Source: Ascidia mentula (taxonomy: Eukaryota; Chordata; Ascidiacea; Phlebobranchia; Ascidiidae). Taken from it: 64,000 nt of DNA. Under the pieces are notes generated by a model that saw nothing but the letters and a program-made list of their open reading frames with translations, was not told the DNA's origin and ran no database searches. Where the stretch lies: positions 1,010,001 through 1,074,000 of the forward strand of contig OX387201.1 of assembly GCA_947561715.1 (NCBI GenBank), read 5' to 3'. Made by a program: the position numbers and the translations under genes. Shown here piece by piece: positions 1 to 64,000 of the stretch. The first letter of the stretch is position 1. Every line of letters starts with the position of its first letter.

Positions 1-45
1 TGGACTTTGAATCCAGCGATCCGAGTTCAAATCTCGGTAGGACCT
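1..45 (+). tRNA. tRNA-Gln (TTG), 5'-truncated by window edge
   Basis: The window begins in the anticodon stem. The anticodon loop CTTTGAA gives anticodon TTG, and the T arm and 3' acceptor half match the complete downstream copies. The missing first 27 bases are outside the window. Confidence 0.9.
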
Positions 46-114
46 CGTTTTAAATATATCGTTCCTCATTTTGACAGCAATCAAAGCTAATTTGGTTTGT
101 TATGGAAATGTGGC

Positions 115-186
115 GGTCCTATGGTGTAACGGTTAGCACTCTGGACTTTGAATCCAGCGATCCGAGTTCAAATCTCGGTAGGACCT
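115..186 (+). tRNA. tRNA-Gln (TTG)
   Basis: A 72-nt cloverleaf. The acceptor GGTCCTA pairs with TAGGACC, the anticodon stem is CTGGA/TCCAG around loop CTTTGAA (anticodon TTG, reads CAA), and the T stem is CCGAG/CTCGG. A and B box regions are intact. A TTTT run follows within a few bases. Confidence 0.97.
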
Positions 187-255
187 CGTTTTCAATATAT
201 CGTTCCTCATTTTGACAGCAATCAAAGCTAATTTGGTTTGTTATGGAAATGTGGC

Positions 256-327
256 GGTCCTATGGTGTAACGGTTAGCACTCTGGACTTTGAATCCAGCG
301 ATCCGAGTTCAAATCTCGGTAGGACCT
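256..327 (+). tRNA. tRNA-Gln (TTG)
   Basis: Second complete copy, same 72-nt cloverleaf with anticodon loop CTTTGAA and TTG anticodon. All stems pair as in the previous copy. Confidence 0.97.
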
Positions 328-396
328 CGTTTTAAATATATCGTTCCTCATTTTGACAGCAATCAAAGCTTCGTTGGTTTGTTATTGAAATGTGGC

Positions 397-468
397 GGTC
401 CTATGGTGTAACGGTTAGCACTCTGGACTTTGAATCCAGCGATCCGAGTTCAAATCTCGGTAGGACCT
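397..468 (+). tRNA. tRNA-Gln (TTG)
   Basis: Third complete copy, TTG anticodon in loop CTTTGAA. The tRNA body matches the preceding copies; the upstream spacer carries a few substitutions. Confidence 0.97.
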
Positions 469-537
469 CGTTTTAAATATATAATTCCTCGTTTTGACAG
501 CAATCAAATCTAATTTGGTTTGATATTGGAATGTGGC

Positions 538-609
538 GGTCCTATGGTGTAACGGTTAGCACTCTGGACTCTGAATCCAGCGATCCGAGTTCAAATCTCG
601 GTAGGACCT
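538..609 (+). tRNA. tRNA-Gln (CTG)
   Basis: Same tRNA body, but the anticodon loop is CTCTGAA, giving anticodon CTG (reads CAG). It differs from its TTG neighbours by the single base at position 34. Confidence 0.96.
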
Positions 610-678
610 CGTTTTAAATATATCGTTCCTCATTTTGACAGCAATCAAAGCTAATTTGGTTTGTTATGGAAATGTGGC

Positions 679-750
679 GGTCCTATGGTGTAACGGTTAG
701 CACTCTGGACCTTGAATCCAGCGATCCGAGTTCAAATCTCGGTAGGACCT
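679..750 (+). tRNA. tRNA-Gln (TTG) with C at position 33
   Basis: The anticodon loop reads CCTTGAA: anticodon TTG, but position 33, normally an invariant U, is C. The rest of the cloverleaf is intact. It may be a poorly functional copy or a polymorphism. Confidence 0.85.
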
Positions 751-819
751 CGTTTTAAATATATCGTTCCTCATTTTGACAGCAATCAAAGCTAATTTGG
801 TTTGTCATTGGAATGTGGC

Positions 820-891
820 GGTCCTATGGTGTAACGGTTAGCACTCTGGGCTCTGAATCCAGCGATCCGAGTTCAAATCTCGGTAGGACCT
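820..891 (+). tRNA. tRNA-Gln (CTG)
   Basis: Anticodon loop CTCTGAA (CTG). The anticodon stem is CTGGG/TCCAG with a closing G-U pair instead of A-U. Other stems are unchanged. Confidence 0.95.
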
Positions 892-960
892 CGTTTTAAA
901 TATATCGTTCCTCGTTTTGACTGCAATCAAATCTAAGTTGGTTTGTCATTGGAATGTGGC

Positions 961-1032
961 GGTCCTATGGTGTAACGGTTAGCACTCTGGGCTCTGAATC
1001 CAGCGATCCGAGTTCAAATCTCGGTAGGACCT
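961..1032 (+). tRNA. tRNA-Gln (CTG)
   Basis: Last complete copy. Same CTG loop and same G-U anticodon-stem variant as the copy 141 bases upstream, so these two are probably sister duplicates. Confidence 0.95.
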
Positions 1033-1101
1033 CGTTTTAAATATATCGTTCCTCATTTTGATTGCAATCAAAGCTTACTTGGTTTGTCGTTCATATATGG
1101 C

Positions 1102-1131
1102 GGTCATACACCAAATCTCTAGGTGGGACCT
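1102..1131 (+). pseudogene. Decayed tRNA-Gln remnant (terminal unit)
   Basis: Exactly 141 bases after the last complete tRNA start, a GGTCAT-like 5' end is followed directly by an altered T-arm/acceptor 3' half ending GGGACCT. The D arm and anticodon arm are missing, leaving about 30 of 72 bases. It marks the right edge of the array and cannot fold as a tRNA. Confidence 0.75.
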
Positions 1132-1164
1132 CGACTTCACAATATCCTTAGGTGCGTAATTTAC

Positions 1165-3986
1165 CTGTTCGTATTTCTTGCCGAGTGCGTCAAGTTCTTC
1201 AGATAACGCTGCGAGTTCTTTGTTGATCTTGTCGAGTTCACGTTTCGATTGGTGATAATTCCTCTCCAACCTCGCAACTTTTTCCCTTTTCGGTTTAATT
1301 TCTCTCGCTACGTCACAATATCCCATGACCGCTTCAACGAACTTCATCATACCGAAACCGGCGGTCGATATCGACTTCATTTCGGTCACATTAACTCCGA
1401 GGTTCTTTAGGAAACCTTTCACTGTGCGAACCTGAGTAACCACATGTCATGATACAACTGATGCTCGCGATGCTCAACATTGTTACGTAACAATATAAAC
1501 TACTTTTTGTGAATGTCATTTACTCGGCACTATGCAAATTGCCCATTCCAAGGTAACAATAAATGCAGAAATCGATACTTTAAAACCGAGATTTTGAAGA
1601 AAAGGAAAAAAAGTCATGACAGTTTTCCAACTGATTTTATCATACCGATGTGTCGCAATCTATACAACGAGGTTTCGTCATGGTTATCAACTGATTGTAC
1701 AACATGTGTGTATGCCTTACCATATCCGTGATGGAGCATCGCTGTATTGCATGCGAAATACCGGTATAACAAAATCAACGGTTACTTGTACCCGGTCACT
1801 TTCTTAACAATATGTAAGTCTGTCTGGAACATATATCAAGTGTTTATAACTGACCTGATTTGATCCGATGCCGTCAACGTCCATCTCCATCAAACTCTTA
1901 AGGAAGTTTCCCTCAGACATCATTGCCTTTGCCGTCTTCCACGATATCTCACGGTAGGCTTTCATGACCAGGATGCATTCGCAAATCGTCTGCACGGGTT
2001 TCGGAGGCTTTGCGAAAGATCTGGACGAAACAAATTGTAATGTGAAATATTTACATGAAATTCCAATTACTACGGCCGTTCACGGATTTGTGATCTGTTT
2101 ATAGAGATTGTGTACCCAAGTGTGCAACCTGTCATTTTCCTCACGTTGATCATGGTCTAAGGCAGGATTTTTAAACTTGTTTGAGTCCATGGACCAACCG
2201 GCCAATTAAGCTTATCTATGACGTCCTCATGCAAAAAAAACTACATAAGGTCCCTATGGCCCCTTGGGGTTCCTTGTACCCCCAGGGGAAACATTGTTTT
2301 TCTGGCCCACCTGTGCGTATTATTGTTGTGTGGATTTGAACGCTCAAATATTAGCTGCAAACACTTTACAATCACATTTGTACAAATTCCCGTCACATTT
2401 TATCACATATCAACTATATCTGCACCTTTATCCAGTCACGAAGACCAATGCTTGTTATATTATTGTTACGCTACACTGACCTGATCTCAGTGACGTCAGA
2501 CTTATCAAGATCCTGCAAAGCGAATCTGGCTGCTTCAAGAGCCGGCATCGCTTCAGCTAAGGAGGCCTCAGCATCTTTCTTCTCTACAGCAATCACCTGC
2601 GATCGATATGCGTAGTGAAGTGGCAGCTTTGTGCTTGTATTGTAACCATGGCATTTGTATTTGTTGGAAATACCTGAATTCCGACGAGGTTCGATGTGAC
2701 TCGGATATAATTAATTAGCATTAAACCCCACGTTAAAAATATATGCCTGTGACTTTTATAATTTTTTTTACAATACAAATTTTTACTCCAGCTTTCCGCT
2801 TCACGTTTAAGTTGAATTAAAGCGTCGGTGACAATGGTGCTAACGTGTAGATAATTGGGAAAAATTTGCGCCTAATAGATGGATAGAATTAAGTAAACAT
2901 GTCTATCGTACAGACACAAAACGCCAATTGCTTAGAAATAAACCTTTTTATCTGTTTCTTAAACATCAATTCTAGTTGCGTAAAATTGATAATTTCTCCC
3001 CAAACCTTGTTCTGTTCTTCGATCTCGATCGCTTTCGCGGAGGCGAGCTCCTTCTTTTCGGTCGCGATTTCCGTTTTCGAAGTGATGTCGCTGAGTAATT
3101 CTTCACATGCCTTCGTTTTCTCGGTAACAGCAACCTGTGTAACTTACTACGGTTAGATAGAACAAACCAGGGGTTGGCAACCTATGGCCAACAACAGCCT
3201 CTTTAATGATCTGGTCCGCTAAGTGCGATTATATTGTTATGTAAAGGAGACAATCTGAACAAAATACCAGGGATTATTCCGATATTACCCAATAAAACCA
3301 GATATTACCCGATATTACCAGGTGTTATCCAAAATTATCAGGTGTTATCCGATATTACCAGGTGTTACCCGATATTACCCGGTGTTACCCGATATTACCC
3401 GTTATTGACCGATAAAACACGAAACCCTCACCTTTTGCACAGCTAGTTTCTTATTGAGCTCGTTCAGTTGTTGTGTGGCTTCAACAAGTTTCTGCAAACC
3501 TCCGTCCAACCTCTCGCACATTTTCAAGATCTCTTGATCTTTTTTCTCAAGCAAACCGTTATAGCTGCGAAACAACGACCACAATAGGAACGCATCGGTT
3601 GATGTTTATATTATTTTTACGCTAATTAAGGGATTCGCCAGATGCCATATAAAAATTCTGTGTTAATATTCGAGCTATTTCATGCGAATGCCTAAAAGTT
3701 GCAACGTCAAGTGTGGCGCGAGTAAATGACGAGGTAAAAACACATATATTTAAATGAAAGCAGCAACTTTATTAAAACAATAATTAAAACACTATGACGT
3801 AACAATACGTTGCAATGACACAAATGAATAATCACATACAAGACTTGATTGGTTGTAAAGCATTTACCTGTTGATGAAATCCAAGTAGTTTTTGGGCGTC
3901 ACATAGTTGTTACGTCTCAGTTTCTGTGCGAATAACTTGCTGTAGTTTCCGACGGATTGATGAGCGAAGACGATGTGGCCAACCAC
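1165..3986 (-). CDS. DNAH10: DNAH10 exons 64-69: stalk and microtubule-binding domain
   Basis: Exons: 3868-3986, 3432-3564, 3006-3134, 2481-2596, 1855-2020, 1165-1431. Exon 64 ([17 protein letters not shown]) closes AAA4. Exons 65-66 are the heptad-rich CC1 helix of the stalk. Exons 67-69 contain the microtubule-binding domain ([40 protein letters not shown]), and exon 69 continues as CC2, ending at donor GTAAAT after codon Gln. The helix cannot end there, so the next exon lies beyond the left edge. Confidence 0.94.
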
Positions 3987-6900
3987 CTGCGTGAAACGCC
4001 ATTAACTTTAAACTCCTTGAAATATGTTGCGATCTACGTCACTAGCAACGTCACGTGACGATAATTTGATTGTTGGTCGATGGCCTTCGAACATTAGGTT
4101 GGTTTATTCATTTTATTGGAAACTATAAGAAAATCGCTCAACGGTGGCTAACCTTTCACCCCTTAGGTTACGTTAAGCACGGTTGACGCCAAGCCAACTA
4201 AGCACCTGACATGATAATCCAGACCACTCACGGACGTCTTTTTGGCCATTAGGACAAGCGAAACATCACAAAACATGTCATTTATAATGAAACTGTGCTT
4301 CAAGTTTATATTATTTAATCCACAGGAGTTCATGGTTTACACGCACAGATAATATTTTTCATCAAACAATCATACATTTAACCCAGTTATTGAAGCTGTT
4401 TTAGCAGCAAAACATATGATTTCTTACGTGGTCGACGTGATCTTCTGGAATCATCTGATTGTCCCCCAGGAATGACGTAGCGACAGCGTACAAAGCTTGT
4501 TCTGGCCACGGCATAAACCAGTCGATGATCGTATTGTTGACCATTCCTGGAAAGTTACGGCATCTGCAAGAATACATACGGTTAACCAGGCAAGCTTATA
4601 TACAGTGTACGCAAAAAAATTGTCCAGTAAAGGTTATATTTGAAGCACTGTGTGCACCTGTGTCTCACAACAAATTTCTTTCCTGCTGATAGAGGTTGAC
4701 GTACATATCTGTGCCACGAGGTATGTGCCATGTGGTATGTGCCATGTGGTATATGCCACGTGCCGGGAACTCTCGTGTGTAAAAAGTTATGTATTTTTTG
4801 CCCTTTTGTGGGGTTGTGCTGAATGCATTTACTTTTTCCAAGTAAGAGTATCACGTTTTACGAGCATGTTTATTGCTGCATTGTTTGTTCTAATGTAAAT
4901 CATCATTCTAATCATTTTAAGACGAACAAATTAAACTTGAAAAGCACAACACTAGCAATAGTGATAGTGATAGAAAGACCGAATAAGTTTGAACATAACT
5001 ACCAACAAGTTTATGTGAATTGCTGTCGTACCTGATACGCAGAGCGTCGCCAACCGGAGACATTGCAAGCACAATGTGGAGGTTATCTCTACACTTGCTC
5101 ACGAAAAATTGCCAGATTGCTTCCTTTGCCGGTCCGAATCTGATCAAGGAAAAAATGCATTTCAAACGGCGGGTTTATATTTTAGGGGGTTAAATATGCA
5201 AATTGGCTATTCGTACTAATAAAGATCGTTTCCAAATTTTTTACTGTATAATTTTAATTAATACCTCATTTATCTATTATATATATATATAATAAACGAA
5301 TAAAAATCGCATTTATTAATGGTCAATATTCTAGCAAACAAATATTTGAAGCTTAAGACAAACGTTTTCTTGACACAAACTTAACGGGGGTTTTTGCATC
5401 ACAACAAAACACCTCAATACAAACAAACACGCGAACATTCTCACCCCATTTTCCCAGCTTCGTCTCTCATTTGGCCGATAATTGCTTCCTTCTCATCGTC
5501 AGCATACAAAGCTGGAACCATCCCTGACGTCAACATGTTGTTGATCAGTTCAAGGAACCCTTCTTCAGCCACGTGGGAGTCGGTGAAGAGGAAAGCGGTC
5601 TTTTTGTTCTCGATTCCAAGCTTGTTGTATAACACCTGGAATTCCCAAGTATTGGTGAGGAATCCAGTGGCAGACTAACGTGTTGATATTAATAAAAGTT
5701 TGACGGACGAGCCAACAGTCTGTGCCAGTTTGTAACAGAGGAAATATAGTGTTTACGCCACACTTTCACGAACTAACTTCATATCAAATTACTAACGTTT
5801 GAAGCTGCAACCGAAACGCAAAAACAAGACTATATTTCTACTTATCTCGGGGTCAGCATTTAAAACCACAATGGGTTGAGTTTGCAAATGTCTGCTTAAA
5901 ACCCACCGTTGAAATTAGGAGTCGCTCGAAACAATATTATGTTGAATATAACAACGTTGTTCGTTCACTGACCCTTATTTTTAAACAGAATACGACATGC
6001 TGAATCCACTATAAGAATAAACTCACGAAGAAAACATACGGAAAAATTATGTGAAACAGAAACTCCACAAATACGAATTTTACCACCGCCAGACAAGTTT
6101 AGGTTGAATTTGGAAAAACTGTCTATGGGCACCTGACTCAATAACCCTCATGGTTTTATCGTTGTCCAAGCTATTTTCTGTATCGCGTTTATTATCCTGT
6201 ATGTACTCAGTAACTTTGCGTGCAAAGTGATTTGTTTTCATTTTAACTAAACCCCCTCGTTTGTGAGACATATTTTTACCTTGAGATCTTCGCGGAAACT
6301 GGTTTCGTCATAACCGCGGCTGAGCGCGATTTCGAACACTTCGCATCCGGCCGCGAACGACGCGAGTTTTGTCAAACTCTGTTTTCCCGAACCTCCAACT
6401 CCAACCAGCAGAGCGTGACCGTGGTCCATGCGGAGAACGCGATGAATTCTGGTCAGGTGATCTGAAGGTCAAACCAAGGTCAAGGCGCTTAATATTATTT
6501 AATTTATTCGTTTCTGTTTGAACAAGCGTTTTCAATGAAATTGATAATGACTATTTCAGTGGTAAAATCGGTAAGAGCAATCTTTTAACAACTAACGTGT
6601 TTTTTCAACAACTAAGGAATGTTTTTGGGCGTGTTCACTTTAACGATTAACGGTTTCACAAAAACTGTCTTAAGTTGCAGAGGAAACCCGACAACGTAAA
6701 TAAACATAAGAACAAATAACATATTCACTTACCAAGTGCGTCATCAAAGAGAACGAGGTTCATGGCCGTGTGATCCTCGTTATATTCCTCCAGAATCTCT
6801 TGGAAAAGAGCTTTTGCAGCTTCGAAGTCCTGAACGTCTTCGTATAATCTGGGTTCGGCTTCCTACAGAAGATCAAATTGTTTCATTTCAACCAACAGAT

Positions 6901-9900
6901 AAACATAATAACTCTTTATTAAAATTCTCAACAAGGAGATTGCATTCATCAAAAAATTATATTGGTGTAACATAGTACGCACAGTCTTGACCTTAAACGA
7001 TATTTGCTTCCCCTTCAAGTAAATGGGTACAGTATCGGCCAGTTAACCCATAAACCACAGGTGGACAATGATTAACGAGGTTTACAAAATTAAAAGATTT
7101 ACAACATCGGGTGAAATAATTGTATACTTCTACTAGTTTCTGTAAGACTGGCATTGTTCTGTTGTTGTTCTGTGCCATACAATGTTGCCAAAAGATGAAG
7201 TTTCAAGGTCCATTGTGAACTTGATCGATACCTGGAGGGCTGTCCTGTAATCCCCGAATAAGGACGGATCCCTTTGAACGAAACTTTCAATCTTAGGGAA
7301 GTTTTCCTCCACCAAATTCTTGATAATTCCAAGCACGATTTCTTTGTCTTTCTCGTCGATCAAACGGTCGTGGAAGACTCGGAGACTCTCGTTCCTCCAG
7401 AGCCGGATGAAGTTCTCGAGTTTCGGGAAACGCTCCGGGGTCGAAATACAGAGGCCCTAAACAGGATTTAAAAAGTTTTTAAGCGTTCTTTGTCATCCTT
7501 GTGGGCCTTCGGATATTCTTGAAAGGTTGTCAAAATATTAATATTGCCGAATAACCTATGAAATAACTGCATTTAAGAAACCTTAATCTAATATAGCGAA
7601 AATAGGAGTTGGATTCTAAAGAAATCTGCTGTTAATTGGGATCATAGTGTTTGAACAATTTAAAAACGCCATAATCTGATGCTGTTACCTGGTAAACTCG
7701 TGACAGGTCGCGGAGGTTGAAGATATAGTGGAATTTGGACGGGGTTGGGGGCAGGTCGTTGACGATGGTCTTGTACAGTTCCAGTGTACATCTAAACATT
7801 GCAGGCAATTCAAAATGCTATAAAAGCGCAAGGCGGGCGCAGAGAAACCATAGGATAAGAATCTCAAACAATGAATTTTGTTCGATGCTCAACTGTATCG
7901 TTACACAAAAATTTCCACGTTTTACAATGTGAAACTCCTGTTGCTGCCAGGCATATTGCAATTTAATCTGACAAGCGGTGTTAACGTGACCCTTTTTCTT
8001 TTTTGTGCCCCTGAATGTTTTAGTGGCTTGCATTTAAATTGCGGTATCAATACCAGATAAAGTCTCGCCGAATGGCAGACGAAACGTCGTAACAATACAG
8101 CACGTTAATTTTATGCCAGAAGAGCGGTATGTTTTACAACGTGTTGCAACATTTTATTGATTGAAACGTTCCGAAAATAATTACGTGCCGAAAACGATTA
8201 TATCAGTATTGGCAACAGGTTTGTTACAGAGACCTTTATAAAGTTTAACGCATACTTGGTAACACTCTTCACACAATTCTGTATCGTCTCATCGAATGGA
8301 ATGCAATGTCCTTGCAAGATAGAGTTGTAGATTTTATGAAGTGATTCCTGAGCTGGGAAAGTCATGTTGAAAACACTGAAGAGTGACAGAAACCTCGGGT
8401 CGACCTGAAAATAACGTAACTTGTTGAAATTTCAAACTGAGCATAAGTTTCCATCGATAATGTTGTTATAAAGTTTATGGAAATCTTTCATTAGTTTAAC
8501 CCCAGGTAGGTCAACAGTGGAACCACTTTTACACCCAAAAAATCATATTAACGAAACCAAACTATGGGACGATTTTGGGGTAAAGGATTTGAAAACAAAA
8601 CAGAACATCAAATTAACCAACTTGCTCAGTTATAATCACACCCACGTCCAACTCCAAAATATTAACAAGCAGCTAAACGACATTTAAACAGTTTGTTTCT
8701 ATATTAAAACTTTCTAAACCTCGTTACGACCGCCACCAGCCTTGCCCATAGCGGCGATGTAGCTCAGATCGCGAAGGTATTTGTAATAAAGTTCTTTTCC
8801 TCTGTCGTACATTCCACCCTTCTCCAGCAATAGTTTGAGGAGGGCAATGGGTTGTTGCGTTCCGTATGTGTCCACCTGTGTTGTTTGTAAATATAGAATA
8901 ACGCTTGTTCTTTAATATTTCCACATCATAGGGATTAAGGAAGCATTGTGGGGTCAGGCAGTACATATCTATTATGAAGTATGCAAACTTTTTTTTCAAA
9001 CCTGATCATAAAAGAGACCTTACAGGTCAAAACAGTATGTACACCCTGTCTGCAGCTCTTAATGATTATCACGGCTTTTTTTGCACATATAACTATATAA
9101 GATTTAACAGGCTATGATGTCTTCCATTTCTAGTTGCCTTTTATTTAGACTTACTTTTATGCAACAAACTTAAGAATATAAAACAAAAATATCCACATAT
9201 TAAGTTTATGAGCCAACCACGTTTAATTCTACGCATGTTTTTTTAAAAAATTCTGTCCAAACTTCCATGTGTCAGGGGGTTTGGGATTGAAATCCCACAT
9301 TACCTGTGGCATGTTCATATCGTCCATGAAAACCACCAGTCTCTTCCCAGGTGGAGGTCCGTACAGATCTTTCGTCCTCTTCTCAACGTTTGCCTCCAAG
9401 TTCCTCTGGACGTCCATGGATGTGGTTCGGGAGGAGAAATTGATGTTGAGCATCATGTGGGAGTCGCTGTCCAATCCTCGCAAGAAGTTCTGGAACGTTT
9501 TGTGTTTTTTTGTAAACTTTACACAATGTTTCATGACTAACGCATTGCAGCTTTTAAGGTTTCAAATTTTATTATTCGTCTTTAGTACAAAATGTCCATC
9601 AGAGCAATCCTTTAAATCCGCGATTTCCAAACTTTTACTTTCCGATAAAACTTCTTTGATCTTAAAGATCTAGTTGGCAGTAAAATTATATCCTACTGTA
9701 AGTGAGGTAAAAACTTTCCAAAAAATATATGTTTTGTTCACTTCAGACAAACGACTTGGGGTCGCACGAATATTCTACATTCTCACACCTGAATAGTTGC
9801 GGTCTTGGAAGTCCCAGTTTCACCCACGAGCACAACGGGGCGTTTAATAGAAATCATAAGGTCCAGGAGCCACGTAGTCCTCGTCGTGTCCACAGTAGGA

Positions 9901-12900
9901 ACCAGTATCTGGTTGTACTTCAGCTCTGGGTCATGCTCGTAGTTGGGAACGATCTGACTCCACGGTTGCCACGTGGCCGACTCTACGTCGAAGTGATATT
10001 CGTACATGGTGGAGCACCGAGTGGGGATCTCCCCAGCGCGAGCCGGTGTTTTTTCATCGTCCTGTGTGAAAATATTCATGGGTGACTGCATCCAAAACAT
10101 CCGAAACCAGACATTTAAAATGTTAAAAAGTTTTACGCATTTCAAGAAAAGAGCAACATTTTGTGTGTTATGGTTATTTATTCAGTACACATACAAGGTA
10201 CATGCTTACGTTACGTTGTTTACATAACATGTAACTACTTACATTTACGCCAGTCATGCTCGCTAGTTTCTTCACAAACTCATCGAAGGTCACTCTACCA
10301 TCTTCAAGTAAAGTTCCACCGACCGACCAGTACAGTGACTCGAGGAACAGGCATTCCAACACCTGAAAAATGAGTTTCAAGGTTAATAATAACATGTAAA
10401 CGACTTCAGGATTCAAGTGTTATGAGCACGAACCGTGGGGTCGCCGTTGTCTACTTTGTACTCGGCGAGCAGAGCGTTGAGCATCATGCACAATTGTGTC
10501 AACATATTCAGGTTTGTCTGGGGAACAATTCCTTTCAGGGGTTTGCCTTGTCGCCCTTCCACAATCCCCTCGTAAACCTGAGAAATAATAACATTAAGTT
10601 TTTATTTCTATAACATAACTTTAAGTTTGACGTATTCCCTCGTTTAACACTCAAAAAGTAGAAAATATTCAAGAATTTTATAATTTCCGACAAATTCTGA
10701 TATTATCCAACACTTTTCTTCACTGGAACACTGTACGGACACGAGGACAATGCGACAAGGTTCCGTAAAATTGGGAAAATGAGTAAAATATTTGTTTGCT
10801 TACCAGATCGATACAAGGTATCACGTATTTCGTGTAGAGGTTTTGAAGCAGGTCGTGCTCCAACTTGCTGCCGCGTAGACTCACCCATTTCTGCCAGTAC
10901 GGGTCATAGTTTAAGTTCTTCGGGTCGACGTAAACCATTCCTTCAAACACACATGCACAATCATTTACTAACTCAACATTGAAATCTCAGGAAGTTTGCA
11001 GTCAGTAAAATCATACAACTGATGGCTCAGGCAATATTGTTTGCCAAGAATCAAGATTGACCCTAAAATGGAATTAGTATCAGTAGTTAACACTATTACA
11101 TATTTATATTCGAAAGTCATACAATATAGCCCATTAATTTAATGCTATTCATGCTTTTAACATTAACGGAAAATATTGTAGAAAAGTTTTTCAAAGAATG
11201 AAGATTGTCCAAAATATAAGATCTATACCAAACATAATCTGTTCAGTCTGAAAATAAACTGGCCCGAAATAATACAGGGCCAAACCAAAAGCAAGCCCTA
11301 CAAAATTGTTCACCTTTCATGTGTTCGTTCATTTAATATTCATTTAGTTCAAATATTTTTAGTGACTTTGCACCAACCAACATTAAACAATTCTCACCAG
11401 CACGAGATACAGTGGCAGGGGAGGCGTATTGTAAATCACCAACTTCAAACAGCAACGCACAGTGAGTTTGTAATCTGATACGTTCACCGTTCGCCAGAGT
11501 GAGCAACTTGTTGTCGTCCATGACAGAGTTCATATTCTCAACCCACAAAGCGTCCACGTCACCGTCGAATAAAATATACCTACGTCATAATAGAAAGTAA
11601 TTATACGTCATATTACTAAGTCACGTTCCGTCATCAGGATGAAATCATATACATTTGTTGGCACAACAGGGTAGAAAACTGACAACAAAAATTTTTCAGA
11701 CTCAGATCCTCATTCAAAAAAGTGTAATAGATTAGTCATGGTGATACGTCATAATGGAATGTTTTGGTGTATAATTGAATATCATAGACCAGTCAACAGC
11801 AACTAGTTCAACTTACCAAAGTTCTGTTAGATTCGCAACATTAAACACAATTTTTTGGACATTTTTAGTTATTTAGTTAGAATTTATAAGTAATATGGAG
11901 CCAATAATATGAACTATGTGACCTGCGGACATATGGTCACTGAACTGAAGATTACCCACAAAGCAACAGTCCGCAGCTCACATAACTCATATTTTAAGTT
12001 GAATAAAAATTCACCTCCTTTCCTTCTTCTCCGTCGGTCGGTTGATCTCCCGGAAGATGTTGGAGAGGACTCCGTCCGTCCAATCACGAGTTATGGGATC
12101 GAGTATTCCGTACAACTCGACCACCGTCATCGCCTTCGAGTTGATGATGTGAAGTTTTGTGTGAAGTCCCAGCCTTAAAACGCGTAAAGAAGTTTTATGA
12201 AACGTCGGTAAAGTTACCGGGAAGTATTATTTGAAGCGACAATTTCGTTTATGTTGCAGATAAATGCCGGATAAATGTTGCTGAAATGATTTACATCCCT
12301 TCGATCACGGTTAAATCGACTTGTTTAAGGCCACGAAACACCTGATCAATTTGACAAAGTTTGTGTATGAACCCTTTCTACTTAAGATTTTGACTACATT
12401 TAACTACGTGACTCCATAATATCTCACTTGGTTTGGGCTTGTGCCAGTGTGTTGATTACAACCGACTTTCCTCCTCCTGTTGGCCCGACCACCATCGTAG
12501 TGTGGCGCGTCATCATGGTTTCGTATAACTGAACAACCTGTGGAAAAAATATTTTGTCAATACAGATATGTCCCAAAGTGCTACTTCAAAATGTCTATTA
12601 TACGAAACGTCACATAATTGTGACACAGTAATTGTTGTATATGTATTGTTCTGCTATGTATCAGCCACAAAACATCCTAAACTGTTAAGGGCCACAAAAA
12701 CAAAAATTCCATTAAAACCAATCCATATTAAAAACTTAAATATAATCGATTGATAAAATTGTTGTTGAATTGTTAACGACGAAAGTTATTGCAGAAACGT
12801 TTAAATAAAAACACATTAGTTATTCCATAAAAAAACAAATCTTTCTAGATCCAGTCGTATTACTGAATTAAATACAGAAACACTCACTTTGTCGACTTGG

Positions 12901-15900
12901 TTGTCAAGCATGACGTAGTTGTTGCTAGCGAGCGTGTCCTCTACGGCGTCGTTAAAGTTTGGATACCTGACCCTGGGGCAGTCGAGACCCGGGAAGAGAT
13001 CACTGATGAGACCGAGGAAGAGAGGAACGTCCTCGAAGATGAACTTGGGAAGATTCATGTCTCTCAGTGCTCTACACGGGAAAACATGAACTTGCTGAGT
13101 GTATATTGCTGTTCTTGCTGCTAGGTATTCTAATTGTAAAGAACTGTTCTTCTGGTATAAAGTTAAGAGATTTTTTTTTACAACCGACGTTTCGTCTAAC
13201 ATCCGGTGAGATCTCGTGACCTCACGTCAGAAGAACAGTTTTTAAACTTGCTGAGTGTTTCAAGGGAACTCAAACAAGAGTAACAGACGATCAGCGCAAG
13301 TATGAACATTAGTTTAAAACATAAATTCCAGTGTCGCGTATTCGCATCGTTAGTTTCTGTCTTGTTTAGAAAAACTTGGTGAGTGTTAATTTAATCGTTT
13401 TTATTTACAATAAAATCTTACGCTGTTACGGCACAAAACCTATATTTGCGAAGGAACTTTATACAGGTTTTATAATACATATATGCAAAAAGCTTTCAAA
13501 CAACCGTAGGTATAATTTTCAATAACTAACCGTCTTGAAGAATTCAAAAACTGACAATATATATATTGCTGAAATAACAGCACAATACCTTGGGTTTCAC
13601 TTTTGTAATGACTTCTTAGTTTTGAAAAAAAAGCATTGTCCATTGCAATGCGAAACTATACTATAGCATATAATGATGGAGCTACACCAACTGCGTCATT
13701 CAAACAGATGATGACATAAGTTCTTGTCGAAACATTTTTTCGTATGAAACATGACAATGTTAACGACAGTATGGGCCAGTCTCCTAATTCTTAGAAATAC
13801 TATAGCAATAATCACACAACTTACCTCATAAGCACAACCTCCTCATGCAAGTCAGGAGATCCTCTCTTCAGATCGCCTGCCATCACCAACACAGCCTTGA
13901 GGGCACGAAGACCAAAATCGTAGTGATGTTGTTTCGAAAGTTGCTCCTTGGCCAGTTTGTAAAGCACCGTCATTTTCTTGGCGAGCACTTTAGCTGTGAG
14001 GAAACCCTCTGAGAACAACATGATCTCGCAGATTTGCTGCAAGTCCGGAACGATGACGACAACAGGTCTGTGAAAAGAGAAAATGAATTTAAACTTAAAC
14101 CGCCTTAATCTGCCTTTAAAACGTCCAGGAACAAAAGTTTTTGCACCAAAACGGTGCATAAGACTTGGAATTAACTATAGTTTGAAAAACAAAGCCAAAG
14201 CTATAGCATGAGTAGCACCCTTTGAAAAACTAATTTAAAAAAGGCAATATAAATATTATATGCAGAAAAAAATCATTAAAAAACAAGTCTACATGATAAG
14301 CCACAATTATTATTTGCAGGGTTATTTACAATTGAAAACAAGCTTATGTACCTACGCTGTCGTAACACGGGCCCTGGTTCGTCGTATTCCCACTTAAATC
14401 GGTTTTACATCAGTAAGTTAATATCTAATACCTGAACAAGGCCTTTACACTCTCAGGCAACTCCGTCCTTCCAGCGTAACCCGGGTTCATTGTGATGAAG
14501 ATTCCCATCCTATCATCCAATGCAATCTCCGTCCCCTCAAACTGGAACCGCTTCAGATGATGCATCAGAGCGTTCCGGATCGTTTGCACCTGAGAGAAGA
14601 AGAGAAAACAGTGCGCTACAGACACGGATACATTGATATTTTTTATTTTTACTGTATAGGATCAAGCTAATGAGATAAAGAAATTTACTAAAGTAGGGAA
14701 TTGAAGGGAAAAAAATACTGTTGGGATAAAGTGATACGGTAAAGCTAATAACTGCGGCGAATTTCGCCCACTTGTGTTCATTGTATAATATTTTATCTGT
14801 AAGTTCCTGGCATAATATCAGATGGAAATGATAACTCTATGAATTATTTAATATAACTATTTTTTGTCCATTTTAACACAATCATTTTGGCAGAAAACAA
14901 CAACAAAAGCATGTGCGTTTTTATTGGTGTATCAATGGAAAGCAACCAAATCCAACATAAATTACCTGTGACGATACGACGGACAACACAGAGGCGTCGA
15001 TACGATTGAATTCATCGAAACAACCCCAAGCACCGCACTGAGCCAACCCTGAGAATATCTTCCCCACCGCCTGGAACGGAATGAACAGGTTCGCGTTAAC
15101 TTATAACACAAACATCAACCGTTGGTTAATATGACGTCACCTTAAAGTCCATTCCTTCGCCACAGTTTGTGACGACACAAAGAAGACCAAGGGCTTTGGC
15201 AAGATCCTTCACCGTTTCTGTTGTAAAGTAACGTTTAAAGATGAGGCAAGAATTTAAACAAAATTTCTGTGATTCTTGGATAAACAGACAGGATTAAATG
15301 GTGAAAACTTTCGTCAAAATTTCAAATATTCTTGAACATTTTCTGTCTTATAGCAGCATCAGAGCGATAATAAGAGTGTCCTTATAATAATACTTATTGT
15401 CACGTCATGAAAACACTGGGATCGATAAAATGTAATGAAACCTTCGCACTTGGCAGCTAGCGCTTACAACATCATATCCAAATTCACCTGTCTTTCCTGT
15501 ACCGGCCGGACCGGCGGGAGCTCCACCCAAATACATGGAAAGGGCTTGGGTCAGTGTGAGGTAAATCCTGTCGGTGAGAGGCGTGATGACAAGACGTCCA
15601 TTCAACCCCATGTATTCGTATCTGAAACAGATCAACACGTTCTTAATACTGGGGTCAGATTTGTGGGTGATCCATGGTAGTGAATAACAGAAAACGTCTC
15701 GATTAGGGCGCGAAGCAGAGCAGAAAATGAAACCGGCATCCTAATTGTATAGTAAGCCGTATCATTCCCGTGTTGATCTTTTCTTATGCTTCGGTACTTT
15801 GAGACAGACTGTTGTTTTTCTGTCCCAAAGCGCCAAGACTTGAACAAAAGTGCGATAGCTGAATTTAAAAGATTGAACAAAGAAATGGAATTTAAAAGAG

Positions 15901-18900
15901 ACGGATAAATATTATTTTTTGTAAGGTTTACACAACTTATTGATGAATATCCCGCTTTTGGTTTGGAATAAAAAAGTGGGTCAAATACACTACATTTAGC
16001 GTGTGCACTCACCCGTAACCGAATGTTCCGGTACACTGCTGAACTATGAGTTGATCCGGTTCCTTGCTCCAGTAGAATCGAAGTTGCGATTCCCATTCGA
16101 ATTCCTTCGCGTCCAGAATCGAATCCCGAACAAACGTATCGATGATGTCACGAGCGTGGACGTCAATGATCAACACTGGAATGGGGAAAATAGAATGGCT
16201 CAAGAGCAAAACAGGTGAAAGGTTGCAAAACTTTAAACCTGAACTAATTTTCGCAGATTCTTCCAAAACAACAGATGCAACGCAGTATATTATACAACAA
16301 GCGTACGGATTTAGCCTCCCCTGTACCTCCTAGATTTGCCAACCAGTGGTACTTAAACCATAGGTGGTAAGCAAAAACATTTATAAAATATAGAAATTAG
16401 AAATAGGGTTGGGAACAACTGCTGCTCTACATACAGGGAACCCCTGATTATGAACCACTGATCTCATTTGAGGGTAAATGATGGCTGATACCTGTGTTGA
16501 ATTTCTTTCTCTCGTTTTTGCTGAGGGGACTCTGAATTTTGGTGACGAGGGCATCAATCTGTCCGTGCATTTGGGTGGCGTAATTCTTCATACCGAGCTT
16601 GTCACCTTTACGGACCTGAGGGAAAGAAATTTAACTTCTTACTTTGCTGTTATACCTTGGCTATATGGACGCAATGGGTTCTTTCAAAGGCTTAAGTCCA
16701 ATTACTCGAAAACGCGGATTTGATCAAGTGTCAACAGAAGTATCCACTTTTACGTGAAAATATATAAAAATATACGTTGTGAAAGAAAACGTGAATATCT
16801 CAAATAGTTCTTACCTTCTGAAAGACGTCCTCGACCTCCCAAGTCCACCAGATCTGGTTTCCGGCCAAAACGACCATTCCCTGGTACGGTAACATCCAAT
16901 CAACTCGATTTCTTCAAAATAAGTGGTTTATTGAAACCGAAAATGGACTAGTGTTAAAATGGTCGAAATGTGATGAAATTAATGGAATGAAGATTTGTAC
17001 AAAGGAACAAATAGAATAACATAAAAATAAACCCAAACCTTTGAACTTATAACAAAACGTAAACTGTATTTCATTTCGGGACAAACAGTTCAAGCTTCAC
17101 GTCAGGACGTTTAATGTTCAAGGATTACTTACATATCTTTGCAGTAAGTGAAGACGGCCTCCTTGGTGATGAGGCGGTTGGTACTCCTCATCTCCTGGAG
17201 GACGCTCGTCATCCAATCCTCAACTCTTCCCTCAGCTGGGACGGTCTTGAAAAACTCCATCACCTGCGTGATGTTGGTGGTTGTTATGGCAACGACGTCT
17301 CATAACGACCCGAGCGAATGTTTTTACATTTCAGTTTTGGTTTAGTCAAAAGTGAGGTGGAAATAACTGCACAAGTCGAACATTCCAGCATTCTAAGCGA
17401 ATATCGTCCAAAAGTTGGGCAATTATTCACATTAATCATTAATAATACAATACTTTGCTACTACGTCATCACCTCTCCCTCGGCTGACGTCATTCCGGCT
17501 ACGATCCACTCCCCACTGACTCCCTCCTGGAAGCGGAGTTTGGAGATGTTGTCGTACATCTTGATGATGTGCTCCTGGACACAACGCGGATCGCTGCTTC
17601 CAAGGATGCTCAGGAGTTCGTCGTCCGAGATGAAGAAGAAACTGCAGTGGAATAGTTTTTCATGAAAACTACTTCACGATCACATGACATCGGTTGCGTG
17701 AGAAGTATCACACGACACCTAATACGATCATATGATATGGATTTAATGGGAAGTATTGTATTATTAATATGAGACAAAAAACATCCCATGAGCATATTTA
17801 CGGATGAGAGATCACATGAGCACGATGGATTTCATGTGAAAATTCATATGTGAATACCGCGGGAAGGCGTTTCTCTTCGAGTCCAAGTAGTCGTTGAGAG
17901 ACTTCTGACATCTCTCCAAGCCATCACTTAAACTCTGCAGATCCTGAAGTCTGTTCTGGGCGTGGCAAGCTTCCTTAATCTTTGGATTCTTGGCTGTTTC
18001 CTGCATGATCTTCTTGAAAAGTTTGTCAATGTTGTCGAACTTTTTCGCTTCCTCGGGGAGTTGCGACCTTGACAAAGTAAGTGGTTGGACATCGTCGTAA
18101 AACAAAATGCTGTGAGCTTTTCGGAAACTAGTGAAATCTATTTTTTAAATGTGTTTGAGTAAAAAATTTCAATCAAAAGCACACGAATCTGCCCGTGTTG
18201 ATTAGTGGTGGCGGTGGATTTTTATTCTAAAAGACTGCGTTTCCAAATTTCCAGTTTTTTAGTTTCCGTCACATCTTTTACCGAGAACGTGTTCTTCCAA
18301 TCCGTCAATAGCAGCAACATATACCCAACCTAACTACCTCCTCACCTGATATCACCACCGATGAAAATTGATTCAAGGTACATCCACTTCCTCTGTACAA
18401 CCATCCATATATCACAAACCTGTAAGGAAAAATATCAACAACTGTTGGCTAAACTTTCTTTGATTACGTAAAGAAGATTACACATATTGCTAACTTCAAA
18501 TAATAATTTATTTTAAATAATAAAACAAAAAAAACATCACAGATTTTCAACAAATAAAAATTTCGATAATGTTTCTATGGACCGACCTCTCCGATTAGGG
18601 AAAGCCCCTTCTCCCAGTTTTGCACCGACGCCAGGAAAGGTCCAACGAACCGTGACGCTGACATGCTCTGTAAGTTCATCGCGTTGTCGTCGAGTATCTG
18701 CATGACGTCATCCACGGAACCTGCACAGAAAGTCGTCAGACTATGGATATGGTGACTGTTGTAGCAGAAATAACGTGTGCAATGTATTGTGAATGTATAC
18801 AAGCCTGATTACAACCGATTTACGAAGAGACGCAATACCAATATGCACAAGCAAATCGTATTTATTTGTAGATTTTCTTATATATAGGCAATGAGTGTAT

Positions 18901-21900
18901 AATGAAATGACGATTACAAACCTAGAATAAATCCCCTGTCTTGTGTTCCTTTCACGTATTTGATAACGGCAAATTTCATCCCTTCCCAAGTCTCAACCAC
19001 CTTAACAACAATAATATGTAAAATGTATCAACAAATTTACAAGTTAGAACGTTTAAAGGTCATAACACTGTCAAGGAACCGAGAAACTTTGGTCAAATTT
19101 TAAGTTATACAAGGTAAGTCAGTCCACTAATATGACGATGGTGTTAATAAATAAAACATGTACAGTGTAAGTGTAGACAAGCTTTGAATGTGAAGTCTAT
19201 AATGCAGTGGTTTCACCCTATAGGGTTCGCGGTTATACCAGATTACTCCGTACCTCCCTTAGTCCTTTCTCGATGTTCAATTCCTTCACTGCTGCTGTTA
19301 CAATTTCTCCAATCGTGTCAGAGAAATTATGGAGTTGCATTGAGAAAAGGTTTTCCAGCGTAAACGTGTCCGGGTTCATGTCGAAATCTTTACCGGTTTT
19401 CGTCATCAATTCCTTCCAATGCCTGGAGTAAAGCAATGTATTTTCGTGAGGCCAAAATTTGTGTGGACACGACCAAATATATCAGGGCATTTAGGGTCAG
19501 TTATACTTTTATATTATTCACAAAACATCGGTTTGGAAGATCAGGCTAAGATGGGATTTGGGAAAATGAACCAATTTGTTCTTGTGTAATAAAATTGGGT
19601 TATCAGCATAGAATTAAATTAACCATTTCTGCAATGAAAAGTCCCCATCTAAACTGTCCTAATCCTATTGGTCCATAGTTGTAATATGGGTGCTACTTTT
19701 GCACACGGCACGTAAACGGTGTTAAACGACAACAAGAAACTTTTTCCCGTCCAACTGGGAGTAATTTTTCAGAATTACCTCTCACGCAAGGCTTCGTTTT
19801 TAAGATCGAGGAACAGCGGGATTGCTTCCTTAAATTCCCTCATTTTTGCATCAAGATGTTGTGCAGGTGGAAGAGCTTTTACTTGCTTCGGCATTTTCTT
19901 CAACTTCTTCGTGAATCCGTCGATTCCTTCTATCAGCTGTGATGGGAAACAGGTGTTAGAAAGTCCGGGGTAACTGTATTTACTTGATTATAAGCCGAAT
20001 GTGTAAGCCAAAATGTTTTTTATTCAACAACAGTGCCCATGTTAAACATAATGGAAAAACAAATCGATTGAATTTAGGAAACAAGCAATTTACCAAGTTG
20101 ACGTTGAGGTTTGCCCACAGGGTCTGTGCCCACTCTTCTCTGGCTGTTTTCTGTTCATCGTAAAGGGCGTAAATCTGTTCCAATCCTTTCATCTCGTTCT
20201 GAACTCGCAGAAGGTTCGGGTATGACGTAATCGTAAGATCGAATAACTTCTCGGCGTTCGTCAGTTCTTGTCTAGGGAGCAGGATTGGTAAACGTGGTAC
20301 ATGGCAAGGATGGCATTGGCACATGGCAAAGATAGTATAGGTACATGGCAATAATAACATTTTAACGTGGCTAGGACGGCGCTGGCATATGGCAAAGAAG
20401 GCATATTAACATGACAAGGACCGCACTAGTACATGGCAAAAACAGCATTGGTACATGACAAAGATGGCATTGGTACATGGCAAGGACGGCATTGGTACAT
20501 GGCAGACAAATTATATGTTTGCCTGAGCGTGGTCATAATACCGGCGACCATAATTCTCACCCGTTAAACTTTTGACAAAACAATGCAAGGTAAATTGTAC
20601 TTTTAAGACTTTACGTAAATAAACATTTACTATGGCGCTTGGATATTTCGTCTGAAGCCGACATTTGTCAATTTTAACAACAAATCTCTTTTAACGACAA
20701 ACACGACCAACCTTTCTCCTTCAAACTTGGACAAATCCTTGCGGAAATCCGTCAGAATTTTTAACCCGAGATCAAGATCTGAGCCAACAGCACCTGGACC
20801 GCCGTCCCTGAATTTATCCGCGAATTCCTCCAATTCCGTCTTGAAGGTGGAGATTTGCTCTTGCGTTATTTCGGTGAATTTTATTTTCACACCGGTCAGG
20901 CCCACGTCAATCATCTGATGAAGAATTGGTTGGATTTTAAAGCTTATTGTGGCAATACAAGATATGTACGTAGTGAGAATTTATTAAAATTGTCTGAATT
21001 CCGTCGCAACAGATGTTCTCATTGGATTTAGTTTAAAGCCCGAAATTTTGGTGAGGACCAAATATTATTTGGGTTTTAAGCAATTAAAGGTTTTTGTATA
21101 GACAAGCAAAGTGGAGTCAATCATATGAGTTATGTGAGCTGCAGACAGAAGACCAGTGTTTCCATCTGAAGATTTTTAGTTAAAAACATCGCCCCAACGG
21201 GCCATTTGGTGAAACCAAAGCTAATGAATCCTTATATTTAAGATAAGACTTGGCCTGTTTGGCCCCTTCCCGTAAAGCCTTTATGACGAAACAACGAGCA
21301 CAAGATACAAAAAGCTTCCACAGGGATAACTTACAGCGTTCAATAAAACAGAGTGGACTTACCTTAGAGTTGAGGAAGAGATCGTCCCAAGTTTGTTTAA
21401 TCGTTGCCACGAGCTCGGTTTCTTCATCTGTGCATTCTATCTTGTACATGGCTATGGTGCGATATCTGTTGAAATCACAACATGCTGAGGTGGTCAGAGA
21501 ATGACGTCAGCTGTGACGTGTTTGCAGCCCGTAGACATGCATGAAAATCAACGTCAATTTTTCGAATATAAAGTTTGTGAATTGAGAGCTGCAGACAGGT
21601 ATACACACTGTTCCAACATATACGGTCTCATCAGTGCAGCTGTTAACTTAGACCTTATAGATCGAAGCAATGCGCTGCGCACCACCGTCTGCAGCTCTCA
21701 TAGATTGTTATGGATCTTTTTCATATAAACGTCATGAATATTCACAAAATTATTTAATGCAGTGAACAAAAATGTAAGAAACACGTAATTTTGTACAAGA
21801 TATTTCCTAAGATACGAAACCTTTGTCTCGCGAAACCTTAGGTATCGTCACCATCAACTGTTGACGGCTGTGGGACGTAATACATTCCATACAATTACCA

Positions 21901-24900
21901 GGCTTATCATTCAAACCAATATGTACCGTTAGGGTTACAACAGTTCTTTTTAATGGGGTTCTTCAATTAAAATTCATTAAATCCGAACAACTGCCCCAAA
22001 TAATCCCAACCTTTCGGCGATGTCTGCAATTTTCATTTCAACGTCCAATGATATTTCCTTGATGTTGGCGATCACCCCAAGTACGAACTTAAGATCTTCC
22101 AGAGTATCCGGGGATTTCTGGACGTCCTTCGACATCTGATTCTGGATTGACGCGAAAATATTATTTTAATCAACAGTCATCTGTATGCATCGTTCTTATG
22201 TGAATAACACACTGGTCAACTTAGTCTTAAAATGGAAAAAAGTTTATGTTAATCTCATATTGAGATGTTTCGGTATGAATATGATTCTTAAAGATGGTTT
22301 TGGTCCTCTGTTACACAAATATGAATAGTTCTTGACTTAAAGAATGACCTAAACTTTGTGTAATATGTTTTGTGTAAAATTTTAATTGAACATGCGTCAA
22401 GGTTGTTTTTAAACGCTGTGTTTCACCAACTGTCCACCTCACAATTAGTTGCCTTTCTCCTCAGAAAACATATTTCACCATAAATAAAACATGACTAAAA
22501 CAGTAGCATTACCAGTTGGTCTCTCAAGGCGAAAAGATTTTCTTTGGTCGAATCGTTGAGGAGTTTCCCGAGTGATTGAACCCACATCAATGCGTGCTCC
22601 TTAACCGTCATCGCGAGAGGCATCAGGTTTAGGCGGATGCATTGCTCGTCCTAGATTGGGAAATACTGCAGCTGTCGTATTGTTATGGACGGGGATCTGG
22701 TTTACGTCACTAAGAATGCTTTTGCTTTTACATTCTTAATTATTTAAATAAAACAGAATGAGTCAAAGAATATAATTAGGTTAAGAAACTGCAGTTGTCG
22801 TATCACTATTGACACAAATAAAAAAGTTGCAACAGTAGAACAAGAATCTGTGTTCAAAAGTACTAAGACAAAATATTAATCATTGCCAACCGAAATTAAC
22901 CTTTATACTCATAAATAACCAAGCTGTTTTTTTTCAGGTTTAACCACTTACTAATATTGTTATAGTTAGGCAGAAAGTACAGAATGTATCTAGTAGATTT
23001 AATTTCATAATTCAACCAACCCTTGGCATGGCTTGGAGGAAAACATCCTCAGCTATCTTGCTGTAGAAAAGTAGTTTATCATCATAAGCAACGCACGATG
23101 GGTTTTTGGCGGCAAATTTTTCCATCACAATATTTCGTTCCAACTTCCACAAAGCTCTGTATCTCTTCCATTTCGCTATAGCGAAGAAAATGTAATAGTT
23201 ATTTCCTGGCACCAACACAGACTGAAAACTAAATACGGGCGATACGAATTTGAGTCAAACTTCCTGGTTAAACATGTTGTGCTTCGTGTTATTACAAGTC
23301 AGGTATAACAGTGTTTTTTTATCTGATAAATAGTGTTTATGGTGATCTGATAAAACTGTGTAACAGACGGAACGTTAGTATAACAAAATCTACGTTAATT
23401 TGTGGCAAATAGTCAGTTCCAAATTTTACTAGTCAACATCGAAACTAAACGCAAATAAAACAGAAAGTAAAGTTACTTTTAGCTCAAAACAAGGTTCTGT
23501 AAATCTAACTTTCCAAACCTTACATCTCGGTAACAGACCAGAATGATATACTGTACTTAACATTACGTATACTGCTACGATAAAAAAACATGATACAACC
23601 ACGCACGTTGTCCAAGAAACTTTGTGAGGGCGGAGAGAATTTTCTGCATATTCCCTGTGACTGTTCCGAATAATTCCCCGATGCGTGGGTTATGAGCAAC
23701 ATCTTGGAAGAAAGTGATGAGGACCGGTTCATCCTGTCCCTCTGCTAGCTGAGCGGGAGTCTCAAGACATGTTCCTGGGTTGGAACAATTGGTTTTGTGA
23801 CGAAATAATAGGATGGAAGGGTTTTTTTTGAGCCATCCGGTTTTAGAGACTAACGGTTAAGGCAACGTACAACACTTGTGGAATGTTTGAAGATTTGTTG
23901 CAATTAGTACGAGTGTGTTTAGCAAACACATCGTATACTAAAAGATCATGCGGAAGAAACAAAAATCATGCACGTAACATGCCTGCAATAGACTACATTT
24001 GTATCAAAATTTGCAAATTTTAACAATTAAATTGTGTAATTTACTGTCACAAACCAATCCGTGACGTCACAAACCTGCCATCCACCGAGTGAAGTGCTTC
24101 GTAGACTCGACGCAGTCTCTGACACACTGAACCGTGAGTTTGTAAACTTCGTTGCTAGGTGGGTGGAGGACGATTTCTGGTGTGGAGAGGATTGTTTCGA
24201 CTTGCATGAGTTGGATGCTGCCCACAACGGCTGTTAATGTAATGGAGGGAATTAAATATCTGCTGGGTATTTTCGCAATAATAAATTTATCTAAAAACGT
24301 CCCAAGGTAAATGTCACTATATTTCAATCATTCTGTCATCAAGTTATAGGAAAAGGGAATAAAGAAAAAGGATACACTGTTTTCAGTAATATTTACGATA
24401 ACGCAACAATAAAACAACAATAATCATCAGCACTGGATGTATATTCTGACAGCACCAATATATACAGAGTTATCTGTGGTTGAATAAATTATCTCACGTT
24501 CGTTGGAAACGAGTTAGACATTAACACTGACCGGAATTAAAGTTGGTGAGATTTCTCACAACCAGATCAGTCAAGGCTTCGTACATCTGACGTTCCCAAT
24601 GCTCGTAATACCTTCACATAACATGGAATTCAACGCCTATATATTTTTAATTACGAAAAAAATTCGTTGTGTACATTGTGATTACATATAAACTGACTAC
24701 TTCATACAATATTTACAAATTAGATTCCAAACAGTATTATTTGACCGAGAAGGCAAAACACAGTTCCACAGAACATGCGTGTTCTTCTGGAAACGTTTAC
24801 ACATAAAGCACAGATCTAGACTTTAATTGGTCTTGGTTTTATACTTTTAATACCTATAAATCCAAAAATAAACAATACGCATTCATATCAGGACGGCTCA

Positions 24901-27900
24901 TGCGGTCTTTCGTGACGAACTCTTATCTACAAGTTGTGCACCTGTGTAGCCTGTGGGATTTCCCTGTGTTGGTATGTGCGACCAAACCCTCCATCTTGGT
25001 GAGTAATGGACCGATAGCTCTGTATTTACGACCCAGAGACTCGAGGTCTTTGCTTCGTTCTTGTTCAATGTGCTCGAAGAATTCCTGCAAATGTACGTTG
25101 TGTTAAGATGTATGGGACGTATTGGTGGTCCTAGATGTTATCCGTTACACCATTAAGGGTCAACAGACAGAAGATTGTATATTGTTCAGCTGCTGTTGCA
25201 GGGTATAATGTGAATTTCAATATTACTGATCTTTTGCCATAAACCAATATTTTGTTACATTAATAAAAATCATGTTTTAGGGCCCAGCAGATAAAAGCGC
25301 CAAAATTTTGTTAAATTTTCAAGAATTTTGTCTCCTGTGTGTGAAGTAATTTGCCGTGATCAAAAAAGATCAAAACCAAGTTAACATCTTCATACCTTAA
25401 CACTGGGAAGGCCTCCGCCCACTTTAGCAGGAAGTCTCTTAAACAATTCGGCGTTCCTAATGGTCTGGATCCGGTTGTCGATGTCCTTTGCATTCTTCTG
25501 TATCTGATTAACGAGAGATTCGAACTTGCCCAACGCCACACCGCACCTTGTGATATAATCCTAAAAATAATGGGTAAACGTTTGGTTTGTGGCAGTACCA
25601 GCAGTGGTGTGGCATTGATTGGCCAAATACTAATGTCGGGGTCACCATTATTTGAGCCAATACCAGCAGTGGTGCGGCATTGATTGGGTAAATACTAGTG
25701 TCGCGGTCACCAATAATCCGTTTTTTGCTGTTTTGTGTCGCTTTTCATGTAACAGCACAAAAAAACAGGAAAGTATATAATTGCCCTGCTTTGCGTATAG
25801 CCTGCATGAATACTGGGTCACTTCTTAGACATTACCTGGATACCGAGAGAATTCCAGTTCAATCTTTTGTATCCCGGGCGTAAAATCCTTCTGACATCAC
25901 TAATGTGTTCTTCCAACAGTTGAGCCTGAAATAAGTGTCAATACAGTCGGAAATAGTCGAGCGGCAGCTTGTAGATTCAATAATTTAAAATGACAAGGCA
26001 TGATAAGTTCAGTAACGCATCATGCAACTCAAGATACTGGCGTATAGATTGCAACTATACGATTTGATTTTATAGAATCGACAATATTATTTGCCTGTTT
26101 CTTTGCTTTTGTTGCCTCTTGTTGCCATGGGCAATCAAACACAACAAAAAGTACAACAGTCAGTCGTATGCAGCCAAAAAAATCCCACCTCTGCAAGTTC
26201 AAGGGACGACAGCAAGGTGTGGTAACGCTTGAGCATTTTGATCAAACCGTTCACATAACCAAAGTACTTGTCCTCCTGCAAGGCCACATTACGGGCGAGG
26301 TCGGGAACGGAGAAACCGAGCTGTTCCATGTACTTGGTTTCAGTCATGATCTCTTGGAGCTCGGGTGCGAACTGGACGATGTATTGAATCCCACCGTTGG
26401 CTCGCGCGTCTGTTTATGACGTATACGTTTACGTAAAGACTCCGGGAGCGTTGGGTGCGTTAAACCCAGCCAAGCTGTTTTTGTTAAATTAGGACAGGTC
26501 GCGGGCCAGAAATTATCAAAAAGTTGGGGCCAGATTCAGCCCGTGGGGGCCAGTTTGCGTATGTCCGACTTTGTCCCTAATATTTTAAAAATATAACCTT
26601 TGCTTCAGACAGAAGTGTTTCAAGCTATTGGGTCTCATCAGTGCATTTGGCTGTCACTGTATATACGATGGAAATGATTTCAAAGCAACAAAACTCGAAC
26701 CTTTCTAATGTGCTCAGCTGTTTGTACGAGCGCAACAATCAGAGGTAATAGTAGACAACAAACCTGCGCTAAATATATCAATCACATCGTCACTCGATTC
26801 CACCACATCGATCTGAGCTGGGGTTTGTCCAGATGTGCTTCCAGCCCCAGGGGTGACGGGGGGTAGTACCCTTGCGAGGAGGTTACGCTTGAGTAAGCCC
26901 GGTAACACGTTGTCAACTTGATCTATCCACTGTTGGTAGCACGCATCCTCGAAATCCTTCATTTGTCTCGCTACATACAGGTACTTGGTTTTTGCCTGCA
27001 ACGGATAAAGGTTATTACAGTTGCTTGTATTGTAAAACACGATTTTTCGAAGGCCCTGTATGTGTATGATATACAAAGTTGGTCCACAACTACCTAATTA
27101 AAGAAAAAAATCCCATTGTTTTAACCTGCGATGACATAAAGGAATAACCAATTACTGGTTTTCGAAGAAGATTCACGTTTTAAATCGTTTAGGAAATGAT
27201 TTCTGAAATACAGAAAGCACAGAACACAAATACTTTCTGCACCAGTAATGGATTGTTATTAGTAGAAGTAAAGGCGCAAGTTGCTTCAATGCTACTAGAA
27301 AAATAAGAACGACAGTCTACTACAAAAAGTCAGCATAAACCACTAAATTTGACGAAACAAATAAACTTGTTAAGTCACAACCACTTACCGCTTTTCCCGA
27401 CTCGGATAACAGCATGTCTTCCACGGATTGGAATCGGATGATGGTGTGTTTCATCCTGTTGAAGAGGGATCTCTCCCAGGAGATTGCTCCTGCGGCGGGA
27501 GGCTGATTTTTAGTGAGAGGAGGATCGGACTTTCCTTGGACGAAGAGTTTGTGGATGATTTCCACCTGTAATAAAAGTTGGAACATTAAAGTTTGGGTTC
27601 TAGCAGAGGTCTATGCCTGTGGGTATTGCAAAGGCCGTCGCCAAGTTGCTGTGATGAGTCCTAATAGGTTAAAATAGTTGACTTGTCTGCACCTCATTTG
27701 AGGTATTATTGCGATTTTGAAGAATTGGAATGAACCATGCAATACGCAAATCCTTTAACACGAAAAAAACTTTGTAGTGTAGCAAAACATAGGGAATGCA
27801 TAAGGCACGGCTTTGGGTATGGTACTAACTATGAAAGTATGTAAAAATACCAACAAACAACGTTTTTGACGTCACCTCTTTCATGTATTGAGCGAGAATG

Positions 27901-30900
27901 TCATTGAATTTCATCATCATCTGGTTGTTGATCGCCTCACGTGACCGGATGTGCTTGAACTTGAGGAGCATGTCGAAGGCGCCCTCTGCCGACCGAAGTG
28001 TTTTGAACGATTCGTCGATGAATCGTTTCGCTTCCACTGTCACACAAATGTGGTAAGTTTGGTTTGAGGTTTTGGGGTAATAGTGTGGGATACACAAATA
28101 CCGCCTGGTAAATTGTTTGCCGAAAAACTCGGATAAATTCCCCAAAATCGTGTAGCAAAGTGCTCGTCTGTACCATTATTGGTTGCGCAAAAGAGTCTAT
28201 ATTGCCTTTCACGTCACAATCGTGTTACTTACAGCGTTCGACAAACCAAAACGTCACAAAGGTATTTTTCTAACCTTCGATGGCCTGAACTTCTCGCTCG
28301 AACCAGTTCATCACAGCCTTCCAAGACCCAGACGACTTTAACTCAAACGGATCAGCTTTCACTGTTTCAATCGGTCCAACCAATCCGTCCACTCGCTTCA
28401 ACACGTCTTCTATCCGCTTGGGGTCGCCAGTCACTGCTTTTAATTCTGGCCCGAAAATGTTGTAGAATTCCTCCAGTACCTTTGGAACAAAAGCACACAG
28501 TATGGGGTTATATAGGAGGCCAGTTAATTTATTTGCGAAATTTCGAAGGTAAATTCCGCCACATACTGATTACCTTTTGCACGCGTAACACATACATTAT
28601 TAAGGATAAAAACCGCACCTGCGCAACATTGTAAAGATCTTGGCATATGTCAGCCATGTAGTTGGTTCGTTCGAACAACCGCTTGCGATCGAACTCCCAT
28701 CTTGCGTCCCGGCCAGATGCCTCAATCTTCGCCCGAACATCGTAGTACATATCCCGCCAAAGCAACAACATTTGCCGGGCCTCTGCCGTTTTGGCCTTGA
28801 CCTACCACAAAACCATTCATAGTTACGCATGCATGTATGTCAGAGTACGATATATTAAGGGTGGAGGAGGCATTATCAGTGCTAAAAGTAAGGCGAAACG
28901 GCCCAGTAGGAATTCTACGGTTGGTGTGTTATAATTAGGTCTGAGAAACCTAATTTATTCACTCATTTAGGAAATCTCTCCTAGTTGGTTTATTTTTTCC
29001 TGTAAATACAATCGCTCCGGTAAGATTTGCATTTGCATTCAACCCCGGGCATTGTGGCTTTCTCGAACATTGAGTTTAAACATTCATTGTAGAGATGGTT
29101 ACTTACATCCATGGGAGATCCCCTGTAGATGGTACGAATGTTAATGACACGTGTCACTCTTTCAGCGAGTTCCCAAGCAATCCGTTCCATCAGAGGAACC
29201 ATACGTTCGTCCTTGTTGTAATGTCTGTACGAAAAAAGAGCTGTAGCTAACCTCAAACCGACAACAATAATCCTAAAACTTACAACGGTTTAAGGCACGC
29301 CGTAGGAAAACTACAAAAATTGTGTAACGACGGCGAGAATCTCCAGAAAGACAAAGGGATTTGCTTTGGCCAGCACGACCAGGTGGCCATCTAAGGTCAT
29401 TCGGCTTGTCACAACCCATCCCCTCCCAGTGCGACTGGCTGCGATCCTACGGCACACGGCTATTCTCCGTGAGGAAATCGCATTCAAACATGGGCCTGAC
29501 TGGTAACCCGTATGGCTATATTGTCATTATATGTTCAATGATATTGCTCTAATTTCACTTGTTGAAAGCTTGTTACGAATCAGACATCACATTAAAGCCC
29601 AAAGACTTTGGGAGCTGACCAGAATAAATAAATAAGACAAAGCTAAGATGATGGACATCATCAGTGCTACTATGGATTCACTGGTGATGTACACAGTCGT
29701 GATTGAAACGTCTGCCTGGGTATGTCCAGCCAAATGTGTCAATGTCCAGCATTTTAGCTTTGGCATTTTTATTCAAAAACGTCCTGTTATTGCACCAAGT
29801 TGATTTACTTCACTTTGGAAAAACGTTTATAAAAATCAGTCCCTAAAGTTTTATCTGTGACCGAAGCAATCGATTCTATATTCGGTTTCATTTGGGAGAT
29901 AATGGGAACACACAAAGCTCAGCTTGTACATAAGATCAAGTGACACACTGTGTAAATAATACCTGGATATGATCCACACCATCCTCAGGGCATTCATCAT
30001 CGATGGAATTGTCTCCGCCACAATGTTGAAGCCAGAACCGTGCGTTAAATTCTGTGTAAAAGTTTAAACAATTAAGAATATTCTACAAGATTAAGCACAA
30101 GCAAATAAATAAAAAGTATCCAAATTAGGCAAGAGTGTTTTTTTATATGAACTAATGCACTGAAAGCATTTTGCACCAAAGCAAAAAGACACTGCAGTAA
30201 AATCTTTTATTAAACCTGGGAATTTCAAACCTTAAAATGTCTTTCCAGGGTGGTTAAAAATCGAACGTTGTCTTTTGCCTCAGTGTAAAACTTTGCCAAC
30301 TCATCTTGGCTCATTTTGAAGTTGGCCAAGGCAGCAGTTTCATGGCGTTGGGCCAAAATATCCAACATTTTTGTGACTGTAGGTAGTTTCAATTGCTCGG
30401 TCAAGGCACTGAGTGCAGCGTTACGTTCTCTCCAGAAGTCTATCTCAGCCAGTGGACCGTTGCCCTGATATGGTTAAAATAAGACAGACATTTGTAACCT
30501 GGAATTATGTATCATCAATATTGCAAACCAGAGTTTGGACAAAAAAAGCGAATAAATTCCCCAAAAAAACCTGCAGTAAACTAATTATACTAAAACTTCA
30601 ACAAATATATACCCAGTTAGGAGGTTGATTTCCATACACTACATTCTATCGGTAATAAATTTATAAATAGGTCAATAAAACATGCTTAGAGACACAAAAT
30701 TCATCGACATGAAAAGTTATGGACACAAACCTGTGGTTTCTTCTTGTTTTGTTGTTCGAGAGCCGTCGCTATTTGTTGCTGCCAGTTTCCGCAAGCATTT
30801 TCTATTTCGTTCATGAGACCTGGTTTGCGAGCAAGTTCTTGGATTTCTCCCTCCAAGTTAAGGTCAGGAATGTCGAGACGAATTTCACCTGAAAGTTGAA

Positions 30901-33518
30901 ATTTAATATTACTTTATTTTGTATTTTTCACCACCAATTTGTCAAACATTACATAACTATACTGATCAGACATGGTAGGACGAAACAATAAAACTGTCAG
31001 CAGCTCATTCATTATATTTCTGTTGCCCAATATATTGTACATATATTTCTTGTATATACAACAAAAATTCACAGATTACAAATAAACATATATTAGAAAT
31101 TTAAGTTTTGACCCTTAATAAAAATACAGCAACATATGGTGCATATTTTTCCAGTCTCGCTACAGATGGTTTTCCAGATCAGAACAAACTTAGTATGGTA
31201 ATAAACCACACACATTGCAAAAAGTTTCATGACGAACAAACACATGGTTTAAGTATAGAAATCAAACCTTCAAGTTGTTGTATGGTTCTCTGTATATGTT
31301 TGACAAACTTTGAAAGATTCATCAGAAATTCATCTCTCATTAGAACTTTGCTTTGGCTTTCTGTTTGCTGTCCATCCTCTCTGCACAAACACATCAAGTT
31401 TAAACTCATCCAGTTTTGGTAGCCAAGATTTTAATATATCCCACCTTGGTGTCTCAGGTCTTGGAGTGGGATCCAGCTGGGGCGTTGGAGCAACAGAAGA
31501 GGGTATTTCCCCAGATTTGTGTTGTCCAAATGACAAAAGTGGGACAAACACCTGGCGTTAAAATAGCTTGAGATTTTATTTTAATTTAACAGAAGTTTAA
31601 CTTTCGTAAAAACAGAACTTGGACAAAACAAAAATGATAGTTGTAAGCAATTTTGAAACTAATGCCTACAATTTCAGGCCACTTGTTGTGGTGCAACACA
31701 GGGCGTATTTATTATTGATATAAATTAATGAGGTGATACTGAATTTAATTATTTTTAGTTACTTTCACCTGTGCAATCATTTGTTCCAACATAACAAGTG
31801 ATGGACTGTTTAAAATTCCACACTCAAAATGACTCGAAAGGACTGCGTTGGCTTCATCGATATCATTTGGGACAGGAATAACTCCATTTGTGTTGCGCAA
31901 AAAGTAAACGCATTCCTGTCAATAGAAATACGGTCAAGTTTAAATCTTGCTGCATCTCACCAACCAATAAAATACCTTGTCTAGCTGATCACTTGGAAGG
32001 TGGTTTTCGCAAAGAAACAAAACATGTTTGATGACGGTTTGTAAGACAATTTTCTGCAAACAAGCAAATTATAGTACTGTATATACTGTAATGGTAGGTA
32101 CAAGGGCCTTAATATCACAAAGTTAAACATTTCTACTGAATCTTGTGTATTATGCTGATTTAGTTTTTAAGTTGGACAGCAGCTGGAATAAGACAACGCC
32201 GAATCGAGGGCTAGATTTTGCCAAAATTTAGCAACCAGCATGAACAGTTGCAATATGTTAAGAACACAATTTTTAAGCTTAGTTGTCTTACAGTGTGAAT
32301 TTCTCTTGCTGGAGGTTCTTCGGCATCTGGGGCAGTTGGAGGAGCTTCCTCGTCAGTTGCTTCCTGGTTTTCTCCCCCATCTGTTGGTTCTGCAACAAAA
32401 TAAATTTCATACAGACAAGATTGCAGGATGATTTGGATAAAAACTAAAACCTTCAACCATCTTAAACCATAACTACAGTAACTTTTGCCAACCTAACTAC
32501 CATAATACCCATAAATTTTACCAGCAGGTGGCGCTGTATCTTCAGCTGGTGCATCGGCTGCTTCTCCAGTATTGTCAGCCCCATCGTCTGATGCAGAACT
32601 GTGCGGTTTGTCACTTGAACTAGACCCAGCATCTGATGCTATGTCCGGTATGTCAGGTTCTGTATGAGAGACGAGGTATCATTAATCATTACCAGTTAAA
32701 GCACATAAAGAAACAGGCCTTTTTCTATCGCTTGGGCACCCATTGGGACTAATTTTTAATTTTTTTTTAGGTTATTTTATATTGTAATTTTGCAAACATT
32801 AAGTTTCCGCCTGTGTCATGCACAACAAGTGGCGTTGGAAAAAGGGTAGATTTCGGAACATATATATTGAATGTTGAATTTTCAATATAGACACTAACTT
32901 ATTGTATAATTTAAAAATATAAATATGTTATTATGTAGAATTTGATAGTTTTTCATAGAATGTGATACCCGATCATCTATATTTTTTATATTGTAAAAGA
33001 AGTGAAAAAAGTTTTGTGTCATTAAAAAATTCACAAGTGGTCAAACCATATTCAACTTCCACTTCTTGTTGTTCTTCAACTGTGCAAGTGTAGAATAGAA
33101 TTGTGGATGTCCCGTCTTCTTCTGTAGACTCATTAAAGAAATGCAGAATTTGCATTTCACTCTCTCCATCATTTCTTGTCAGCAATTCTGCAAACACCTG
33201 CAAACAATAAAAAAGGCAACATTTTGAAGTGGTTCATACACCAGATATGATTGATTACAGATCATAATGCATTGACTACAGATCAAAATTTTTTAACCAT
33301 TCCCAAATAGCCTACTAACATTCTTGTGTATTTTGACAACTGAACACCAACCAATGCATTTTCTGTTAGTATTAAGGTCCGATATCACATAGAATTTGGA
33401 CACATTTGATACATTTAAAAGCAATAAAAGCAGTTTTTCATACTTCATATTCTGTTATGTTCAGTCCGAGACAAACTTTTTCCCGCATCCATTCTACTCG
33501 CGGATCGTCCAATGACAT
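1165..33518 (-). CDS. DNAH10: Axonemal dynein heavy chain 10 (69 exons; C-terminal part outside window)
   Basis: Motor heavy chain of an inner-arm axonemal dynein; DNAH10 belongs to the two-headed I1/f type (family knowledge). It hydrolyses ATP to slide doublet microtubules in cilia and flagella. I could place 69 exons with GT-AG borders and matching phases, coding about 3,500 residues; vertebrate DNAH10 is near 4,470. Visible in order: divergent acidic N-terminus, DHC_N1 tail, linker, AAA1 ([15 protein letters not shown]), AAA2 (GPTGGGKS), AAA3 ([16 protein letters not shown]), AAA4 (GVGGSGKQS), stalk helix CC1, microtubule-binding domain and CC2. The AAA1 block ([20 protein letters not shown]) is typical of DNAH10. 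The start is the ATG at 33518, whose exon ends in phase with the next. AAA5, AAA6 and the C-terminus must lie left of base 1. The only break seen is in exon 7. Confidence 0.92.
3268..3415. repeat. GATATTACCC/GGTGTTACCC minisatellite
   Basis: About seven degenerate tandem copies of a 20-base unit built from two 10-base halves, GATATTACCC and GGTGTTACCC. It lies in a DNAH10 intron and begins about 16 bases past the donor of exon 65. Confidence 0.85.
4428..6461 (-). CDS. DNAH10: DNAH10 exons 60-63: AAA4 module
   Basis: Exons: 6280-6461, 5445-5635, 5032-5139, 4428-4563. The Walker A motif GVGGSGKQS is in exon 60 and the Walker B-equivalent FLFTDSHV in exon 61; this TD variant is usual for AAA4 of axonemal dyneins. 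[20 protein letters not shown] and [14 protein letters not shown] follow as expected. An alternative acceptor 39 bases upstream of 5635 exists but would add residues not expected in the family. Confidence 0.94.
4720..4761. repeat. Three 14-bp tandem copies (GGTATGTGCCATGT)
   Basis: Two exact copies and one with two changes, end to end, in the intron between DNAH10 exons 62 and 63. Confidence 0.85.
6733..10362 (-). CDS. DNAH10: DNAH10 exons 52-59: AAA3 module
   Basis: Exons: 10243-10362, 9789-10085, 9304-9489, 8720-8875, 8256-8404, 7689-7791, 7232-7456, 6733-6862. The Walker A motif GETGTSKT lies at the end of exon 53 and Walker [11 protein letters not shown] at the end of exon 54. Downstream [34 protein letters not shown] and the C-terminal helices match the family. 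AAA3 is a regulatory ATPase site. Motifs are intact. Confidence 0.94.
7968..8103 (-). repeat. Dispersed repeat family B, copy 1
   Basis: Read on the - strand, this 136-base segment matches 56071-56201: both share GTGCTGTATT, a GACGTTTCG core, TTCGGCGAGACTT and ACTAAAACATTCAG, in the same order. It lies in a DNAH10 intron. It is probably a non-autonomous mobile element fragment; no coding capacity is seen. Confidence 0.7.
9001..9085 (+). repeat. Inverted-repeat element family A, half copy
   Basis: Contains the family A right half: GAGACCTTACAGGTC followed by CTGTCTGCAGCTCTTAATGATTAT. Compare the complete element at 21583-21700 and the half copies at 51597 and 54445. Confidence 0.55.
10434..12537 (-). 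CDS. DNAH10: DNAH10 exons 47-51: AAA2 module
   Basis: Exons: 12428-12537, 12015-12173, 11398-11579, 10804-10940, 10434-10577. The Walker A sequence is GPTGGGKS (exon 47) and the Walker B-like segment is [20 protein letters not shown] (exon 49), followed by the sensor segment [16 protein letters not shown]2 of dyneins binds nucleotide but is thought to be structural (family knowledge). The 820-base intron 49/48 and 450-base intron around 11,000 hold no coding signal that I can see. Confidence 0.94.
11909..11990. mobile_element. MITE-like element, family A
   Basis: An 82-base element whose first 22 bases (11909-11930) and last 22 bases (11969-11990) are inverted repeats with three mismatches. 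The ends contain the family A core CTGC(A/G)GAC. It lies in the DNAH10 intron between exons 48 and 49. There is no ORF, so it would be non-autonomous. Confidence 0.65.
12888..15621 (-). CDS. DNAH10: DNAH10 exons 41-46: AAA1 module
   Basis: Exons: 15488-15621, 15141-15217, 14966-15070, 14432-14589, 13825-14067, 12888-13071. AAA1 is the main ATPase site of dynein. The Walker A motif GPAGTGKT ends exon 41, with the following Glu codon split over the intron. Walker B CFDEFNR lies in exon 43, and the sensor region [21 protein letters not shown] in exon 44. Motif residues are canonical, so the site should be active. This exon set fixes the paralogue assignment best, because its residues follow DNAH10 rather than DNAH5/8, DNAH9/11/17 or DNAH1/3/7 patterns as I know them. 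Confidence 0.95.
13142..13240. mobile_element. Small element with perfect 13-bp inverted ends
   Basis: AACTGTTCTTCTG at 13142-13154 is exactly inverted at 13228-13240. The interior holds GACGTTTCGTCT, shared with repeat family B. A 14-base direct repeat, AACTTGCTGAGTGT, flanks it at 13089-13102 and 13245-13258, but not immediately adjacent to the ends. It lies in the intron upstream of DNAH10 exon 46. Confidence 0.6.
16013..19422 (-). CDS. DNAH10: DNAH10 exons 31-40: linker (DHC_N2)
   Basis: Exons: 19254-19422, 18922-19000, 18587-18720, 18346-18419, 17858-18067, 17473-17641, 17133-17263, 16815-16911, 16492-16615, 16013-16175. The linker is the lever that swings across the AAA ring during the power stroke. 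Signatures visible: HWKELM at the start, [50 protein letters not shown] and the exit [14 protein letters not shown] that runs into AAA1. All are expected for axonemal heavy chains, and the order is uninterrupted. Confidence 0.93.
19779..30464 (-). CDS. DNAH10: DNAH10 exons 9-30: DHC_N1 tail
   Basis: Exons: 30231-30464, 29963-30051, 29107-29224, 28619-28801, 28275-28479, 27876-28036, 27389-27565, 26764-26995, 26189-26409, 25836-25925, 25396-25560, 24942-25084, 24532-24611, 24075-24230, 23607-23774, 23021-23175, 22513-22650, 22011-22141, 21363-21465, 20712-20914, 20094-20271, 19779-19936. Exon 9 carries the family signature [19 protein letters not shown]. This part dimerises and binds intermediate and light chains in axonemal dyneins (family knowledge). 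Exon 16 contains a Pro/Gly/Ser/Thr-rich insert ([17 protein letters not shown]). The exon 23/24 junction (23607, donor GTGCGT) is the least certain border. Phases agree across every junction. Confidence 0.9.
20296..20505. repeat. 22-bp minisatellite (ACATGGCAAGGACGGCATTGGT type)
   Basis: About nine and a half degenerate 22-base copies in tandem, in the intron between DNAH10 exons 28 and 29, starting about 25 bases beyond the acceptor of exon 29. The last two to three copies are nearly identical; earlier ones are more diverged. Confidence 0.85.
21105..21180 (+). repeat. Inverted-repeat element family A, left-half copy
   Basis: Contains GTGGAGTCAATCATATGAG followed by TTATGTGAGCTGCAGACAG, matching the left ends at 11909 and 21583 and the start of the 54228 copy. 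No matching right end was found nearby, so it is a partial copy in a DNAH10 intron. Confidence 0.5.
21583..21700. mobile_element. MITE-like element, family A, complete copy
   Basis: Perfect 14-base terminal inverted repeats: TGAGAGCTGCAGAC at 21583-21596 and its complement at 21687-21700. The interior is itself roughly palindromic about a central GTTAAC and includes GGTCTCATCAGTGCAGCTG. The 118-base element could fold as one long hairpin. No ORF of note; it lies in a DNAH10 intron. Confidence 0.75.
25596..25724. repeat. 65-bp imperfect tandem duplication
   Basis: TACCAGCAGTGGTG(T/C)GGCATT starts at 25596 and again at 25661. The two copies match through GTCACCA(A/T)TAAT with scattered changes. 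It lies in the intron between DNAH10 exons 18 and 19. Confidence 0.8.
29225..29962. other. Longer DNAH10 intron (738 bp), no gene
   Basis: This intron between exons 10 and 11 has a more GC-rich patch around 29330-29560. A phrase there (CGTGAGGAAATCGCATTC) resembles one at 53717-53740, which suggests an old repeat fragment. I see no coding or RNA gene in it. Confidence 0.4.
30731..33518 (-). CDS. DNAH10: DNAH10 exons 1-8: divergent N-terminal tail
   Basis: Exons: 33444-33518, 33047-33197, 32522-32659, 32292-32389, 31976-32053, 31769-31915, 31268-31551, 30731-30888. The protein starts [15 protein letters not shown]. Exons 3 and 4 encode a Ser/Asp/Glu/Pro/Ala-rich low-complexity linker; both have phase-1 borders and both begin with a Glu-Pro codon pair, so they may be an ancient duplicate pair. 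Exon 5 is leucine/valine-rich ([19 protein letters not shown]). Exon 7 does not read through in one frame: its first part and its last part ([20 protein letters not shown]) are in different frames. Exon 8 ([19 protein letters not shown]) leads into the conserved tail. Confidence 0.85.
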
Positions 33519-33875
33519 TTTTGAAAACTATGCACCTTTTCACCGTTTCACAAAAAAACTCATTGCTCAAAAGTTTTGACTTCTACAAATCGGGCAAGGC
33601 TTAAATTAAAACAAACGCAAACATTTGTGAAAGTTTGATAATAGACTTATGTGTTTGGCTAAAATGAACATTGCCCCGTGAAATTTACGCTGCTAAAAAG
33701 ATTTATGAAACTGAATTAACCTGAGGAGCCTGCCTGTTTAGCGCATATACAGTCCGACTAAACTGAAACCAAAATAGTAAAAATTAACCAAAATAGTAAA
33801 AAATCAAATGAAAAAATGGGAAAATGTTTTAAAAACAAAACAAACCGAAATTTGCAAACTTGAAAGCTGCCGGCG

Positions 33876-33890
33876 ATTTTCAGTAGCAAC
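33876..33890 (+). promoter_or_regulatory. Candidate RFX X-box
   Basis: ATTTTC-AGT-AGCAAC fits the degenerate X-box pattern RYYNYY-N3-RRNRAC, 360 bases upstream of the DNAH10 start. RFX factors drive many ciliary genes, so the place is sensible, but the pattern is loose and expected by chance every few kilobases. Confidence 0.25.
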
Positions 33891-34572
33891 GTTCGTTGTC
33901 ATGCAGATTTAAACTCGAAGCAGCCTGGTGAACGACAGGGTACTAATTATTACGTCATGTTTTAATCTAAAATTCGAAAAAATAAAAAGATAAACAAAAA
34001 CATAAGAAATAATTTAAATATTCACACAACTTAGTAAGGTTATTTAAATACATAACATCGAAGCAAAGGCAAACAAACAACCTAGCAGTAATTTTTGTGT
34101 TGACGAAGGCACTGCGTCGCTGGCACAATGCAGAGAGGATACAATTTTGTTTTGGGCTTAAGCAGAGCTGGCAAAAGAATTAGCGTCCTAGTAAAAATAA
34201 CTACAGATTGGTTTGAAGGTATCGGAATATTTCCACTAACCACAACACATAAAAAAACACAACGCAGGATGTATGGACGAGCAAGGTTTAAAAGTAAAGA
34301 GCTTCAGAAGTGTATTACGTAATTTCAAAAGTTTATTCACCTGTTTGAGCACGAGCGGTCGAATACAGAGAGCGGACTTTGCTCTCTTTGTCTGTCGATG
34401 GCTTCAGTCCCGTGGTGGTGGCGTGTACGCAATGTGAACGCCTTCTTTTACCAGGCATTTCAGCCAATCAGAGCGCGGTGTTTCGGATACAGTATGGTTG
34501 TAAACAAGGTTCTCGCGTAGGATAGGATTGAGGTGATAGCAGGACAAACGACCAGAGACAAAAGGGAAGCAG

Positions 34573-34574
34573 AT

Positions 34575-34627
<53 letters not shown>

Positions 34628-34635
34628 TTCGATAA
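34573..34635 (+). repeat. (CAG)17 forming a complete poly-Gln mini-ORF
   Basis: Seventeen uninterrupted CAG triplets (34576-34626) are preceded directly by ATG and followed by TTT CGA TAA, so the tract reads as Met, 17 Gln, Phe, Arg, stop. It lies 265 bases upstream of the TMEM86-like start on the same strand. If it is in that transcript's leader it is an upstream ORF; if not, it is a plain microsatellite. Poly-Ala and poly-Leu readings of the other strand have no support as proteins. Confidence 0.8.
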
Positions 34636-34899
34636 TGATAATACAATGGCTGATCGATACATCACTTGAATGTAACAGTATACGTTTAAATATACAAAGG
34701 TTGTGAATGCATTTTTGTATGCTAGGCAAAACAACCTGATGTGTTTAAGTTTTCTGTTGTGCTTTCATTGTACAGTGTTTTCAGAAGTTTTATAATATTA
34801 AAAATTTTCGAATTGTGTTTAAATTTCAGAAGTAACAGCTTATAATTTGAGGAAATAACCCAAAACTGAAACTAGAAGTGATTTAAATTTTGCACAATT

Positions 34900-37299
34900 A
34901 TGGCTTGCAGTTCATCAGATGACGAAGTTTCATGCTGCAATGATAGCAAGGTAATACCAACAATATGTATGGGCCTTGCAGTTTGCCAATAGAGTGTATT
35001 TTTGCACAAAAATGTGTTAATGGTCTATGAAAAGTATAATGTAAATCACTTTGGCATATATGATAATGATAGTCGCATGTTTACAGACTATCCTTACAAT
35101 GTTTAATTCCCCAGGCCAGTAGCTTAGACCTAATTTCATTTAAGACGTATTATTGATTTCTTTACAGCAATTGCATTGATTCTTAACAGAAATACCCAAT
35201 TTTATTGCACCTGATTAAACTTTTATGGCGACATATCCAACTTACAGATGAATTTCTTTTGCAGCACACAAAATTTTCCTACTTTGGACCACGTTTGGTT
35301 CCGTTTTTGAAAACAGCTTGCATATATATGGTTTTGGTTCCGGAGATCAACCCACCAAACGTTGTGGTTGCCATCTTCAAGTGTTTGCCCACGCTGAGTC
35401 TCTGTATTTTTGTTTTGTGGTGAGTCATAGTTGTATATCCTGTTTTCACAGTCGACCATTTACATGTGTAAACATACGTTTTTTCATGCAACTTTAAATT
35501 AACATGTCATAATACCAGTTAATAAATATATTTGCCTCACAATTGGACATGTTCAACATCACAACTTTAGTACCATTGATAGATTGTTTGTAAATTTGTC
35601 TAAATAGAACACATCACATTGCAACACTTATTGTTTTGTCACATGTTGCTCTTTGTGACCTAATTCAAAAACATCCATGAAAAATTATCTATTTTTTCAG
35701 GTATGATGGATTCAGTTTCACATCAAAAAACAATTATTCCAGACGAATTTTAGGAGGACTCTTGCTTTCAATGCTTGGTGATATTTGTCTGGTTTACGCT
35801 GATGAAGGCTACTTTTTACATGGTACTTTTGCCAAGGCAATATTTGTTTAATTCCAGTAAACTTAATTGCATCAATTTTCCCTTGGGCATCATTGCAATC
35901 AGTGTGTTTTGCAATTTATTCCTCAGTGTCCAATATAAGCAAAACTTTAAGGTCAATAGAATCCACAAGTGCAAATCCATGAAATGAATTAACACATAAC
36001 TTCGTTAAATTCAACATAAATATACATTGCTAAGACCTGACAAAACAAGTGTAAAATGTTGTAGCCTGATTTCTTTGCCTTGTCGGTAACTGGTTTTCCA
36101 CGACAGGTGTTGCAGCTTTTGGTCTTGCTCACATAATGTACATCTTCGCATTTGGATTCTACCCACTACGAGCTTCTCTGTACCTCAAACTGTCACCGAT
36201 TAGCTTCATTATCTACTGGTATATTTACAATGGATTGAGTGGAATATTCTTGAAAGTGGCTGTTCTCATGTACATTCTACTGATTTTGTTCATGAATTGG
36301 AGAGCCCTGGCCAAAATCAAGTAAGTTTGCTGAAACAAGGAATGAATAGTTACACCAGTAATATCATTTATAAGCAATAGGTAATGAGACACATATCAAA
36401 AAATCCTTTTGAGCAACGAAGTTATCAGCTTGCTTTTGACATTTTTTAAGTTGTTTAAGCCCTTGTATGGTTATGTTTGATGATAAACTGTTTTATCCAC
36501 CCACATACAAGTTACTAACAATGTGTTTTTGTGTGTGCTTCTTCAGACATCACAAACCCAATAGTTTTTACACAATGAACTATCATGCACAAAAGATAAC
36601 AACTATTATGCATGATATAATAAATACTTTATTTGAATCATGACATGAAAGATAATGCATTGGAGCACTGGTATATATGAGTACTGATAAGACCACAGAA
36701 GTTATTGATTCAAGCACCCGTGCAAAACATTACTTCCTTGTGGCTCCTGACATGCAAACTGTTGAAACCATGATGAATTGTTCATTCAGGCGTTGAGTTA
36801 TGAATAAAACTATGTCAAACCAAACATAACCATTGTATGGTAACTTCCTTAGGCGCGGGCGTTAAATTCCCAACAGGGCACACAAACTAATGTCATTTCT
36901 CAATGTCAAGGTTTCGTACAATTGTACCCACCGTACGTTCACAATTACTTCCATACTTTCAGATGCTTGGGCGATGTACGTGACGGGGTGAATGGTAAAA
37001 GCCACAAGAAGTGGACAGAATTGGTTGCTTGCCTTGGCGCCATTTCATTCTGTATTTCCGACGCCTGTTTGGCGATCAATCGTTTCCATTCTGACGTCCC
37101 ACACCAGCGCTGGATCGTCATGACAACCTACTATCTCGCCCAATTAGGATTCGCCCTTAGTGTGGTTAAGCATCGACAAATTAGGCGCAGGAAAATGCTG
37201 CGAAAGAAGGCTGACAGAAACGGGGACTCAACAACTGCAGCAGTGGAGTCAAATGGCACAGGATGCCAAGCACTGGAAGAAAAAGCAAAATGCGAGTAG
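34900..37299 (+). CDS. TMEM86: TMEM86-like lysoplasmalogenase (YhhN family), 5 exons
   Basis: Exons: 34900-34950, 35265-35419, 35701-35822, 36107-36320, 36963-37299 (stop TAG); 292 residues, all phases consistent. Family members are multi-pass ER membrane enzymes that cleave the vinyl-ether bond of lysoplasmalogens to an aldehyde and a glycerophospho-base. The protein is strongly hydrophobic with about seven or eight membrane segments. Family marks seen: LLLSMLGDICLVY (GD motif), GYFLHG, GLAHIMYIFAF, AISFCISDACLAINRF (SD motif) and TYYLAQLGFAL. The N-terminus is a short acidic/Cys peptide (MACSSSDDEVSCCNDSK). A basic tail of about 50 residues after the last helix (KHRQIRRRKMLRKK) exceeds vertebrate TMEM86A/B (about 226-240 residues). 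Whether it equates to TMEM86A or TMEM86B cannot be decided. Exon 1 is the least certain part. Confidence 0.88.
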
Positions 37300-40200
37300 A
37301 TTTAATGTCGTTCGGTTTGGATAGCGTCTTGTCATAATGCCAATTAACTAAAACTAAATTATTGTAGTCTGTCCTAAATAATAACGACTTGTTTATGTTT
37401 GTTACGTCGGGTTACAAACAACAGTGCTGTTTGTTAAACAGGAAACGTAGAAATTTGATCGTTAAATTTTATGGCTATCTTATTTATGGCAGGGCGCTGT
37501 CCGATGTCTGACGACTAGTTCCTGTTTCCAATACAGTTAATTTGTTTTGTCAACATATGGCTAAACCGTATTTGTATATACCCGTGTTCTTCACCAAAAA
37601 CTGTTAAGTTAAAGCTAAGACTTAAACCATTGGTCTAACGTTAGCTTTTCTATAAAACTCAAACTTCTGGCCCCGTGGCGAGCCTTTTGTAGGGCAGCCA
37701 TTCAGTTTTGTAGTTGGTATGTCGTACATCAAAATATTTGTCGAGGTAACGTTAGTGTTGTCACATTGGTATAGCATTGTACAGGTTGGTTGGGGTGTTT
37801 CAATCATCAGTGCTATTTGGGTTGGTGCCATTTGGATATGCAGCGGGGAAATATTAACCTGGACAACGTTATGATGACAATGTTTATACACTTTCGAGTA
37901 ATATTAAGATAAATTCATGAAAACAGTATGATGGAATCACTTCACAATCTGGTTTATTTAAAAAGCCCCAGCTATTCTTCTGATGACTTTCGTATCAAAG
38001 TTTCTTTTTTGGTGTTGTGCTTATGCTGTGTTTCACGTTCGTGAATAGCCTCACTGCGTTGTTAACCAAGTAGCTTGCCTGTTTATCTGTTATAACCGTG
38101 CAGTGTAATCTGCTTTACCGTCGCTTACTCAAAACGATCTGGCCATGTCAATGCATATATATTGCCATTAGTTTCCTGGGGCAATAGTTCGTATAGAATT
38201 ACACTAGATGATGTCGTTGTGTGCGTTTTGTTCAGTATGTAATGGTTGCTAGCACTGTTTTAAAATAACTCGTTTAGTTCTCATGTATATTTTTCGTGTG
38301 TCCTCGATGCTTTTTTTCAATACAAAAAACAACTAATTTTTGTGATTGCTCTACCTCCGTTGCAACAGCTGTCCCGCATACTTTTAAAGATAATGTAGTT
38401 ATTTTGCCAAATCGGACAGTGCGTTTTCCACGCAATTTAGTGCAATTGTTTTTTAAGCAAAATAGAGGCCCCGCATTCTTTTGAAATAGAACCATTTATT
38501 TCCTAGTACTGGCGCTGAATGTGCTGACTGTTTGCATTACAGGTTTTCTGTTACCAGAGGACAAACACCCCCATGTCGTTACAGAGACAAATAACCGAGT
38601 TTTTTGGTGCAATTTTGGCGTGGGCTGATAAACATGCGTCACCAAGTATTAGGCAATATACGTGTGTAGGTATTTGGTCAGATTTAATGTTGGCTCAATG
38701 CCCGTTCTACACTGGTCATGCTGCGGGAAGAAATTTCCAGGAATGCTTGACAATTTACCAAGCTTGTCAGAACCAGCACGATGGAGCAAACGGCCGTGAC
38801 AATTTTCCGTGCATTGTACAAACTCACGACGCTCATCAGCATTCCAGTGCCATGGCGATATGTTTGTCATTGCTTGTAGTCATCTCACAACTGGCACTAT
38901 GTCATCACTATGCGTATTGACTAATGAGTGATTGACGTACTGGGATGGGTAATTGTCACAAAGAAAATCATCTGGGATTGTAAACGTCACGGCATAGTGT
39001 CAAAAACAATACAATATTCAATCTTAGTGGGAAAGAATCCATTTTCCTAAAACCTGCCACAATTGTTGGCGAACCAAAACTCACGTGTTGCCACACAAAC
39101 CTCGAACAATGGACAGTAAAAGTTTATTACGAGACTGTGTGTGGGTGGATTTAATAATACTATGCGTGGTAAGGTTGCTGGGTACTTTTTGCTGTAGAAT
39201 GGTAAATGCATATCAAAAAAGCCCCATTGAAAGAGGAACTTGTGCTTTCTTGCACGTGACAAACAATAGCATGATGGCATATTGATGTCAAACCGCCACA
39301 CTGGTTTAATGCCATTTGCAGAATACTTCCAGCCACTGGTCAAAGCTAAAAAAACGTTTACCGTACTTACCATAAACGCACAAAAGGTTATCTCAGTACA
39401 CTCAAGCAATTGTTGCTCAGCGACATGAGCTTATCCTGTGTAAGGAGCTTAGATTTGTTTTAATTATTAATATTTTGGCACCAAATACCCTTTGCGCAGA
39501 AGCATAACCACTAATTGACTTAAATGACGAAACAGCATGTGTTGTTACGTAATCATTGTTACGCAACATCTGCAATTGGTCAATATTTATGCACAAACGG
39601 CGTGGTGTCGGCGCGCCACAGTTTTCTGTTATTACCTTGAAGTGATTTCAAGGACGCCAGGCTAAATGACCATGTATGACCTGGAATAACCCCAAATGCT
39701 CGTGACGCAATTCGCATCTTTCTGGTAAAGGAGGTCATACGACCAGAGGTCTTGAAAGTTGTTTGCAGTACATTCACTTTGGATATTTGTTTGTGAGGAA
39801 ACAGAGGCTATAGTTTATCATAACAGCGCATTTGGCTAAAATTACCCCGAACAACAAAACGTGATCGCTAGAATTTCCCCGATCAATTGTACCAAAAAAT
39901 TTGAACCCGCAAAAATACAGCTCTGTAGCGGCCTCCAACGGACAAAAAATGCAAGTACACTATACGCTAGTGACACCACCAAATGCAAAAATTTGAAAAT
40001 CGTTTCCATAAATGAAATTCATTAAAACATTGTTTTTCGTGTGACCTGTACCGTGTTTCTATGCTCAGGAAACCACTGACTTAAAGCGTAACCCTGTGTC
40101 AAGTTGCGCTGGTGCTTTATAAAAGCGTTTTGTAGTTGAACATCCCAGAGACCAGTGCTCCACAATCGGTAAGCATCGACACTTCAGAGACAATGCAAGG

Positions 40201-41654
40201 CATGTACCGATGTAAATAGAATCGGACAACTTCAAAAAACAAACGGTTTAAATTACCTTTTGACGTTACCAGAATTGGACAATTTGCTTTGGCTTGTCCA
40301 TTCTGTCCGCTTTCGTTCCAGATCGCTGTGAAAATCATTACGGTCTAAATCATAAGTTGCTGCAATAATAACGCATGAATGCCGTTTTTTAAAATAAGAA
40401 TAATTAGGTTTAAATTAAGAGAATTAAGAACAGACGATTCATGATTATTTATAATATTTTGTGCCAAATCTGTTACTGAGTCTCCGTTAGCCATAGAAAC
40501 AACGGGCGAATCGAAAAAAAAAAAAACTTTCATATATTGCCAACAAAGTAGAAATAAGAAATAATTGGTTGGTCTTCACAATCCCTTAACTCCCAATAAC
40601 AAACAATAACATTTATTTTTGGAACACAAATTGTCGTCAAGAAGTGGTTGGAAAGTTTTGATAACGTTCACTACTAGGTATGTCGGTAGTCGTCACATGT
40701 TTTGCCTCTTTCAATTACTGCGGTCATATCAGCTACGTCATGAAATTACCAGTTTCCCGATAGCCAAGTTCGACCGAGACTTAAGAGAAAAACACTTGAG
40801 CTGCAACGAGGTTATCGCAGACTCGCGCTCAAAGCTGCATTTCTATAATCGGTAATTTCTCCTCGTACAAAATACCAGTCAAGATGGTTTGAGTCTACCA
40901 ATGGCGCAAACAGATATTTATGTTTTTTACATATTTATAAGTAAAGATTATCAGTACACCTACAAATAAAATAATTAATATGTAGCATATTTAAGCTTAA
41001 TCAATTTTAATTTTTGAGTTTTTGCGAATATTAATATGCCAAATAAACAATTAGGAACAACTAAACCGCTTTCAAAAACTGTTTGCTTCATAAAACAATT
41101 CATTTTTTTAACTTATAATAAAGACTGCAAATTTTTGTGAGGAAATTCCGAATTAAGGTTTAAACCAATATAGGCCTACTTGTTTTTTCCAGGAAAGTGC
41201 TGTGTAATACCTTGCCTTTTTAAAACTCGAACGTCAGTCAGTTCTACTAACAACTAGGACTTCTTAATTTACTTTGAGAGCGAAAAAAACGGTATTTTTG
41301 TCCCCATCCTTCCCACCGCAGCACGTTTATCACTTAAACGTTTATTACAAACCTATAAGAGGCCGTTGGTTATTCTTCCCGCTGAAATATTTATAACTTT
41401 TGTCAAATCATTTCGATGACGTCAACGCTAATTGGTGTTTGCAGCGCTCAAGAAAAATCCCCGCTCACCAGCAACCGCCCAGGTATGACCGGCAGAAGCA
41501 AAACAAGCCGGCGGAATTACCGGCTTCGTACGTTTTCCAGTTAGCAGAATTTCTTCTGCGAAGCGTTTGTGTCAAACCGAGCCTCCAGGCCGATATCTTT
41601 AATTTTTTAGAACATTAAATTTTTCCATCGCGGCCGCGGGCGTTGCGAAGATTG
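37300..41654. other. Intergenic DNA, no supportable gene
   Basis: About 4.4 kb between the TMEM86-like stop codon and the promoter of the WxxW/EGF gene. Open frames reach at most about 120 codons and show no family match, no splice-consistent neighbours and no coding bias that I can see. It should contain the TMEM86 3' UTR and upstream control of the next gene. Confidence 0.5.
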
Positions 41655-41663
41655 CATAAAAGG
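41655..41663 (+). promoter_or_regulatory. TATA-like box of the WxxW/EGF gene
   Basis: CATAAAAGG lies 53 bases before the ATG at 41708. A start site about 30 bases downstream would give a leader of some 20-25 bases, which is plausible for a highly expressed secreted product. No other core element is obvious. Confidence 0.45.
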
Positions 41664-41707
41664 GCGATCCGGCATTCGAGAAACAACTACAATCGAACAG
41701 TTGAACA

Positions 41708-44700
41708 ATGGGTAAAGAACTCAAGCTACTTCTTCTGATTTCTGCGGCGGCTACAACTGCATATGCAGGTTTGTATTTATTGTAAATTGCTGCTAAAAAT
41801 TTCTTGCTTGAAAATGTTGTGTTGTAAGATGGTCTGAGTTTAATAAACACAACTTCAACTGATTTGAAAAATTCTTAACTTAAAAAGTTATTCTTAGTTT
41901 TCGAATATGACAGGGATTGCTTTGGGTTTTTCCCTTCATAGCTACTGTGACCCCAACCACGCATTATCCTTATAAAAGTTTTTGTTCTAACCCTAATTTT
42001 GCAAAAACCGCATCATCCACTCTCGATGAAGGTCGTTTCGCCTCCAGTGTTTGAGGAAAACATAAAAACTAATGTTTTGTCCCATTTCCTGCACAGTGGC
42101 CATGCCGCGTTGCGATGGGCTCGGGTACAAATGGACCCAATATTTTGACGTCGACAACCCCACGGGAACTTGCGACTGCGAAACCCACGCGAAAATCACG
42201 GCCCAGTTCCCGAAGCTGATTTGCGCGAACCCCACGGCTGTTGATGCACGGGTGAAGAATATCAAGCTCGACTATCGGCTCACGGGGCAGAAGCTCTCAG
42301 TGAACAAGGGGGATGAGAAAGGCCTCCGGTGCCTGAACAAGGACAATTCGGGCGGTTGCCATGATTACGAGATTCGGTTCTGTTGCGGTAAGAATTTGTT
42401 GGTTGTTTTAATTAATGTGACACGGTATATGCGTAAGCGATGCGACAAAAAGACTGGGTAAATGTTACATGGGATTGCAGCAAACACGACTAATGTGTGA
42501 CGTGCATGCAGCGTTTTTGTGGAAGCAAATTAGGCAATGATGATTTCAGGTCACACAGTGCACTGTTTGCAGCACAATAACGTTTATAATCGGATTGCAA
42601 CGGAATATTTTGGCTCATTTTCTTGCAAATAAAACTCTTAGCAACGATCGAATAAAAAAACTGCCTTGTTGCCAAACTGCGATATTACATCTTCTTACCG
42701 GCGAAACTAATTGTTTATTTTTGATCTACACAGATTACGACGAATGCCAGGACAACCCGTGTAACCAACACGCAACTTGCCGTAACACAGTTGGAAGCTA
42801 CACTTGTACTTGCAAAAGAGGCTACACTGGAGATGGTTACCATTGTGAAGGTGGGACGTTTACAGTGAGAGTTAAAATTATACAGAACGAATGTTAACTG
42901 AACACAAAAATATGTCGCTTGTCAAAAAAATACGTTGCATATGCACCAGTTGCAATATTATGTCAAAAAACAAGCAAAATTCCGGTAATAAATCCAGAAA
43001 AGCAAAATTCTGCTGGACTTGTATTCATTTACTCACTTTGCAACTGATATTATTACCGGTTATTGGTTTTTCCTTTCAAGGAAAAATGTAATTGTTACAA
43101 AAGACACTAAACTTATTCGAGTCACAACTATATGTAAACGACCCATATTAATTTATTAAGTTGCCCCTCGCGTCTGCCCGGGCGGGTTCCAGTGGACCAG
43201 ATTCTACAACCGTGACAAACCAACCGCGAAATGCGACTGTGAAAAACTTGACGATCTCCGCCGGGAAAATCCGGGACAAATTTGCGCGAACCCGCTGGTC
43301 GTGGACGCACGGTTGGCGAAAAACAACATAGACTACAGGTTGGTCGGTCAGACGGTCACAATCGGCGGTGGAAGCGCAAACGGGTTCCAATGTTACAATG
43401 CCAAAAATCCTGGCGGTTGTCTCGACTACAAAGCTCGGTTCTGCTGCGGTAAGTTGTTATTCGGATCATAATTTAAATCAAATTATATAATAAACCGCGT
43501 CAGTCTAGTGACACTGAACTGTAGTTACCAAACCAGCAAAGTACGTTAAAAATACTGATTAAAAAATCAGTCTTTTTAACAGTGCGTTACCCAAAAAGTA
43601 CAATTCAGTTTAAACCAGACAAGAGCAATTCGCGTCCCTCGGGCCGAATCTGGTCCGTTTAGTCTTTTTCTGGCCCACTAAGAGTTTGTATAAACAAGGG
43701 TGGCCTTTGGAGTATAGTTTGTAACACATTTTTGCTGTTCGGTCATAGTATTTAGTTAGTGTTGTTGAACAAACGGTTATAACATGCCTGCATTTTCCCG
43801 CAGATGTGAACGAATGCGCAAGTTCACCTTGCCACGCAAGAGCAACATGCACAAACACACCGGGAAGTTTCAAATGCAGATGTCTACCCGGTTTTGTCGG
43901 AGATGGTTTCACCTGTTGTAAGTATTACCAGAGTGTTGGCTTTTGTTTGTAAAAGTATCGCCTATATCAGGGTTTTTCAAACAACGTAAAAGCTTCTTCA
44001 ATTAACAACAAGTTAAGAAATATTTCGTAAAGCCGCTAATATGAGGAAGTAATATATACTATAGACTGAGTTTTTTTTTGTTTTACAAGTTGTATTTTCC
44101 CACTTTAATTCTTACTGTATAGTGCTAATTTTAAAAACAGTCGACCTGAAAATTTCCATTGTGTTGTACCATTACAGTGATTTTACCACTAGCCTATATA
44201 TCGAACAGTAAGCGTTACAATCACTCACTTGTTACCAGTGATGGAATCGCTTAGGCAACTTTTCATAAAGTACAAAGGCTAAAAAATATTTAAAAATAAT
44301 TAAGCATTACAGAACTATTGCTGTACGTGCAACCCTGCATGGTATTCGTAAACTATATGCACCTGATTACAACTTTATATTCACTTACATTCGACTCTTG
44401 TGTTCAGACCCCGAACCTGTTTGCCCGTCTGGATTCAGTTGGACAAACTTTTACGACCGGGACAACCCAACTGCTTCGGGAGACATTGAGACCCTTTCCC
44501 ACCTAAGACAAGAAAATCCAGGACAGATTTGTGAGAACCCAAGGTCGATCAAGGTCAGAAGAATTTCCAACAAAGTTGATTATCGAGTTGTGGGACAAAC
44601 AGTCGAGGCTAGCGCGAGGGAAGGATTCGCATGCAGAAACAACGTCAATAATCCAAACTGCTACGACTACGAAATAAGATTCTGCTGCGGTAAGTTTTTC

Positions 44701-47700
44701 CGTAAACTTTAAGGGTTTCAAATGAACTTCAAAATTTGTTCTTTCATGAAAAAAACACAGTATGAATCACACAAGATATAAAAGAGTTTCCATTCAAATC
44801 AAACACTGAACACAGGGCTCATTCTTTAACGACAGTGCCCATTGTTTAAAAGAAAGTGCCTATTGTTTTTATTATTGTAGTTCAAAGAAAACAAACAACA
44901 TAACACACTTTACCTGGTGAAATTGAAAATTTTTCTGTCCCAAACTGGGCGAATATTCAAATTGTTTTGTTGTTTTTAGATATAAATGAGTGTGCTTCAT
45001 CACCATGCGATTCCAATGCTCAATGCACGAACACGCCTGGCAGTTTCACATGCCAATGCAACCCTGGGTATACCGGGAATGGCTTTAAATGCTGTAAGTT
45101 ATATACTTAAAGTTGAATCCTTGTATTTAGTTTACAGCACTAGCAACAATAATAGGACTAAGATAACATGATTAAATTAAATTTTATGTTAAATTAAAGT
45201 CAGACGACCTACAAATAAATGTTGCAGAAATAGTGACTTTTTGAAATTGAGACGCAATATTTAAGAATTATCTTCTTGGAAGTACATGAATTGTTATATT
45301 CCTTTACATTGAAAATCTTTATCTCATGTATATTTGTAGTCCGAATTCCAACATGTCCAACTGGCCACAAATGGACAGATTTCTTTGATCGAGATAACCC
45401 GACCGCAAGTTGTGACTGCGAACAGTTCACAGAACTGAGGAAAGAGAACCCGGGGAAGATTTGTGACAATCCCAACTCCATCGACGTTCGATTAGTTTCG
45501 AATAACAATGATTACAGGCGCGCTGGACAGAATGTGATTGCTGGTACCAAAGCAGAAAAAGGATTCCAGTGTCGTAACAACGTCAACAAACCGAAATGTC
45601 TCGATTACAAAATTCGCTTCTGCTGCGGTTCGTTCACATTCTGATTAGATTTAATTGTTTTTTTAGGTGTTAACACACTAACGCCTACTTTAATTTTAAA
45701 CCTTAATTTTTTTGTAACATTTTGTGCACTTTAATTTAAATTTATTTTATAATTATTGAAATCATATTTTGCCCGAGTGTTATCATACTGAAACCCACCG
45801 TTTTTTATTTGTTAACATTTTTAACCTTTTGTTATTTATAATCGTTTTTTTTTCTACTTTCTTTTTTATTAAACTTGAACTTCAGACAGTAACCCAATGA
45901 ATCTTGTACCACAGACGTCAACGAATGTTTAAGAAAACCTTGTCACGCCAACGCGAGATGCACAAACACACCAGGAAGTTTCAGATGTCAATGCAAACCC
46001 GGTTTCATAGGGAACGGTTTCAGATGTGGTGAGTTTGGTTTGCACATAATCCATAGAGTTTACTGAAGTGACCATCATGTTGTCAACGATCCCAAACGAG
46101 TTGACAAACCCTGCAAACATTTTTAATAGTTCGTCGTTTTTAAAATTAATGGTTTCTATTTGAACGAAAAAACCTTATGATTAAATTTCAATTAGAGAAT
46201 CATTACCATCTCACAAAACATTTAAGAGATTTCAAAATCCGTCGCCGAACAACAAGTTTTGTATCCACCTCCCGAAACGATATTATCATATCCAAAATGT
46301 TTTTTTTTTGCATACCACGACTTAGTTTCATCGTTTTGTTGCAGTTCCTGTACCCGTGTGTTCGCATGGCTACAAATGGACCGAGTTCTTTGACCGGGAC
46401 AACGGCGGAGGCACGGGTGACATCGAATCATTTCCTCTTTTGAGAAGCGAAAATCCAGGGAAAATCTGTGCCAACCCGACTGGTATACACGCACGACGAG
46501 TGTCGAACAGAGCAGATTACCGACTAACAGGTCAACGTATAACTGCGGCGACCTCCGCTGAGAAGGGTCTTGTGTGTAGGAACAGCATCAACAATCCAGA
46601 TTGTTACGATTACGAGATCCGATTCTGCTGTGGTGAGTTTCATAAAAAGTATTTGCATCGGAGTTTTGAAACAATTTTTTTTTGAAAACCCGAATGGTTT
46701 GAAGTTCAATTGAATATCAACATACAGAAAGTTTAAAGAGGTTAAACAATCCTTTTTTAAAATTTATTTTTCACCAAAGCTAATGAAACTGTTAGGTCGA
46801 AGCAGTGGCCCTGACTGCAGCTCACTGATCAAATAAATAATTATGTTTAACATGCTATATCATTAGTATACTAATCAATTAGGCGTGCTTGTTCTTTCGC
46901 CATATAAATTCCCAAACTCACCGATTGTTTATCGCTCAGATATTGACGAATGTGCGTCGAGCCCGTGTCACGTGAATGCAAAATGTACAAACCTCCCAGG
47001 AAGCTACAAGTGTGAATGTAATGACGGTTTCATTGGAAACGGTTTCGCATGTGGTAAGTGCAGTTTGCAACACCTACCTACAAGATACCGCTTAATTTGT
47101 TGCAAGTTACATCTGTTTGTTGGACATTCTTCCATTTACACAATTTTTTTAGTAAATACAATTGGTATATTTTATTTACTAATCATATTATTATTGCTAA
47201 TAATATATTATTGTTATAAAATTTACATTGTTTTCAACGCTTTAACACCATGTTCTTTATTTTTCATTTCATCGGTATTTTTTTGTGTTGCTTTGAAAGT
47301 TTATTGTAAATCATTTTAATGTCAGCCGGCTTACAAACGTACGCAGAAATCTCAAAACCTCAAACTAAAAAAAAACATTTTTTATGCAGTTACGAAACCT
47401 ACGTGCAACTTCCGTGGGCACAGATGGACGTCCTTCTATGATAGGGACGACCCGACCGGCGTCTGCGACTGCGAGAGGTTCAGTGAACTGAGGAAAGAAC
47501 ACAAAGGAATTTGTGCCAAACCAAAGGCCATACATGCTAGGGTCAAGGTCAGTGAGGTCGATTACAGACTTGCCGGGCAGAGGGTGACGGCTTACACAGC
47601 TGAAGAAAAGGGATTAGTCTGCTTGAACGACCAGAACCCAGGAAAATGCCACGACTACGAGATTCGATTCTGTTGTCGTAAGTTCTTGTTTTAAAACTAC

Positions 47701-47990
47701 GACAATATTAGCTTATTTCTTGCTAGCACAATAAAATCTTCTGGATAATGATTGGCGGCCGGCGTCGCAAATTTGCAAGTGTTATCACTTGTGCGTTTCA
47801 AGAAACCAAATTAACGCCAGTCCTGCTTCATAATGTCATAGCCAAAACGTGTTAAACAGAGTATATACCGTGAAGACTATATCCAGTACCACACAATATG
47901 CCGCATGCTTTTGTTTTGAAAATCCATACGGTGCCGAAGAAACTAAACCCAGTTAATTTTGTATTTACAGCATACTTTCCATTCGGTTGA
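41708..47990 (+). CDS. Secreted protein with six WxxW-type domains alternating with five EGF domains (13 exons)
   Basis: Exons: 41708-41768, 42097-42387, 42734-42850, 43161-43448, 43804-43917, 44408-44689, 44980-45093, 45340-45627, 45915-46028, 46345-46632, 46940-47053, 47390-47677, 47971-47990; 792 residues. A signal peptide ([20 protein letters not shown]) is followed by six repeats of about 95 residues (pattern [12 protein letters not shown]...CDCE...ICANP...DYR..GQ...GL.C.N....C.DYEIRFCC) separated by five EGF modules of the calcium-binding type (D-[IVY]-[ND]-E-C). The large repeat matches the WxxW domain of gel-forming mucins, FCGBP and CILP (W-x-x-F/W-FDxDxP, GL.C, C.(D/N)YE.RF.C). Every internal intron is phase 1, one domain per exon, as in shuffled modules. 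The last exon adds only PYFPFG. It is probably an extracellular matrix or mucus protein; no membrane anchor is seen. A TATA-like box precedes it. Confidence 0.9.
46793..46845 (+). repeat. Inverted-repeat element family A, fragment
   Basis: TAGGTCGAAGCAGTGGCC followed by CTGACTGCAGCTCACTGATC, matching the right half of the family A element. It lies in an intron of the WxxW/EGF gene. Confidence 0.45.
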
Positions 47991-48886
47991 GAATAACACC
48001 CTTGGCGTGGACCAACAGCACGACATACGACTTGGATACTTTACATGATTCCAACTTACACCATATCTTTAAGTTCCTGTTCTTGTAAATACAAATGCAC
48101 CTGCTCGTAACGTTACGTTGTATTTGTTGAGTCATGGTCGAATTGTCAGCAGAATATCTCGCAGTCACCTTGAAGTCAGGGCAAAGATAATCTGCTCGTT
48201 TACGAAGATCCGCATTTGCATGAAATAGGTGAAAAAATACCGCAGGTTTAGTCAAAATGACGCCTTTATGACGACATAGTCGGCCACTGAAATTATGCTT
48301 GGTTGAGGAAATTACGCCTTGATAAAAGTCTCTGGACCTCATTCCTAAACTTTTTTTTACAGAATTCACTGAACCAATTGTCCATTTATTTGCGACTTCT
48401 ACTGCGAGTTTAAACTAAAAGCACAGAAAAGGTTTCTCTTTGCAAGTTAAGATTAACATTTGTTGGAGTAAAAGGTTTTGAAGTTACAAAGGGCGAGGGG
48501 GTGCTTTCTAGTTGGAATTAAAGATTTGATCTTAGATTACATAAAGTTTAAACTTAGAAGAAGATGTTGACAAAAGAGTGGGGGGAAGGTATTGAAGCAG
48601 CAACCACACTAAAAAACTACGCAGTCTGGTCTGTGTTTAGTTTATAACCTACACTGAAAAGTTATTTTAACGTATCGAGTATAGCTTGTCGGTTAGATAG
48701 AAATAATATTACTCTGTTAACCTTCTCATCGTTTATATTTGTCAGCAAACCTTTGTGTTCGCTTCTGCCAAAATCTTACGGTTTATTACGTTATGTTTTT
48801 TACTTATTTATTTTAATCTGTGTACAAAGGTAGCTTAAAGCTAATTTCTACTACTGTTACTAAAACCTACATAGCAGCCTGTGTGT
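47991..48886. other. Convergent intergenic region, no gene
   Basis: About 0.9 kb between the converging stop codons of the WxxW/EGF gene (+) and the cystine-knot gene (-). It should hold both 3' UTRs and polyadenylation sites. A 134-codon open frame on the - strand (47965-48369) overlaps the last exon of the + gene and shows no family features. Confidence 0.6.
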
Positions 48887-50363
48887 TTAGAACACGAAGA
48901 TAGGAGCGCATGCACTTGGAATGTAAACGAACTCCAGTTCGATCTCAATCTTTCCGTCGATTTTCTTCACCGTCACAGCTCTCTGGCGTGTGTACCTTTG
49001 CTGACACCTAGCGGATATTGTTTGAGTTAATCTGAGTTCTTTAGGTGCTTATGGTTGTCATGTTACAAGTTCTTACAACAGTTTGTCGCCAACGCTGTTT
49101 GCATGTTATTCATGTGAAAACTAAATTTATGATTACAAAAATACTTAAGTAGCAGACGGCGACCTTAAGAAAACAAAACAAATTCCGTCTAATGGCATCG
49201 TCAGTTTCTGTCTTATTCAAATGTATTTGAGCTTTGCCAGATTTTGGATATTTTTGGACATGTAAAAAAATTTTTGGACAACTCTCAGTCATCACCGAGC
49301 AGTACAGACTGTTTCCGATAATTTTAATGACATTTTTTTTGTTCCCAATGAAGCACTGCCATTACTTCTGACACAAAAATCGTAGAACTTACTGCATTTT
49401 GGCTCCTGAGCATTCGTTCATATCAGTGCAAGTTGTCGTGTAAAACCACTGGAAGCGCGAATCATGGTGGAACAATTCGACTTCCTCATCAGAATCCTCG
49501 TAACGTCGAGCACGTGTCAGTGCTTTACGTTCAGTGACCTCATCACAGATGTTTCTTTCCTCTGGACAAGGTAAGTTTAAGTTAATTATGTTAAACTACT
49601 AAACGTCAACAGTGTCCCAAAGATGTAGGATAAGTTTCAACTAGGGGCTTGAAAGTAAAAAAAATCTTACCCGAATGATTGAATTTACACGAAAAAATAC
49701 TACAGAAGGCGATATTTTTAAGTAAGTGAATAAATTTATTAAATTCGAGTTTCTCACAACTATTTGGGACACACAAACAATTGAATTCTCACCGGAACGG
49801 CGTAATGGTAAGAATAGTTTATCAGATTGTTTCGGATTGTTCCGGCTCCTATTCTACCGCTGGTTTAAGTAATTATAACGAATATTAAACCACTTGGACG
49901 ATACATGTGTATCTGAATTTTTGTAATAAATGAGCCAGAACGTTCCACCGGTTCGGTTTGGCAACTTGGTTTTTGCAGTGGATGATCCACTTAATTACTA
50001 AATACGCGTTAAGGTTATATGGGGTGCTTTACCATAGCTAACAGAACGTTTCGATCGCGATAAGAGTTGAGCTAACAGTTGGTCCAGATGGTTGCTCGGG
50101 CTGTTCATACGATCCAAGATAAGCTCTCTTTCCGCTGAAGGAATCCTGTTCAAAAGTTCGCCGAAGGGATTGGGAACGGTTTCATCCAATTCGCTACTGG
50201 AAGATTCGAACGACCCAACACTGAAGCTTTCTTCTTTGTAAGTTGCCGGGATTTCGATAGGCAGGAACAGAAGTGCGCTGTGTGATGTAAGAGTTACAAT
50301 GATAAAACAATAAAAAACAATTCTTGTGAATTCGTAAGCTTTTTTAAAAAGGAACCAAAACAT
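48887..50363 (-). CDS. Prepro neurotrophin/Spatzle-like cystine-knot growth factor (3 exons)
   Basis: Exons: 50033-50363, 49393-49561, 48887-49007 (stop TAA); 206 residues. Residues 1-30 form a good signal peptide (hydrophobic IVFYCFIIVTLT, then SHSA). Residues 31-106 are an acidic, Ser-rich pro-region ending in RSKR (103-106), a furin-type site. The mature part is 100 residues with Cys at 116, 155, 161, 168 and 200. Family-like marks: NICDEV at the start (cf. VCDSV in NGF), FQWFYTTTC, CSGAKMQCQQRY and EFVYIPSACAP at the end (Spatzle proteins end with a similar IPS.C). The neurotrophin knot normally has six Cys; here the last one is missing (SACAP instead of C-x-C). Spatzle and neurotrophins are secreted dimeric ligands of Toll or Trk/p75 receptors. 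Which group it belongs to is undecided. Alternative: exon 1 starts at 50277 and is spliced onto the upstream EGF gene. Confidence 0.68.
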
Positions 50364-50770
50364 TTACACTGATAAGAAGTTACAATGGACTTTTTAATTC
50401 CAGTGCGTTTGTCAGTGGGCTGTACAACGTATATGTATAACCAGGACATGGTGCAATTGATTGATTTCATCAAATCGCACCGCGCGCCGCAGCTTACCAG
50501 AGAGACCAAGTGAAAAGGTCACTTCGGGTCATTTCTGGAGACAGGCCCCTTGTGATTAGTGTGGTGTATATTATTAGATATACCTATAGGTAGTTTTGCC
50601 TAGCAACATCTCTGCACCTAACCGTTAAGTTACGATACGCAATTGTTTTACAACATTCACAATAGGAATTTATGATAAGCTGATGCCTTAAAGACCGAGT
50701 CCAACGGATTTGAAACAACAGTTTTTAATTTGAAAAAAAAAAAGGACAGCAAAGATTTCGTCAGCAAGAC
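50364..50770. other. Short spacer between EGF gene and cystine-knot gene
   Basis: About 400 bases. On the - strand it contains a strong donor (CTCTG/GTAAGC at about 50499) and an acceptor-like TTCTTATCAG just upstream of the ATG at 50363. This could mean a non-coding 5' exon or a spliced-leader acceptor. An ATTAAA on the - strand (about 50724) could be a weak poly(A) signal of the EGF gene. No TATA box is clear. Confidence 0.4.
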
Positions 50771-53700
50771 TTACTGGAAAATTTCAAGCGCTTTTTCGGC
50801 CTTGCTTGATTGGAAGGTAGCCAACTCGCACATAATGGAAGCATTGTTTATGTCACAAGGTCCATTGTCCTCGGTACCCAACTCTGCGCTCACCCAGTAT
50901 CTGTAGTCCACTGGCACAGAGAATCAACAAATGGATATTTTAAACATAAACAGTTTTATACAAAATTGATACAAAATTCAGTGACTCTAAGACCTTCTAC
51001 TGAAAGTTCTGAAGCTTCTATTAGAAAAATTAACCAATCAGTGACCAATAATCATCACAAGCAGAAAGAAAAGGTTTATTTTCGCTTTCTTGCTCAAACA
51101 AATATATTTGGCTTGATAGAGTTTATTTAAATAAAAAAGTATACACTTATTTTAGCAAAATATATTTGTCTTGTGTAAGAAAGCGGACTGATTTTATCCA
51201 ACGAAAATAACCGTTCTCTGGCTGCCTGTGGTACCAAGTGCTTTAGGTAGAATTTTTCACAGCAATAGAATGAGGAATGATTTCCAGAATCAATTACAAA
51301 GCATTCACATAAACTCATTAAAAATTTGTGACGAAAATTATATTTGACCCAAAATTCAATTATATTAGTTTGTTCTTACCGATGCAAAACGACCCGTCGT
51401 AATTGATATCAATTAAATCGCTTGGACAGGAGCAAGAATACCATCCTTTCGTATTCGCGCAAACTGCCTTTGAGTCGCAAAAGTTGAGACTTCCATTCAC
51501 GCACTCGTCAATATCTGTAACGAAGTATTTGCTCGTTTTCACTTTGCTTAAAGCCAGCAGTAAAAATAAAGATAGCTAATCCAGTGCCAAAGTCACTAGC
51601 TGCACTGATGAGACCTTAGAGGTCGAGGTGCACCTGTCTGCAGTTCTCATTAATTATTATGGCTCTGATACACATAAACGATTGAATTTACACAAAAAAA
51701 TAAGCCAATAGGTTTTCGTGTACCAGGTGATGGGTTTTCGAGCAAGTGAATAAATTTACCATTTGGGTCACGTCACATTAGCCGCTGTGCACTTGCCGGA
51801 ACGCCGTACAGACAAGGGTTCTTTACATTTTACAATTAGATGTAAAATATTGATGGTAAGCTTTGCCACCTAAAACCTACACGTATGCGTCCTCCAGATG
51901 AATTTGCTCTTTTTACTATTCTTCCTTTTTAATCGTTATTATAGTCATTTTTTTTCAAACAACGTGGGCACGGACTTAGTCCATCTGGTGAGGTTTCATG
52001 CTTCAATAAAAAGCAAAGTTGCCTATTTGAACCATAGGCGAAATGTTCGTTTTTTTAACACAAGGGTTTATCAGAAACATAGTCAGACGTCATCTTACCG
52101 ACACATTCTTCTCCTTCCATGGTGTAACCACCGTCGCACGCACAGGAATACGAACCCTCTTCATTGACACAATGTGAGTTGTCCTGGCATTCGTAAGAAT
52201 CGTGGTAACATTCGTCAATATCTGCGATGTGAAAAGGTTTATTACAGATGTCTAATCGCGCCATCTTAAAGGGTTTAAGTTGAAAAATAAAAGCATCAAA
52301 CTAAGTGACAACAATTCTTTTTCTGAAAATTAATGAAACAAAACAAATATTTGCATTAAAAATATTAATGATAAAATATTAGTAAACAATGAATGTATTG
52401 ATTCGTAAAATGGACACCCCCCAAATAAATATTGCGAAGCCTTCTGTACCCCGACAATTTCAAACCATGAGATTCTGATTGCAAAACAATTAAAATTTAA
52501 TAAGGTTGAAACAATTAATCATACACTGAATTGAATTGTGTTCCGTCATGGAATATTATTTTAACAACTATTTGCGGAATAGATATGTATTTAAACGCGT
52601 GTCCATGACCACTAAACCTTCGTGACTTCGTTATGTATGAACTTTTCTTTACACACAAGTATACACTGAAGAGCTTGTTACGAAGCAACCAAATGGATTA
52701 GTCACAAATTAGGATAATTAATTGTCAGCTCTGTTGAGGAAATATAATTAAAATAGTTCCCTTTTCAATATAGAATGGGACAAAACATTATTAAATCATC
52801 TGTGGTGAATCATTTCTTGTTTCACTTAATCCAATTGCAACATGTTAAAATGGAATGAATTGTTTTAAATTGTTAATGAGTACATGTTATATATTGGTGC
52901 ATGCTCTAAATTAAGAGTACGCAACACAAACAGTGATACGTGCCATGTTTGTTGTACGCAATCTAACAAACATTTATGTGACTTTTTGTCCTAAAACCAG
53001 TTTGCAAAAAAGCCTCAACAAAACTTTGTTGGATGTTGAACATCATACGATTAAATGAACATATATTACCTGACATAAGTGAAAACCAGCCCGCGTGTCA
53101 GTTTTTAAACCAATGACGTGGCAAATTCAGCCTTGTGTTCCCACCCTCTATATATATACACCCATGCACAGAAAGAATTGTTTTGAATTGATTATAAACA
53201 CGTGGTGTATATTGGTACATGCTCTATACAGTGGTGGGATTCAAGTATTTAAGCATCCGGTTCACTCACTAGCAGCGTGCCATAGTAACCGCGGGAATAC
53301 AGTGCACGAAGTGAAACATACAGCTGAATCCCACTACTGTCCATACAGTTCCCTCTGCAGAGGAAAAAAGTGTTTCTGGGCAAAGTTTGTCGATAGAAAT
53401 GTAACTCACCGTTGCAACCATCAGATCCCCATCCATATCCTTCCCAACCGTGCGCACAATCGCACTCGTAACTACCGACCACGTTTTGACCTTCAGCTTG
53501 AAGGTGACACGCGGTGAAGGACATGAAGAAGCTGGGCTTGTACATGTAGTCGGTGAGGTTGACGAACGGTTCGCTAAAGTTCAGCGGGTTGTTGTTGATA
53601 ACGGCTAGAGAAAATTGGATGCAGGTCAACTTTTAGATCGGAGGAATTGACAACTGCGATGTTGACTGTTTTTGTTAATACAGGGTTGTTGGACAATGTA

Positions 53701-56700
53701 AAACCATTGATCATTCTTCGTGAGGAAATCACAATCACACATGGTTGCAAGCAAAAACAATAACATTTTTACTTTAATGCGAAGTGGAAAAAAAACGTAA
53801 AGGATTTTAATTTCCAACCAATATCGTACTGTAAAATGATTCGTCTTGTATTTGGTCGTAGAGCATTTGAACCAATTCGTCGGCTGTGTATCCGATAGCT
53901 GCAAAAACATCGTAAGAGTTGCTATAAAAATTTGTTGCATGTTTAGATGTAAAAGCGATTAACAGTCGTTTCGAGAACGCCATTTGACGAAATTCAAATG
54001 TCATGTAGAATTCACAATTTTCTGTATTTGTTCTTCGGTTTAATTGAATGAAAATGTGAAATCACAACTTACCGTTTCCAGGGTTAGCATCGTTGTAACT
54101 GGAGAGAGCATCATCTATCTCGTGGTAATCGATGTAAGAAATAAAATTGTCGAAATCTGCACGACAGCAATGATATAAGTTTACACAAAACAAAACGTTA
54201 AATAAAACATCCTTATTGGAAGCAAAGTGGAGCCAATAACACTGCTTATCATATGATTATTGTGTCACGGGGCCTGACGGCAATATTGGTTGAGCTTGGC
54301 ATGGCCATAGTGTTTCCACCATGTTTTGTCCGTAAAGTTGCACCTAGTTTGGTGCCCAACGGATGACGGCGATTGTAAAGTCACCACAAGGTGGAAGTCT
54401 TTGCTTGGCCGTTTGCTCGGCAAATAAGTCGTCTGATAGTCACACCAGCTGCACTGATAAAACCTTATAGGTCGAAACATTGGCCATATGTCTGCATCTT
54501 ACACAATCCTTATGGGAAACTTGTAAAAAATCTCAAAAAACAACATTATGGAAAATCTCACCTGACGGCTTCGAAAACCACAGTAAATTCGGGGAAATCG
54601 CTGGTGGGTAAAGAAGGGCTTTGAATCCTGAAAAATATGCAAAGTCAATAAATATGGGCGTGTACTTGCATTAATTGACGCGATCTGCCATTAAATGCAC
54701 CCTGTTTAATTTTGCGGAGTTTATCGTCTTTTGACACTTGAATTTTTTGCTCGAATTAGGCATTGCCAGTATTCCTGATTTAAGTAGAACAAGATGCCCT
54801 GGTGAGAGTTTAAATTTGGGACGAGCTTTAATATTGGGTGTGGTTCAAATTCCTGCGTAACACCGCTACTTGCCCGGATAACTATTGATGACAGTTCCGT
54901 TCATATCAATAAAGACGCTGTCTCTAAATACTGGTAGGACGTTGTACAAGATTGAACCAGATTCGACGAATCCGTTATCGTCCATGCATCGAAACACGAC
55001 CTCCCCAAAGACGTAATTGATTATGTGGGTGAGGGAGGTAAAGTCCTATAAAAATACCAGAATGAAATAAATATATAGTTAACATGTTTTTTTGGACCCA
55101 GTAATGAATTTGCAATAACACCTATTATAAAGGCAAGTATAAACCTTGTTTATATACGTTTATATAATCTACTTGTTAATTTTATCATTTGAGTTTCGAG
55201 TAACAAATTGCTCATAACAACACAAAAAAGTCCAAAAGCAAACTTTGAAACAAATGTTTTACTGAATAAAGATTAACGAAATAGAGTGTGTTTCAATTTG
55301 CACTAATATCTAGAGATAAACACAGAGATATAACTTACAGATAAATGATAGCTGCTCTGGAATTGAGTTTTCATGCAAGGAAGAATTTTAGTTAAAATAT
55401 CAGTGACCGTGTCCGCAGCTGAAGGACACATTTCACCTGCTGGAAAAAAAGCATTTATTAATTCTGCGGTTTGGGGTTTGGAGGGGGAAATTATTTCATA
55501 AGGATGACGTTAATTTTTGTGGCACGGAACGTCTCACGAAGTAAAAATTAACTAGCTGTGCCTAACGGTAAATTACTTTATATTTTTACATAATATTTCG
55601 AAAAACCCAAAATTATAAATATTTAAATAAGATATTTAGGGGGAGACGCACAGCCTCTCCTGTTTACGTCATTGCAAGTTTCGGGTTGATAAATTTGTTC
55701 GTCTGTTAATTTGCGATATTGGTTTTTACCCTTTTCATGCATAACCCTTGCTTACTTAACGTGCAAAAAAAATTAACTTACCTCCAGGTGCACCTAAGAA
55801 ACAAAGTTTTTCCTCGTCAATTTTTGCCGAAATAAAGACGATTTTACAATTACTGAAGCCGGGAATGCAAAAAATAATTGCTTGCTAGTTATTGGCGTGT
55901 GTGAAGCATAGATTGCAAAGTTTGCAACACCTTGTCCCTACTGCATGAACTCTATTATGGCTGCATATTCTACATCATAGTTGTAAAAAAATTATAAAAC
56001 TTTTACAGGGCCCAGAATAAAAAAAATTGGATTTATCAGTTTTGCAAAATTTAAAAAATCTAAAATATACGTGCTGTATTTTTACGACGTTTCGCCTGCC
56101 TTTCGGCGAGACTTGATACCACAATTTCAAAGTAAACTACACTAAAACATTCAGAAGCACAAAAAGGAAAAAAAGTACACGTTGACACGTGTCAGGGGCA
56201 AAACACGAAACACTGCGGGAGGCGAACAGTTACAACATTTAAAAAAATTAAAAAAAAGGTTGCAAACTTTCCATTCTGGCACAACAACTTATTTGATATT
56301 TTTCAATAATTTGGGTTTATACGTTGCTTTAGAAAAGTTTTAAGAATTTTTTGCAATTAATCTATTATCCCATATTGTGCACATTCAGTGTCACAAACAA
56401 AAATACAACCCTGCCAGGTTCGAAGAAGTATTGCAGTCTGTTAATTTGCGATATTAGTTTATACCCTTTCTGATGCATAACCCTTGCTTACTCAACGTGC
56501 AAGAAAAAATGAACTTACCTCCAAGGGAATCTGAGAAACAAAGTTTTTTCTCGTCAATTTTTGCCGAAATAAAGACAATTTTACAATTACTGAAGCCGGG
56601 AATATAAAAATTGTGATTATATCATTAACTTCGCCCTTGCTTATTAACGTAACGTGCAAAAAATGAACTTACCAAAGGGATCTGACGAGGAACAATCTGA

Positions 56701-59700
56701 TGATGGAATGGCTGCCTCAAGCTGCAAAATAGTTTTTCGTTAGTTTCGCAAATCAAAGCGAACGTGCTCCATACGCTACTGCGTTCCTTTTATTGAGTGT
56801 TGCGCAAAAAAACGATAAAAAAGCGAACAACGCCTAGATCTTCGTCATCTCGACTGCAAAGGTTCCATGTATGTACGGTTTTATGGGAAATTTAAGACCG
56901 TTGAACATTCGTATCAGTTTTCATTGTTGTGAATGGCTGTAACTCACCAGAGCAAAGAAATGATCATAGTCCGTGAAACCAGAAATTGATTCCAAGAATT
57001 CTGTGACAAGAGTTTGGTAATGACTGCGGTGAATGCTTTTATCGAAATTAATGTTCTCTGGGAAATCCACACATCCATATGCCGTCGACCTGAAATGGAA
57101 ATTGGGGCTGAGAAGAAAGGAAGTTTATGACTGGGGTGCCATGACGCCGTTCATGTGGATGTGGAAATTCATAAATGATAGTAGGAACTCAAGGCAATTC
57201 CGAACATACAATGTAAAGTTTTTGTTTCAAAGGCAGTAACTATGAAAATGTTTCCTCACGCAATCAACCTTACGCCAACACTTATTTTGCGTGACACAAG
57301 TAAAAAATTTAAAGTCAATTCCACAATCTAAAATATCCTTGTGTCTAAACGCTTTTATTTTTTGAAAACATGTTTCGCTTTAACAAGTTAGCACCTTAGC
57401 TTGTATTGTTGGCTAGTTCTATCATTTTATGTTGATTTCTGTTTATAAGGTTTCAAAACTGAATATGCTTAGTAAAGCGAAAATGTATGCGAAAAAGTAA
57501 ATCGTTTAGACGCAAGGTTATTTAAAATTATGAAATTGATTTTGAAGCAGGAAGAACCCAAGTGAGAGCATGAAAACCAAACGTTTAAAATTAAAGGAAT
57601 AACAGTTTTAAGGTACAAGTGTGAATCGGGGTGTGTTTTTCTTACCTTAAGACGTCGATAAAAGTCGTGGCATTCATATACGAGGCATCGAAACCATCGG
57701 CGTCAGGAAACCGGTCAATGACGCAACCCAACCAGCTAGCAAGTGTCACATCTAATGGCGAAAATTCGGTTTAAACAAACATGTTTAATTTACATAACTT
57801 GAGGAAGTCTCGCCGGATGGTGGACATAACGTTGGATACAACAAACACTTTTGTAACTCAAGTGCCGGAAAAACAATTCTTATTAAAAACATGTTTATTT
57901 CTGCGGTTCTCAATTTTTTTCCCCGTAGGTTTTCTTGCCAGTCGCAAACAAATCTATCATTAAGTCTTGCAACTTTGTGCCATTGTAAGTGCGCTGTGCA
58001 TTATTAAACTCAACAATAAAAAAGATCTCAACATATTGTTTGACTGTTTCAAAGAAACTGTATTAAACTATGAACATTTCCGATGAAAATGGTTGCACCT
58101 TCAAGCGCGTCGTTCATGCTGAAGAAAGCAGCTGTTCCCACCATCGAATCTGGGCACTCGCTCTAAAACAAAATATGAAAACACACCGGTATAAAATTAA
58201 AAGAGTCATAATATTCATTGAGCTACAGGCAGTTGTGCTGATTTAACGCAACAGTTACCAGTAACACACACAAGACATTCTGGATGGACACTGTGTGCAT
58301 CATATAGAGTGAATAATTTGTGCAAAAACCGTTTGGGTAAGAAACCAACGCAGTGTACGTTTGTTCTTGGTCGCCCGATTGCTGAGATCATTACTTAACG
58401 ATCTATGTTTACACTTGACTCTTCTACAGCTGTAGTGCTTTCACTTCGTTTAACAACAAACTTCCCAATGCTCATTTATAAAAAACGTTCAACAGCGATT
58501 CAAGGCTTTGCACATAGAAATATTACACAGTAGTCACACCTCCAACATGCAGTAGGAGGAATCTGTATTGGTCCGGACCATCCCGGTCGGACAAGAACAA
58601 CCAGGAACGCAAACTGCCGCACACATTTCGCCGGCGCATGTTCTCACGCATTGTCCGTCACATTCCGTTTCGATGAGGTCGCCAGCGCACAATATACCTG
58701 CATATGGATTATAACAATGTCAAAAGGTGCTTTTGTGCATAAAACGTTAAAAACAGAATGAAAAAGGCTTCCATCTATCGCAAAAGCAAAATGAGAAACC
58801 CATTTGAAACGTCAAACAGTTTAAAACGGTCGATTTTTTGTGTAAGTGTTACTGATGCGCTAACCAAAAACGTCTATAGCACAACATGTGTGGAATATCT
58901 TTTTTTAGCTCACTTAAACAGGAAACAAAAGTTTTTTGGAAACACTGCACTATTGGTCATGGTATTACGTACTTCCTGGCCTTGAAGTATCGATGACGAG
59001 TTCAACGAAGGTGGGCACCTCGACCTTGTACAACCCGTGCCACTGCAGGAACTTGGTGAGGAAAGGTTCGTCGAGTTCTAAATCATCAGAAAACATTGAT
59101 TCGCATTCAAGGCGTAATCGTGTTGTCGAAGTAATATTATACACGGACAAAACATCCTGATATTATTTTTACTTAAATATTCTGCCAACTTGCATCGAAT
59201 TATCAACGAAAAAGTGCCTTTTACTGTTATGGGATGCTTTATAAGCAATTAAATATAACTTATATGGTCGCGCTTAAAGGAGATTGAATATTCCAACATT
59301 TCGCTCGAATACACCAAGAGCTGGTCCATGAGCTGCAGACCATTTCGACCTCAACAGCTAAATGATCATTGTTGGCTTATTTGTACAAAGACGTGTTCCA
59401 TTATTTGACAACCAAACGTTACCGCTGCATTCTCCAATCATTCCGGACCCAAAGAATCCGCTGTCGCATTCACATTCATACGATCCCACTGTGTTGAAAC
59501 AAGTGGCGGCGTTTGGATCGCACAAGTTTTCCCCTTCGCACTCGTCGACGTCTGCAAGATTTGCAAAAAAATTAAGTAAGATCCGAATAAGATTGAAATT
59601 AAACCCTCAAAAAAATTAATTAAAAAAATTAATTAAACTTAATTTAAAAAATAAGTTTTTTGTAAAATAACTTGACCTATAATACCAAAGACTATAGGAC

Positions 59701-62064
59701 TACCAAGTGTGAACAACGCAGTAAAGGAGCGGCTTCGAAACTTTTCCAATAGCAACAAACGGAAATACGTCGCATGTACGAACTATTTTGTTCACCAACT
59801 TTCCTGAACGAAAACTATACCATCCCAGACCTAAACATTATAACATGACATTTATTTTGGTCAATATACTCACCCAAGCATTGCAGTCCGGATCCATAAT
59901 ATCCTTCTGAGCATGTACATAATGTGGGAGCGTCGTTAGAGCAGACGGACGAAAAATCGCACGGTAAGTAATCAGTCAACGCATCGATGATGTCAGTATT
60001 CACGTAAGGGTACAACAGTCTGAGCGAGTTGTCGTAGGGCGCCGTTTCATACTTGGTCGTCGGGATTGTGTCAATTTGAACCTAAAAGTGCGGGAATGAC
60101 AACCGGATCACATAATAGCAATAAAATTCGTAATGATACTATTAAAATGTAAAACTGGTTGCTTAGTTTCAGCAGACAAGCCCTCGATTGGTATTGTCTT
60201 GTCAATATGTCAAAATGTGAAATAAATTTAATTGCTTGAAACCACTCGTTTCAATTTGTGCAACAGAGAAACACAGAAATCTGTACTTGAGATAATAAAA
60301 TAAGCAATTAGCAACAGAAAGAGTGTTTCCGACTGGGCGCAGGCCCGAGGTCGAAACTTGGCCGGTGTGTCAACAGATTGATAAAATAGAAAAATAATGG
60401 ATAGAACACAAAAGAGCATTATGTGCAATTAACCCTCACCCAAGCATCAGCCTCGGAGATGGTTCCTTCCATGAGAGCGTCCAGCAATTCCTTCGAAGAC
60501 AAGCTGACTGCAGCAAAAACTTCACAGTAGTCGCCCTCTGCAGAATTGCACTCGTTAAATATTGGACTTAAAATCTTCATCGTATATGTTAACTTAAAGT
60601 ATCAAAACCGAGCATAAAAGTTTTAGTAGGCCAAATTTCTTGGTTAAACATAACTGAGCCTTCCTGTATTATGAAGTGCAGTAGAAAATAGTTATACGCA
60701 AGTCAACACGCAAGACGCACGAATTGTTAAGTTAACTTGTAAAACCTCCGCCTCGTGTTCGGGCGGTAATTGTTCGTGATTGAGACAGCAGTTTTAAATG
60801 GCAAATCGACCCAGAGCTTCAGTATCGTTTATAACAAAGGTTCCCAAGCGGCTCTCTTTTCATTGGGAAGTTGTTTTGTTGGGTATTTTGAGAGATATGT
60901 GGCAATTTTTTCCACTGTGTGATTAGATTTTATACAGATGTCTCTTGCCGGGAACAACTTTGTCCACCCCTGTGATAACGTTAACCACATGGTGGTTTCC
61001 TGCGAATTGTGAACTTTGCACCTGGCATATCCGTATAGTAACAGGTTAGGAAACACTGTTCCACAGGTAATAAAACCTTATGATAATTATGTCACAAACC
61101 TTCGCACTCTCCGGCGTCGTTCAGCATATGTCCAGGTAAACAAGCACAACTGAAACTTCCCATAGTATTGAGGCATTCGTAGTTGGCCAACAAGTCCATG
61201 CATACGTCAGTGGAGGGGTCGGCACATTCGTCGATGTCTGTGAAAAGTTACAAAAAGGGTTGAAAAATGTCCTGCACAAATGTTGATCAACCTGGAGTAA
61301 CACCAAATTAACACCGTATTCAATATGTTCGCAACACCGCGCAATTTCTCTGCGGCGTTTTTTCTCTTTGGCGCTTACTGCAGACAATCGCGCCTTTTTC
61401 GTCTAGAACTCTAGACAATCGCGCTTGTCAATGCAGGGCACGAGATGAAACAACAAATAAGATTCCTTGTTTTATTCAATATTTTTGTTCAAATCTTATC
61501 ATCAACCGCATGCACCAGGATCATATTTTACTGTATTTGCATTTTAAGTTCAGAGACCCAAGTTAACGCCTGTTTTGCAGAAAACAAATTGTTTAAAATT
61601 GTACTAATTTCGCGCCCTGCTGTTAAATATTGCTGGACGAAAACAAAATGGGAAGTTTGGCCAAGTTCCAAAAATGCCCTCCTCAATATTCACGGGGTGG
61701 GCGCTTGGAAATTTCAGTGCAGAAAAACTGGTAATTTGACGTTAGTTTGTTTATGAAAATGAATAGAAGATGGGTCATTTCATTATTCTTGTTTGTTTGT
61801 TAATTATATGAAGTTTACGTTCGCCTGGCTAATTGCGATCGCTGTTTTGTTGTATTGCAAAAGTTTAACTTAGTTTAATTCTGTTTTTTCTTTCTAAATT
61901 CGGGTTGTTGATAGAAACGAACGTTAAAGGGGTGAAAATCGTACACGTCGGTCGTACGTTTGCCCCGCTGTCTCCCAGACAGGCACCACATACGTAAGTT
62001 CTTTCTAAGACGGTGGGGCCATATATGGGGCTCGACATGAGGCTGGTGTACCTGCTTCGGCGGT

Positions 62065-62104
<40 letters not shown>

Positions 62105-64000
62105 GGCCCCTGCGCAAGGATGACACGCAAAATCGTGAAGCGTTCCTCATTTTAATTATTTTATTAAAAAACGGGGTGAAAAAAAAATAAACTTTTTCGA
62201 ATTTTTTATTTTTCGCAAAAAGTTTTTATTTCCTGAAAAAATACACTCTTTTAAACAGTTTTCGATCATTTTTAAGTCGGAGTACAATTATAAACAACTG
62301 AAAAAAACATACCTTGGCAAACGCCGTCAACCATGTCGAAGCCGGTATCGCAGACGCACGAGTAACTTCCCAGTTCGTTATCACAGTAGCTCACTGAAGT
62401 GTCGCAGTCGTGCGTTCCCATATCACACTCGTGAATGTCTGGAACACAAAATATTTAACTGTTAAGTTGGCCCAGTGTGATTCTTTAAGTTTTTGGCATG
62501 AGAAAAATGTAGTTAGCACAATTTTATGTTGACCTAGACCTAGCATTACTGCATGGCACATAGAAAAAATTTTTATAATTTCTTTGCGAGTGACCATTGT
62601 ACAGGAGTTTCACGGATTGCCAATGAATTGTGGATATATTTTCACAAAAAACGCAAATGTTTTTCTTTACAGTGGATAGATTGAAACCAGTACCTTCGCA
62701 AACTGTTACATTTGATCCATCTGGAGTAATGTCGTTGAAGCCAGCTCGACAAACACAGCTGTACGTGTAGTTTCCGTTTACACAATCTGTGTATTCTTGG
62801 GAGCTGCATGGGTTTTCGGTGAATGCACATTCGTCCAGATCTGCATGTTCCCAGAAAGAGTTTTAAGTAGATTTATCTTTCTCTAGGTTAAGGTTAAGCT
62901 GTCATACGCACGCGCCACACAAACTAGCCATACAAAACTTACCGAACTGTGACGTAGGCAAACCTTAAATGTCCTCATACAAGCATACAATTTAATGAGC
63001 GTTAATTTTTGATAGTTAACTGCTTCCAAACACAGGAAAAATGAAAACACATACTGCACAGCCAAGCACAACAACTAAACTTAACGAAAGAAATCCCGCC
63101 AAAAGATTAAGACAATGTCACTATTGTGAATAATAAATGCAGTGACGTGTACACGCATTGTTACGTAATTGAGTACTGCTACCATCACTCGCCACCAATA
63201 ATGGCGGCGAGAATTTGCAGGTGATATATAGGTTTTTGATTAATAAAATAGGAAGTTACCAGTCTGAGAAACTAAACTAAACCTTTGGTTTACACCAAAA
63301 CTAAACATTTTTGTACAAATAAATGCAAATGTCACCTGACAGTTCTCCTGCATCCCCAATAACATCTTCAACTTCGGCTAATATTGCCTCCAACATGTCT
63401 GGCGGTACTCCAGTTAGTGTGATCGTCAAAGCACCTTAAGGTTTAAATGATACTTTAACCACAATGTTACCTATACGGTTATTCTGCCCACTCATATTTT
63501 GCCGGATATTTTAGCAGTGGAAAATTATCAGACTGCTTAAATATTTTTTCTACTGGTAAATGTCAAACAACAATAGTCAATATACAAGTGATTCTTACCC
63601 TGTTCCACTTGGTGAAATATATAACTATATGGCCCGGTTATTGTAATATTACTGCCACGAAAAGTTTTACTTGTCGTCTTATGTGTTCATGCAAAACACA
63701 ATTGTAATGACACAAAGGTGGATCTAAACATTCATTCCAAAAGCATTAATGGCATTATTTTCGACGCTAAAAACACGGTAGGAAAAGACACGCGTCTTAA
63801 CAAGGTGATGAGTAGACACATATTTTTAAACCACCTTTCTGTTAGCCGCTGTACGTTCAGTGTTACAAAATATTCTAGTGCGAGCCGAGCTTCGTCCTAT
63901 TCGACCCCTTTTGGAACTTCCCTTGCAACAATGCAATGCAAAAGTATTGAAAGTTTCCCTTACGATATCCGCACTCACCTGTTTCCTGGGTTTGTCCTGG
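50771..64000 (-). CDS. Large EGF-repeat extracellular protein (25 exons in window, 5' end missing)
   Basis: Exons: 63979-64000 (partial), 63336-63434, 62694-62840, 62313-62438, 61100-61237, 60440-60537, 59874-60081, 59423-59551, 58973-59077, 58540-58697, 58099-58162, 57646-57751, 56948-57089, 56673-56721, 56519-56530, 55782-55793, 55339-55439, 54874-55045, 54562-54627, 54073-54156, 53830-53898, 53410-53604, 52099-52221, 51380-51514, 50775-50910; about 900 residues, all phases consistent. EGF modules with calcium-binding openings (DLDEC, DIHEC, DIDEC, DVDEC) are in exons 3, 4, 5, 8, 23 and 24; Cys-poor or atypical EGF-like ends (exons 7, 22) alternate with stretches I do not recognise. Exon 10 is a TIL-like Cys-rich unit. 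The last exon reads CAG TAA, either a stop at 50771 or a CA/GTAAGT donor joining 50277. Probably a secreted or matrix protein; no membrane helix is seen in the window part. Confidence 0.8.
51597..51665 (+). repeat. Inverted-repeat element family A, half copy
   Basis: CTAGCTGCACTGATGAGACC, then TTAGAGGTCGAGG and CTGTCTGCAGTTCTCATT: the inverse of the GGTCTCATCAGTGCAGCT core plus the outer end of the 21583 element. It lies in an intron of the EGF-repeat gene. Confidence 0.6.
52222..53409. other. Long intron (1.2 kb) of the EGF-repeat gene, no gene
   Basis: AT-rich DNA between exons 22 and 23. A phrase ATATTGGTGCATGCTCT near 52893 recurs with one change near 53209, a small local duplication. 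No exon with acceptable splice sites and phase was found. Confidence 0.45.
54228..54520. repeat. Family A-related longer copy
   Basis: Begins GTGGAGCCAATAACACTG (compare 21105 and 11895) and ends with AGCTGCACTGATAAAACCTT and ATAGGTCGAAACATTGGCC, the family A right half. The middle about 180 bases are not shared with the short copies, so it may be a longer parent-like copy. It lies in an intron of the EGF-repeat gene. Confidence 0.5.
55701..55873. repeat. Duplicated segment carrying a 12-nt microexon (copy 1)
   Basis: Matches 56436-56610 over its whole length with few changes (shared GTCTGTTAATTTGCGATATT, CCCTTGCTTACT, AAACAAAGTTTTT, CCGAAATAAAGAC, TTACTGAAGCCGGGAAT). On the - strand it contains microexon 55782-55793. 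Confidence 0.88.
56071..56201 (+). repeat. Dispersed repeat family B, copy 2
   Basis: Matches 7968-8103 (opposite strand) across GTGCTGTATT, ACGACGTTTCG, TTCGGCGAGACTT, GATACC and ACTAAAACATTCAG. It lies between the two duplicated microexon segments. No coding capacity. Confidence 0.7.
56436..56610. repeat. Duplicated segment carrying a 12-nt microexon (copy 2)
   Basis: Second copy of the segment at 55701-55873; on the - strand it contains microexon 56519-56530. A third, partial match (56633-56680) covers the 3' end and donor of exon 14, which suggests that the exon end was the source. Confidence 0.88.
62021..62027 (+). promoter_or_regulatory. TATA box of the U6 gene
   Basis: ATATATG lies 21-27 bases before the U6 start, the expected position for a Pol III type 3 promoter. 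A proximal sequence element should lie about 30 bases further upstream (around 61970-62000), but I do not know the tunicate consensus well enough to call it. Confidence 0.6.
62048..62153 (+). ncRNA. RNU6: U6 spliceosomal snRNA
   Basis: A 106-base gene with the 5' stem GTACC...GGTAC, the invariant ATACTAAAATTGGAACGATA block, the ACAGAGAAGATTAGCATGG core (ACAGAG binds the 5' splice site), GCGCAAGGATGACACGCAAA and a 3' TTTT terminator. Differences from vertebrate U6 are limited to the 5' stem and the last bases (CCTCATTTT). A TATA-like box at 62021-62027 fits Pol III transcription, so it is probably functional. It lies antisense in the intron between exons 4 and 5 of the EGF-repeat gene. Confidence 0.95.

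Follow-up and report, generated by a model that had tools for sequence, protein, structure and literature searches.

A three-exon gene in the genome of the ascidian Ascidia mentula probably encodes a growth factor that is secreted, processed by furin and derived from the neurotrophin/Spätzle superfamily, and it appears to be present as a single copy. Judged from its sequence, this candidate is a real-looking, very divergent relative of that superfamily, and it plausibly works like neurotrophins and Spätzle. It falls outside the canonical membership of both families, because it misses both Pfam cut-offs and lacks the equivalent of NGF Cys110. The gene lies in a 64,000-nucleotide stretch of DNA that was analyzed as a whole (the window), on contig C69 of a searched genome of 195.8 Mb in 79 contigs. 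The accessible part of the published assembly description (PMC11109543) gives 197.0 Mb, 95 scaffolds and nine chromosomes, the copy searched here being slightly smaller; with the help of that text the window was assigned to about 1.01-1.07 Mb of chromosome 5.

The candidate is read from the minus strand as a 621-nt frame encoding 206 residues, which is immediately preceded by an in-frame stop and continues unbroken across two GT-AG introns of 471 and 385 nt, in phases 1 and 2 (Table 1). The coordinates, strand, length and RSKR motif given in the initial annotation are borne out by the DNA, and the phrases that it singled out (ICDEV, FQWFYTTTC, CSG, CQQRY and YIPSACA) are all present. The prepro-protein layout that it proposed also agrees with our reading: a predicted signal peptide, with peak hydrophobicity over an 11-residue stretch at residues 15-25, is followed by a pro-region, the RSKR motif and a putative mature domain of 100 residues (11.9 kDa, pI 5.2); the precursor has no N-glycosylation motifs. 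The fit of the splice phases, start, stop and AATAAA counts in favor of a real gene, and the genome search found no second copy of it.

Table 1. Features of the candidate gene and of its surroundings, numbered from the first letter of the window
Feature	Position	Strand	Description
Exon 1	50363-50033 (331 nt)	-	begins with the start codon and the hydrophobic N-terminus, followed by the pro-region, RSKR and the first mature-domain residues; 3' border TATG/GTAAAG
Exon 2	49561-49393 (169 nt)	-	Cys I (residue 116), Cys II (155), Cys III (161); borders CCAG/AGGAAAG and ATGCA/GTAAGT
Exon 3	49007-48887 (121 nt)	-	carries Cys IV (residue 168), the C-terminal pair of strands, Cys V (residue 200) and the stop codon
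Acceptor-like AG	50369..50370	-	ends TTCTTATCAG, 5 nt upstream of ATG
Signal-peptide-like start	50277..50363	-	residues 1 to ~29; from hydropathy and reading, with a predicted cleavage point
RSKR	50046..50057	-	residues 103-106; furin-type cleavage motif, from sequence
AATAAA	48812-48807	-	polyadenylation-signal-like, 75 nt beyond the stop codon
Dynein heavy-chain motor exon	9232-9561	-	PF12775, 83.5 bits; adjoining frames of this strand appear to belong to the same gene
YhhN-family exon	36853-37296	+	PF07947, 53.9 bits
WxxW/EGF gene	42066-47691	+	Mucin2 WxxW domains alternate with EGF domains; orientation convergent to that of the candidate
Exon of the WxxW/EGF gene	47320-47691	+	PF13330, 74.8 bits; remaining copies recognized by reading alone
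Open frame	47968-48414	-	149 codons, just downstream of the candidate; several cysteines, no Pfam match
Large EGF-containing gene	50771-62862	-	directly upstream of the candidate on the same strand; EGF_CA above cut-off in three reading frames, TIL-like match just below cut-off

The acceptor-like TTCTTATCAG before the start codon is a possible site of spliced-leader trans-splicing. The Ciona spliced leader followed by GT, whose sequence is confirmed in the accessible text of PMC7986045, is matched exactly at 1,830 places of the genome (931 + 899) and at none when the pattern is written backward; the tunicate origin assumed earlier for this DNA is thereby supported. Among the first 100 of these 1,830 places, the spliced-leader genes form long tandem arrays of 719-720-bp units on contig C1 (15239664-15315846), with single copies elsewhere (L041-L048).

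An alternative that we regard as quite unlikely is that the locus holds no working gene of this kind and the model is a chance join of frames, a decayed relic or a set of exons that belong to a different transcript, for instance that of the EGF gene upstream. In that gene the exon at 50771-50923 apparently carries a donor, for which no following exon was found, and its phase would fit exon 3. Codon usage leaves the matter where it stands: the exons rank 12th of 38 (exon 1), 60th of 452 (exon 2) and 165th of 1,048 (exon 3) among open stretches of the same length, the true frame outscores the other five in exons 2 and 3 and does not in exon 1, and the training frames were verified only in part. 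With a dynein exon as control, the score resembled that of exon 2; this test thus has little power and does not discriminate. The search for orthologues, likewise, gives such an alternative some room. In a protein collection whose sources include NCBI, nr, UniRef and EukProt, the whole precursor drew 136 word-sharing candidates, none with E up to 1, and the mature region drew one, with none at E up to 10; candidates in this search must have five-residue words in common with the query, and it may therefore overlook orthologues that evolve fast or lack annotation. Against the alternative stand the three in-phase exons with intact frames, the stop ahead of the ATG, the hydrophobic start, the well-placed RSKR and the AATAAA, together with a similarity to known ligands that spans the join of exons 2 and 3. 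Moreover, the candidate reads as probably separate from the EGF gene, because its start follows a stop and the phase of exon 2 misfits the last visible exon of that gene.

The affinities of the product were addressed with 24,736 Pfam models, of which Spätzle (PF16077), NGF (PF00243) and PDGF (PF00341) each carry a curated cut-off of 27 bits. Spätzle was the best match of the mature domain (21.5 bits, E = 3.7e-4), 6.7 bits ahead of PDGF (14.8 bits, E = 0.035), and the only match of the whole precursor (19.1 bits, E = 0.002), all of these scores lying below the cut-off; neither NGF, at E up to 10, nor IL-17 (PF06083) was reported. Thus, of the two families to which the initial annotation had pointed for a profile search, Spätzle came out on top at a score short of its threshold and NGF did not appear. 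Known neurotrophins behave similarly on the Spätzle model, the goat NT3 precursor scoring 20.1 bits, the pilot-whale NGF precursor 20.6 bits and the mature domain of human BDNF 22.4 bits. By this yardstick the candidate and proven neurotrophins, which likewise miss the Spätzle cut-off, stand at much the same distance from Spätzle. When the genome was searched in six frames with the same model, with the best first-look candidates scored, a single place, exon 3, came up at E up to 10 (18.8 bits, E = 0.33). In the PDB, fly Spätzle was retrieved at a non-significant E of 0.22, alongside an EGF chain that is unrelated (0.23), and with the whole precursor as query it fell to E = 1.4, below unrelated chains. 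A search of the protein collection with a mixed alignment gave 723 matches dominated by vertebrate NT3 and NGF, the named rows among the best 120 being all vertebrate and some rows nameless; this shows merely that the collection contains such eukaryote proteins.

Pairwise alignments agree with a relationship to both families. When the candidate was aligned with Spätzle of the fly, with NGF and with BDNF, no shuffle attained the real score in any of the three cases, among 2,000 full shuffles and 2,000 with the cysteines fixed. In a second run the z-scores were 5.8 for Spätzle, 6.2 for NGF, 6.5 for BDNF, 4.38 for NT3 and 5.1 for NT4; by this measure the candidate is closer to each of the four neurotrophins than is fly Spätzle itself (4.7, 3.2, 3.4 and 2.0 against NGF, BDNF, NT3 and NT4). 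A joint profile built from 17 neurotrophins and fly Spätzle gave the candidate 18.9 bits, the top of 4,000 shuffles being 11.1. Together with the Pfam match, these results uphold the earlier claim of relatedness to neurotrophins and Spätzle; the suggested role as a link from vertebrate neurotrophins to Spätzle is more than they can prove.

NGF is held together by the disulfides Cys15-80, 58-108 and 68-110, and Spätzle has six knot cysteines plus one between its subunits. In the candidate, the alignments supply five of the six knot cysteines (I to V), in order and in context, along with an NGF/Spätzle-like C-terminal strand pair. The position of Cys VI, which lies in the final CVC of NGF and the final CKC of Spätzle, is a proline (CAPI). 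A complete knot of the cystine type named in the initial annotation is thus not borne out, the mature domain having five cysteines, a count that the annotation does not give, in place of six. Since Cys VI is absent, the ring of the standard knot has no way to close and a spare cysteine remains, for which a disulfide between subunits, as in Spätzle, would be the most economical reading.

The comparison with Spätzle itself (Drosophila Spz C106, PDB 4bv4 and 3e07) reveals a pro-protein with an acidic domain (pI 5.2 as against 5.8), a similar Cys I-II distance (38 as against 36 residues) and parallel ends (CQQRYTRQ...YIPSAC in the candidate, CKQHYTQQ...FKIPSCC in Spz). It differs from Spätzle in lacking the last cysteine of the CKC end and in a Cys III-IV loop of 6 residues in place of 13. 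With the vertebrate neurotrophins (NGF, BDNF, NT3 and NT4) the candidate shares the order of signal, pro-region, RSKR and mature domain, the last of which, at 100 residues, falls in the range of roughly 100-120 that follows the dibasic cleavage in those proteins. The five cysteines align with those of NGF, and their contexts are comparable: ICDEV with VCDSV, FQWFYTTTC with FKQYFFETKC (a common F-x-W/Y-F-x-T-x-C pattern) and CSG with CRG. An annelid neurotrophin likewise carries RSKR, according to the accessible text of PMC4812194.

These shared features, the z-score of 6.5 against BDNF and a neurotrophin-only profile of 100 rows, on which the candidate scores 8.8 bits and fly Spätzle 3.7, are what would speak for a true, fast-evolving neurotrophin orthologue that still signals via a Trk-like receptor. 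We consider that reading improbable, more so than the absence of a working gene. The 8.8 bits are weak evidence when taken alone, because 2 of 2,000 full shuffles and 6 of 2,000 cysteine-fixed shuffles reach them, and, with the NGF model silent, membership in the neurotrophin family proper, as first suggested, is not supported. The domain also departs from NGF in its pI (5.2 as against 9.0), in the absence of the final CxC and in a Cys III-IV loop of 6 as against 11 residues. The best Pfam NGF match of the genome lies elsewhere (C67, 15.2 bits, E = 2.85), is chance-like and, when read, was set aside for want of the NGF cysteine pattern. The gene structure differs as well: the candidate has three coding exons, whereas the accessible text of PMC3280201 places the vertebrate coding region in one exon. 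The same text describes two types of neurotrophin gene in pre-vertebrate chordates, with a single coding exon in one type only.

The putative receptors bear on the same question. With the human TrkB kinase domain as query, 35 matches were obtained at E up to 1e-10 among the 129 of 442 candidates that were scored, the long ones being at most 39% identical and the short ones up to 58%. Six loci were inspected, and in five of them a kinase could be read: by our reading two had SH2 domains and the others were Axl-type, DDR-like and insulin-receptor-like, one each; no Trk-like kinase was recognized among these five frames, which is a weak negative given that they represent 35 matches from a partly scored set. 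There are also seven TIR matches in the genome, one of which (L007) reads as a protein with leucine-rich repeats, a membrane span and a TIR domain, that is, a Toll-like receptor. The TIR-matching open frames of L007-L009 and of a third copy on C71 measure 995-1,095 codons, and the C71 set forms a tandem triplet near 10.01-10.03 Mb. Because no Trk-like kinase was recognized and TIR/Toll-like genes are present, we infer that a Toll-type or a new receptor is more likely than Trk to be the partner in the predicted pairing.

The least probable of the readings that we weighed is a divergent member of some other cystine-knot family, above all PDGF/VEGF. The candidate has the C-x5-C-S-G spacing of that family, with Cys II-III distance and CSG in common; PDGF-B aligns at z = 4.35, about as well as NT3, a single one of 1,000 full shuffles attaining the score in each case; and the PDGF profile gives a weak match (E = 0.035). 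Against this, the Spätzle profile ranks 6.7 bits higher, the Cys I-II distance of 38 residues contrasts with 26 in PDGF-B, there is no final CxC, VEGF-A reaches a z of 1.3 and the genome has a clear PDGF domain elsewhere (C67, 54.4 bits). The PDGF identity was set aside on the profile rank and this separate gene, in spite of the PDGF-B alignment. IL-17, TGF-beta, VEGF and glycoprotein-hormone identities were discarded by alignment (z of 0.6 for IL-17A, 2.8 for TGFB1 and -0.9 for CGA). The Pfam IL-17 model has nine matches in the genome, seven of them above cut-off and none at the candidate locus; IL-17-like exon clusters lie at C70 13146075-13161574 and C71 3137584-3142953 (L050-L052).

What counts against descent from the neurotrophin/Spätzle superfamily is the sub-cut-off Pfam scores, the non-significant PDB match, the near-equal alignments of PDGF-B and NT3, the lack of an orthologue in the collection and the absence of Cys VI. 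The literature provides few points of comparison. The remark of the initial annotation that neurotrophins are hard to identify in tunicates accords with the accessible portions of PMC2772990 and PMC2586362, which describe Ciona as lacking or having lost them. An echinoderm relative with 33% identity is rejected as a true neurotrophin in the available text of PMC1868935, and that of PMC7535936 states that no further neurotrophins were found in bilaterians. In the literature searched, a partial coverage from which subscription papers are mostly absent, we found no report of a tunicate neurotrophin or Spätzle.

If the candidate is indeed a ligand of this superfamily, its layout suggests that it would be secreted, that the pro-region would help folding and that a furin-type protease would cleave after RSKR to release a 100-residue domain that dimerizes. 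The fold would probably be held by the Cys I-IV and Cys II-V disulfides, and, with no partner left for Cys III, this spare cysteine probably joins two subunits as a covalent dimer. On a broader view, which we put forward tentatively as a possibility rather than an expectation, a neurotrophin/Spätzle ligand may have survived in tunicates, in one ascidian lineage or more, so altered that standard searches pass over it. The loss of Cys VI would have opened the knot, the dimer would have become covalent via the freed cysteine and a Toll-type or new receptor would have been adopted after the loss of Trk. If true, this would be a chordate ligand behaving more like Spätzle than NGF. The loss described for Ciona, as far as the accessible text of PMC2772990 and PMC2586362 goes, creates a gap that lies between amphioxus and vertebrates, and a surviving ascidian relative would correct that story of loss. 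It would also give the closest invertebrate relatives of vertebrates such a ligand without a recognized Trk and make a chordate pairing of the Spätzle-to-Toll type testable, and the candidate would be a natural example of the fold minus one knot disulfide.
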